Shown here: piece after piece, positions 1 through 64,000 of the stretch
Layout of the letters: every line of letters begins with the position of its first letter
How positions within the stretch are numbered: position 1 is the stretch's first letter
Source: Antedon mediterranea
Lineage: Eukaryota; Echinodermata; Crinoidea; Comatulida; Antedonidae
Assembly (NCBI RefSeq): GCF_964355755.1
Contig: NC_092671.1
Span: 6,831,001 to 6,895,000, forward strand
Reading direction: 5' to 3'
DNA: 64,000 bases
Translations under genes and position numbers: made by a program
Notes under the pieces: generated by a model
Databases searched by the model: none
What the model was told of the DNA's origin: nothing
Seen by the model: the letters and a program-made list of their open reading frames with translations, nothing else

Positions 1-206
1 CCCGGACAACTACCCCCTTAGGACAACTACCCCCTTAGGATAACAACCCCCGGACAACTACCCCCGGACAACTACCCCCCGGACAACCACCCCCTTAGGA
101 CAACTACCCCCTTAGGATAACTACCCCCCGGGTAACTATCCCCGGTCAACTACCCCCGGTCAACAACCCCCGGTCAACTACCCCCCGGTCAACTACCCCC
201 CTCCCC
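1..206. repeat. C-rich short tandem array (about 14-15 bp unit)
   Basis: Irregular head-to-tail copies of a unit like ggacaactaccccc, sometimes extended with ttagga. The array runs off the left edge of the window. The same unit recurs in reverse complement at about 1426-1655, so this block may be one arm of a larger inverted structure. No coding potential. Confidence 0.85.
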
Positions 207-257
207 CATCCAAAAGTAGACAAATATATAGGACCGGTTTCTGTAAAAATGAAATCA

Positions 258-758
258 TCTGTTTTTAACGGTTGTTTCGAAACTAGAGAGACCCGAGACC
301 AGAGACCTGATACGAGACCCAATACGAAAAGGGAGACCTATATTTGGGTCTCCCTTTTCGTATATTATGGTCTCTCTTTTCGTATAGTGTGGTCTCTCTT
401 TTCGTATAGTGGGGTCTCCCTTTTCTTATAGTGGGGTCTCCCTTTTCTTATAGTGGGTCTCCCTTTTCGTATATTTGGGTCTCCCATTTTGTATATTTGG
501 GTTTCCCATTTTGTATATTTGGGTCTCCCTTTCGTATAACTGGATCTCCCTTTCGTATAACTGGGTCTCCCTTTTCGTATATTTAGGTCTCCCTTTTCGT
601 ATAGTGGGGTCTCCCTTTTCGTATAGTGGGGTCTCCCTTTTCGTATAGTGGGGTCTCCCTTTTCGTACGTGGGTCTCCCTTTTCGTATATTTAGGTCTCC
701 CTTTTCGTATCTGGTCTCTGGTCTCGGGTCTCTAGTTTCGAAACACCCGTTTTTAACC
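258..758. repeat. Foldback element with internal minisatellite
   Basis: The outer ends are inverted repeats: about 261-330 reads into gtttcgaaactagag and gacccgagaccagagacc, and about 700-757 reads back through ggtctctggtctcgggtc and ctagtttcgaaac. Between them, about 340-715 holds some 17 copies of a 21-22 bp unit (gtctcccttttcgtatagtgg with variants). The 60-codon open frame at 249-431 lies inside the repeat and is not a gene. It resembles a non-autonomous foldback or MITE-like element; no target duplication was identified. Confidence 0.75.
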
Positions 759-779
759 GATTATTCTGTTTAACAGCAC

Positions 780-1425
780 GCAAGACCCTAGATGTGCTAG
801 ATTTAAAGTACCGTATTTATTGAAAAAACGGCCTGGGCTGTTTATTGTTTAGGTGGTTTTTAGGTGGACATTTATTGGAAGAAAGTTGTTTATTCAATGG
901 GAGGGGGTATAATCTAATGGAAATAGACGCCGATTATTCCATATGATGTTTCATGGGAGTGACATGGTCACCGTTTATTTGAGGGGAATTTATTTAAAGA
1001 TCGACGTTTATTCGGTGAGTGAACATTGAGGTCAAATATCAAAAGTGATATTATTCTTCAAGTGTACAAAAATACATATATGACAAATTTGAGACAAAAA
1101 TTAATTCTTTTAAGACCAGTGGTTATCGAAGCATTGTCCTGCCGCAAAAATTATTATTATTATTAGCGAACCCAGTCTTTACAGTAAATACAGGGAGTAC
1201 TATATAATACGTTCGACTATCCTATGATCATGTGTGACAATCTTCAGTTTATACTAGGCTATATTTATGTTCAATCTTTTACTTTTGTTTACAATAATGA
1301 ATAGTAATTCGTCAAAGTAACGAATTAAAATATAGTTATTAATTCCTATTAATTATACACTGTTGCAGAGTCAGGTTGTTGAATGGTCTGAGTGGTTAGG
1401 GTGTTCTAAAGGGATAGTTTTCTGG
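780..1425. other. Non-coding stretch with old repeat fragments
   Basis: No gene is seen. About 830-1020 carries several degenerate gtttattgg/gtttattcgg words, similar to the cgtttattcgag words at 41050-41120, suggesting an old dispersed repeat. About 1375-1400 has a weak tRNA A-box-like stretch, too poor to call a SINE. Confidence 0.5.
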
Positions 1426-1655
1426 GTGGTAATTGTCCGGGGGTAATTGTCCGGGGGGTAATTGTTCCTAGGGGGTAATTGTCCGGGGGGTAGTTGTCCT
1501 AAGGGGGTAGTTGTCCTAAGGGGGTTGTTGTCCTAAGGGGGTAGTTGTCCTAAAGGGGTAGTTGTCCTAAGGGGGTAGTGGTCCAGGTGGTGGTTGTCCG
1601 GGGGGTAGTTGTCCGGGGGTAGTTGTCCGGGGGGTAAATGTCCAGGGGGTGAATA
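1426..1655. repeat. G-rich short tandem array, inverse of 1-206
   Basis: Copies of gggggtagttgtcc and gggggtaattgtccgg in tandem. This is the reverse complement of the C-rich block at the left edge. Many runs of five or six G on one strand make it a candidate for G-quadruplex formation. Confidence 0.85.
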
Positions 1656-1747
1656 TCCGGATACGCATAAAACAATTTAAGAATGACAGATTTTGGATTA
1701 GATATTTTAGCCATTAATCAACCTTAAGAAGTAGGCCTATCTGGTTA

Positions 1748-2574
1748 TATGCTGTGGAAAGAACCCCCACCCAATTTCTGTGATAATCGCATTTAAAACC
1801 AATTTTTTTTGTATTGATAATTGACATAGTGTTGAGAACTGATCGATTATGAAAAAATAATGATGAATATCGATTCAGAACTTCTTTAAACAAAGGGGGG
1901 TCATTCCTTCACATGGGGGTTGGACATTTTAGATAGGCCATGAAAACGAACCCCTCCCTCCAATTTCTATGATATTCTGATTTAAAACCAAATTTTGTTT
2001 TATTGATATTTGACATAGTGTTGAGAACTGATCGATTATGAAAAAATAATGATGAATATCGATTCAGAACTTCTCTAAACAAAGGGGGTCATTCCTTCAC
2101 AGGGGGGTTGAAAATTTTAGATAGGCCATGAAAACGAACCCCCTCCAATTTCTATGATATTCTGATGTAAAACCAAATTTATTTTGTATTGATAATTGAC
2201 ATAGTGTTGAGAACTGATCGATTGTGAAAAAATAATGATGAATATTGATTCAGAACTTCTTTAAACAAAGGGGGGTCATTTTTTCACAGGGGGGTTGAAC
2301 ATTTTAGATAGGCCATGAAAACGAACCCCCCCCCCCCCTCCAATTTCTGTGATAATCGCATTTAAAACCAATTTTGTTTTGTATTGATAATTGACATAGT
2401 GTTGAGATCTGATCGATTATGAAAAAATAATGATGAATATCGATTCAGAACTTCTTTAAACAAAGGGGGGTCATTCCTTCACAGGGGGGTTGAACATTTT
2501 AGATAGGCCATGAAAACAAACCCCCCTCCAATTTCTATGATATTCTGATTTAAAACCAAATTCATTTTGTATTA
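1748..2574. repeat. About 190-bp satellite, left block
   Basis: About 4.4 copies of a unit of 187-194 bp, recognised by gaactgatcgattatg, aatatcgattcagaactt and tagataggccatgaaaac at regular spacing (gatcgatt at about 1841, 2030, 2217, 2411). The same array resumes at 7947 after a 5.4-kb insertion. Confidence 0.9.
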
Positions 2575-2589
2575 CCGTAGTTCCCCGGG

Positions 2590-5342
2590 TAGGTGGTGTT
2601 ATGGCATATATAAGCGAAAGGTATTGTCACCCAAATAATGTGCATCTAAAGAAAAACAGCTGCTCGCCTAACGTTGAAATAATGGTACTCTCAATACGTC
2701 CGTTCTACATACCGAGGGAATTTTCACATGTTGTTTTAGTGGTTGTATACATACCAAACAAAAATCTGGCCAAGGAAGCACAAAGAGAACTAACCGTAGT
2801 TATAGCGGAAATTGAAACGGCTTCCCCTGACGCATATATTGTAATAAATGGAGACTTTAATCATTGTACCCTAAAAAAGAGTAGCGTTTACTATTACCAA
2901 CATGTGAAGTGCAGCACGCGGGAATCTGTTACCCTTGACGTATGTTATTCAAACGTAAAACACGCATATTTAGCAAGAAAATTGCCGAAACTTGGTAAAT
3001 CTGACCATAATTTAATTATACTACAACCCAAGTATCGTCCATTAGTACAACGGCAGAAACCCAGGGTAATTACTGTAAAGAAGTGGACTCAAGATGCAAT
3101 AGAACAGCTGAAATGCGAATTTGAAACTACGGACTGGAGTGTTTTTACGGAAAATTCAAACGGGTCAGACGAGGTAACGGAAGCGGTCAGTGCATATATT
3201 AACTTTTGTACTGAAAATGTAATACCAAAAAGGAAAGTAAAAATCTACGGAAACCGTAAACCATGGATAAATAGGGAGGTGACAGATGTTATTAAGAAAA
3301 AGAGACAGGCCTTCGATCGAGGTGATGTAAATGAACTAAATAAAATCCAAAAGGAACTTAAACGAGTAATACGTAAAAGTAAACTAAAGTACAAACGTGA
3401 AATAGAAGAACATTTTGTAGGTAATGATATGAGTAAGGTTTGGAGGGGAATGAGGCAAATGAGCGGATATGCAAAATCGCCACAAGGAAGTGGAATTGTG
3501 TCAAATTTGACTAAACAATATGCTAATGAATTAAATACTTTTTTTAATAGGTTCGATCGCTATAATTTTTCTGATGAACAGATCTTAATCAAAAGTAGGT
3601 TGGCCTTACCAGATGAAAGTGGTTTTGACCTTAAGACAAATGCGGATGAAGTTACCAGCCACTTTAAAGGTCTGAAAGCATCCAAATCAGCTGGACCAGA
3701 CCAAATTCTACCCAAAGTTCTTAAATTATGCGCAACCCAATTGGCAGATATTTTTGTATATATTTTTAACTTGATTTTTGAAACACAAACCTTGCCAGAA
3801 TCCTGGAAAACGTCATGCATCATCCCAATCCCTAAACGACAAAATATACAGTGTTATAACGATCTTAGACCTGTTGCGCTAACATCCGTCCCAATGAAAG
3901 TCTGTGAAAAGATTGTTCTAAAAAGCCTGAAACCATTAGTTGCAGATTTTTTGGACCCACATCAGTTCGCTTATCGGAGAAACAGGAACACTGAAGACGC
4001 ATTAATATACAAAAATGAAAAAATGTATGCCCATCTTGACAATTGGAGAACATCCCCGTCTGTTAGGATTATGTACTTCGACTTTAGTTCAGCTTTTAAT
4101 ACCATCCAACCACACATTTTAATTAATAAGTTGTTCGGCATGAATATCCCCAATTTACTAATTTCGTTCGTTTTTAACTTCCTCGTTGGACGTCTCCAGT
4201 TTGTTAGGCTAAATCAAAATGTCAGATCGGACATTATTCGGACAAATACGGGAGCACCACAAGGTACTGTACTTGCACCGTTTTTGTTCACATTGTATAC
4301 GTCAGATTTCCAACCTAGATTCCCGGACTGTCCAGTAATTAAATTTGCAGATGATTCTGCTATGATAGGTTTAATAAAAGAGGATGACGATACAAATTTC
4401 AAATCTGAAATAGTTAGGTTTACGAAATACTGTGATGAAAATTTCCTGGAACTTAATGTAGCAAAAACCAAAGAAATGCGAATAGATTTCCGCCGTAAAA
4501 AAAGAAGGGAAATTGAGCCTGTCCAGATTAAAGGACATGAGGTAGAAATCGTTAAAACATATAAGTATCTTGGGGTAACGTATGACAATAATTTATCATG
4601 GGGAGAGCATGTAGATCAACTAATTAAAAAATTAAATACTAGACTGTACTGTTTGAGGAAAATGAACGTTTTTAGGGTAAGGGAAGAGATACTTACTATG
4701 TTTTATTCATCTGTTATTTTTTCAATCTGGGATTATTGCCTATTAGGCTGGGGTGGGAACATAAACAAAGGAGATAAGGGCCGCATATGTAAAGTGTTAG
4801 AAAGGGCATTAAGAGTGATTGGCTCGTCGGCGCTGACAGCGGACTCAGTCTACGATTGTCACTACGGAGAACGATTGAAAAATGGTTTACAGGCGGTCAT
4901 GGAGGAGGAAAGCCACCCCCTTCATTCGGATCTTCTTCGCTGCCACATTGGTAGAAGTGGTAGACTGAGGCAGGTGTTGGCGCGGACGGGTCGATACTCA
5001 AATTCGTTTCTCCCAGCTGGGATTAAAAAATTTAACGATGACTTTAAGAGGTAACTACAATAATTTTGATAACAATAATAAATAATATAATATAATAATT
5101 AATAATGAAATATAAGACACTTTTTAAACCGTTTTGTAATGATCTGTATTTTTAACTTAAATATTTTTGAGCTGTAATTTTATGATGTACTTTTTTAATC
5201 ATTGTGTATTTTTATATTGTTATTCTGCATTTTATACTTTATTTTTATACGATTTTTTTATACGATATTTTTATGTGATAAGTGAGCAAATGCAATTTCC
5301 AGTTTATTTGGACAATAAAAGTTATCTGTATCTGTATCTGTA
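2590..5342 (+). mobile_element. 5'-truncated non-LTR (LINE) retrotransposon
   Basis: The insertion interrupts the left end of the TIR element, splitting gggta from taatccca. The right end of the host element shows the uninterrupted form gggtataatcccacc. The 3' end carries AATAAA (5314-5319) and a (tatctg)3 tail at about 5323-5342, a usual LINE terminus. The 5' end falls inside the endonuclease domain, so it is a truncated copy. The nearly intact coding region suggests recent insertion. Confidence 0.85.
2601..5054 (+). CDS. LINE ORF2 fragment: endonuclease C-terminus plus reverse transcriptase
   Basis: 817 codons without a stop. Residues about 1-145 match the C-terminal half of an apurinic-type endonuclease (VVVYIPNKN, INGDFNH, and the terminal SDHNLI). 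Upstream in-frame codons give GGV just before the methionine, as expected inside the endonuclease GGGV motif, so the ATG is not a native start. Reverse transcriptase spans about 345-640, with DLRPVALTS, a YFDFSSAFNTI segment, GAPQGTVL and catalytic FADD (KFADDSAMI). The C-terminus ends in the usual conserved region (LPAGIKKFND). In families of this kind the protein nicks target DNA and reverse transcribes its own RNA there. Motifs resemble CR1/L2-type elements, but the clade is uncertain. The missing N-terminus makes this copy unlikely to move itself. Confidence 0.9.
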   Translation: MAYISERYCHPNNVHLKKNSCSPNVEIMVLSIRPFYIPREFSHVVLVVVYIPNKNLAKEAQRELTVVIAEIETASPDAYIVINGDFNHCTLKKSSVYYYQHVKCSTRESVTLDVCYSNVKHAYLARKLPKLGKSDHNLIILQPKYRPLVQRQKPRVITVKKWTQDAIEQLKCEFETTDWSVFTENSNGSDEVTEAVSAYINFCTENVIPKRKVKIYGNRKPWINREVTDVIKKKRQAFDRGDVNELNKIQKELKRVIRKSKLKYKREIEEHFVGNDMSKVWRGMRQMSGYAKSPQGSGIVSNLTKQYANELNTFFNRFDRYNFSDEQILIKSRLALPDESGFDLKTNADEVTSHFKGLKASKSAGPDQILPKVLKLCATQLADIFVYIFNLIFETQTLPESWKTSCIIPIPKRQNIQCYNDLRPVALTSVPMKVCEKIVLKSLKPLVADFLDPHQFAYRRNRNTEDALIYKNEKMYAHLDNWRTSPSVRIMYFDFSSAFNTIQPHILINKLFGMNIPNLLISFVFNFLVGRLQFVRLNQNVRSDIIRTNTGAPQGTVLAPFLFTLYTSDFQPRFPDCPVIKFADDSAMIGLIKEDDDTNFKSEIVRFTKYCDENFLELNVAKTKEMRIDFRRKKRREIEPVQIKGHEVEIVKTYKYLGVTYDNNLSWGEHVDQLIKKLNTRLYCLRKMNVFRVREEILTMFYSSVIFSIWDYCLLGWGGNINKGDKGRICKVLERALRVIGSSALTADSVYDCHYGERLKNGLQAVMEEESHPLHSDLLRCHIGRSGRLRQVLARTGRYSNSFLPAGIKKFNDDFKR

Positions 5343-6188
5343 TAATCCCACCCCCCTTGTACATGAAATTTGCCCGAATTTGGGAGGTGGGACTATACCC
5401 GGGGATTTCCCGCTGCATGAACTGAAAATGACGATATTTCTTCTAGCTACGATTTAGGCTATCTAAAAGCTTTATTCCGATGTAGGCCTAGCAATTAGAC
5501 GGCCAGACCATCTAGGCCTAGGCGGCCTAATTGGTCTTACCTGTGCTATGCCTACCGTATAGATTTTCCCCGAGATTTCTACTTAAAAAATACCCTAAAA
5601 TGTGATCTAGGCCTAGCTTCCTAAATCGACATGAACTCGATCGATACATATTCACTCACACGCTCGAATCGCATGTTGTTGCATGTGACACAAACTCTAC
5701 TGTGCACAAGCTGGTCGGTATAGAGGGCGGTGTTTTTTTTACGGTAATCAAGCATGCACAGTAGTGTAAACAACAAGAAAGAATTGTGATATAACGATAT
5801 ATACTTTAATATTTAAGAAATTGACCTTTGTATCGGAATTCAAATAGGTTCACAAACTTGACCCAGAAAGTCCAAAGGAGAGTTTGTCCAGATGTTTTAA
5901 TGACCATTTAGTTTATAATAGAATCCCTAAAGAAAACACTTAGCTTAATTTTGTGACTTTCCCATCGTTAAACCAGGAGTGATCGACACTATTTAAGTAC
6001 AGATTTGACAGTGTCATCCATCACAGAAATACCTAATTATACCGTTAATCACTCCCACTTAAACACCCCTGGATCAACTTAGGACCAATCGTTACCCTCA
6101 CAGATTACGTAATTGACATATGCTAATGAACTGAGCCAATATACTCCCAAGTTTCAGAAGGGCCCGGACACACCTCACAGCCACCTCA
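5343..6188. other. Interior of the 5.4-kb TIR element, no gene
   Basis: AT-rich non-coding DNA with several taggcctag words. A further aatttgggaggtgggact/tacccggggatttccc block near 5375-5410 echoes the element termini. No open frame of interest. Confidence 0.5.
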
Positions 6189-7405
6189 CAGGGATGTCAC
6201 CACGCTGGTCGGCGCTGGTCGGCCCCGACCAGCACTCAACATTTCCGACCAGGATTTACAGGCTGCCGACCACCACTATTATTTATTAATCATTACGATA
6301 TTTATATTAGGCCTAGGCCTAACTAAAATTCGTACTAAAACATTTTACCTAGCACATCGTTAATAACAGACAAGCTAGCCTCATATAGATAAGACAAAAG
6401 ACTACAGCAAATGTTTCCGTGGTTACGTACGTTACTTTATTTGTAACACAATACCAGGTCTACCCTGCCCTGGTATTCATTGTTACAGCTTGTGAGTCAT
6501 GGCGAACAACGTGCTACACAGCACAGTGTACAACTACAAGTTTAAAGTTCACATAGCGACCATTCAAGCGTTTTATTTTGCACAGAATAAAAATACAAAC
6601 AAGTACGCAGTAATTAAAAATGTACAACTACATAGACCCAAACAAAATCATTTTTAATTGCTGAATGTTTTGTCACCCTGCTTTAATTATATTATGTTAG
6701 TATGTTACTAGTTTTACATTTTTGTAGTTAACTCTACGAACTATTAAAAAAAATAAAAAAAACATGCGCATGGTTCAGTGAGACCGGGCAAGTTTGTTCG
6801 TTTATGATCGCCGAGCATGGTACAATAATTACATGTCCCTGGGATAACTTCAGGTTGCTGAACTTCAGTTAACCCATAAACACGTGTCTGTTCTTGCCGG
6901 CCATGCACTACATGCTTGCCGCACAGTTGTGAAACAAAAAATCCGGAATTCGCGAATACGCTAAAAAACTCTCGCGCAAAAGAACACGAACATTATATCG
7001 AGCAACAAGTAGTAAGGTCTAGGCTAATAATTTATCTACAGTATTTGATTAGGGATTAGGCCTACTAAATAAGGCAGCGCCTGTTTTTGTGGAATTCAGA
7101 TTTTGGGGCATCTATCTAAGCCTTGGCTAGGCCTAGTGGTCGTAGTGTCTACAAGGCTAGGCCTAAGCCTGACGCGATCTATTGCTATTCATTTCGTAAG
7201 CGTTTTTTTGTTTTCGCGAATAATAACGGCGACTCCCCGGTGGTACAAGGTTAGGCCTAGACCTGACGCAATTTGTTGTTATTTATTTTCATAATTCTTT
7301 ATGTTTCACTAAAATAACGACAAACCCCCGGGGCGGGGGGGGGGAATACCCGGGGGGGGGGGGGAATTTGCCGACCGGCACTCCAAAAAGCTGGTGACAT
7401 CCCTG
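6189..7405. mobile_element. hAT-like non-autonomous transposon nested in the TIR element
   Basis: The termini are inverted: left cagggatgtcaccacgctgg, right in reverse complement cagggatgtcaccagctttt, with gtcgg-rich subterminal sequence on both sides. The CAGGG ends are typical of hAT elements. Flanking 8-mers ccacctca (6181-6188) and agtcctca (7406-7413) agree at the last five positions, consistent with a decayed 8-bp target duplication. Near the right end is a run of G (about 7326-7367). No transposase is recognisable. Confidence 0.65.
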
Positions 7406-7944
7406 AGTCCTCACGGAGCACACACCTTACAGCCACCTCACGGAGCACACACCTTACAGCCACTTCTTCAGAAGCAGACTAACACACTTCACACCTCACC
7501 GAGAGCATCATTGATCCTCCGCGTTCCTTATCTATACTTATAGTTGTATATTGTACTGAAGTATTATACTGAATAAATAATATATGTGTTACGACAGTCA
7601 AGCGAGTTAGAGTCTTTCATTAGTACCTCAACAACCCAAACATTATATTACAGAATGTACACGACGGCGAAAGGATGTACAGAACGTGACGATCGGGGCC
7701 TTAAGGTTGTATTCAACTTAATGTTTGATGAGTTTTAAGTCAGCCAAATTCAGAGAAATCACTCTATTTTTTTGGTGAGAAATTGACGTCGGCCTAGCTA
7801 GCTACAGTAGGCCTAGGCCCACCTCTGGCCTAATGTAAAATTATACACTGGGACTTTGCCCGGGGATATGCTTGCGTGTGAAGGTAATCGTAAAGTCGGG
7901 GGTGGGATTATACCCGAGGTGGGATTATACCCGAGGAACTACGG
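7406..7944. other. Right interior of the 5.4-kb TIR element
   Basis: Contains two direct copies of cacggagcacacaccttacag near 7413-7460 and, at the end, tandem tataatcccacc-type motifs (reverse strand) matching the left terminus. No gene is seen. Confidence 0.45.
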
Positions 7945-7946
7945 TA

Positions 7947-10282
7947 ATAATTGATATAGTGTTGAGAACTGATCGATTATGAAAAAATAATGAAGAATAT
8001 CGATTCAGAACTTCTTTAAACAGAGGGGGGTCATTCTTTCACAGGGTGGTTGAACATTTTAGATAGGCCATGAAAACGAACCCCCCTCCAATTTCTGTGA
8101 TAATTGTATTTAAAACCAATTTTTTTTGTATTGAAAATTGACATAGTGTTGAGAACTGATAGATTATGAAAAAATAATGATGAATATCGATTCAGAACTT
8201 CTTTAAACAAAGGGGGGTCATTCCTTCACAGGGGGGTTGGAAATTTTAGATAGGCCATGAAAACGAACCCTCCTCCAATTTCTATGATATTCTGATTTAA
8301 AACCAAATTTTGTTTTATTGATATTTAACATAGTGTTGAGAACTGATCGATTATGAAAAAATAATGATGAATATCGATTCAGAACTTCTTTAAACAAAGG
8401 GGGTCATTCCTTCACAGGGGGGTTGAAAATTTTAGATAGGCCATGAAAAAGAACCCCCTCCAATTTCTATGATATTCTGATGTAAAACCAAGTTCATTTT
8501 GTTTTATTGATATTTGACATAGTGTTGAGAACTGATCGGTTATGAAAAAATAATGATGAATATCGATTCAGAACTTCTTTAAACAAAGCGGGGTCATTCC
8601 TTCACAGGGGGGTTGACAATTTTAGATAGGCCATGAAAACAAACCCCCCTGCAATTTCTATGATATTCTGATTTAAAACCAAATTCATTTTGTATTAATA
8701 ATTGACATAGTGTTGAGAACTGATCGATTATGAAAAAATAATGAAGAATATCGATTCAGAACTTCTTTAAACAGAGGGGGGTCATTCTTTCACAGGGGGG
8801 TTGAAAATTTTAGATAGGCCATGAAAACAAACCCCCTCCAATTTCTATGATATTCTGATTTAAAACCAAATTCATTTTGTATTAATAATTGACATAGTGT
8901 TGAGAACTTTGAGAACTGATCGATTATGAAAAAATAATGAAGAATATCGATTCAGAACTTCTTTAAACAGAGGGGGGTCATTCTTTCACAGGGGGGTTGA
9001 ACATTTTAGATAGGCCATGAAAACGAACCCCCCTCCAATTTCTATGATATTCTGATTTAAAACCAAATTCATTTTGTATTAATAATTGACATAGTGTTGA
9101 GAACTGATCGATTATGAAAAAATAATGAAGAATATCGATTCAGAACTTCTTTAAACAGAGGGGGGTCATTCCTTCACAGGGGGGTTGAACATTTTAGATA
9201 GGCCATGAAAACAAACCCCCCTCCAATTTATATGATATTCTGATTTAAAACCAAATTCATTTTGTATTAATAATTGATATAGTGTTGAGAACTGATCGAT
9301 TATGAAAAAATAATGAAGAATATCGATTCAGAACTTCTTTAAACAGAGGGGGGTCATTCTTTCACAGGGGGGTTGAACATTTTAGATAGGCCATGAAAAC
9401 GAACCCCCCTCCAATTTCTGTGATAATTGTATTTAAAACCAATTTTTTTTGTATTGAAAATTGACATAGTGTTGAGAACTGATAGATTATGAAAAAATAA
9501 TGATGAATATCGATTCAGAACTTCTTTAAACAAAGGGGGGTCATTCCTTCACAGGGGGGTTGGAAATTTTAGATAGGCCATGAAAACGAACCCCCCTCCA
9601 ATTTCTATGATATTCTGATTTAAAACCAAATTTTGTTTTATTGATATTTGACATAGTGTTGAGAACTGATCGATTATGAAAAAATAATGATGAATATCGA
9701 TTCAGAACTTCTTTAAACAAAGGGGGTCATTCCTTCACAGGGGGGTTGAAAATTTTAGATAGGCCATGAAAAAGAACCCCCTCCAATTTCTATGATATTC
9801 TGATGTAAAACCAAGTTCATTTTGTTTTATTGATATTTGACATAGTGTTGAGAACTGATCGATTATGAAAAAATAATGATGAATATCGATTCAGAACTTC
9901 TTTAAACAAAGGGGGGTCATTCCTTCACAGGGGGGTTGAACATTTTAGATAGGCCATGAAAAGAAACCCCCCTCCAATTTCTATGATATTCTGATTTAAA
10001 ACCAAATTCATTTTGTATTAATAATTGACATAGTGTTGAGAACTGATCGATTATGAAAAAATAATGAAGAATATCGATTCAGAATTTCTTTAAACAGAGG
10101 GGGACTTTCTTTCACAGGGGGGTTGAAAATGTTAGATAGGCCATGAAAACGAACGCCACTCCAATTTCTATGATATTCAAAACCAAATTTTGTTTGATAT
10201 TTGACATAGTGCTGAGAACTGATCGATTATGAAAAAATAATGATGAAAATCGATTCAGAACTTTTTTAAACAGAAGGTACCA
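7947..10282. repeat. About 190-bp satellite, right block
   Basis: About twelve more tandem copies of the unit described for the left block. Positions of the gatcgatta word step by roughly 185-200 bp, one unit near 8900 carrying a short internal duplication of gagaact. Every unit keeps a C-run followed by tccaatttct and a G-run before gttgaa. The last unit decays at about 10280. The minus open frame at 10112-10306 is a by-product of the repeat. Confidence 0.92.
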
Positions 10283-11357
10283 AGGTGGGGGGAGGGGGGA
10301 AGACATTCTTTCTATGAAAATTGTATTATTATTATTGCGACATAAAAAAATAAAATTATGATTATAAAAAAGGCCCTCGTAATATCCATGTTTATTTATT
10401 TTTTGTTTTTAGATAACTATGTGGTTCTGCTATAAGAGATGGGAGAGGGTCAGTCAAAAGAGAAGGGAGGTGTTGAGGGGGGGGGGGTAACTTTCACGGG
10501 GGGGTTGAAAGTTTTAGCTTAGCTAAAATTTTCAACCTCCCCTCCAAGCCAGCGAAGATCAGTGAAGCGTGTAATCGTTGAATAAACATGAAAAACTCCC
10601 TTTTCGCGCATGCGTTGTTAAGGGGGGGTTGAGAATTATGGGGAGGTTGGATTTCTTAGAACAACGCCATTAATTTCGGTTATGTTACCTAGCTAGGCCT
10701 AGGCCTATTATATTGATGAGATATGGCTTTGACCTGTTGTACCTTAATTTAATCATTTACTAAGTATTAGTATTAATAATTCATTGTTAAAGTTACTGCA
10801 TTGCATTAAGCACCTGGATACTATAGTTATGATAATCTTCGCAAAACTTTATAGCTCATGTGATCATTTTAATTGATTTACGTATAGCTGTACAATGTCA
10901 ATGGCATGTAGGTGTCGCGTCGTTGTTGTAGGAGGAGGAGAGTTAACCGCAAGGATTTTGTTATCGCTTGCTATGACGACACGGTTTTGCATTTTTAATT
11001 AGTTTAAGGGATCGTCTTTTATATTGTTTGTTTTAACTTAAATACAAAACTTTTCAGTTTGACGCTTAAGGAGCCACATATATTGCTAGACATGCATTTA
11101 TAGGTCATTGTTATGTTTTGTTTTAGTAATCTGGTTCACATTCAAGAAACAGGAATAAAGGAGCACCTTGGGTGTTGGACTTGAATAACGAATATATCAC
11201 TCGCATTATTTTTAGGGCAGTTACAGTAAGTAATATTCAATCTTAGTTGTTCACGTGTTTAATCAACAACTATTAATTGTCATTACCAGCCATGAATGAA
11301 GACATTATTATAAAATCACTTAAGTCACACAGAATTAATATTACTTTTTTTAAATAA
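10283..11357. other. Non-coding stretch upstream of TRIM-A
   Basis: About 10498-10545 is a near-palindrome centred on gttttagcttagctaaaa with arms sharing the ggttgaaa word of the satellite, perhaps a related element. From 10700 on it is unremarkable AT-rich DNA. A good donor-like gtaagt lies at about 11225, a possible 5' non-coding exon end for TRIM-A, unproven. Confidence 0.4.
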
Positions 11358-11360
11358 TAG

Positions 11361-12050
11361 ATGGCATCTAAATCAAGTTTGTTTGAAGATGCAGATAAAG
11401 ATTTCTTAACCTGCTCCATCTGTAAAGAAATCTTCAGTCATCCAAAGCAGCTGAAGTGTATGCACAACTTCTGTCAAGATTGCTTAGATCCTCTATTACA
11501 AGAGGGAACGCCATCCAAGATCAAGTGTCCTCTTTGTCGAGAAGAGGTTGAATTGGAGGTAAACACGGTTTCTGAGCTGGAAGATAATATTTTTCTGAGC
11601 AATTTATGTGACCTCTTTGTCGTTGCTAACATCAACAATGTTGATATCTTTTGCTCTTTTTGCTCTGAAGCATTGAGAGAAGAAAATGCCTCTCGGTGTA
11701 TCGATTGTTCTGATAACCTCTGTGATAAGTGTGCAAAAACCCACACGCTTACCCGCTTAACAAGAAATCACCAAGTCATATTAATGTCGGAGCTTGAGAC
11801 GGGAACCCTTGTGAAGAAAGCAAGAGAGGGAAACATCAAGACTCCGTGTCAGAAACATCCCAACAACCATTTGGAGTACTTCTGCCAAACCTGCCAAGTA
11901 CCTGTATGTCTTGGATGCACTGTTGTAGATCATGTGCGTCAGAGTGGTCATAACCTCTTGAACCTACAGGATCATTCAACCAGAGACGCATATAAGGAAA
12001 AGATAACTGAACAAATAACAAAAATGGAAAAACTGATGCCTTTATTTTAA
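11361..12050 (+). CDS. TRIM-A residual open frame: RING and two B-boxes
   Basis: 229 residues. The RING is C3HC4 (CSICKEIF, CMHNFCQDC, CPLCRE). B-box 1 starts near CSFCSEAL and ends near the HTLTRLTRNHQV stretch. B-box 2 is CQKHPNNHLEYFCQTC through HVRQSGH. The frame stops where the coiled coil should begin. If expressed, it would be a RING/B-box fragment lacking the oligomerising coiled coil and substrate domains. Such truncations can be inert or act as competitors; nothing here decides it. Confidence 0.5.
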   Translation: MASKSSLFEDADKDFLTCSICKEIFSHPKQLKCMHNFCQDCLDPLLQEGTPSKIKCPLCREEVELEVNTVSELEDNIFLSNLCDLFVVANINNVDIFCSFCSEALREENASRCIDCSDNLCDKCAKTHTLTRLTRNHQVILMSELETGTLVKKAREGNIKTPCQKHPNNHLEYFCQTCQVPVCLGCTVVDHVRQSGHNLLNLQDHSTRDAYKEKITEQITKMEKLMPLF

Positions 12051-12810
12051 AAAAACATTAAAATTGCAGATGAAACTGAAAGAAATCTCATTGAAAGTCT
12101 GCAAAAAACCAAAAAGGATATTCAAGAAACTGCAAAAGGGCTTATTGAAGAAATCAAGACGCATGCAAATTCACTGATTGAGAAAGTCAATGAAAAAGCT
12201 GAAGCTATCCATAAAAAAGTTGAACATCACAGAGAAGCTGCTGAAATCAGAGTCATGAGTGCCACTAGTCTCAACAAGTTTGCTACAAATCTCTACAAAC
12301 ATGGTTTAAATGCTGAAATAATGTTATCGGCAAAAGATCTTCTGAGAAGAATGAGTGAGTTACAACAAGAGATGAAGGATCTTGCAGAATCTGGAGAATT
12401 ACGATTTATTAAGGAAAAAGAGTTCAAATTAGGAAAAGTTGAAGAATGCATGATTCAGGTTGAGTATTGGAATCAATATCATATTTTGAAATTTGACGCA
12501 ACAACCTTTAATCCTACAAAATGCACTGAATCACTTAAATTACACCCCAACAATGAGTTTGTGTCATTTTATTTTACTAAGGAAGAGTGACATATTTGGG
12601 AATAATTAATATCAGAAGACAGTAACACTATTATGAATCAAACACAAATTTATCTTCATGAACCTGAATACCTGAATAAAAATTGCATTCAGTTATTTTA
12701 AAAATAATATATCCGCTAACTGGAACAATGTACAATGTGTTAAGTAATATGCAGACTTTCACTGGATTGTGTTATAATGTTTATATACTTAATTCTTTTC
12801 ATTCTTTTAG

Positions 12811-13080
12811 AATCGTGAGAAAAATATGTTGACAATGTATGCTAAAACTGACATGGCAGTTGGTTATTAAGTTAAAAGAGGTCCAAATTGGCCAGCAGGT
12901 TATGACAACTATGATAATAATGGACAATATCCACATAACACAATCCAGACAATTCAACGGAATGGTTGGAATGATATTCAAGTTCAAGTAAACTTTCCAA
13001 GCGTGGGTGTAAACCTTGATTGTAAAATGAATTCTGACGAATATTGGATACAGCCAACACAAATACATGGAAATTACCAG
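12811..13080 (+). pseudogene. TRIM-A exon 2: MIB/HERC2-like domain 1 with internal stop
   Basis: Bounded by acceptor cttttag and donor gtattg, phase 0 at both ends, 90 codons. It aligns along its length with TRIM-B exon 2 (RGPNWPAGYDNYDNNGQ), but VGHQ is changed to VGY-stop. Confidence 0.7.
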
Positions 13081-13549
13081 GTATTGTAAAATCATTATTA
13101 GTAGCAAAACCCTTTCAAAAACATTTGCCAAACATTAGGTGTACTTTGTTTTTTTTATGGTTTTTTTGCAAATAAGGTATACCTGCAACAGGTATTTTTC
13201 TAAATTTCTGAGCGATTAATTTGTTTTAAATTGGTTTGATCTCTAGAAAAGAACTTTATAAGCCTACATTGGAGAAGTCACTACCAGTGTAATCATCGTT
13301 ATTAAAATCAAGGCTTTGATAGCCACACGAAAAGACCTGATGATCAATATAGTCATTGAGTGTATGTCACACTTATAGCAATTGTGACAACTATTATTAA
13401 ATATTATAACAATATAATAACAGGAGTTGTGTTATAAAACAAATAGTTAATATTTGTAACTCAAACATTCATTATTTGTATTGTATTTTAGTCGTAAGTG
13501 GCGTCATTGTATTTCACTTTTCGTTGTAATCACATTTAGTTTGCTTTAG

Positions 13550-13786
13550 ATTTGTCTAGATTACTATGTAAAGAATGTCATGGCGATTGGAGATGAGGTA
13601 AAAAGAGGACTACATTGGCCTACTTCATGGATGAACAAAGACGACAAGGGGCAGAAGTCTGGAAAAATCAAGGAAATCAACATAAATAATGGCAATGCAA
13701 CTGCAGTTGTTGAGTTTGGTCCACCGCCAAACGACGCCATACAATGCCCAATGTATCCTGGCGCTTATTATCTTTTGCCACTTTGA
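13550..13786 (+). CDS. TRIM-A exon 3: MIB/HERC2-like domain 2
   Basis: Acceptor gctttag at 13543-13549, phase 0. The domain reads IGDEVKRGLHWPTSW, then MNKDDKGQKSGKIKEI, VVEFG and a terminal YYLLPL. This is the MIB/HERC2 pattern of G-x-x-V-x-RG-x-x-W, a D-x-G block, G-x-I-x-x-I and a closing aromatic/leucine strand. It ends at a TGA where copy B has CGA. Confidence 0.65.
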   Translation: MCLDYYVKNVMAIGDEVKRGLHWPTSWMNKDDKGQKSGKIKEININNGNATAVVEFGPPPNDAIQCPMYPGAYYLLPL

Positions 13787-15459
13787 CCATTTTCGATTAT
13801 AAAATGGGTCGAATTCTAGCTCCAAAAGCATAAATATAATGAATGAGTTGTTATTATATGGATGACTCCAATTTTTGATTAACCATAAAAAAATAGACTG
13901 ACATTGTGACATAATAATAATATTATAGGTTAACTGTAAATGTAATATACTGTAAGCAAATAATAATCAAATGTTAAGTGTGGCGCGGTATTGGCGGACT
14001 AGCTATTTCATTTAAGGGTAGGAGGTATTATATTGAAATACGTAATCATCTCTCTTAATTTTTATTTAAATTATCTAAAAGTATGATAATTAACATTTAT
14101 AGTGGGATAGAGTGACTTTGCTTACTCCCTACTGAATGCATGTGATGGATGTTAGAGTATCATACTACAGTAATAAATATAAAAGTTTATATCTTTGTAA
14201 GATTCAACTTTTTGTAGGTTTTACATTACTGTGTAATTTATAGTTTACTGTACATAGCTTTAGGTCATTACTTAATTGTTGATACTATTAGGATTCACAC
14301 TTTCATTAATTCAAGCAATGTTCTTAAATTAAACAGTTAAGATTAGGTTAGAAATGTTTAAGTAGAGCAAATTGTAGTTAATTTACCCCCTCGTTAGAAG
14401 TAGTAATAATCCTTAACTGTTAAATTAGCACAGGGATATTTTAGATTCAATCTACCCTGAGTAGATTGCCAAGTTACAGAGGAAGTGATACTGTATATAT
14501 GAATAGCTTGTTTCTTGTACAATTGCTGAGTTTGATTTTAATTTGTTTTGCTTGATATAATAATACAGTAGTAGCACCAAGAAGGAAAAAATAAACGTTT
14601 TCTCTATTGTAGAACGTACAGAGCGTATATTTAAATCATCCTTATTTCTTTATTTTAAACCGAGTTGCATTTTGGGCTGGGGCATGTCCCTCTCACAGAA
14701 TTTCTCATTGTTATCGTTTATTATTATTTCCGCATCCCATATGTGCTAAGTGTACAGAAGATAGTGCTGTGCTGGAATTGCTATTTATTCAGACTTTTTA
14801 TAAAATATCTGCATAGAGTATCTCACAAAGACCGGGTGAAGAGATAGATATATTCGTCTGCTCGAAGTTCAATTATTTATATCTATTGAGCCTAACTTTT
14901 ATTGTTTAAATATTAACCAATACAATTTAAAAATAACAAGAGGTTATCCGCCAAGTGCGGATAACCAATTAACGCCTATGTAATCAGTATCATGTTTGTA
15001 TTAGTGATAAATGCTAAGAGTTTACAGTTTTGGTCTGATAAATAATCAGTTGGAAAATCCAAGTAGAAGAAGACGTACATACATCAATCAACTGCCTTAA
15101 TATTGGTGATCTTTATTTGGTATAATTATTTCTGTTTTCCATACCACACTTATACACAAAGTAAGTATGATAATTTCCTACCGTTTATTTGTATATATTC
15201 AATTTCTTGTTGATTTCTTTTTAAACTAGAAGGGCACTCAAAGAGCGCAAATATCCGTCTAGGCATATGGGAGTTGAATCACCTCTTCCCATACACCTAT
15301 GAAACCGTCATTTAAAATCTTTAATAACTATTTGAGAAATCCTGGTAACAAATATAGAAACCTCATAGCCTCTCGCTATTCTGGCGTAGGTAACAACGTA
15401 ACTCTTATTGTTTCATAAAGTTAGTATTGTCAATGCATTTTATAATATATATTTAATAG
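13787..15459. other. Intergenic DNA between TRIM-A and TRIM-B
   Basis: AT-rich, no supported gene. A short inverted pair (aggttatccgcc / gcggataacc) lies at about 14941-14966. The 60-codon frame at 14665-14847 has no recognisable similarity. Confidence 0.5.
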
Positions 15460-15843
15460 ATGGCGTCAGAATCGAGTTTATTTGAAGATGCAGATAAAGA
15501 TTTCTTAACTTGCTCCATCTGTAAAGAAATCTTCAACCACCCAAAGCAACTGAAGTGTATGCATAACTTCTGTCAAGATTGCTTAGATCCTCTATTACAA
15601 AAGGGAAAGCCATCCAAGATCAAGTGTCCTCTTTGTCGAGAAGAGGTTGAGTTGGAGGTAGACACCGTTTCGGAGCTGGAAGATAATATTTTTCTGAGTA
15701 ATTTATGTGACCTCTTTGTCGTTGCTAACATCAACACTGTTGATATATTGTGCTCTTTTTGCTCTGAAGCATTGAAAGAAGAAAATGCCTCTCGTTGTAT
15801 CGATTGTTCTGATAACCTCTGTGATAAGTGTAAGTCATTTTAA
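15460..15843 (+). CDS. TRIM-B fragment: RING and broken B-box 1
   Basis: 127 residues: intact C3HC4 RING (CSICKEIF, CMHNFCQDC, CPLCREE) followed by the first half of B-box 1 (CSFCSEALKEENASRC). It terminates just after the deletion junction with a short foreign tail (KSF). Confidence 0.55.
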   Translation: MASESSLFEDADKDFLTCSICKEIFNHPKQLKCMHNFCQDCLDPLLQKGKPSKIKCPLCREEVELEVDTVSELEDNIFLSNLCDLFVVANINTVDILCSFCSEALKEENASRCIDCSDNLCDKCKSF

Positions 15844-16529
15844 TGTCGGAGCTTGAGACGGGAACCCTTGTGAAGAAAGCAAGAGAGAGAAACATCAAGA
15901 CTCCTTGTCAGAAACATCCCAACAACCATTTGGAGTACTTCTGCCAAACTTGCCAAGTACCTGTCTGTCTTGGATGCACTGTTGTAGATCATGTGCGTCA
16001 GAGTGGCCATAACCTCTTGAACCTACAGGATCATTCAACCAGAGACGAATTCAAGGAAAAGATAACTGAACAAATAACAAAAATGGAAAAACTGATGCCT
16101 TCATTTGAAAAAAACATCAAAATTGCAGATGACACCGAAAGAAATCTCATTGAAAGTCTTGAAAGAACCAAAAAGGATATTCAAGAAACTGCAAAAGGGC
16201 TTATTGAAGAAATCAAGACGCATGCAAATTCATTGATTGAGAAAGTCAATGAAAAAGCTGAAGCTATCCAGAAAAAAGTTGAACATCACAGAGAAGCTGC
16301 TGAAATCAGAGTTATGAGTGCCACTAGTCTTAACAGGTTTGCTACAAATCTCTGCAAACATGGTTTAAATGCTGAAATAATGTCATCGGCAAAAGATCTG
16401 CTGAGAAGAATGAGTGAATTACAACAAGAGATGAAGGATCTTGCAGAATCTGGAGAATTACGATTCATTAAGGAAAAAGAGTTCAAATTAGGAAAAGTTG
16501 AAGAATGCATGATTCAGGTTGAGTATTGA
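15843..16529 (+). CDS. TRIM-B fragment: B-box 2 and coiled coil
   Basis: 228 residues in a different frame from the RING part. B-box 2 (CQKHPNNHLEYFCQTC to HVRQSGH) is complete with its Cys/His ligands. The rest is a long charged coiled coil (about residues 65-215) rich in Glu, Lys and Ala, ending at a TGA. As separate translation it would lack the RING. Confidence 0.5.
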   Translation: MSELETGTLVKKARERNIKTPCQKHPNNHLEYFCQTCQVPVCLGCTVVDHVRQSGHNLLNLQDHSTRDEFKEKITEQITKMEKLMPSFEKNIKIADDTERNLIESLERTKKDIQETAKGLIEEIKTHANSLIEKVNEKAEAIQKKVEHHREAAEIRVMSATSLNRFATNLCKHGLNAEIMSSAKDLLRRMSELQQEMKDLAESGELRFIKEKEFKLGKVEECMIQVEY

Positions 16530-16871
16530 AATCAATATCATATTTTAAAATTTGACTCAACAACCTTTAATCCTATAAAATGCACTGAATCACTTAAATT
16601 AAACCCCCAAAAAGAGTTCGTGTCATTTTATTTTAATAGGAAAGAGTGAAATATTTGGGAATAATTAATATCAGACGACAGTAACAATTATGAGTCAAAC
16701 ACAAATTTATTTAGGTCTTCATGAACATGAACACCTGAATAAAAATTGCATTCAGTTATTAAAAAAAAAATGTATCCGCTAACTGGAACAATGCACAATG
16801 TGTTAAGTAATATGCAGACTTTCACTAAGTGGATTGTGTTATAATGTTTATACTTGTTTTCATTGTTTTAG

Positions 16872-17144
16872 AATCGTGAGGAAAAACACATGTTGACAAG
16901 ATATGCTGAAACTGACATGGCAGTTGGTCATCAAGTTAAAAGAGGTCCAAATTGGCCAGCAGGTTATGACAACTATGATAATAATGGACAGTATCCACAT
17001 AACACAATCCAGACAATTAAACGGAATGGTCCGAATGATATTCAAGTTCAAATAAACTTTCCAAACTGTCGTGCAAACCTTGATTGTAAAATGAATTCTG
17101 ACGACTATTGGATACAGCCAACACAACTATATGGAAATTATCAG
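16872..17144 (+). CDS. TRIM-B exon 2: MIB/HERC2-like domain 1
   Basis: 91 codons, phase 0 at both ends, between acceptor tgttttag and donor gtacaa. It keeps the domain pattern: VGHQVKRGPNWPAGYDNYD, then a TIQTIKR turn, VQINF and a terminal YWIQP. The match to MIB/HERC2 is by pattern only and is more divergent than domain 2. Confidence 0.65.
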
Positions 17145-17474
17145 GTACAATCTATAAAATCATTATTACTTGACAAAATACATATTTATATAATGGATTT
17201 GGTTGTTTGCAAGATTGTTTTGTAAAAAAAGGTCATTTAGTCAACTTTTATTTTTATTTTTTAAGATTTTGAAATGCCGGAGTAATATTAATTACAATTA
17301 TTATATACCGTAATTATAAATATTATTTATAGGCCTTATAAATGAATAATACCATTTTAGAAACTTCAATAAGTAGGTAATGATGATAATACAATAATTA
17401 TGTTAAAGTTATAAAAGAATGTGCTTGTATTACATTTCCATGATTATTTCATAAACATCTTATCATTTTTGTAG

Positions 17475-17744
17475 ACATTTCTTCACTGCTATGTTAAGAA
17501 TATCATGGCGATTGGAGATGAGGTAAAGAGAGGAATGCATTGGCCTCCTTCGTGGATGAACCAAGACGACAAGGGGCAGAAGTCTGGAAAAATCAAGGAA
17601 ATCATCATAGATAATGGCAATGTAACTGCAGTTGTTGAGTTTGGCCCACCGCCAAACGACGCCATTCAATGTCCAATGTATAATGGCGCTTACTACCTTT
17701 TGCCCCTTCGACCATTTGCGATGTTAACATGGGTTGAATTCTAG
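17475..17744 (+). CDS. TRIM-B exon 3: MIB/HERC2-like domain 2
   Basis: Acceptor ttttgtag at 17467-17474, phase 0, stop TAG at 17742-17744. It contains IGDEVKRGMHWPPSW, DDKGQKSGKIKEI, VVEFG and YYLLPLRPF. It is the clearest MIB/HERC2-type sequence in the window and, in this copy, ends at its natural stop. Confidence 0.7.
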   Translation, partial: TFLHCYVKNIMAIGDEVKRGMHWPPSWMNQDDKGQKSGKIKEIIIDNGNVTAVVEFGPPPNDAIQCPMYNGAYYLLPLRPFAMLTWVEF

Positions 17745-18663
17745 TCTCAAAATGTCATTTCAATTAAAAATTAAAATTCTACCTTTTGTCTCGCATGCTT
17801 CAGTTAAGGAAAAATAAATAAGTAAAAGCCATTAAGAGTGGAAGTTTGAGATTTCGGTAAAAACAATACATAAAAGTAAAATTAAAATTAAAAGTAAATT
17901 TCTGTAAAATCAAGACATTAAAGATCGAACCAGGTTAAGTTCACCAATTTTTGTTATAATGGCCCTGACCACCCAACAACAATTTCGTGCCCGCCACTGA
18001 AATCCACTGTTGTTTAGCTTTGTAAATTTAGCATTGTTGAATGTATCAAATTCATGATTCAGTGTGAAAGCTATGAAAATAGCCTTATGGAAATAATAAC
18101 AAAATAACATTGCGAATGGTTAGTATAGTGTAGTGTCTAATACCGGTAATTACATTTTAGTATCGCCATGTATTCATTTATTATAGGTAAGCATTTAAAG
18201 AAATATTTATTGTATATCATGTTTAAATGTTGTTTTAGTATTATAGTAGCGTGGTATAATGTGTTTCTAACTAGAAAATAGTAATTTGCAAAAATTACCT
18301 TATCGTTCATTTAGTATGTATAATGTTAATAAAGTACCGTTTATCACTATTGTACTATTACCACACATATTAGAAAACTTGATCGAGCTCTACACTTAAT
18401 TTTTCGAAATATAATCTAATATTTTTCCTTGAGCTTACAATCATATTATTCATCTAGTCTGTTTTATTACTTTATAGGTACAAAAAAGTCAAACAATGAG
18501 GTTAATTCCTTGATCAGTTTGTTTTTTCTTGTTCGTTACCTAATAGTAATACAGTAATAGTATACAGCGACGTTTATGGCGCGTCAAAATTTCATTTTAT
18601 TTCAAAATATTCCCAGTTTTTAAAACAAATATCGTAAAAGTTTATCAATTATAATGATTAGAG
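17745..18663. other. Non-coding DNA between TRIM-B and the Penelope-like element
   Basis: AT-rich with no supported gene, RNA or clear repeat. Confidence 0.5.
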
Positions 18664-20215
18664 AGATATAGACCGGCAGCCCAGAGACATTTGGTTAGAT
18701 GAGCTAGGTACCAATATCTGACTATTTGAGTGTGTTGGGGGTCACTTGAAGTGAATGAAAATGGGAGTCTGCCGGGTACCCCCTGCTGCGTCTAGACCGG
18801 GGGGACCCCGAAACGTGCTAAAAAATCGGCACAGGTTAGATGAGAGAGATACCACCTAATTTTACCACCATGGGATGCCCATTGGCATCCTTATAACAGT
18901 ATCACAAACGACAGACTTTTTCTCTGCTGCAAAAGGCCCGCCAGACCCCCCGAGGGAGGGCCTAAAATGGGGTTAGCATAGATGAGTGAGGTACCACTCA
19001 AAATCAATTCCAAACGAACAAGTTGTGTTCATACAATACTAAATGGATAACAACAGACTAATTGTCTGCTGCACCGCAAGTGCCAGACACCCTAAAGTTA
19101 GACTAGAGGCCCCCCTTCCCCCAACTAACCCAGCTTAGATATTGTAGATACCACCAGCAACCAATGTTATATGATTTAGCACATTGTAAGCAATACCAAA
19201 TGACCTATTACAGACTATCTGAACACTGCCCTGGCCCTGGCAGACCCCTCTAAAGTTAGACTAGAGACCCCTCTTTCCCCAACTAGCCCAGCTTAGATAT
19301 TGTAGATACCACCAGCAACCAATGTTATATGATTTAGCACATTGTAAGCAATCACCAAATGACCTATTACAAACTATCTGTACACTGCCTTGACCCTGGC
19401 AGACCCCTCTAAAGTTCGACTAGAGACTCCATTCCCCCCAACTGGCCTAGCTTAGATATTGTTGATACCACCAGCAACCAATGTTATAATTATGATTTAG
19501 CACATTGTAAGCAATACAAAATGACCTATAACAGACTATCTGTACACTGCCTTGGCACTGGCAGACCCCTCTAAAGTTCCCCCATTTACCCCAAGTATAT
19601 AGCCTACCTTAGATATTGTAGATACCACCAGCAGCAAAAAAATAACCACCCAAAACAACATGTTTAATTGAATAAAGTTTAACTTTAATCGAACTAACAC
19701 AAAACAATTGAAAATATATCACATCAATGACGATAAAATGACCATTACCATTCTAAAGGGGAAAATAGTTTAAGAGTTTCAATTAAAACTTATATATTAT
19801 AAGCCAAATATATATAACAAGTATGGATTCGGGTAAATTTAGCATTCCTTGCCTTTGGATGTCAAAGATACATCCGTCTGTAACTCTTGGACATATTTTG
19901 AGAGAAAGCTTAGTAATCACCCTAATCAAATTCAGGATTGTAGTAACTTAATCTTAAGTGATTTGATTAATTAATAGTGGGTAATTTTAAATGCTGTATA
20001 TTATAATCTTAATCCTGTATTCATATGTATATATATATATATATTTATAAATCCAAAGGCAAATTACTGAAAAAATGACAATGCTGTGGGTATCAGTGGC
20101 TGGATCTCAATGGAGATACAAAAAAAAAGCGAAAAGCTAAATCAAAACGATAAAGTAAACAGCCAGAAAAGTTAGCAGAGCTTTCGCGCAACACTAGCCC
20201 TTCATCAGTGCAAGT
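18664..20215 (+). repeat. Left inverted arm of the Penelope-like element
   Basis: Begins near ggcagcccagagacattt and ends in ctagcccttcatcagtg. It contains a 158-bp tandem block at about 19125-19640 (gcttagat word at 19133, 19291, 19450). The inner end carries a hammerhead-like motif on the minus strand. Confidence 0.85.
20172..20213 (-). ncRNA. Hammerhead-ribozyme-like motif, left arm
   Basis: On the minus strand the order is CTGATGA (20202-20208), a GGGC/GCGC near-stem, GAAA (20182-20185), then GC-tct-GC and TAA. That is the order of a type I hammerhead core with a tiny stem III. Stem I pairing is poor by eye and an extra A precedes stem II. Penelope-like elements are known to carry hammerhead motifs in their terminal repeats, which raises the prior. 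Confidence 0.4.
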
Positions 20216-20472
20216 CTTATATAGATGCGTTGAGGCTGCAAACGTGCTCAATTGGAATCAAGAGCGAATATATATTTTTATAAAGTAGATGGAACACGGA
20301 CGTCTATTACACGGTGTTTCACGTTAAACGATCTTCAGGTAGACTGAACAATACCGTATCTCGATCGAAAAAAATATTTAAAAAAAAATTATAAATATAT
20401 ATAATTTTTTTTTTATGTACTTTATTTATGTAGATATGTAGTACTGTATCTATTAAAAAAAGTATTTGAACA

Positions 20473-20961
20473 AAATTAGAGATCTCAATGAGATCCAAAT
20501 TGACAATTGCCGCAAAATCCTCACTGAGTTTGACGTTGAAATTCACTCTAGAACTAAGAAGTTGAAAAGAGAACTTCCTGCATCCTAGTTTCAAAACAAA
20601 TTCAGGATTATCGCCAATGACTGCCGTAAACAATCAACGGTAATGGCCCGAAGGGAACATCACAAATTTGGTCTACCATGCAGACTTGGTCATTTCAACA
20701 CAAATGACTCTACCTTCGGATGACTTCAGGGCTTTTAGGAAACCCTGCAGAAGGTTCGTTTGGACATATAACAAGAATCAGAGCAACACCTCTGATTCAG
20801 TTGTTGAAATTAATTGTCGACTTTCCGAAGGAGAGAAAAAACTTCCTTCCCGAGGACTTAAATTCTGCCCAAAACCAAGGCAGGTCGGCGCACAACAACT
20901 ATCTTTGGATATAGAGTCTTTTTCTAGAAGATTACGATTACGTGATTATTTTGCTGATTAA
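20473..20961 (+). pseudogene. Penelope-like ORF, N-terminal fragment
   Basis: Frames open in turn encode an N-terminal charged stretch, an FGLPCRLGHFN segment, and the conserved pre-RT motif VVEINCRLSEGEKKL followed by GLKFCPKPR and FSRRLRLRDYF (frame of 20668-20961). These are characteristic of the N-terminal region of Penelope-like polyproteins. At least one stop and frameshifts interrupt it. Confidence 0.65.
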
Positions 20962-21019
20962 GGCAGCAGCACCACGCAAAACGAAGGCAACGTTAACAAA
21001 TTTAAACCAAAAAGTTCCT

Positions 21020-21660
21020 GGAATCCACCTAAAAATCTTTGTCCAGCTTTAGAAACATTTTATCCAGGCTATTGAGGAGGATGTACAAAACTACGTCCCG
21101 AGTCCAGATAAACGTGACAATCTCAAAACAAGAGAGGCAGGCCATTGCCAAATTGCGTCAGCGTAATGATATCATCATTAAACCCGCTGATAAAGGTTCT
21201 GCCACTGTTGCTATGGACATCAAATTTTATTAAGAGGAATCCTTAAGACAGCTTCATTATATATCATAAACTCACAACGGAACCCACCCCGGAAATTGCG
21301 GATAAGGTGGCAAAATCTGTTTCTGTGATGGTAAAAAAAAACACTTCATCGATCCTAAGATTTACAGTTACCAAATCCACTAGTAGCGTTGATTTTGTGG
21401 ACACTATAGTGACCATAGAAAATGGTACTCTCAAAACTGACCTATTCCGTAAATCCACTGATAAAAATATGTACCTGCTCCCTAGCAGTTGTCATCCCCA
21501 ACATTGTACTAAAAACATACCGAACAGTAAAGCATTACCTATCAGACGTATCTGTTCTTCAGATTTAGATTTTCAGAATCGTACCGAAGAACTAACCGGA
21601 CATCTCCGGAGTAGAAATTACAAACCTATCAACCTAGGTTGCCTCCATTACGGGGCTATT
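21020..21660 (+). pseudogene. Penelope-like ORF, RT flanks with the catalytic core deleted
   Basis: An upstream piece encodes ERQAIAKLRQRNDIIIKPAD followed by KGSA, the entry to the Penelope RT domain. Soon after, at about 21300, the sequence joins to SVDFVDTIVTIENGTLKTDL, LLPSSCHPQHCTKNIP and RRICSS. These lie after the catalytic YADD region in intact elements. No palm motifs exist between them, so several hundred bases of RT core are absent. This copy cannot reverse transcribe. Confidence 0.7.
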
Positions 21661-22265
21661 CATTTATTGAGAAACATATGCCCATTCTAAAGTCCACAGA
21701 ACGTCTCAGGACTGTTTTTCCGGAACCACCCATTATTGCATTTCGTAGACCTCCCAACCTTCGTGATATATTAGTCAGATCCAAATGTAAGAGTGAAATT
21801 AACTCTCATGACAGTCAAAATTTGGGCAGTCACCTTTGCGGCAAATCTTGCAAAACTTGTTCATTGGTTGATTCTACTGAAAAATTTAAGAGTAACCAAA
21901 CTGGCCGCATTTTTCGGATAAGACAATCAATTAATTGTCTAACCAAAAACGTCATTTATCTCAATATTTGTGGCAAACAGTACGTCGGAGAAACAAAAAA
22001 CACTCTCCGTATGAGAATGACACAACACAGATCAGCTATCAACACATTAAAGCTTGTTCAACCTGTAGCCGAACATTTTAATTCATCTGGTCACTCGATA
22101 ACAAATTTCAGAGTTATTGCAATATTCCATGTGTCAAATGGAGCGACAAAACTTGCAAAGACAAGGAAAACCACTGGGAATTACAACTTAAAACCACAAA
22201 ACCTTTTGTACTTAACATTAGAAACATACTCCCAGGTTGGTAAAATTATTCTATTGTCTACCTAA
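21639..22265 (+). pseudogene. Penelope-like GIY-YIG endonuclease fragment
   Basis: 208 codons. A cysteine cluster reading CGKSCKTC (about residues 68-75) is followed by the GIY-YIG-type core NVIYLNICGKQYVGET (about residues 103-118), LRMRMTQHRS and PVAEHFNSSGHS. This matches the endonuclease that follows RT in canonical Penelope-like elements and makes the nick for target-primed synthesis. The GIY-YIG signature is altered (VIYLN...QYVG), as is common in the class. The C-terminus is frameshifted near 22150. Confidence 0.75.
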
Positions 22266-22294
22266 ATTTAAGTTTCAATATTAACCACCATTTA

Positions 22295-22410
22295 AGCTGT
22301 TTTTAATCGCGTGGACGCGACTCTATAGTTCACTATGTCGGCGGTCGGTCGGTCTGTCTGTCGGTCCGGTATCACTATGCGTTTTAGCACGCGACTTATG
22401 GCTGTTGGCC
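22295..22410. repeat. Dispersed repeat with cgcgact/ggtcggtcggt motif
   Basis: ttaatcgcgtggacgcgact, ttcactatgtcgg and ggtcggtcggt lie between the Penelope coding remnant and its right arm. A reverse-complement relative is at about 45375-45440 in the ADAM10 intron. Origin unknown. Confidence 0.45.
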
Positions 22411-22562
22411 ATGTTTAGTTCCATTCCAAAATTGTTTATACTGTATCTCTACCAAGCTACCTTCTTTGTTTTCTACTTTTATTCAGACTCCACCCTGTCT
22501 CCTTTTGTTGTATTTCTTTTATTCCTGTCCACCCAGGCAGCACTTGCCAGCTCTTATCCTTC

Positions 22563-24121
22563 ACTTGCAATGATGAAGGGCTAGTGTTGCCCGAAAGCTC
22601 TGCTAACGTTTCTGGCTGTTTTACTTTATCCTTTTGATTTAGCTTTTCACTTTTTTTTTGTATCTCCATTGAGATTCAGCCACTGATACCCACAGCATTG
22701 TCATTTTTCAGTTATTTGCCTTTGGATTTATATATATAAATATATATAGAGGATTAAGATTATAATAAACAGCATTTAAAATTACCAACTATTAATTAAT
22801 CAAATCACTTTGCATTAAGTTACTACAATCCTGAATTTGATTAAGGTGATTACTAAGCTTTCTCTTAAAATAGGTTGCAAGAGTTACAGACGAATGTATC
22901 TTTGACATTCAAAGGCAAGGAATTCCAGATCCTCACAATTCTTCGCAGGAATGCTAAATTTACTCGAATCCGTACTTGTTTATATTTGGCTTATATAAGT
23001 TTGAAGTGAAACTCTTAAACTATTTTTCCCTTTAAAATGGTAATGGTCATTTTATCGTCATTGATGTGATATATTTTCAATTGTTTTGTGTTAGTTCGGT
23101 TAAAAGTTAAACTTTATTCAATTAAATATGTTGTTTTGGGTGGGTTTTTTTTGCTGGTGGTGGTATCTACAATATCTAAGGTAAGCTATATACTTGGGGT
23201 AAATGGGGAAACTTTAGAGGGGTCTGCCAGTGCCAAGGCAGTGTACAGATAGTCTGTTATAGGTCATTTGGTATTGCTTACAATGTGCTAAATCGTAATT
23301 ATAACATTGGTTGCTGGTGGTATCTACAAGATCTAAGCTAGGCCAGTTGGGGAATGGAGTCTCTAGTTGAACTTTAGAGGGGTCTGCCAGGGCCAAGGCA
23401 GTGTACAGATAGTTTGTAATAGGTCATTTGGTGATTGCTTACAATGTGCTAAATCATATAACATTGGTTGCTGGTGGTATCTACAATATCTAAGCTGGGC
23501 TAGTTGGGGAAAGAGGGGTCTCTAGTCTAACTTTAGAGGGGTCTGCCAGGGCCAGGGCAGTGTTCAGATAGTCTGTAATAGGTCATTTGGTATTGCTTAC
23601 AATGTGCTAAATCATATAACATTGGTTGCTGGTGGTATCTACAATATCTAAGCTGGGTTAGTTGGGGGAAGGGGGGCCTCTAGTCTAACTTTAGGGTGTC
23701 TGGCACTTGCGGTGCAGCAGACAATTAGTCTGTTGTTATCCATTTAGTATTGTATGAACACAACTTGTTCGTTTGGAATTGATTTTGAGTGGTACCTCAC
23801 TCATCTATGCTAACCCCATTTTAGGCCCTCCCTCGGGGGGTCTGGCGGGCCTTTTGCAGCAGAGAAAAAGTCTGTCGTTTGTGATACTGTTATAAGGATG
23901 CCAATGGGCATCCCATGGTGGTAAAATTAGGTGGTATCTCTCTCATCTAACCTGTGCCGATTTTTTAGCACGTTTCGGGGTCCCCCCGGTCTAGACGCAG
24001 CAGAGGGTACCCGGCAGACTCCCATTTTCATTCACTTCAAGTGACCCCCAACACACTCAAATAGTCAGATATTGGTACCTAGCTCATCTAACCAAATGTC
24101 TCTGGGCTGCCGGTAATATCT
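22563..24121 (-). repeat. Right inverted arm of the Penelope-like element
   Basis: Reverse-complement copy of 18664-20215 with a few per cent differences and small indels, judged by eye. It ends at gggctgccggtaatatc. Confidence 0.85.
22569..22607 (+). ncRNA. Hammerhead-ribozyme-like motif, right arm (core base changed)
   Basis: Same arrangement on the plus strand: ATGATGA at 22570-22576 where the core needs CTGATGA, stem GGGC/GCCC (22578-22581 with 22589-22592), GAAA at 22593-22596, then GCTCTGCTAA. The stem II pairing is perfect here, but the first conserved C is lost, so cleavage would not be expected. Confidence 0.35.
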
Positions 24122-24599
24122 TTTTTACCGTACTAGAAATTATATTACTTCAGTAGAGTTATTGTAGTTTTCAAAGATATTTCTATTTCTGAATAATTAA
24201 TTTCTGGCAAAAATTCTCAACAAGTTTACAAAAAGCTGAACGTGCATTAGAGCCCGTTAATGATTAGCATTATCATTTTGTCGTGGTAATAGAGAACGAC
24301 ACGTGATGCGTAATTTTTCTTTTTGTTCATAACATTAACAATTTAAAATAGATTAAATAGGCCTACATAATGATGTATTGTCACTTGAAACACAAAAAAA
24401 TGAAGGTAAAAATATTCTAAATTTAAATTGGCCATATTAAAGTAATATGGTACTTTAAGTCGAAAATTCGAGCCAAAAACAACAATTTTACGTACTTAAC
24501 AGCTAAATTAATTTGATTACATTTCGTCTGGAAATCGTCACGAGCGAAAGTAAACAAAGATTTCAAACCATGAGTAAACATTATGCATGATGCTAATTA

Positions 24600-24920
24600 G
24601 GATTGTTTACAACTCGTCACGGTTGAGAAGGTGTTTTCACACAGATCGCGAGGAAGTTTTATGAACATGCATACCGAGTAGCCAAATAAGCTCGTTGCAT
24701 TATGAGATATGTTTTGATCGAAAACTTTGACTGGAAGTCAAAGTTATTTTTTGAACCAAAAAACATCTGTATTTCAGTAAAATGATTTTTTTTGGACTAA
24801 TTTTTGGTGAAAGTTAATAACTATTATGATACTTCAAAATGACCCACTTTTTTTCGAAATCTATTTTTTTTTTTTTTTGGAATTTGACAAAGGGACAATA
24901 CATCTTTAAGTAGAGCTGAA
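24600..24920 (-). repeat. Dispersed repeat copy (attgtccc family)
   Basis: Read on the minus strand it begins cttaaagatgtattgtccct and continues through taactttcacc and a gcatgttcata-like end. The same order of words occurs at 33321-33580 (plus) and 35680-35934 (minus). Confidence 0.5.
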
Positions 24921-25800
24921 AATGTTTTTTCATTCTTCCTTGAGTCGGATGTTTTGCCAACTATAGCAGTAGTAATAATAATATGCTTGCTTGATTAAAT
25001 ATGCATTGTACTTATGCTTAATATAGTTAAAGGGGTATATTTTAGCTTACTAATTAAATAAATGTAGATCAATATTGTTGTATATCAATATAGAATACAT
25101 TTCAATTAAATAATAGAATGCTTCAAATATTAGTAACGAACAATTTAAAATAGATTAAATAAATAATATTAAGTACCAAATTGAGTCGGATGTGTTGTCA
25201 ACTATGGAAGTAGTACAAATATACTTACTTGATTAAATAATTGTACTGTATGGTTAATAATTAGTTAAAGTGGTATATTCACATTTCTGGAATATGGCGT
25301 TATGGATATATTCCATGTAAAAGAATAATTCTGACAATCCACGGCAGATATTTCTCACAAGATGGTTGGATGATTAGTGATTCATTGCTTTTTCCAAACG
25401 ATTTATATTCAGACACGGACTGTAAAGTTTTAAACATGATAGCATCGAAATTGCTGATGAAGCTAGCGGAAAGCAATCTCATATCCCTCCCCCGCCCCAA
25501 ATCGAAAGAAAAAATGTTTTATTATAGTAATTTAAAGTCAGTAAAATTCCTATCTGATCACATTATGAAAAATCCCATCACAACTTTTTAAGTGCCTTAT
25601 TTTACGATTTTTTCGACAAAAAAATGCTTCAAATTTACATAAAAGTTTGTGAAAAAAAAGATTTTCGTTCTGCTCATCTATTTATTAATCCATGGTTGTG
25701 CTTTACCGCTGACGAAAAATATGTGAGGTTATCAAAGTATAGGCTTATAGGTTTATATTTTATAATAAACATAATTCTAAATCCTGTCCTAAAGCACTAT

Positions 25801-25857
25801 AGGTTAATAACATGGAGTAAAGTAAATATAATATTATTTACTCCATGTTAATAACCT
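25801..25857. repeat. Perfect inverted repeat (hairpin)
   Basis: aggttaataacatggagtaa is followed about 15 bp later by its exact reverse complement ending ttaataacct. Arms are about 21 bp with no mismatch. Confidence 0.85.
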
Positions 25858-27102
25858 ATTAATCATTTCATGTGATATTGGTCGCTTATTTTTCCAATCC
25901 GCACTCATAATTATGTCACCTCTATGATATTACCAAAATGTGGTTATCGTGACGTCATTTTGGAAATGTAATTCCAATAGCATGCCACGTTTTTTTTCTC
26001 AACACGTGGTACTTGGAAATTCCTGTATTCACTGGATATAATATACCGACCGAAATTGTGAAACCCCATCGTATTCTAAATGTGAGTATCATTAGAGCAT
26101 TATTTAAGTTTACCTCTATATTATTAATTGTTTATTAATTTTATTTAATTTATTTAGTTTATACCATATAGAACCACGATAGGGTCATATTATGTTACAA
26201 TTATTACAAGTAGGCTTACTTAGCCCTTAGGCATGTGACAAGCCGTGTCTGTAACACGTAAGCTTGAGGGACTCAAACTGAATGTAGGCCTATACTCGTT
26301 GACTTGTTCCTGAAAACGCCTGCTGTCTGTCTAATTAAGCAAAAATAAATCAAAATTATCAAGAATGCCACCTCAACAATACGGTAATAATAATAAATTC
26401 ACTCAATATTAAAATGACGCATAATAAATTTAGCTTTAGGCCTATTGGTCGCTACTTTTTTTTTATTTTGTTTCAGTAAAAACATACTTAATTAATTATC
26501 AAATAATGCATTCTATATTATTTCAATGTATTGGTGATTTTTCCGAATTACATTACATAATAGAAGACGACCTGCATTAATTTAAAACTTTTCTTTATGT
26601 TATTTCTATTATTCTACATAATACAGATCAAAATTCTGTTTCGTTATCAAATCTCTCCTTAATCAACTTGTTAATTCATTTTCTTTTTTTTTCAATAACT
26701 AATGGAGGATGGACACACATACATTGCTATTCTTAATATTTTTTATAAATTTGTATAGTAGCGCCTCGATTCATTTTATAGACCAGACCTATTTCATTAA
26801 AAAAAAAAACTATGCTTATAAGTGTACTTTCTTCTCCATGTTGTTATGCACTGTTGTACCATGAAGGTAGCTGCTCCATGGTTGTACTTTGTACTGTTAT
26901 ATAGGCTAAATTAAATCAACAAGTAGAGTAGACTGTATTTTGTTACGAATAACCCGCAGGGTAACGATGTTTACAACAGAGGACGTTTTATCATTGTTTA
27001 ATAAGTGATAGACCTACTTACTGTATTATATCATACACGGTTATCAAGGCCATCTCGTTTTGAAATTGTGCGGTCTGATTTAAGTTAGTAGATTTAAAAA
27101 AA

Positions 27103-27139
27103 CTAGATGGTACGCTCGCTTCGCTCGCGTACCATCTAG
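27103..27139. repeat. 13-bp perfect hairpin with cgctcgcttcgctcgcg centre
   Basis: ctagatggtacgc (27103-27115) and gcgtaccatctag (27127-27139) pair perfectly around an 11-base GC-rich loop, conspicuous in AT-rich surroundings. Confidence 0.8.
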
Positions 27140-28886
27140 GTCGTGCCCACAGATGGTTCTCGAATACATAATAATTTCAGCGTTAAAAAACTGGCGATTT
27201 CAAATGTACGTACCGCAGGACAATAATACATGTCGTGTACAGGAACGAATAAATAGACACTGTGATTTATGTACTCAACTAAAATTATCACCCTATTACT
27301 TCCGAAAGAGAAACTTTTCACAAAATAGGACCAATTGTTTAAGTCAAATTTAAACAAACTTAATTTGTGTTTTGTATGTAACATAGGGTTGGGGGATGGG
27401 GAAGAGGATGGGTGCAAAGAGGAACAATGTTAAAATATATTCTTTATCCATTTAGTAACGAAATATTAATTGCTTTCATGTTTTACAAATAATATACCAC
27501 TAAACACAGTAAAACATTGCGATGTAATACTTTGTTGAAACTATCACCGTCCTAGTCGATTGAAATAGTACAGCACATGTAACGATACATCACTACGACG
27601 TGTATATGTTTATAATATAATGTAAAACAATTTGTGAAAACCACCTCTACTCGGGGAAAATCATAAATTCGATTTAATCGTCAATAAATATTAAATTATC
27701 TAACTCAACTTAATTAGTAGGCCTAATGGTTTTCAATTGTTTCTTAGAGCCAATTCATACTTAAGTTGGTTTCTACCCTACCCACCAAAGTTGTTCTGCG
27801 TTTAGGGCATGTGATGTACCGTAGGCCTATTCTCTACTGGTTTTACAACGCTACTCATGCTAGTGAGGGAAAGGTGATGATGTGGGTGGTTTAACTGCAA
27901 TAATAAAGATTTGTACATAATATACGGCGAGTGAAAACGCTAGCTCATTATCCGTTTAAAAAAAAATTATATCCAACCTCTGCAGCACAGATTGAAAACA
28001 AAAATGGATCGAATTTCGAGTATACAGTGCTGTACTTGCCTTTACGACGCCTGAGGGAATAGACACTTGTGAAACAGAGATTGGAATGTTCCATTCATCG
28101 CAAATCAATACATTTGTATAATCGTATATTAAATCTATCAAAATAGTATTTTTTTAAGAAAATCGGACTCTAGCTGTTCAACCAGTTTTCAGCTATTAAA
28201 AACAATTATCGTAGGAAGAGATAGGAAAATGCGAAGCCTCCTCGTATTTTTGTGGCGGGTATTTTTCAAGATGGACATCCATTAGACAGTGTATACCACG
28301 ATCGGAAAACACCCCTATTTGGGGCAAATCGTTGAACCTAAATTCGTTTTAATCGTCAATAACTAATTACCTAACTCAATTTAATTAGTAAACAGGGTTA
28401 CATCAGATGGTTAAAATCAGTACCGAAAGTATGAACCAACTTTATATACCATCGAGTAGAAATTCTAGAAATAAACCGAGATTTACCGAATTTTGCCCTT
28501 ACGTAAATTTATATATAGATATAAATTAATATAACTTTGTGATCCGCGCAAATGCAACGTAACATTAATTATACGTACGGTATATAAATACGTCGGCCAA
28601 AATTGAAGTTCATGTTATCCTACGACCTGGAAAAAATAAAATAGAAATTCGTCGTTAATTAATCGAAATGACTGGAATCGTGTAGGGCATAAAACAAATA
28701 CATGTAATCGGCAACCCGTTTTTTTTGCGAAAATGATGGAAAAGACACAGAATGGCCCGAATCGTGCTCTATCATTGTTTTGTAAATCAGAAAGCAGCAT
28801 ACTAGCTTGGATACAAAAAAAAAAAAAAAAAAAATAGAAAGCACACATAGGTCACGTCATATGTGGATCGACTCATATCTGTAGTG

Positions 28887-28917
<31 letters not shown>

Positions 28918-28971
28918 AATCGTTTCTATAGTTGTTCTGTTATTGGGTATTATTTTCCATTGTTTTTCTAG

Positions 28972-30063
28972 ATGGAAACACAAATGAGTGAGTTCTTTCA
29001 AGACGTAAATAAAGATTTCTTGACCTGCTCCATATGTAAAGAAGTCTTCAACCACCCAAAGCAACTGAAGTGCATGCACAACTTCTGTCAAGATTGTTTA
29101 AAGCCTCTATTGCAGAAGGGAACTCCATCCAAGATTAAGTGTCCACTATGTCGCGAAGAAATCGAGTTGTTAGTTGACTCGGTTTCAGCGCTAGAAGATA
29201 ATGTGTTTCTCAGAAATTCATGTGAAGTGTTTATGACTGCTCACCTCGACACAGCTGATGTTTTGTGCTCGTTTTGCTCCAATGTGTTAGAGGAAACAAA
29301 CACTTCCCGCTGCATTGAATGTGCTGACAACCTCTGTGCAACATGTGCAGGAACTCATAAGTTAACACGTATAACACGCAATCACCAGGTTATCCAAATA
29401 TCAGAGGTTGGAAAAGAAAACCTTGTGAAGATGTCGAGAGAAGGAAGTACCAAGACACCATGTCAGAAACATCCAAGTAATCATTTGGAATTTTTCTGCC
29501 AAACATGTCAAGTTCCCGTATGTTTTGCGTGTACTGTTGTAGATCATGGGCATAAAAATGGCCACGATCTGAAAGATCTACATGATGCCCCGACCATCAA
29601 AACCTTCAAAGACCAGATAATTGAGCACATTCGTCAACTCACAGAAGTAACAGAAACATTCAAAGAACACATTACCTTTGCAGATAATGCTGAAGAACGT
29701 CTCATCTTGAGTCTTGAAACGACAAAGAAAGATATTAAAGATTCTTCAAAAGCTCTTATTGCAGAGATAGCAGCTTATACAAATAGATTGATTACGAAAG
29801 TTGATAAAAGAGCTGAAACTATCCAGAAAACAATTGAACATCACCGAGATGCTGCTGAAGTCAAAATTCAAAGCTGCAATAGCATCAATCAGTTTGCTTT
29901 AAATATATGCAAGCATGGACTTAATGCTGAGATAATGTCATCTGCTAAAGACCTACTGAAGAGGATGGACGATCTGCAAGAGGACTTAGATGACATTGGC
30001 ACTGGCGAATTAAAATTCATACCAGAACCGAAGTTTAGACTTGGAAACGTACAAGAATGCAAG
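28972..30063 (+). CDS. TRIM-C exon: RING, B-boxes and coiled coil
   Basis: 364 codons up to the gtaggt donor; without splicing the frame would run to a stop at 30099. It is about three-quarters identical in the domain cores to TRIM-A/B by eye (for example HPKQLKCMHNFCQDCL is shared). Substitutions are spread along the length, so C diverged well before A and B split. Confidence 0.9.
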
Positions 30064-32434
30064 GTAGGTATACAGTTTAAAGCTAAGGTACAGGCATGAA
30101 TTTTAAATATAATATTTGGTTAATTATACATAAATCAAATATTTGTAACAGAAATCGAGACGAAAAAACATGAATTTCCCTTAATATGGTCAAATACAAA
30201 ATTTGGGAAAATTCTTCCATAAAAAACAGAAAGACTTTTTTTCAGTAGTTAGGTAGTTAACCTAATGTAATAACATGTCTGGTGACCCCCCAGACGGTGA
30301 AAAAAGATGGTGGATATACAGTGGATAATTTTTGCTATAGCATGAAAATAAAAAGCTGAAGTTGAATAAAAATATCAGAAATGTAATATTCAAGTTATAT
30401 TACCTATATTTAGTCATCTGATAACATTTTTTACCACACCGTTTAATTTTCATAGCTTTTTAAAATGCCTCTCTATTTACAAAATTTGTGTACAAAAGAA
30501 TAGAGATTTTACTGTGTAATTTGAACTATCCCCCCACTTATAAGAAAGTGCTTATTTTCAACAAGCTTGTGTAACACAAATAAAATCCCAAAAATTATGA
30601 AACATAGGGGAAACTATAGATCGATAATTATTGGAATGTATGATCAATAGAAATTTTTTGCCTGCACCTGGCCTTTAAATGCATATTTTAAAGGTTCGCA
30701 TAGCAAATAAACACGCAGGTAAAGTTAGTTAGTTTCCAACTAGATATAAAGGTTGCCTGAGACGTCTTGAATTTTCTCCACAAAAAGACGGTTGTTGCAT
30801 AAACACCAAAATGTCGAGACACACACAACCTTAATTTCACCAGAAGGAAGTTACTTGGAATTGACATTGACAAAACATTAGTTGGGTGGTTGGAACATAT
30901 TATAAAGGTAAAATTGTTAAATCGGTTTCATCGATGTTGGTTGTGAACTGAATAAAATTTTAAAAAATAAAAAGAAAGGGAAAATATAATACATAAAACA
31001 AACACGGAAAGATACGCACGTGTAACATAAAAAAAGAAGAAACACAAGGTACAACATTTTGACAAACCAAAATACAGAAAGAATAACCCTCTCTGTTACA
31101 CACGCTATTCTTTCCCGCGTTTTGTTCTTTCTGTTTTTGTGCTTTGACTTTGTGTACGATTTTCATTGCAGAAACGATTTTGTTCTTTTACGTTCTTTTT
31201 TATTTCATAATGCAAAAAAACAGGAACACAAGGAGTACACTTTGTTGGATTATTATACTAAGAAGGAGATGAAGGTTGGTGACGCCGTAAAACTTGGCCC
31301 AGACTTTCCAGTTGGTGATCCATATGACCGTTATAGAGGAAGGCATTCGAACGGCACAATCCAGAAGATCAAAAGAAATGGTCAAACAAAAATGGTCATG
31401 GTCATGTTTCAAAATGGATCAACACTAGAATGCAAAATGAACCGGAACGAGAAATGGTTACAGCCTGCAAAGCCATCTGAACTGTATATGGTAATGTAAA
31501 TTATTTTATTTGATTCTCCGTCTAAATGCATCAGTCTAAATCTCTGTCTACACTATCAAATTTTATTTGACAAAAATGTGATGTGCCCATATATGGACAT
31601 GATGATGTCATATCATATACCATATTTGGGCACATCACTTTTTGTTTGTCAAACTAGTTTGAAAGTGTAGACATAGCTTTAATTGGAGTACTTTTGACAC
31701 ATGAATTACTAGATTCATCCAGAAGTATAACTTCCTTAATAGGTGTATAACTTATAAACTATCTCTTTATAGCCCATAAGCTTGGTTCCCACTAGAGACG
31801 AAACGCAAGAACGGTTGCACTGGACCTGGAATCGTTGATTGTAGAGAGACGGAACGCAATGACGTAACGCAAGACAAGAGAGTTGACCAATGACGATCAG
31901 CGATTGTTCGAATAATCTATCGCTTCTGATTTGTCAAATCATTTGCGTTGCGTTACGTCCTTGCGTTGCATTTCTAATTTGATTCAAGCTTTACGTTGCG
32001 TTTAACGTCTCTGAGAACCAAGCATAGAGAAAGGAACACCATTTTTATTCTATACTCTTGTACGATAATTGTGTTTAAAAATGACATGTAGGCCTACTTT
32101 CTTTTTACACCAATGTTCTTACATTCACCAGAATCGATTAAAATGGTATGCTGATAAAGTGATGAAGGTTGGTGACCGTGTTCATCGAGGCGTTCATTGG
32201 CCATCTGGATATGACAGTTACGATAATTATGGAAAATCGGGAGAAATCACAGATATTAAGCGGGATTCTTGTCAAACAAAAGTTGTTGTTAACTTTAATT
32301 GTTGTCAAAAAAATGATGCCCCTCCTTTAAAATTGTCACGAAGCAATGACAATTATAAATTTTCAATGTATGAAGGTTGTTACTCGCTTTTACCCTTGCA
32401 ACCAATTTTTTGGAGTGAATGGCTTGACATTTAA
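28972..32434 (+). CDS. TRIM-C: RING-Bbox1-Bbox2-coiled coil-MIB/HERC2 x2 E3 ligase candidate
   Basis: Three coding exons, all phase 0: 28972-30063 (donor AAG/gtaggt), 31224-31490 (acceptor cag, donor gtaatg) and 32132-32434 (acceptor accag, stop TAA). Together they give about 553 residues. A tctag acceptor abuts the ATG, so at least one 5' non-coding exon is expected. RING C3HC4: C19, C22, C34, H36, C39, C42, C57, C60. B-box 1 is at about 95-140, B-box 2 at about 162-200 and the coiled coil at about 205-345. MIB/HERC2-like domains are at about 380-445 (VGDAVKLGPDFP) and 465-545 (VGDRVHRGVHWPSGYDSYD). RING/B-box proteins are generally ubiquitin E3 ligases that dimerise through the coiled coil, with the C-terminal module choosing substrates. 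Here that module would be the paired MIB/HERC2-like domains. Unlike A and B, no frame is broken. Splicing is inferred from motifs and conserved phase. Confidence 0.8.
31224..31490 (+). CDS. TRIM-C exon 2: MIB/HERC2-like domain 1
   Basis: 89 codons. It reads EHKEYTLLDYYTKKEMKVGD, then LGPDFPVGDPYDRYRG, IQKIKRNG, VMVMFQNGS and KWLQP. It aligns with exon 2 of TRIM-A and B, including the GTIQ(K/T)IKRNG turn. Confidence 0.75.
31539..31677. repeat. MITE family M2, copy 1 (TRIM-C intron 2)
   Basis: Imperfect hairpin of about 140 bp: tctgtctacactatcaaa at the left, agtttgaaagtgtagaca at the right, and gatgtgcccatatatgga / tatttgggcacatcac inside. Other copies: 58507-58646, 59171-59304 and 63636-63789. 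Confidence 0.8.
31780..32023. repeat. MITE family M1, copy 1 (TRIM-C intron 2)
   Basis: gcttggttcccactagagac at the left and gtctctgagaaccaagc at the right, with cgttgcgttacgtcc-type inner repeats. This longer variant (244 bp) belongs to the family seen at 38248, 39982, 40225 and 51301. Confidence 0.75.
32132..32434 (+). CDS. TRIM-C exon 3: MIB/HERC2-like domain 2 and C-terminus
   Basis: 100 codons plus stop. NRLKWYADKVMKVGDRVHRG leads into HWPSGYDSYDNYGKSGEI, then VVVNF, and ends in CYSLLPLQPIFWSEWLDI. It parallels exon 3 of TRIM-B, which ends LLPLRPFAMLTWVEF. Confidence 0.75.
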   Translation, partial: NRLKWYADKVMKVGDRVHRGVHWPSGYDSYDNYGKSGEITDIKRDSCQTKVVVNFNCCQKNDAPPLKLSRSNDNYKFSMYEGCYSLLPLQPIFWSEWLDI

Positions 32435-33317
32435 ATGTTAAAAAGGTAATGTCTTGTAAGTTGCTTACAGTAGTAAGTGTTAAAATGTAAAATTGTTATC
32501 TGGATCTAATCAAGCTTGGGCATAAATAACTATATGGAGTGTCTGCTTAAAGTAGAATTAGACGCGCCAAAGTTCGAGTCATTGAGTCGTTGATCATTGA
32601 GGCGTTGATTCGCTTTCAAGAGATTTTCATCGTTTTTTCAAAGTTTTCGGAAGTTATTGCTATATAGTTAATTTAGTGTGTTGCTCTTTTTGCAAGAAGT
32701 TCAATTCCAAAATTAGTGTATATGAATATCGTTTATCAAATGAATGATATATATATTTTTAATTGACTGATAATTAGATTATTGCAATGTTGTGTGCTCT
32801 TTGTAACAAAAATATAGAAAATCTTCAGGTTAGGTCTCATCCTCCTGTTTGTTCAGTGTATTTACTACGGCACTGATATTACAGAGATTGTCTTCAAAAT
32901 AGCAAATGATGTATATAGCTAGGGTCATAGTATCATTATACCGGTAAAAGAAGCCATGCTTTATATATGTTTTTTTGATTAGTTTTTAGTGATATAATTA
33001 GACCTATAAGAAATATGCTAGTAGCAGTAGTCATGCATGCGTTAAATGTATTATCAAAGTAAAATAAACGACATTTTGCTTTTAATATTCTCAATTGGTG
33101 TTATTTTTCAACTGCGAGAACTATTTTGCCGTAAGCCCCTACTGACAACACTTAAAGAATTAATTGTGAGTCTTGAAAAACTAAAACCGACAAGACAAAC
33201 AAGTTTAATAAGTACAAATGTAGACCAAAATACCATACCGTACTTTTTATAACTTATTAATTTTAGCAGGTAATTTAATGCAGTACACGTTTCGTGACAA
33301 AAAATATCTACTACGCC
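32435..33317. other. Non-coding DNA downstream of TRIM-C
   Basis: AT-rich, nothing recognised. The 3' end of TRIM-C presumably lies within the first few hundred bases. Confidence 0.45.
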
Positions 33318-33589
33318 CTCTTTGTTAAAGATGTATTGTCCCCCTGAAAACATTTTTTTTTTAAATATTTTTGTTGAATAGGCCATTTTAATTGCACATA
33401 AAAGTTATTCACTTTGAACTGAAATTGGATCGAAAAAAAAAATGTTTTACTCGAGAAAATCGTAATTTAATGCAAAAATTAACCAACCGGAAGCTATTTG
33501 TCTGGAAGACAAACGTGTTCCGGTTTAATTTAACCCTTGACCTGAGTTAGCTCATAAATATTCATATTGTATGGATACATCTTGTGGAT

Positions 33590-33752
33590 GATGGTTCTCT
33601 CAACAAACAGCCAACAACGCGACGATAGCAATGCATAGAGAGAGTCGAGTAGTGACGCGAGACGATCTTGAAGAAAACACGAAAACTATAGCTAGCAGAA
33701 TACTAAGTAGAACTGCAGTTGGTAACTTTGATGTTGAATCTTATTCATTTAG
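33590..33752 (+). other. Possible non-coding exon ending at a strong donor
   Basis: A relatively GC-balanced stretch ending in ttcatttag/gtgagttttt, a good splice donor. No long open frame. It could be the first exon of an unrecognised transcript. Speculative. Confidence 0.2.
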
Positions 33753-35127
33753 GTGAGTTTTTGCTTCGCTAGCAGGAGAGGCCTAGCTAGGCCTAGGCCC
33801 TAGGCCCGAGTTTTCTGCTACTGTACTAGTCTACTACATACTAGTAGTACTAACTAGCACAACCACATGGCAGGCAGTCTCGAGTAGCCTTACTGCTGCC
33901 TCTTGTTTCTATAAGTAGAGGTAGTAGGCCTAGGCTAGGCAGTACACTACTAGCTAGGGCTAGACCACCACCAGGAGGGATGTATTTTTGTTTTATAATT
34001 TTGTTTGGCATCCTGATAAATTGGTTTAATTTGTTAGGATTTCAACTATCTATTCTGCAGAGAAAATTACCAAATAAATCTAAATATTGTTTTGAATGTT
34101 TACTGTACAGTATTTTAAAAATATTTTCTGCATCAAATGCAATAGGTTCAAATCAACATTTGCACAATTAACCATTTTATGCAGATATTTGACACAATTT
34201 TCTTCTTTTTTTTCAGGTATTAACATTGATTGAACAATAAGAGCAAGTGAAGTAGTGAGAAACACAAAATGTATCGTACAGTGGCAACAATCACAATTTA
34301 TTGAAACATTTCTTACTATTAAAATGACACTTTGTAATGGATATGACCGATCTTAGAAGACTATAGCTGCCGTAATTACTGCCACAATCAACACATTGAT
34401 ATTAGTAGACAAATTGACACAAAAAACAATACAGGAATTCAATAAGATATATTGTAACTGTATATAGGCCTATATATATTTTTTATTAACTCCTTTTGCA
34501 ATGTAATATTTACAGTAACATTATGAAGTGTAAGTAAAATTGAAGAATTTATTCTGTGTACTGTTGTAGTAGTATTTTTTATTTATTGAATGTTATGTTT
34601 ACAAAATAATATACTGTACAAATATTATTGCTTTATAAAAAAAATTATACAACATTTTACAAGCTGAACAGGAACATATTGGCCGAATGCAGCATCACAA
34701 ATATTTTTCTTGCAATATCCAATCATATACAGAGTCTATCATCAGTTGTCTTTATGAAGTACAAATGTGACCTCTGTTCCAGTCTTCATCAGCTCAACGT
34801 CTTTAAATAAAAATGTTTAAATAATGATGTATAAATAAGTTAAATATTTCACAAAATCTAAAGTTTTTAATTTCGGCAAAGTACGAAAACCTGGAATTTG
34901 GTATTTATAAATAGGTCTAGATCATGCACATTTAGTGCAAAATGTGGGCTAGTGAAATTGCTTGCTTTGACAAATAAGTACACTAACTTTCTATGGTAAA
35001 ACACATTACAACTAAGACTTAATAAAGAAAAAACAAATATTTGACTTACTACAGACAGTACAGAGTTACATGGTAAAGAACAGTAGTTTGTGTGGTAAAA
35101 TGGCTAAGCTGGCTTTTCCCCTCTGTC

Positions 35128-35200
35128 TACTTGTACAGTGCTGCTGGAGGAAGGTTCTCAACTTCAGGCTTGTAAGTTGTATTGTAACCATTTTCCCTGA
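35128..35200 (-). CDS. Possible terminal exon of a minus-strand gene
   Basis: Read on the minus strand, an acceptor tttttcag precedes a 23-codon stretch, GENGYNTTYKPEVENLPPAA followed by LYK and TAG. It looks protein-like for its length. A strong minus-strand donor (tcg/gtaagt) at about 35572 could end the preceding exon. The family is not recognised and no upstream coding exon was found. If real, the gene would be divergent from GAMT, which starts at 36148 on the plus strand. Confidence 0.3.
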
Positions 35201-36147
35201 AAAAATGTTTGTTTTATTTTTATCATAAAAACTAGTTAAACAAGATTCAACTGTAAATTATGTATATGGTACAGCAGGCTGGCTGTATTTTCGGATTGAT
35301 GGCCTAGCCTAGGCCAGTCTATGAAGAGTACAATGTATAGGGCCTAGCTGGGCATTTTCTGCAGAGACCCGATTGTCCCAGCAGCCTGCCTCCTCTACTA
35401 CTACTACTACTAGCCTAGGCCTAATGCATGTATTATTCTAGGCCTAGCCCTGAAAAAATCCCAGGCTAAGTTAATTAATTACCTTCCTGTTATTACAAAC
35501 GTCTGTCTAGTTTGCGTTATATATATAATTATTATATTTAAAATAACCGTCTAGGCCTACTTACCGACAAATTAACAGCTTAGCTTTACATACGATCAGG
35601 GGAAACCCCCAGTCGAGTCGCGTCGATCTCTGTGGGTGTTGTACACAACGTGCATCATCCATGTTTGTTAGATCAGATCCCAGCTGTGTCGATGCTCATT
35701 AACATATCATGCATATTTATGAGTTAGCTCTATCGGCCTAAATTTTGAGCTGACAAGTTGGGAAAATTGATTAACTTATTTTGCTTTTTTCTTAGCGAAA
35801 TTAATAATTTTTTTCGGATTTTTTTTCGGCGAAAGTGAACAACTTTATTATAGCTACAATATGGTCTATTCAAAATTTGATTTAATTGATCTTCATTTTT
35901 CATGTTTTGGGGGACAATACAACTTTAAGCAAACTTTTTATTCTGGAGGCCTCTTTTGGTTTATACCACCGCACACACACAACAAACACACGACACGCGA
36001 TAAAACCGGTAAGGTCGATCAAAGTACACAGCTAGGCCTAGCTTGACTAAATACAAAATACACAAAACAAACGTTGTAACTGTACTGTACTGCTACTACT
36101 ACTAGTAGGTAATTAACTCTGGGTTTAGCGAAGTTGAAGGTATTAAA

Positions 36148-39100
36148 ATGAGCTCAGTTGAAGAAGCAACAATATTTACGGATGGAGAAAATTGCAAGCC
36201 CGCATGGTCGGAAGCCATGGCATGCTTCAGTGGAAGCGGGAATACACACCTTGAAATCATGGGAAAACCTGTAATGGAGCGATGGGAAACAGATTTTATG
36301 CACAAACTAGCCGACATCGCTAGCTCTAAAGGTAAGCCTAAGAATTATTATTTGGATTTTTCATCTTGTTCTAGATCTAGGCCTGGCAGCCCTAATTAGT
36401 ATTGAAAACCAAATCGTAGTTTAGTAATAACTTAAAGAGTAGGCCAATGCCTAGCTAGCTTGTTTGGACACTGGCCAATTTGAACACGCATATGCCATAA
36501 TAAATTTATATTTATATACTGAAAACAATGTATACTCATTCTGCATAGGCCTATGCTAAATGTGTATGATTAATATTAAATTGTTTTTGAGGCCTCATTG
36601 TTTATATATGATGATCATGTTTAATACTTTAGTTAGAACAACAACATAATTTTAAGGTAAAAATCTCCTTCCATCTGTCCTGCCTGCAGCCTGCCTATAA
36701 TATTAATAATATGTACACAATGTCTTTTGCAGGTGGAAAGGTTCTTGAAATAGGGTTTGGACTTGCAATAGCAGCGACAAGAGTCGAAGAGCACTCGGTA
36801 GATGAACATGTGATCATTGAATGCAATGATGGCGTATTCAAAAACCTGGAAGAGTGGGCTAAAGGTCAACCAAACAAGATCACTCCTTTAAAGGGAATGT
36901 GGGAAGATGTTGCTCCAACCTTACCAGATGGCACATTTGATGGTAAATGACACGGTTCCAGTGTGGGATGAGGGAACAATTACTTATGCAGCTGGCGTGA
37001 CCTTAATATTTGTGAAATTCTGTTCTTTGTGCTGATAGAGTACTTTTTACCACTCTTTGGCACTGCTTTTTTTTATGACATTTTGTTTAGTGGTTCTGTT
37101 ACAGCTTCTACTACTACCCTCACCCTGCAAGAGCTGCTGGTTTTGTGATGTGTGTGAAATTGTGTATTAATAATTATGTAGGCCTACTGTTACTGCCTTC
37201 TAGCTGTTTACCACCCTTTAGCTGCTGGTTTTGTGGCGTGTGTGTGTCTGTTGTTTTACCACTCTGCTAGCTACCTAGTACCTAGCTACTGCTTAAATTG
37301 TGACTTGTGAAAAGGTACAGTAATGAGATATATGCTTGTTGGTTGAGACATGGAAACTTCATACCTAATTTATCAATATTATAATACAGTAGTATTGGTA
37401 AAATACCATATGGTTGAAACGTGTAGAATTATAATAAAATGATTATTAAATAATATCAATTGTAATTGACGGTAGTACTTACGAATTATATAAGTTAAAG
37501 ATTTGCATAGCTTATCTATAAGTATAGGCCTATTACATGGTTACACATTTCGATCACTTTCACCATTTGGCATATTAAAAACAATTTTTAAATATTTTGA
37601 AATTATAATAAAATACCAGTGATAGGCCTACTGGTGAATGCCCAGCAGAAGGGATAAGATAATTATTTGTGATCACAATTATCATGATGAAGATGATGTG
37701 ACCAAAGCTGTACCCGAGGTTTAGAATTTTTTAGAGAAACGTAGACTATTAATGTCGATTATTATTACACGAGTCTTCTTTACAATTATGAAAAATAAGA
37801 TCTGAAATAATATGAATGTAGATAGGCCTACGGCGCGTAGAAAGTTCTATAGCAAAATGTTTGATATACTGAAAACTTGCAACCTAATAAATGAGTCATC
37901 CATCATGAGTCACCTGCCTTTTTTAATGGGCCTAACTGTAAAGGTTGAAAGTATTGAGTAGAAAGAAGAATTAGTTTGTGAAACTAAAAGACCTTTGTTG
38001 ATGATTTTTCCAAGAGAGTTGTTACGAGGTACCTATCTGGTGTTGTTAATTTAAATGTGTGTAAACTGTACTACTTGTTCTTTTGCATGCTGCTAGTTGG
38101 GAAAAGTGTTTGATTCGTGAGATTCCATTCTTTTTAATGACTCAAAGTCGATGTTCATAATTTTCTTTGTTGTATATTTTTTATAGGTGTACATACATAT
38201 TTACATAATAGCTTATTTTACGCCATATAATCCGGCCTTTTCCTTAAGCTTGGTTCCCACTAGCGACGCAACGTAACGCAATCTACGCAACGTAAGAAAA
38301 TGCCCTTCCGATAATTGTGTTTTTCCCCGCTTGCGTGAAATCAAACCTGTGATGTTTGCAGCACTGTTGCGTCGTTGGTTCCCACGCAATTATTACGCAA
38401 TACAGCACTTTGCGTCAATACGTCGAAGCTTTGCGTAACGTTGCGTCGCTAGTGGGAACCACGCTTTAGCAATACGCTTATGAAATCATATTTTTTGTTG
38501 TATTAAGGTATACTGTATGATACATATCCGTTATCAGAGGAAACGTGGCATACACATCAATTCATGTTTATCAAACAACATGCCTTTCGACTTCTAAAGC
38601 CAGGCGGCGTTCTAGCATTCTGCAATTTAACATCATGGGGTGAGCTTTTAAAGACAAAATACACCAATGATGAAAAAATGTTTGAGGTGAGAGAAACTAT
38701 TTCCCTTTCAAACCTTCTAAATAATTTCGTTAACTTACCAAAAAGGGAGCAAACTCAACTTTAGATATTAACCGATTGGTCGCAATATGCTTCGTCAAGA
38801 AATTTGTATTGCAAATGCATTGGATCTAGTTCAGTCGTCATATATACGATATGAGACGTCATTTATTGTGCGTTTAAATTGTCGCCGCCCAATTTTGTCG
38901 ATTCTAAAGCCTGTTTTCCTGTCGACGTTATTCGATGCTATCGTTAACAATAATCGGCAATCTTCTACGTAAACATTGAAATGTTAACGATTTACAGGAA
39001 AAGGTACTCGCTATCGTTATCATTTCAACTTGATCGTTTTCAAACGATCGTCGTTGAACTGTAAACGATCAACGACGATAGCGTCGAATAACGTCGACAG

Positions 39101-39443
39101 GAAAACAGGCTTAACTAACACTGTTAGCACCTTTCAATATACGCATTTCAACCACTTTTTGGGTTGTCGTCGTTATTATGGTTGTGAAAATCTATTGTAG
39201 TGGACGACGACTTGGGATAAATGACGTAATGCATAATTTACATAAATCCTATCGTCACAAAACTCCCGGTCGATCATTTTATTGTCATCCTTTTTATTTC
39301 AGGAAACTCAACTACCGCATCTTCTAGAAGCAGGGTTTAAGAAAGACAATATCAGCACCGAACTTGTTCCTATGCAGCCGCCACCAGAATGCCGCTACTA
39401 TGCTCACAAGTTTATGATAGCGCCTACAGTTATTAAAGCCTAA
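36148..39443 (+). CDS. GAMT: Guanidinoacetate N-methyltransferase
   Basis: Four exons: 36148-36331, 36733-36942, 38508-38686 and 39303-39443. All have GT-AG boundaries and continuous phase (1, 1, 0), giving 237 residues, about the vertebrate length (236). The enzyme transfers a methyl group from S-adenosylmethionine to guanidinoacetate to make creatine, in the cytosol. Signatures: [13 protein letters not shown] near the N-terminus; SAM-binding motif [16 protein letters not shown] (exon 2); [18 protein letters not shown] with the Asp of the guanidinoacetate pocket (exon 3); [20 protein letters not shown]; and [13 protein letters not shown] at the end (exon 4). No stop or frame break was seen. 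AATAAA signals follow at 39744 and 39877. Introns 2 and 3 contain MITEs. The assignment rests on family-wide motifs along the whole length. Confidence 0.95.
38248..38464. repeat. MITE family M1, copy 2 (GAMT intron 2)
   Basis: gcttggttcccactagcgac at the left pairs with gtcgctagtgggaaccacgc at the right. TTAA precedes the left end. It ends only about 40 bp before the exon 3 acceptor. Confidence 0.85.
38906..39113. repeat. Inverted-repeat element in GAMT intron 3
   Basis: aaagcctgttttcctgtcga and gttattcgatgctatcgt at the left are matched in reverse by acgatagcgtcgaataac and gtcgacaggaaaacaggctt at the right, about 208 bp in all. A single MITE-like copy; no second copy was noticed in the window. 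Confidence 0.75.
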
Positions 39444-39981
39444 AGTCGCCTACAGATATTCAATAGATATGCTGAAATATTGTATTCTTTAAGAAACTAA
39501 TTGGAGGCTTGTAGCAATTGCTTTCAACCATTAACTTGGTGGACACGACGCAACGAGTAACGTACGCACAGTGCAATTCAGTGACCACATCACAAGCGAC
39601 AGTTTATGATGATCGTACGATGCGCTTACGTACGTTCTTGCGTTGCGTTCAGCAATGATTTGACATCCATTGATCCGTACGAGTTTTCTCATAAGGAACA
39701 TTGTTTAATATCTTGCAAAACAAATTGTTCAAATTTTTTGTTGAATAAAATTATAAAGTACAGGTTGTATAAAAGAACATACTCACACACATTTCATTTT
39801 TTTAAAAGGATGTCTTTTTTAGTAATTGATTTTATCTAAATATCAATCGGAAATAGTATAATTGAATTCGTTATTAAATAAAGGAACAGGTTTATTCAAA
39901 GCAGATTGAATGTTTGTATGTCTTGTATACAGAACACGCTTGTTTCTATACTGTACATTGTAAGTAGTAGACGGTGATTAA

Positions 39982-40158
39982 GCTTGGTTCCCACTAGAAC
40001 GTAACGCAAGGACGTAAACGCAACGCAAACGTTTTAACCAATGACAAGCGAAGTTATAGACACTTAGCAATCACAAGCGAATAAGCCATCGCTTGTGATT
40101 GGTCAATTCATTTGCGTTGCGTTACGTCCTTGTGTTGCGTCGCTAGTGGGAAACACGC
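39982..40158. repeat. MITE family M1, copy 3
   Basis: 177 bp, gcttggttcccactagaacg to cgtcgctagtgggaaacacgc, TTAA at 39978-39981. The interior holds aatcacaagcgaataagcc and gcttgtgattggtcaatt, themselves an inverted pair. Confidence 0.88.
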
Positions 40159-40224
40159 TTTAACTTACTTCACTACTGAGCGTAAGTAAAGTACTTTACT
40201 TGCGCTTAGTGGACGATTACTAAT

Positions 40225-40409
40225 GCTTGGTTCCCACTAGAACGTAACGCAAGGACGTAAACGCAACGCAAGAGTTTTAACCAATGACAAGCGAAGTTAT
40301 AGACAGCAGTTAGCAATCACAAGCGAATAAGCCATCGCTTGTGATTGGTCAATTCACTTGCGTTGCGTTACGTCCTTGTGTTGCAATGCGTCGCTAGTGG
40401 GAACCACGC
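40225..40409. repeat. MITE family M1, copy 4
   Basis: 185 bp, nearly identical to copy 3 and in the same orientation 67 bp downstream. TTAA follows the right end. Confidence 0.88.
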
Positions 40410-40433
40410 TTAAGATAAAAGTTTCAACCACAT

Positions 40434-40580
40434 TAAAGCCAATTTACACAGACGACGAGCGGTAACAATAAGCGGAAAACCGCATATGTTGTCCCCGGTA
40501 GAATCTGTATCTACAGTATCCTGAGAGGAAACCTCCTGTCCGCTTCGCGTTGTGTGTAAATGGTCATAAGGAATAACAAA
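40434..40580. repeat. MITE family M3, partial copy
   Basis: aaagccaatttacacagacg, then tctacagtatcctgag and gtgtaaatggtcataagg. It aligns with the fuller copy at 54510-54675. Confidence 0.7.
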
Positions 40581-41877
40581 GATTCTATAATTTTGTTACC
40601 GTAGGCCTACCACTTGTCTCTGTAAATCTGTCTTTATTCGGCAAATGGCAATTCGGTTAAGGCAGATTTATAATAAACATTTTTTAAATCGGGCGTGGAT
40701 CCATCTGGATTATGACAAATATCACATAAACCTGTCCCTTGACAGAGTATGATCATGATTAAAGATTAAAGGAAACGAAGTCATTGTATGCTTATATAAA
40801 TTCTATTAATTAGTGTTCAGGGGGGGTTTTTAGCTGGGCGTTAACGAAGAAGGCGTTTATTGTTTTGGTGTAATGGTATATGGGCCCTATAATCAACCAA
40901 ATAAATACCCCTAGATAAATATGCAATTCCAACACAATTAATATCGAGAAGTGATAAAATACAGTAAAAAATGCTTGGTAAATTGTAGGTTATATCAATC
41001 TGAATTCTACTACAAACAGAATGTGTTGTAATATATTGTGTATGCATGTGACGGGGCGTTTATTCGAGTAAATAAAAAAAGACACCGAGGCGTTTATTCG
41101 AGGGGGCGTTTATTCAAAATGATGTTCTACATTGGATAAAAATTAGAAAATACTGTAGTAAGCAATATTTGTTAACAAATATTTCTTACTACCCGTGAAC
41201 AAAGATATAATGACTAAAATAGGTTTACTTTTAATAATTGTATCCGGGTGGTCGAACGGACCAGCAGAGAGTTGTTTCAAGTCGCGATTGAACATTTTAA
41301 TTCACCAGTTGTCCTTTTTAACTTTTGTGTGACGACACGGTTGTGTGTATTTCCCTTCTTATCGAGGATGCCCCTGACTTCGATTCGGTTGTCGAGATGT
41401 ATTTTGTCATGATCTTTTCGGAATTTAATTTCAGTTTCAGAACTTTGAGGTCGTTACGTCCAAAAGTTCATTTTCAGACTGGCAATTCTTTAATTCTCTT
41501 CACACAGCATGCATGGTGTTGCAGGGTGTCCGTGAAACGGAGAATTGGACTTTTAATTTTTCTCCGGTCGTGAGTGTGCTTTTATAAAGGTTAATTGAAC
41601 GATATATGGCGTTGCATGAGTGAAAGTCTGACATACATTTCCGATAAATTTCCGTAAGGACTAAATCCTGAATCTGCCCGAGGACGATTGATAATACATT
41701 TACAATGCGATACTTAAGCCTCTGAGTTACGTATGTCTTCTTCCTCTCTTTCGCTTTCTTTATTCGTTTTCCTTTTCTCTCTGATTAATTTGAGTTGAGT
41801 CAAGTAAAAAAAGCTTAATTGCCTGTTCTTTTGTTTATTAGTTTGACTGTTAAAAAGTGAAATAATATCTTCACATT

Positions 41878-42973
41878 CAGTGGCGGATCTAGGGGGGGGG
41901 GGGGGGGTGAATAGGGTGGCTAGCCACCCCCCTTAATTCTCAAAAAAAAAAAAAAAAAAGATGCAACCTAATCGCGATTGACCGTCGCTAGACGTGGATT
42001 AATCTTTTAATTAAGAAGAGTAGGCCTAGCTAGGCCCTACTAGAGCTAGGGTTAGCATTAATAGTTGTGTGTAAATAGGCCTACACAGTGAAAGAGCTAA
42101 GAGTTCAATTACTATTATGAATTCAAGAGTTTAAAAAGAAAACACGATTTACAATCTTCGGAAAATACCCATTTTCAAAACACACGCACTCCTAAAACTA
42201 CCAGCGTCACGTTGTCAAGCTCGCTCCTCGTGTGAATGCTGACGTCATCACTCTCCAAAATACACCATTTTCCATTGCAGTTAATTTCCGCCGCCCTGGT
42301 CCGTGTGTGCACAAGCGTTAGCGTGGTATATTTACACCCCTGAGTGGAGTGTAATATCGGGAACTTTTTTCTCGCGCATGAAAGTTTTTTGTATAATATT
42401 ATGGTATGCAGTATAAACGATAAAAATAAACGAGAAACATGGTGTTCTTTTATTATTTTATAGGCATAAAATAAACATGAAATGTCTTGTATGTACACGG
42501 GACGGCCGAAAAAAGTATGTTATGTTATGTGGCGTATTTGGCGTTTTTTGATTTGTGTTATAGACACGGCGATTACTGCAATCATTGTATACCAAATTAC
42601 ATTGAGTTATTCACCCGGCTGTAGGGTATATATCTCTGAGGTTAACAGACCACCAAAACACGGTACACAACACATGCACTCTTTTGTTTGAAGGTTTTTC
42701 GATCAAAGTTTATTATTAGTTCGTCGAAAAAGATCCGTACAGTATTTAGGAAGGATGTATTTAAATTTACATTATGTAATATTTGTTATTAAGTGTGATG
42801 GAAACAGTTTCTCTAGCCTATTAAACAGTGTGTAAGCATCTATTTTTTCAAAATTTTTTGGAGCCTCGGGAGGGGGACACCCCCTCCCAAAACCCTCCCC
42901 CGCTCGGTGCTACGCACCTCGTTTCCCACTTTCGTGGCCACCCCCCCCTCGTCAGATCCTAGATCCGCCACTG
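41878..42973. mobile_element. hAT-like non-autonomous element (1.1 kb)
   Basis: The ends are cagtggcggatctaggggg and, at the right, agatcctagatccgccactg, inverted. acatt flanks both sides (41873-41877 and 42974-42978), a 5-bp target duplication. CAGTGGCGGATC-type ends are common on hAT elements, some groups of which make 5-bp rather than 8-bp duplications. Inner subterminal runs (gggg.../...cccc) also pair. No transposase frame. Confidence 0.75.
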
Positions 42974-43448
42974 ACATTAGGCATACTCTCGTAAATAAAT
43001 ACCGGTACACAGTTAGCTCATAGCTGCGTAAAGAAATAAAAGATTTCTAGCGCCCTCTAATGTTGTTTTGAAACCGGTCTTCCAATGCAAAGTGTACGTA
43101 CTTAACTTACAAACAATGCTTTGTTGCTTGTTTGATGCATTCCACTCACCTCTATACAATTAAAGAATACTATTATATACTAAACGATTAATATTTCGAT
43201 AAACATAATAAATATATTGCATTTTAAAACTCATCTTTTGTTTTTATTTCATCACCCGGAAACGTAACCGGGCGTTCACGTTTACACACAAGATTTTTTA
43301 CACCTCGAAAATGCCGGATGATTAATCTTCTTGGTGTGTGACGTAATACATTGAACAACAACACAACAAGGAAGGAACGAAAGTGTTTCTATATTGACGT
43401 TATTTTCTTCTTAATTGCTGGTTTCCAGCAACAGTTTGATGTACTAAG

Positions 43449-43512
43449 ATGTTGCCTAAAATAGTCAGCCAAATTTTGTTAATTTTCACAACGCTGTGTA
43501 TTGTCAAAATTA
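43449..43512 (+). CDS. ADAM10: ADAM10 exon 1: signal peptide
   Basis: [20 protein letters not shown] is a short basic start with a hydrophobic core, followed by a gtaagt donor at 43513. The remaining single base joins exon 2 in frame to give [17 protein letters not shown], matching the start of ADAM10 prodomains. Confidence 0.75.
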
Positions 43513-46500
43513 GTAAGTAAACGGTTAAAATATACAAGTGAGCTAGCGTAGGCCATCTGTTTTTTAGTCAGCTGTAAATTTGGTTCAGCGAATCTACTGT
43601 CATCTGACAAACCCAGTGTGTCCGATTGTGTAGCCTAGGCCTAGCCGTTAGGAGAAATCAGCAATATATATTGATATAGTGCCTTAATCAAATCTTTGGT
43701 ATTGGTTGTGTAATAATAGTGAGCCTCTTTACTTTATACTCAATAAATAAAGTGTAGACTAGGCCTAGAGGCTATCATTTGTATATTTTTTATTCATTAA
43801 AATAAATAACTTTTTTACTTGCTTGGCCTACTGTTTTTTTTAATTCTTTTTTTTAAATGTTAAACTTTTTTTTTTAATGCTAAATTTAAGTAACCTATAC
43901 TACACAATTTGGCCTAGTTACAAATGTACTGTACTGTGTAAGCCTAGGCCCCTATAGGCTATGCCTACTGTGTGTGGAAATAGAAGTAGGCCTACTGTAA
44001 TTTTGCCTACAATACAATTAGGCCGCTGGAAATACATTACATGGTTCTCGTCAGCAAAAAATTGGTGAGGGATTTTTGTCAACGTTCATCTTTCATCACA
44101 GTATTTTAATTAAGTGAAATAAATCTTGAATGCAATAATGCCGTGTAGGCAGAGAGGTAGCTAGGCACGACGATTGATCGCGAAATGTATGAGAGCAGCA
44201 GACCAAAAAAACCGCGGTAGACCTCGTTCTGATGCAAGGTATGGATATCGCGTGTGAATATGACAAACACACGCTCACCGCCCGGACTAGAATACTTGGT
44301 TTCATAATGAGGCTCAAAATACGGATTGAAGGCGGTCCGCGACGATTAATATAACACACTTTATGTTGCGAAATCGTGCAATCACATACACAATGGTTTG
44401 AGCTTTCACGATCGACGGGAGGTTAGTCAAGATTTGTACTTTTCCCATATTTACCCCTGTTTTTTCTTAACAAATACACAAAGATGAAAGATGAACTTTT
44501 TGGGTGCGGGGCCTAAAATCGCAAGCGGGCGCTGACGAGAACCATGTACAGTAATGTATTTCCAGCGGCCTTATGGGAAAACACACATTATTATGGATAA
44601 ATCAACTACTGTACCCACACCATAAAAAATTCTGTTTTCGTATCCCGAAAAATCATTTAAATTATGTATATCTATCTTTGTAATGTCAGTAGTATTAGTG
44701 ATTTTATGTATATCTAGTATGTGATTTTAAATTACAGTATATCATTTTTATTTCTATAAAAAGGAGCTGCAAGGTTAAACCAGTTTATTAGTCACTTTGA
44801 AACTTTGGATTATAGCAGATCAGAGCTGAGCAAAAAGCATGAGCGAGCAAGACGATCAGTCAATCATCCCAACCTCTTCTTGGAATTTCATGCTCATGAC
44901 AAGTAAGACAAATATAGTTTCTTGGCAATTACAGTACATAATATTTTTAAAAGTCAGAGTGGCAATGTTTGCTTCCCTATCACAACCACTTTAAAGGGTA
45001 CGGTAACTCCGGGTATAAAGTTTCTTATGTTTCTTTGCTACAACATTGATACAGTAATAACCCTACTTATTTTTCGTCAGCAATGTACAATAATTAGTTA
45101 TCATTCAAGTATTAACTTTCAATTATAATCAAACTTTACTAATATTGTACAGTTTGTCAGATAAATGATATTCCAATACAGGACGGTCGCTGGTCGATCC
45201 TACTCGCGTTTTAGAACCAGACTATTCTATAATGTATAATTTGCATAATTTAGGAATTGTTGAATGTGTACAGTATGTGTATTTCTAAACTGTGTAGTGG
45301 ATTGTAAACCTTTCTATGCAAACAACAAGGTACTACAACAGTACTTAAACAAGGCCATATACATGGCTGCAGTCGCGTGTTCAAGTTAGTGTTTACCGAC
45401 CGACATAGTGAGCTGTAGAGGCGCGTTGCACGCGACTAAAAATGTAATGTGATGCTTCAAACATCACTAATGACAATTTAGAAATCATTGATTACTTAAT
45501 TAGTAGAAATAAGTTGAGCAATTTACTTATGTATCCATCACCAGAAGGATTAGTTACAATTACTGCAGTTTATAATTGTTCTGTTTTGAATGTTAATTCA
45601 TTTTTACCCTCGACACATCGAATCAATATCACAATATATTTCTTATATTAATCTCATACTATAAGTACAGTACTACTCTTACCAGGGAGTTGTAGTTAAA
45701 TAAATACATTAGCAACTCCTGCTCTTACTTTGACACAATCATCGTGAGGTGGTTTCCCGACTAGTCATCCATTCATAGAAGTACTGATGTCGTAGCCTAC
45801 CTGTACGGTGACCATAGAATGTGACCTGAGGCATGACTAACTACGACTTTTAGTTGATAGAAGATTGAAAAAATTGTTAAGAAGAGTTGTACTGTATGTG
45901 GATGTTTAATGAAATTATGTCAAAAATGTTTACACACTAGGCATATAAATAGTAATGTTTGCTAGTAAAAATAATTTTGAGTTAATATGAATAAGATATA
46001 AGGAAGAAAAGCAAAGAGACTATGGAGCGGCTATTCCTGAATATACAATACTAAGTATCGTAGATTTAAATTATAAATTTTAGGCGATCTTGTCAAAGGT
46101 CAAGCGCCATATAGCCTGCCACGTTTCGATATTCAATATTGAACTTGACCTGACGTGGTTCCATGGTATCTTTATATGAAAATGGTAGAGTGGATAGAAA
46201 ATAATTAATTAAAAATTTACCTTAAAATGGTTTTGAACTGAACCGGTGGATGTCTTGTTGTTGTATGGTTTTAGTTTAAAATACTCTATGTTCGATATTA
46301 GTGCGTGTGCGTAATAGAATGAAATGCTTGCGTACGATGTGCGTGATGCAGAGTTGTACAATAGTGTATGCTTATAAGTGTATCGTACATAGTAGTAGAA
46401 GATCGAAAATATAACATAGGTATATAATATGGTAGAATATGAAAAAGTAGTATAGAATGTAGAAAAAGGAAATGTTTGTTAATAAAAAGAATAGATTTTG

Positions 46501-49500
46501 AATGTGAGGAATGACTTATGACGGTTAGATCCCACTAGAGACCTATGTCGGCTCCTAGGCCTGTATAACTTCGTGAGGTGGTTTCCCGAATGATCGTAAA
46601 ATCAAAACGGTACTGTGTATGACCAACTAGCGTTATTGTCACCGACTAGTCATCCATTCATAGAAGTACTGATGTCGTAGCCTACCTGTACGGTGACCAT
46701 AGAATGTGACCTGAGGCATGACTAACTACGACTTTTAGTTGATAGAAGATTGAAAAAATTGTTAAGAAGAGTTGTACTGTATGTGGATGTTTAATGAAAT
46801 TATGTAAAAAATGTTTACACACTAGGCATATAAATAGTAATGTTTGTTAGTAAAAATAATTTTGAGTTAATATGAATAAGATATAAGGAAGAAAAGCAAA
46901 GAGACTATGGAGCGGCTATTCCTGAATATACAATACTAAGTAGGCCTATTTCTTATATTAATCTCATGATATACTGACTGTAAGTACTACTTTTACCAGG
47001 GAGTTGTAATTAGATAAATAAATTAACAACTCCCTGGTCTTACTCCTGACACATCCTTTCAAATCTCATTTTTATTTATTTGCATCAAAATAACAATTAA
47101 AATTATACAAATTGCACCGTTTTTTTGTATCGAATTCAAACCTACTGTACAATGTAGCAGTTGATTCAATGTTCTAAATCAATACTAAACTGTTAGTTGA
47201 ATGTCCACAGTCAGTAACTATTAGTGACGTTTGTTAGTGTGTTTGCTAATTATTGTTGACTGGACTTTGTTCAACCAATATAGACTTGAGTGCATCAAGT
47301 GTCATAAAGGGTGTGGCTTAACAGCATCCTAGTATAGTATGTACAGTAGATTGAAGTGAAGTACCAATCAAATTCAAACACTGCCTTAACCGCTCGGCCC
47401 CTCGACTGATATTTTGGTCCATGTCAAAGAATATATGTCCATGTTAAGAAAATACAGAGGGCGTGCTATTTAATATCTCATATGGAGGATACAGAAAATT
47501 CAACGACATTTTCAGAATGATAACTTGAAAATTGTAGGCAATTAAATTAAAATTAACAAATAAACAAAGCAAGTATGTGGCAAAACTCTATTTTGCCAAG
47601 TCAAAAAAACGTACTAATTAAAGACTTAATTAAACAAAAAAATGAGTAGTAATTTCATTATGTGGTTATGAATAAAAAGCTATAGGATTTATTTTTTCAT
47701 ATGATACTTTTGTATCAACAATGTTATTCATAATTTGATTGACTACATAGATTTGTACAAGGTCAGTTAATATGGAGGATTACAATAGCAATGTCATTGT
47801 CATGACTCATTGTCTTCTATTCTATACAAATAACAATACATGGATTCACTCCTTAGGCTACCACTAATTCTATTGAGTATTTTTTTTATAATAAACAAGA
47901 GCATGTATCTGAAACTACAGTACACAATTTGATAATAAACCAACATTTACTGTATATCACAAAATTGTAAACAAATCACGGATATGGATGGTAGATCTGC
48001 TAACAGATACTATGAATTTTGTTTGTTACTTTTTATTAGTTATTAAGCCTTGACATGCGTACATGACATTATAATAATAATATATAATAATAATATAATA
48101 CATTTAATAGTACGTTTAACCAATGTGTCGTTAGTGTCAAACATTGTAACAGTTCTTCAGTATATTCACCGTCACTCACCCATTTGTTTTTTATGGTGTT
48201 TCTACTAAATTACTTGCCCCAATTATTAAACATACTGGTTCAGTTTATTGAAAAAAATGTTTAAAAATGAAACAAAATTCTGTTAATAACACACAAACAA
48301 TTTCCTGTTTATTTTCAAAATGCTAAATTAAAAACTGTTGCCTAGTACCAAGATAACTATTCTTGATTAATCCATTACAAAAGCAATGAAAAATGTATTA
48401 ATTTTTTAATTACTGTAGATAGAACAATAGGCTCTGTTTTTATAAATAGTACCGTAAATCAATATTCAACAATACTATGCAAATTTTAACTATAGCAACT
48501 GTACAGTACAGTACATACATAGATTTCTATCTAACAATCATGCATTGCATTTTGTAATGCTGTAATGGTGGGGGTTGGAAGAGGGAGGGGGAACAACAAC
48601 TGTAAGATACTTGGAAAGTTTAAGGAATAAAGATTTCATTCAAATATATTGAGTTGACTTACTGTTTTTAGATGGATCATTTCAGACAGCCTAGATTTAT
48701 AAAAGTATTGTACTGTAGTGTAGATGCCCAAATAAAATTATATTACTGTATATATTTATATAATATATTGAAATATAAGGTCTCATGCTTTTGGAGTTTG
48801 GAAGTTTCTCTACCCACCTCTGTCCTACACAAATAGGGAATGTATTAATGTATTATCTATCTATTACTAACTAGTTCTTGGAGAAATGTTGGCTAGCTGT
48901 TTCCTGCTTGTACAGTATCTATTTATATCTGCTATTACATACTGTACAACCCTGACTTATATTTGGTCACTATTATACAGATGTTGACTGCCTAGAGGTT
49001 AAATATAAGATTTGACATCCCCGAGGGAATGATATTATGTTCGAGGAAATTAAATATATAATTTCTGAGAACTTAATATCATTCCCGAGGGGATGTCTAA
49101 TCTTATATTTTACCGATATAAAAGGCGATCTGTTATATTACATAGCCAACAAGAAGTAGAATATCTGCTGGGTCGGGTAGCTACTAGCTAGGCTAGGCCT
49201 CCTTTTTGTATTGTATGTAAACAAGCTGCCCAGACACCTTACTTTTCGAAGAATAATATACAGATAATTACTAATTAATGATTCCTTGGGAATAAAATAT
49301 TCACTAGCCTACAGTAGGTTGTTTAAATAATAACAGAAGAATTTCCATCAATAAGCCTACATTATTAATAATAATATTATTATCAGGTAGGCCGAATAAA
49401 AATTAATTCGTCTTCTTTGACGATCGAGCCGAATCACCGGATGTTCAGTGCGTCGCACGCGTACCGGTTACTACTGTGAGTATTAACCAATCGGTCTTTC

Positions 49501-52500
49501 ATCACATCTAGGGAGGCCTAATAACAAATGAGGGCGCTATGTATGCATAGTTTAAATAGTTTAGTTGATTAATTTCTTCAAGCAAGTACCGTGGCGCAGC
49601 GCATTAAACGTTGTCTTGTGATGGAGTGACAATTTCATCGCGAGTTCAAGACCCAGTAGTTGACTTTTGTTTAGTTATCGACAAACGCGAGTGTTGCCAC
49701 ACGAAAATTACACAGTCAATATCATCGTACTCGAGAATTTTCTGGATTTTATATGTTTAATGACAGGGGACACGATAATTACGCGAAAATTACTCAGTCA
49801 ATATCATCGTACTCGAGGATATATACGATTTACGATCCTTGCAGCGGTAGTCATGTGATGCAGTTTCAACCAATCACGTTCACGTATTTAATATATATAT
49901 AATACTCAATTATTTTTTTTCAGGCATTTTAAACTCAGGATGAAAAGGGATGCTCCAATGTTCTCTAAAAATCTAGTGGTTGAAAGTAGTGAAGGAACAC
50001 GAAGGTATACTCCAGATCATATATATGTAGGATTATTAGAAGGTAAGGATCTACGTCACCCCCTATGCTTCAAAAGGAAGGTGGCTTTCATTTCAATAAG
50101 TAAATGGAAATTAATGGAAACACAAAAAAACGGGAACAGACAAAACAGTATACTGTATGATACTAGGACATACTGACCTTCAATATCTAGCAGCTACTGT
50201 ACATAGATTCATTGGGATAGATTCATCTTGACCCCTCTTAAAAATACCCAAAATAAAATGTCACGCTTTGTACAGTATTTAGTTTCAAGGCTTATCCAAA
50301 TTAATATAGATTTTAATTTTAAGTTGGCAGACATTTTTGTCCACTGGTGGTACTGATGCAGGTAAAATTAGCATCCCATTCATATACAGTATGGCCTATA
50401 ACTGCAGTATTCCCATAAATAATGTGTGCTTTATTCCTATAGTATGTCTATAATAGCTATGTGTTTACCCGTGGGAACACTACAATTACTTGCATTAATT
50501 TACTCGCACAAGAACTGTATAGTCATTTTCTAAAAGACACATTTATTATTCAAATAATATACATTAATACAATAATTGCCTAGTGACCCGTTCGATAAAG
50601 TGACCTGACCATCACTCTCTAAAACAAATGAGGTCTGCTGTAATAAGTGAGCATTATAAATTGAGCTAAGCACTGCTCTGATTTGTAAACAAAATGACAG
50701 GTTCTTGTTCCGTCAAGAATAGTGGAGATTATTATCCTTGTTTAATATTTTGTTTTTTTATCACATTTTTTCAGATGATCCTAGTAGCAGCTGTCATGGT
50801 TCAATAATCAATGATACATTCCGCGGTAGGATAAAAACAGGGAATGATGAGTATTACATAGAACCAGCTCATCGCTATTTTGATACCGAAACAAACTTTC
50901 ATTCTGTAATATATATGGGCAAGCATGTGGAGCCACCGTCAGAGTTATTTGGATGTGGGGCCAAGGACCAAATACACACTCGCATGCAAGATTTCCTAGC
51001 AGAGAATTATAAGGCACAATCTGTAAGATTCTATTTCAAATGTCTATTTGTTGGGTGGTCAAGTTTGTTATTTCCCCCATGCTTGCAAACATAATTATTT
51101 TAAGAAAATTTAAGTTTTTTGTGTTTTGAGAGTAGGAGAAACATAAGAAACATAATAATAAGACTGATCCACAAAAAAATGGTTTTGTTATAAATCTGTC
51201 CTAAATTGTGTAATAAGTTTTAAATAATACTGTAAGTGTACAAACTGTAAGCTACAGAAGAGCCTCACCCCTCACAACTCCTTTGGACACTCTTGTCATA
51301 GCGTGGTTCCCACTAGAACGTAATGCAAGGACGTAAACGCAACGCAAGCGTTTAAACCAATGACAAGCGAAGTTATAGACAGTTAACAATCACAAGTGAA
51401 TAAGCCATCGCTTGTGATTGGTCAATTCACTTGCGTTGCGTTACGTCCTTGCGTTGCGTCGCTAGTGGAAACAACGCTTAAGGGGACAGTAATAATACAA
51501 TCTAGAGCATCATTTCTTCTGAAAAATAATACAATTATATAAGATAATAAAAGATAAACAAACCCAAATGTAACAAATATATATTTAGAATGATTTTACT
51601 TTGTTATTTATTTTAGGTTTTTGATGAAAATGAAGAATCTCCTTCAGAGAAGTATTCCTCCTCACAACGTCATAAACGAGCGACAGTCAATTACAACAAC
51701 AAAGGCTGTACTTTGTATCTTCAAGCTGATCATACATACACCGCGCTCTTTAACAATGATGAGAACGAGGTGATCGCCGAGCTCCATGACCATGTCACGG
51801 CTGTAAACAGTATTTACGAAAACACACGCTTTGGTGAATGGGGCAACGGCATCGGATTTGAAGTGGATAGGATACGTATCAACGGCACTCAAGAAGAAAA
51901 CGACCCATCAAACCCGTTTGGAATGAACAATATCGGTGTCGAGAAATTTCTCGAATTGAATTCGTTACAAAACCATAACGATTATTGTCTCGCGTACGTA
52001 TTTGCTAATCGTGATTTCAATGACGGAGTTCTTGGGTTGGCATGGGTTGGATCTGCTGGTGGAACCTCTGGTGGTATTTGCGAAGATTTTAAGAAGTTTA
52101 CTGGTGGATCTCAAAGTCTTAACACGGGTATTGTGACGGTTAAGAACTATGGCCAAAGGGTTCCGTCAAAAGTCTCTCACATCACGTTTGCACACGAACT
52201 CGGACATAACTTTGGATCTCCAGTAAGTATGGTAGTAATAATTGTAGTCTACTACTCAATATTATTTTTCAGTACTACTGTATTGCCATAAGATTTGTCA
52301 CTACATTTTAAATTATCATACACTATTAAATAATAATAAATTTAATTTATAAAGCGCTTCATAATGACAGAAACAAACTCTAAGCGCTGTTCATAAAAAT
52401 AACATAAACATCTGGTCAGCTTAATCTAAAGCAATCAATACCAACAATTTAAAAATTACACAACAAAAAAAAGACATAATAATATACAAACGAGAACAGT

Positions 52501-55500
52501 CTATTCAGTTAATAAACAAAAATTTAAAAAAGAAACTTTTTTTTTGTTTCCAAAATAAGTTCCAAATATAGTTACCTCATCTTGGGTCATTGGCAAATTT
52601 GTTATTTTATCTCTATAAAACTTTTTAGATTGATTTTGGTACACATGTTTAACAATACTAAAGAGAAATGAATTTTATTCTCATTTGCATTTATTCTTTT
52701 TTTGTAAACAAAGTTGACGCACTATTATGACATGATAACCTGCAATGCAAATAAGCATATTTTTTATAACAAGATAAATATAAACTATATTTCAGCATGA
52801 TTACCCATCACATTGTCGGCCTGGCGATGGAGCTGGCTCAGATGCACGTAAGAGTGGTAACTACATCATGTATGCAAGCGCAACATCTGGAGATCGCACA
52901 AACAACAACCTGTTCTCGTCATGCAGTATAGGTAACATGACCAAAGTGTTGGATGCGAAGGCCTCAAAATGTTTTGTTCCAGGTAAGCTGCACCAGGAAA
53001 TACATGGGTTTTGGTTTTCTTTCACACCTATGTAAAGGGAACGTGATTGTATGCTTGCTGGAATTATTTCCGGCAAATATATTTATATTAAGCATCTTTC
53101 ACACCTGCTCCGCGACGGTTCCTGTCCAGCAAATCAAATCGAACGTAAATGTTCAACCATCATAATCTACCAAAGTACCAGGATGGTCCATTACAGTCCC
53201 TCTCTGCAAACCTCACAAAAATTTCAAAAAACTATAATTCATTTCTTTTATTTTGGCTGTTCAAAATGATGGACAGCCAATAAGGCACCTAAAATTAACC
53301 TTATTAAAATTATTTTATTAGTTACTGGTGATCGTGAAGTTTGTGGAAATCGTATTGTTGAAGGCAAAGAAGAATGCGACTGCGGTTATGCTGATCAATG
53401 CGAAGACAAATGCTGTACTCCACGAAGTGAGGGAAGTAGTACTAGTGGTTGTACACTTGCTATTGCTGCCCCCATCTCAGCGAAGTGTAGCCCTTCACAA
53501 GGACAGTGTTGCAATTCAACTACATGTGATTATGTGAGCATTGATGCCATGTTAACATGTCGTAGTGATTCGGATTGCAGCGGAGAAGCACTATGCAGAT
53601 ATCCTTTAACTTTTATCTATAACAAATCAGTTTAATATTCTAAATTATGTATGGCCAAGGGACAAAAATGTTGTTGTTCTCATCAGCACTTCTCAAATCA
53701 CAACCAATACTGTTGATTAACATATCATGTACTTTTTAATAGTCTCTCATATAAAACAAATCACAACCAATACTGTTGGTCAACATGTTAACACAGTCTC
53801 TCATATAAAATACAAATCACAACCAATACTGTTGGTCAACATATGTAGTTTTTTAACAGTGTCTCATATAATACAAATCACAACCAATACTGTTGGTCAA
53901 CATATCATGTAGTTTTTAGTCAAAGTAAAATTGTTTGCAAGTCATAAACAAAATCTGTTTGTTCTCTACGCTAAAAAAAGTAGTAGAAGCAGGACCAGGA
54001 ACTTTACTGTTGAAATAAGTGGAGTTATTTTCAATTTAAAGGCACATTTTATTTATTTATTATGAGAGAGAAAGAGAGAGAGAGAGTTTGTGTGTTTGTT
54101 TCCTGCAATGAAATACATAGTACAACAACATTTTAAACTACATTTTGAAAACCACCCTGAGACGGGTATCTTTCCTAGTATATATAAATTAGTATAAACA
54201 AGTTTAAACTTTACAAAGAATAAGTGCTTTTTCCTTGACTGCATTCTTCCTACTGGTGGCAGTGCGGTATGTCCTCCTTCAGAACATAAAGCCAACCAAT
54301 CATTTTGCAACAACTTCAAACAGATATGTTATGATGGGGTAAGTTTTCTGTAGCTAAAGGTTCCTCTTAAGCCAATTTCTACTGGAGTGGAGATGTAGCG
54401 TGGTGGTTGAGATGCTCAGCGGCTACCAATCCAAGGGTTCTAGGATCGAGTCCTGTCATTTGTTGAGATTTTCTTATGGCAAAAAAACAACTCCACTCCC
54501 AAAGACTTGTAAAGGCCAATTTACACAGACGAGCGGTAGCGGTAAGCAGAAAGCTTTTCCCACGTAGAATATGTATCTACAGTATCCTGAGCGGAAATCT
54601 CCCATCCGCTCCGTGTTGTGTGTAAATGATCATAAGGAATAAATGTAACCGCTCCTCTGTTTAAATTGGCTTTAATGAGTGGGTGAGTGGCCGAGCGGTT
54701 AAGACAGTGGAACCGTAATTACGTAGCCATAACATCGACAGGGGTTCGAGGCTCACTCACTCCATGGTTCTGGTGGTAGAACAAGTCTTCTCGGATAAGG
54801 ACTATAAACCGTAGGTCCAGTGTACACATCTAGCTCGTGTGTACTTCAAAGAACCTAGTACATCTTTCGAGACGAGTAGGGGGTTACCTCGGTGTATTAG
54901 TACATCACAGTCACTGATCATAACTGGGCCCTCTGGGAGACCAGTCTTTGACTAAAGAGGTTACCCAGTATAAATATGTATTTCATAGTGAATGAATGGT
55001 TATCCTTAGTTATATAAAAGAGAAGAAGAGAGATATCCATTGACTTTGTCTTTGGATATATCATTGTCTTAAAGTTGGCAATGACGTAAATTTATAATTA
55101 TAATAATTGTAGTAGAAATAAAAATGGAAAAACTTACAAAGGAAAACGTCCATAATTTGATTATTGCTTCATTTATGTCTGATAGCGTAAAAAAAATGTT
55201 TCTGGCTATCTAGTTATTGACTACCAGGACTTAAAAATTGCTTTATGTTCATTAGGCCTACCATAAATATATTTTTTTGTGTGTGAATATTTATTAGGAA
55301 TGTTCCGGATCAGTTTGTGATATTTTCGACGGATTGGAAGCATGCTATTGTGGTCTACCAGCTAGCCCAAGTGATGAGGACAACAAGCAACTTTGTCATA
55401 TCTGCTGTCAGCAAATAGGTAAGGCCTAACAATTTACAATTGACTTTCATGTGCAGACCCAGGGGCTAGCACTTGGTGTGTGCCCATTGTCTTTTTGACG

Positions 55501-57088
55501 GCCAAAGTGGAATTATGAAAATTTAATTGTGACTGGAGAGACCGTAGAAGTTTATTTATAGTATATTTATATTATTATCGCATTCATTTTTGTAAGATTC
55601 TTAGATAGTTTGTGGAGTCCACTGCAAGAAATGCTGTACTATGGCTAACCTGCAAAAACGTCTATGTGTTATCATTTCTGAAAAACAGAATATACTTGTG
55701 TCCCGTAATTTACTGTATATACTAGTCTATATATAGATCTAAAGGCAAATTAAAGAAAAAAATTACAATGCTGTGGGTAACAGTTGCTGGATCTCAATGA
55801 AGATACAAAATAAGAAAAAAGCTAAATCAAAACGAAAAAATAAAACAGCCAGAAAAATAGTCTAGTCTATATATAGTATACACTGTATAAACTATATGAC
55901 ACAAAAGAGACACAATAAAGCATTCTAAACATAAATGTACTCACTTTATTCACAGGTCAGGAAGACACTTGTAAAAGCAGTACAGAGATACCAGAAATGA
56001 GTGACATCATCACTCAATATGGTGAAACGTATCCCGATGAAAAGAACAACGAGGAGAAGGTTCTATTCCAACCTGCTGGTACGCCATGTAATAACTTCAA
56101 CGGTTACTGTGATGTGTTTTATAAATGCCGCGATGTTGATTCTAGCGGACCTCTGTCTCGTCTCACTACAGCTCTTTTCAATCCGGAGCTTTACCAGGAT
56201 ATTGCTGATTGGATAAAGGTAAACATTGTAGTTTCTGCAGTAAAATCATGGTTTAGACAAACAACAAAGCCATGTCTGCTTTATTTGGATTACGAAAGCA
56301 AATATACAGAACCCACTTAATTATAATCAACAATTACAATTCAGTTTTTTTTGTTTTGTATATACTTAAATAGACCAAATAAATAATGAAATGAAATGAA
56401 ATATCTACGAATTTGAAGAGAATTTATTATTTTTTCAGTTTAGTCATTAGTTTTTCGTTCATGCCTGTCTTATTTATATAAGAAAAAACACCTATGCATA
56501 TTTTTGTTACATCACTTTGATGTTTCCACAGCGCTTTACACAAATTCAAACCATTATTAACAGTTATAAATATCCATGGGTTTTATAGAAACCGATATTT
56601 ATTTGGGCTAGCCAAATGTTGGACCACTTGGACTACAAATCATTTTTTTTTAATTTCTAGTTGGAAAAAAATGTTTTCTTTTTCAATCAATCTTACTATC
56701 TGCTGCAGTACAACTTGCATTGGTTTATAGTTAAAAAATAATACATTTTAATATTTCTTTTCTTCAGCAAAACTGGTGGGCGACAGCATTGATAGGTCTC
56801 TGCATTGTACTACTAATGGGACTGTTCATTGCATGTTGTAGCGTGCACACACCGAGCAGTAACCCTAACATGAAAAAAGCAAGGGACCTACCAGGTGCTC
56901 AGACGCTCCGCCGTCGACGTAAACCACAGGGTGCACCTTCTCAAGGTGGCAGGCCTCAGAGCAGGCCCCAGAGCAGACCCCAGAGTAATCCCCAAGGCAG
57001 ACCCCAGAGTAATCCCCAAGGCAGACCCCAGAGTCGGCCACAAAGCCGACCCCCGCCATATTCGTTTGGAGATTATGAGATGGCTTAG
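43449..57088 (+). CDS. ADAM10: ADAM10/Kuzbanian-type membrane metalloprotease
   Basis: Eleven exons with continuous phase: 43449-43512, 44764-44902, 49924-50042, 50775-51022, 51617-52222, 52796-52982, 53322-53598, 54254-54338, 55298-55418, 55956-56218 and 56768-57088. They encode 809 residues (human ADAM10 is about 748). The family sheds surface proteins such as Notch and its ligands at the plasma membrane. Seen in order: signal peptide (1-21); prodomain with a Cys-switch candidate in FGCGAKD; furin-type site RHKR (208-211); metalloprotease with zinc site [12 protein letters not shown] (383-394) and Met-turn [11 protein letters not shown]; disintegrin and Cys-rich regions (about 458-690); membrane segment (about 706-726); and a basic tail with RPQ repeats ending PPPY (798-801). 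[15 protein letters not shown] and [15 protein letters not shown] distinguish it from ADAM17. All introns are GT-AG except intron 7, which looks AT-AC. AATAAA lies at 57862. A second ADAM10-like gene faces it from the right. Confidence 0.93.
44021..44570. mobile_element. ADAM10: PIF/Harbinger-like MITE in ADAM10 intron 1
   Basis: 550 bp. The left end ggccgctggaaatacattac, then atggttctcgtcagc, is mirrored by gctgacgagaaccatgtac and gtaatgtatttccagcggcc at the right. tta flanks both ends (44018-44020 and 44571-44573). A 3-bp TWA duplication with GC-rich ends suits PIF/Harbinger. No transposase. Confidence 0.8.
45637..46057. repeat. Direct-repeat blocks X and Y, first copy
   Basis: Block X (45637-45743, starting tatttcttatattaatctca) is followed by block Y (45742-46057, gaggtggtttcccgactagt to tatacaatactaagta). 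Y recurs almost identically at 46643-46943 and X at 46947-47052. Confidence 0.85.
46643..47052. repeat. Direct-repeat blocks Y' and X', second copy
   Basis: Same orientation as the first copy but in the order Y then X. A gaggtggtttcccga word also lies at 46574, separated from Y' by about 50 bp, so this copy has an insertion or the first a deletion. Confidence 0.85.
49001..49110. repeat. Long near-perfect hairpin in ADAM10 intron 2
   Basis: aaatataagatttgacatcc and ccgagggaatgatatta at the left; taatatcattcccgagggg and atgtctaatcttatattt at the right. Arms are about 37 bp with one or two mismatches; total 110 bp. Confidence 0.85.
51301..51477. repeat. MITE family M1, copy 5 (ADAM10 intron 4)
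   Basis: gcgtggttcccactagaacg to gtcgctagtggaaacaacgc, 177 bp, with TTAA right after. It is about 140 bp upstream of exon 5. Confidence 0.85.
51617..52982 (+). CDS. ADAM10: ADAM10 exons 5-6: metalloprotease domain
   Basis: Exon 5 (51617-52222) carries the furin-type site and most of the catalytic domain, including [18 protein letters not shown] and [17 protein letters not shown]. Exon 6 (52796-52982) supplies HD to complete the zinc motif, then the Met-turn. The intron therefore splits the active-site motif. All three zinc-binding histidines and the catalytic glutamate are present, so the enzyme should be active. Confidence 0.92.
53599..54253 (+). other. ADAM10: U12-type AT-AC intron (ADAM10 intron 7)
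   Basis: The intron starts atatcctttaac (consensus ATATCCTTT). Near its 3' end it has ttccttgac at 54231-54239 (branch consensus TTCCTTRAC), then ends tac at 54253, about 15 bases after the branch adenine. Joining these ends gives ALC-S-GGSAVCP in frame, matching the conserved ICNGFTALCP of ADAM10 proteins. No GT donor that restores the frame was found there. About 53680-53910 holds roughly four copies of a 55-65 bp minisatellite (aatcacaaccaatactgttg). Confidence 0.85.
54380..54505 (+). repeat. tRNA-derived SINE-like fragment (ADAM10 intron 8)
   Basis: tagcgtggtggttgagatgc resembles an A box and ggatcgagtcctg a B box, about 45 bp apart. It lacks a foldable cloverleaf by eye, so it is read as a SINE rather than a tRNA gene. 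Confidence 0.45.
54510..54675. repeat. MITE family M3, full copy (ADAM10 intron 8)
   Basis: aaaggccaatttacacagac and gagcggtagcgg at the left; aaccgctcctctgtttaaat and tggcttt at the right, inverted. Partial relative at 40434-40580. Confidence 0.8.
54683..54980 (+). repeat. tRNA-derived SINE (ADAM10 intron 8)
   Basis: The head resembles a Leu/Ser-type tRNA: A box gtggccgagcggttaagac and B box ggggttcgaggctc, with gtgag...ctcac ends. It is followed by a conserved-looking tRNA-unrelated body (ggactataaaccgtaggtcc, ctagctcgtgtgtac, cgagacgagtaggg). Confidence 0.65.
55737..55862 (+). repeat. Penelope-like arm fragment (ADAM10 intron 9)
   Basis: aatgctgtgggtaacagttg and ctggatctcaatgaagatac to aaaacagccagaaaaatag match the inner part of the 18664-20215 arm, same strand. 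A solo remnant showing this family moved elsewhere in the genome. Confidence 0.75.
56768..57088 (+). CDS. ADAM10: ADAM10 exon 11: membrane segment and cytoplasmic tail
   Basis: [20 protein letters not shown] begins the single membrane span. SVHTPSSNP just inside the membrane matches vertebrate ADAM10. The tail has RRRRK and about nine RPQS/NPQG-type repeats, then [13 protein letters not shown]. Proline-rich and PPxY sequences can bind SH3 and WW domains; in this gene that is inference. Confidence 0.92.
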   Translation, partial: QNWWATALIGLCIVLLMGLFIACCSVHTPSSNPNMKKARDLPGAQTLRRRRKPQGAPSQGGRPQSRPQSRPQSNPQGRPQSNPQGRPQSRPQSRPPPYSFGDYEMA

Positions 57089-58506
57089 GTATTTGCAGTT
57101 ATATATTTTTTTGTCTATGTATTAAAGGGGTTTTGTGAAACTCAGATTTATGAATCGTTGAAAAATAGATCTATTTTCTTAAAATGTATAATTTGTTTTT
57201 AGTCATCAATTTACTAGCGAGCTATTTTTAATTAACTCTTGGTAAGAATTTAAAATGCAAATGAATAGACTTTTTAAATAGCTAGAGCTTGTCTATTTAA
57301 TGGATTGGTCGCAACTTACTTTTCATTTAAGTGTAGGTAAATAATGTACCGTGCTTGATCGAATAAGCACATTGTGTAGCACAGTCAAATAAGCATTGCA
57401 ATTTTTAATGCTATGCGTTAGTTAGTTTAAACCTGAGGCAGTAACCAATATGAAGATATGTAAGCAAATAAGCAGTGCTCAATTGAGAACTGCTGACTGT
57501 GAGCACAGGGTATAAACTCACCTTGGCTGCTTAGTTTAGGTTAATGAACACATTTGCCAAAACGCTTTAAACATCACCAAAACCGGAACGCATCAAAAAC
57601 AATGTCCCCGCTTATTTGATCATTTACACTCGGTACTTATTTGAATAGAAGTTACTTTTTTTATTTGATTGATTGAGATACTTTGTATCCTTTCTGTATT
57701 TCATTTATTGATTATTAATTGTTAAATGCAATTTATGAATACCCTTGATCCAAATATTATTTAACTTTCTTTCAGGCAATCTTTGTTTTGTAAGATGGAT
57801 AAATAAGTGTATATTATCCATAAGTATTTTATTTATTGAATCAAATCATTAGAATTGATTCAATAAATGAAACTTATAATGTTGTGTACTACTATTACAA
57901 GCCAAATACAACGTTTACTTTTAGTTAATATTGACTGATCACAGAGGAATAAAAATTCTTGCTCATATTAGAATAGCTAAGTATACACAACTGGGTCTGC
58001 TGTAGGCCCAAGTTTTACCAGAATATTTACAAGAAAGCACTGTTTAATGTAGACCCACACCAATATATAATTACATTTTTATTACATTTTAAAAAATATT
58101 ATGAACATTTCTTCACTTCAAAGGTAACGTATTCAATGTAGACTTTTTTGGAGATGAGCAAACTAAAGCAAAAACAATTTAACTTGATATAATATATGGA
58201 ATTACCAGTACACTTAAGAATAGGTATACTACTTGTAGATTTTAGAAGAAGGTAATGAGGCGTGACCAGTTTAATTGGTTAAAGAAAATAACATGAGACT
58301 GCATGCACAGTAGAAACCCTTTTATGGGGGACAACTTTATGACCCGACAATGCAAAGTGTCCTTTTAAAAGGGGTATCTATAAAAAGTGTTGTCACGAAT
58401 GTATACATTAAAAAAATGGATGAAAACAACAGATAATACAAACACAAGAAACCCATTTCACACTAATAAACTAAATACTAAACAAACTGGGATGTATAGA
58501 CACTGC

Positions 58507-58646
58507 TAAAGCTCTGTCTACACTAACAAACTAGTTTGACAAAAGTGTGATGTGCCCAAATATGGTAGTGATATGACATCATCGTGTCTATATATGGGCA
58601 CATCGCATTTTGTTGTCACAAAGTTTGATAGTGTAGATAGCTTTAG
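58507..58646. repeat. MITE family M2, copy 2
   Basis: agctctgtctacactaacaa to gatagtgtagatagcttta, with the two gcccaaatatgg/tatatgggca core halves. Opposite core orientation to copy 1. Confidence 0.82.
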
Positions 58647-58800
58647 GTCTGGACTAGGAACATTTCCATTAAATTATATAAATCGATTCCAATATAATTA
58701 CTGAAATATGACAAATTAGGTACAAATATATTAAAACACTGAATTAATGAAGAAGAATGTCCAAATGGTTCAATAACTTTTATTCTTTTATAGATATATA

Positions 58801-59081
58801 TGTTTTATAATTTTAATGTTTGACTCTTTTTTCTTGCATGAAGATTACATAAATAGATTTTCAAAAATCGGGTATGGTTATAATTACATCTGAACTGCTA
58901 GCATAGTAGTAATCATCATTAAGCTATTGTGTTTATATTATCTTTGATGAAGACATCACTATGTGTACGAAAAAAAAGCTTCTGGGAAAGATAATGGCAT
59001 TGTGGGAAAAAAATTGTCTTCCTGGTGTATCCGAGGTGTGAACTAAAAGAGCAAGAAAGGAAGTATGTATGTAGTACTAAT
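58801..59081 (+). repeat. 281-bp dispersed repeat, copy 1
   Basis: tgttttataattttaatgtt through atggcattgtgggaa to tgtatgtagtactaat; repeated nearly base for base at 60626-60906 in the same orientation. Confidence 0.9.
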
Positions 59082-59170
59082 GTGGTTAAGAACCATTTTG
59101 TTTTAGAGAAAATGTACTTGGTATGAAGTGTAGCTGTCTGAGGTATGCAAGTCTAATCTAAACTTTTAAA

Positions 59171-59304
59171 CCTGTCCATACTATTGAACTTTATGTGACA
59201 AAAAATGTGATGTGCCCATATATGGACATGATGATGTCATATCACTACCATATTTGGTCATATCACTACCATACCAACTAGTTTGATAGTGTAGACAGAG
59301 CCTA
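59171..59304. repeat. MITE family M2, copy 3
   Basis: cctgtccatactattgaact to agtttgatagtgtagacaga; the inner right half is altered (tcatatcactaccata duplicated). Confidence 0.8.
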
Positions 59305-60625
59305 AGAAGACTATTCTTGAATACTAAAGTACTAACTGTTGTATTTTGCCTCAGTGGGGTTTGGGGTGGGGTTGTATTTGACATTAGAAAGAGGCTTTGA
59401 TTAATCTGAAACTTTAAATCTAATAATGTGTAATAAAACGTTTAAAATTCTTCTGTTTCTAATTGTAAAGATTTCATAATATCTATATGATTGGTTACAG
59501 TTTTTATGTTTTTTTTTATAAAAGCAATTATGACTTTGTCTTGTTGGATGTCTATGACAATACTGTAAATTTTTTGAGGACGAAAATGTAAAAAAAATGA
59601 ATAAGAATTGGAGTGTTTGTGATTTTACTCGCGTTACTTTCCAATAAAATGTGTACAATTCTTGAATATTATATCTAACAATTATTGATTGAAGACTTTC
59701 ATATTTGTATTATTCATATTTATATTTTGTTTATCTCATATCATATTCTTGTACTGTAGTCTAGTTTATATTTAACAGTATGCATTGTATCACACTTACT
59801 CAGGACTTGTTTTTGAGAACTTACATGAATCACAATTTTGTTTAAAATTTGATTGGCCTATACCATATTCAGTGTATTAAATTCTGAACAGTCGTTACCT
59901 CATCGAGATCAGCAACAGGCTCATCATGTTCAGCGACAAGCCCATCATAGTTAGCGGCATGCCCATCATGGTTAGCAAAAGGCCAATCATGTTCAGCAAA
60001 TGTAAAAAATGACAATTGTGTTTTCAGATTATTAAACACTAAACCTTGCAATGTTACAGTTTAATTATTGTTATTACAATTATTTTATTATTTAATCAAA
60101 GTGATATATTGTTTATGTATTTGATATACTTTTATAGAACTACTGTACTTCATTGACTTTGTGTTTTTAAGTTGTTAATTTTTTTTTAATTATAGAATAT
60201 GACACACTTTGAGCACAATTACGTTTACCATATATATTTTTAGAAGTTGATTTTTGATGTTAAAAATAATACTTAAATACATTGATTAGCAAAAAAATAA
60301 TATTGTGTATGTTGTTTGATAATAAATAATAACAGGTTTTCATCATCTTTTATTTTTGATGTACAGAAAATTTTTTTTTTAATTACAAAACTTCCAACAT
60401 TATTTGATGACATAACTGGTTACTATGGATCTATAATATATGGCTATATATTGAAATATTATTGCATATTGAATTTAGAAAGGTCAAATTTTGGTGAATG
60501 AGTTTCGAAACTAACCCAAATTCGATCCTATTATATTTTTTGACATAACTCGTTGCTATGGCTTCATAAGTCGTTGCTATGGCTTCATAAGTCGATGATA
60601 ATATATGGCAACATAATAAGATAAT

Positions 60626-60906
60626 TGTTTTATAATTTTAATGTTTGACTCTTTTTTCTTGCATGAAGATTGCATAAATAGATTTTCAAAAATCGGGTAT
60701 GGTTATAATTACATCTGAACTGTTAGCATAGTAGTAATCATCATTAAGCTATTGTGTTTATAAATTATCTTTGATGAAGACATCACTATGTGTACGAAAA
60801 AAAAGCTTCTGGGAAAGATAATGGCATTGTGGGAAAAAATTGTCTTCCTGGTGTATCCGAGGTGTGAACTAAAACAGCAAGAAAGTTTGTATGTATGTAG
60901 TACTAA
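60626..60906 (+). repeat. 281-bp dispersed repeat, copy 2
   Basis: Differs from copy 1 (58801-59081) at only a few positions by eye, spaced 1.8 kb from it. Either a young mobile element without obvious terminal repeats or a local duplication. Confidence 0.9.
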
Positions 60907-62948
60907 TTCAATAATAATTGAATTTTAAAAAGGTCATATTTTTGGGAAAATGCCCAAAATTAGACTACTAGTATAGTCAGGGAAGAATTCCCTTGCAACA
61001 GAACGTAAATAAATACATTGCTTAAACACAGAATTTAAAATAATAAATCCTTATTATTGAAATACAGGTACTGTATATAAACAGTTCTATTACAATCCAA
61101 CCTCTTGAATAAATATATATATTCAGCCTGATTAACATATTCAACATCTAACACGGATTTAAGTATCAAAATAAAAAAAAACCTAATAACTACAGTTATT
61201 GTAAGTACTGAAATGATATGTTCTGTGAAAGTAGAAGTAGGTAACGTAATTATAAAAACATGTATAAATAATAACACTAAATTTTTATCATTATTATAAG
61301 AATAATTTACATTTCAGGATTGAATTATGTTTGTGTATGTAAAGTCGCCATATTTTAAGGTATGAAAAACAATTCAATTTAGTTATACAGTAGCAAACTA
61401 GTTTTTATACCTTTTCAAAAACTGATGCACACACATAAAGTTATTTTAAATAAAAGTATATTACAGTGTAGTAGTATTACTGTAAACACACAAAAGCTCT
61501 CACAAATAAATATTAGAAATGAAATAATTGATATAATTAAGAATATCTACAAAATATTTATTAAAAAAAAACCTTAGTTTTAGAGAATATGTTACCTATA
61601 AAATATTTATCTTTGGATAGCAACAATGGACACATGCAAGTCGAACCCGGACAGAAGTTTGATACTATACCACTATATATTTACTACAATGAATCCCTGT
61701 ATATGTACTGTCGAAATTATCTCACACAAGCTGCATAGATTGTCAACATTTCTATTCATCATTTTATAAAATTGAAAGACTGAAAATAATAATTAAAAAA
61801 ATTGAGAACACAATATCAAAATTATCATTTTTTAAATATATATTAACTATGAAAAATGCAATCTTTTTTATTCTAATCTTATGATTAGATGAATAAAAAA
61901 TAAAATTCTTGTCATGCATTTTTTTTATTTTATTCTTACTGTACATTCTTACTTCTACATTGCATGCTTAGTCAGTCTCTTTCTGGCACACGGTCCAACA
62001 ATATCTTTCAATATTATATACATATTTTTAAAACAATATTTATGTTGTCAAGGTTACTAGTAATTGTACATTTTAAGTTATTGCCACAATTATTATAATG
62101 TGATTACCAATGTACGGCCATTTATAGAAAATATATGACTACATATTACTGTAATTTGCCAAAAATGATATATAGAAAATACATGACTATGTTTTTGCAA
62201 ATTTTTATTCTAAAAATGTCTGACTATAAAAGGCACCGTAATCACATATTTATATTTTATTTATTTTATGTTACCTGAACAGTTGACTACCCCAATGCTA
62301 GTTTACCATTTAAAGTGCATTCTGAGAGAGTTTACTGTATACTGTAAGCTACTGTTTTATTTTCGAAACAAATGTACACATTCTGTTGAAAATCTACTTA
62401 AAAACTAATAACCTACCTAATAAAATGAATTCCTAAGATGAAAACATTATTCAGTTATCCATAAACATTCATAATATGTAAAGGCTCTTATTTTAATTAA
62501 ATTGACTTTTTTATAACACCATTTTAAACTTTTCCCTGTATTCCTGCAGTATTACCAGGCATAACAAATAAATAATGCTTTTCTTCGTTACTACAGGGGG
62601 CTTGAAAATAATACATATTTTCATTATTTTTTTTCTCCCCATTGACACAACCCCTTTTCCCACCTTAAAACAAAAACGAATTTCAAATATAACTCTTTTT
62701 CGCCACAAAAAATAGAATTCACAGAGTGCAGTGAGAGGTTAATAAGGAATATACTATAAAAAGATGTAAAACAGTATACAAGTCATAGGCCACAAGATTG
62801 AAGCACACACTTTTGTATGAAAAAAATAACTATTCAAAAATGGATTGTACCCCTCATTTACCAATTAGCACAATGGCCTTTAGCTCTAAAAAAAATTACT
62901 GTTGCTATAAAGCCAAGTTTTTCTTAAAATAACACATTGATTGATAGT

Positions 62949-64000
62949 CTAAAACCGTGTAGCTTTGTCTTCAGCTTGGTCAGGGTGCTGGTCAGTGCCA
63001 ACAGGGTGTCGGCCTGGCATCTGGCTTCCTCTGTACTTGCGATTAGTAAACTTGACTGCCATACTGCTTCTTTGCTTATTTTGCTCTTTTTCACGTTTAT
63101 GAGGATTATGGGTAGGTATGACTCGTTGACAGAAGAACACAGTTGCTACCATGAAGATGACTAACACTATTATACCGATGAGTACCACATACCATTGGTC
63201 CTGCAAGAAAAATAATTAAATTACAGTATTCACCTTAATTTACCAATATGGTACATATCTTCCCTTATTTGGAATACATTATTTACATATATTGATGATG
63301 TCACAAAAGCTTATACTGTAAGTTATTTTGAACTTGAACTTTATTATTGTAATTCATTATATAAATAAATTAAAATAATAATAATAAGACATCCTCTGTT
63401 GCTCACTGCATTTTGCAAAATATTTTGTTCTGTTTCTGAGAGGTTAATTTATTGTTTTAATTCTTGATTTCAAAGAGCAGATTAGCAATCAATATTATAC
63501 CATTGCTCTATGTATACAATCTACTGTTTGTTACATATATTTCAATGGTAATTTACAACCTGTAATATGATATATGTAAAGAGATATTTCTGGTGGTTAA
63601 ACCATGGAGTTAAACAGACATCTACAGAGCATCATAGAGCTTTACACTATCAAACCAGTTTGACAAAAAAGGTGTAATGTGTTAAAAAAAGGAGTGATAT
63701 GCCTAAATATGGTATGACATCATCATATCCATATATGGGCACATCACATTTTTTGTCACATAAAGTTTGATAGTGTAGATAGAGCCTAACAGTATTTTAA
63801 TGCCTACCTGTAACCATGTGCCAATCGCATCAATAACAGAATCTTCATCGCTGAAAAATATACGTTTGATGATACTAGCCAACGGACCATCCTCGTCAAC
63901 ATTCTGACACTCGTTGAATACGTCACAATATCCACGGAAGTTTCCGTCCTTGTTATTGCATGCAGATCCAATCGGCATGTAGATGACATTGTTGTACTTG
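62949..64000 (-). CDS. Second ADAM10-like metalloprotease, 3' end (partial)
   Basis: Two minus-strand exons, phase 0 junction. The first, 63808 to beyond 64000 (donor cag/gtaggc), encodes NNVIYMPIGSACNNKDGNFR, GYCDVFNECQNVDEDGPLAS and FSDEDSVIDAIGTWLQ. The second, 62949-63200 (acceptor ttgcag, stop TAG), starts DQWYVVLIGIIVLVIFMVAT, a membrane span, followed by a short basic tail (VIPTHNPHKREKEQNK, KFTNRKYRG). The C-terminal Cys-rich segment matches ADAM10 (GYCDVF...C...VD.DGPL) rather than ADAM17. It is clearly diverged from the complete gene to its left: extra residues before FRGYCD, no SVHTPSSNP and no RPQ or PPxY tail. The catalytic part lies outside the window, so activity cannot be judged. 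Confidence 0.85.
63636..63789. repeat. MITE family M2, copy 4 (intron of the second ADAM10-like gene)
   Basis: agagctttacactatcaaac to aagtttgatagtgtagatag. It abuts the splice donor of the exon ending at 63808. Confidence 0.82.

Follow-up and report, generated by a model that had tools for sequence, protein, structure and literature searches.

A 64-kb window of Antedon mediterranea DNA (the whole stretch analysed) raises the question of what kind of ubiquitin ligase is encoded at 28972-32434, where a TRIM-type exon is followed by two exons resembling the MIB/HERC2 domain. TRIM proteins are classified by their C-terminal substrate reader, and MIB/HERC2 domains are otherwise known from the Mind bomb, HERC2 and HECTD1 ligases. 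We consider with good confidence that the locus is a real three-exon gene, the product of which would be a TRIM-type E3 ubiquitin ligase with a RING, two B-boxes, a helical/coiled-coil region and two divergent MIB/HERC2-type barrels. This gene, here named copy C, is the only one with intact frames among three copies in the window, the others being copy A (11361-13819) and copy B (15460-17744).

The three-exon gene and its neighbouring copies

The anatomy of copy C is established, and all three exons lie on the forward strand. Exon 1 (28972..30063, 364 aa; assigned from Pfam and splice sites) carries the RING (aa 19-60), B-box 1 (about aa 98-140), B-box 2 (aa 161-201) and a helical/coiled-coil region; exon 2 (31224..31490, 89 aa; alignment and model) carries a leading helix and barrel a, and exon 3 (32132..32434, 100 aa and the stop) a leading helix, barrel b and the C-terminus. 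The ATG at 28972 starts a 375-codon frame (28972-30099), in which the donor AAG/GTAGGT follows codon 364 in phase 0. Both junctions, 30063/31224 and 31490/32132, have GT/AG sites and keep phase 0, and the predicted spliced product is 553 aa long. The sequence TTTCTAG abuts the ATG of copy C and an AG is found immediately 5' of the ATG in copies A, B and C (11361, 15460 and 28972; ...ATAG/ATGG, ...CTAG/ATGG), which suggests that in all three a 5'-UTR intron runs up to the start codon.

A reading of the letters without database searches (the sequence-only reading) had described exon 1 as an intact RING-B-box-B-box-coiled coil exon. The ATG, the RING (zf-RING_UBOX 37.5 bits, zf-C3HC4 32.4 bits) and the B-boxes (zf-B_box 36.7 bits, two stretches) bear this out, both domain types being over the Pfam cut-off, whereas the coiled-coil region gave weak helical Pfam matches and stayed below threshold (TRIM_CC 10.4 bits, cut-off 30). 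Residues 9-335 align with other RBCC proteins of the genome and, among solved structures in the PDB, the RING is closest to those of TRIM2, TRIM3 and TRIM56. A search of the genome (354 Mb, 18 contigs) with the TRIM exon yielded more than 100 other RBCC places, none outside the cluster exceeding 34% identity and the best-scoring reaching 29%. In a tree, copies A, B and C group together (100/100) on a long branch, which joins a set of long RBCC proteins (99/94) at a point where long branches meet and placement is unsure; one of these proteins, L013, has NHL repeats by Pfam. Judged from these comparisons, the RBCC part is nearest to the TRIM-NHL (TRIM2/3/56) class, and the Pfam scan of the three exons of copy C gave no NHL match. 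Near-intronless TRIM genes of ~730 aa, many with an NHL-like end, were seen in large tandem clusters on contigs 1, 2, 3, 7 and 9, and a scan of viral contigs found no relative.

Copies A and B, also on the forward strand, share exon order, phase 0 and GT/AG junctions with copy C. Copy A is disabled by a TAA at 12048-12050 in the coiled-coil region of its TRIM exon (11361..12458), and further stops are found in MIB-like exon 2 (12811..13080; TAA at 12868-12870) and exon 3 (13550..13819; TGA at 13784-13786, 11 codons early). In copy B the deletion of 40 nt at 15831/15832, within B-box 1, shifts the frame of the TRIM exon (15460..16517) and disables the copy, while its MIB-like exon 2 (16872..17144) is open and exon 3 (17475..17744) is an open frame with its stop, followed after about 70 nt by AATAAA. 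Over the TRIM exon A and B share 95% identity, and the loss of their frames is recent; copy C is ~60% identical to A/B over this exon and 41-45% over the MIB exons. Across copies, exons 2 and 3 are each most similar to their own counterparts, which indicates that the domain doubling predates the gene duplication.

The recurrence of this exon order in two neighbouring paralogues had been taken in the sequence-only reading as a sign that the linkage is not accidental. Order and phases do recur, but neither neighbour is a working gene, given the three premature stops of A and the 40-nt deletion of B, and tandem duplication copies linkage, together with everything else, in the absence of any selection. 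The recurrence was therefore rejected as proof of function, and the argument for linkage was moved to dN/dS across the older split. Between copy C and A/B, dN/dS was ~0.2 in the TRIM exon and ~0.25-0.41 in the MIB exons where estimable, with bootstrap upper limits <1, values which are rough because dS is near saturation and A-C exon 3 was not estimable. Purifying selection has thus acted on all three exons across this split. That the whole tandem family is dying, copy C having no present role, would agree with the disabling of A and B and with the A-B dN/dS of 0.78 in exon 2, the interval of which includes 1; it is nevertheless improbable, as copy C is open over three exons and has been under purifying selection since its separation from A/B.

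The same comparisons bear on whether an RBCC gene made of the TRIM exon alone stops at 30099 and the two MIB-like exons are part of a different gene next to it. The TRIM frame does meet a stop about 12 codons past the donor and an A-rich tract is present at the first acceptor of copy C. However, the exon order, phase 0 and the splice sites are kept in copies that have diverged to ~60% protein identity, the exon homology starts at the acceptor, and no ATG precedes the domain in the exon 2 frame. B-box 2 and the first barrel are also separated by about 180 residues, which fits the 170-220 residues usual between B-box 2 and the C-terminal domain of TRIMs (PMC2533329), and so supports the barrels as a TRIM C-terminal domain. 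We consider separate genes to be quite unlikely; the three exons are predicted to be spliced together.

Sequence and fold of the C-terminal barrels

Searched as a single sequence, exon 3 scored 18.1 bits against Pfam MIB_HERC2 (PF06701; E 0.0026), under the cut-off of 33.5, and the Pfam scan of exon 2 gave no PF06701 match. The claim that each downstream exon holds one MIB/HERC2-like domain therefore needed evidence from profiles and fold, and the barrels of copy C, scoring below the gathering threshold, are called here MIB/HERC2-type and not members of the Pfam family. Likewise, exon 3 by itself had no match up to E 10 in a phmmer search of the PDB, and a search of the genome with PF06701 returned canonical genes only, the exons of the window not being listed. 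The genome has its own MIB1, MIB2-like, HERC2-like and HECTD1-like genes, the names being given from reading of the sequences.

Alignment of five MIB-like exons from copies A-C revealed the invariant positions L-x-x-Y ... M-x-x-G-x-x-V-x-x-G, and the MIB/HERC2 signature G-x-x-V-x-R-G-x-x-W was seen in exon 3 of copy C and in copy B. Exon 2 is homologous to exon 3, and PF06701 was the only Pfam family to match more than one of the five exons. A profile of these exons, run over 2,813 six-frame frames, placed the MIB2-like, MIB1, HECTD1-like and HERC2-like domains on top, with a best E of 2.6e-4 and two canonical domains under E 0.01; the frames were from fetched loci picked to include canonical MIB domains, and the result gives a rank and not a genome-wide significance. 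Compared with aligned canonical MIB domains of the genome, the exon profile reached 91.5% and a score of 38.0 in hhalign, the highest score among 200 column shuffles being 17.9. The sole PDB sequence match of the profile was MIB1, in both its MIB/HERC2 domains, a weak match at E 0.16. Genome searches with each of four MIB-like exons recovered only the three copies of the window together with weak, chance-like matches; by this measure the genome appears to hold no further TRIM-MIB gene, with the proviso that a divergent one could have escaped.

AlphaFold models built from the window sequences alone, of middling confidence (pLDDT 74.5 for exon 2 and 72.4 for exon 3), each consisted of a helix and a five-strand barrel. 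Foldseek gave no significant E-value for either model, with Tudor-like barrels among the first matches. With a second aligner, the top three for exon 3 were HECTD1 3dkm (Z 8.0), HECTD1 2dk3 (Z 7.2) and MIB1 4xi7 (Z 6.7), and for exon 2 HECTD1 ranked first (Z 8.9) and third (Z 8.1), with PetP 2n5u between them (Z 8.4) and MIB1 fourth (Z 7.8). The comparison with Mind bomb thus placed its domain among the leading matches, behind HECTD1 in both cases. These Z values of 6.7-8.9 are close to the stated background, in which Z near 8 can occur, and SH3-like barrels are also found outside this family. The structural comparison is therefore taken as support for the sequence evidence and not as proof in its own right.

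The C-terminal domains could instead be another small SH3-like barrel of Tudor, CPH or KOW type, resembling MIB/HERC2 by fold only. In keeping with this, the Foldseek leaders were the UvrD Tudor, PetP, chromo and ribosomal barrels (E > 0.02), Tudor and CPH rows come next with the second aligner at Z 6-7, and exon 2 lacks a Pfam MIB match. Against it stand PF06701 as the sole family matched by more than one exon, the canonical MIB domains at the head of the profile ranking, the signature in exon 3 and copy B, and the homology of exon 2 to exon 3. We give this possibility a low probability; the UvrD Tudor, PetP and chromodomain matches were accordingly rejected as kin, the sequence profiles leading to MIB/HERC2 and the second aligner to HECTD1 first. 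The barrel fold and the kinship with MIB/HERC2 are regarded as established, and the earlier assignment of one such domain to each exon stands on profile ranking, hhalign and fold, while plain Pfam was sub-threshold or blank.

Relation to known ligases and proposed mode of action

TRIMs form a dimer through the coiled coil, their RINGs activate E2~ubiquitin and the C-terminal reader holds the target. If copy C behaves as other TRIMs do, its coiled coil would form an antiparallel dimer and its RING would engage E2~ubiquitin, conferring the predicted ligase activity. The tandem barrels would take the place that the NHL propeller has in the nearest relatives and bind a short peptide of the target. 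Copy C is like the TRIM-NHL proteins (class VII; TRIM2, TRIM3, TRIM56 and TRIM71 type) in its RING-B-box-B-box-coiled coil order and in a RING nearest to TRIM2/3/56, and within the genome group NHL-type proteins such as L013 stand closest to it. It differs from them in having the RBCC in one exon, followed by two MIB-type exons, and no NHL repeats in the three.

With Mind bomb (MIB1 and MIB2), copy C shares the presence of two MIB/HERC2-type domains in one E3 ligase, and its barrel b is similar to the second of the two MIB/HERC2 domains in MIB1. In contrast to Mind bomb, the three exons have no ZZ between the domains, no REP and no ankyrin repeats, and the RING is N-terminal and accompanied by B-boxes. 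HECTD1 and HERC2 are alike in the barrel fold, HECTD1 being the best structural match for both exons, while copy C has RING/TRIM chemistry rather than HECT and two domains. As to the donor of the barrels, HECTD1 and Mind bomb both fit on the models, with HECTD1 the best structural match and MIB1 next.

In the sequence-only reading the substrate reader was taken to derive from the Mind bomb type. This is not supported, HECTD1 fitting as well and the MIB-ZZ-MIB module being absent. In MIB1 it is this module that binds the N-box of Notch ligands (PMC11887331). The Pfam scan of the three exons of copy C gave no ZZ match and no ZZ finger was seen, by reading, in the intron of 641 nt that separates exon 2 from exon 3, so that N-box binding in the MIB-ZZ-MIB mode is not expected. 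A TRIM that controls Notch signalling by reading Notch-ligand tails as Mind bomb does would draw on the alignment of barrel b with the second MIB/HERC2 domain in the MIB1-Jagged1 N-box structure (25% identity, Z 6.7). Given the lack of a ZZ, the equal fit of HECTD1 and the presence in the genome of MIB1 and MIB2-like genes, we regard this as very unlikely. In Drosophila Mib2, single MIB/HERC2 domains are dispensable for muscle (PMC5345843), and the substrate therefore cannot be deduced from the domain name. Copy C is best read as a lineage-restricted TRIM ligase in which tandem MIB/HERC2-type barrels would capture the substrate.

As had been supposed from the sequence, the combination does not seem to be a standard TRIM class: in the accessible text of the surveys PMC3503706 and PMC2533329, MIB/HERC2 is not named among TRIM C-termini or classes, and few kinds of C-terminal reader are described as ever used. 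Partial coverage of the literature found no earlier description joining TRIM and MIB/HERC2; annotated proteins may exist. Branchiostoma TRIMs with two MATH domains (PMC3503706) are likewise lineage-specific with a tandem C-terminal domain gained from another family; there, however, the domain is MATH and the gene a short intronless frame. Bivalves have an expanded Mib-herc2 orthogroup (PMC8382680), and a loose use of the domain in invertebrate ligases is thus not strange. The first proposal of a new TRIM subclass correctly describes the joining of the scaffold to two MIB/HERC2-type domains, but three tandem copies in a single genome, of which two are broken, are too little for that name. That copy C represents a distinct TRIM class, kept by selection throughout one animal lineage with the tandem barrels replacing the NHL propeller as reader, is possible and on balance doubtful. 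If true, MIB-type recognition would gain a second kind of ligase. A tandem MIB/HERC2-type reader would in itself give TRIMs one more kind of substrate reader, and such domains would be seen to function outside the Mind bomb scaffold and with no ZZ finger; the two-barrel module would be a compact construct for finding peptides bound by MIB/HERC2-type domains.

Other features of the window

Upstream of the three copies the window contains a 22-nt tandem repeat (317-711), at least 17 copies of a ~188-nt satellite unit in two blocks (1628-2684 and 7939-10300) and, adjoining these, an 837-aa frame of a non-LTR retroelement that carries a reverse transcriptase domain (2541-5054, forward strand). Between copies B and C, at 20644-22265 on the forward strand, are fragments that by eye resemble a Penelope-type element with a GIY-YIG-like C-terminus; the frames 21247-21687 and 21615-22262 gave no Pfam match at E 0.001. 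Downstream of copy C, guanidinoacetate methyltransferase exons are located at 36109-38764 (forward strand), the middle exon matching solved GAMT at E 1e-31. An ADAM-type metalloprotease follows at 51617-57088 (forward strand), with a reprolysin exon and a sub-threshold disintegrin exon, and a second, facing gene with, by reading, a similar cysteine-rich stretch is present at 62949-63999 on the reverse strand.
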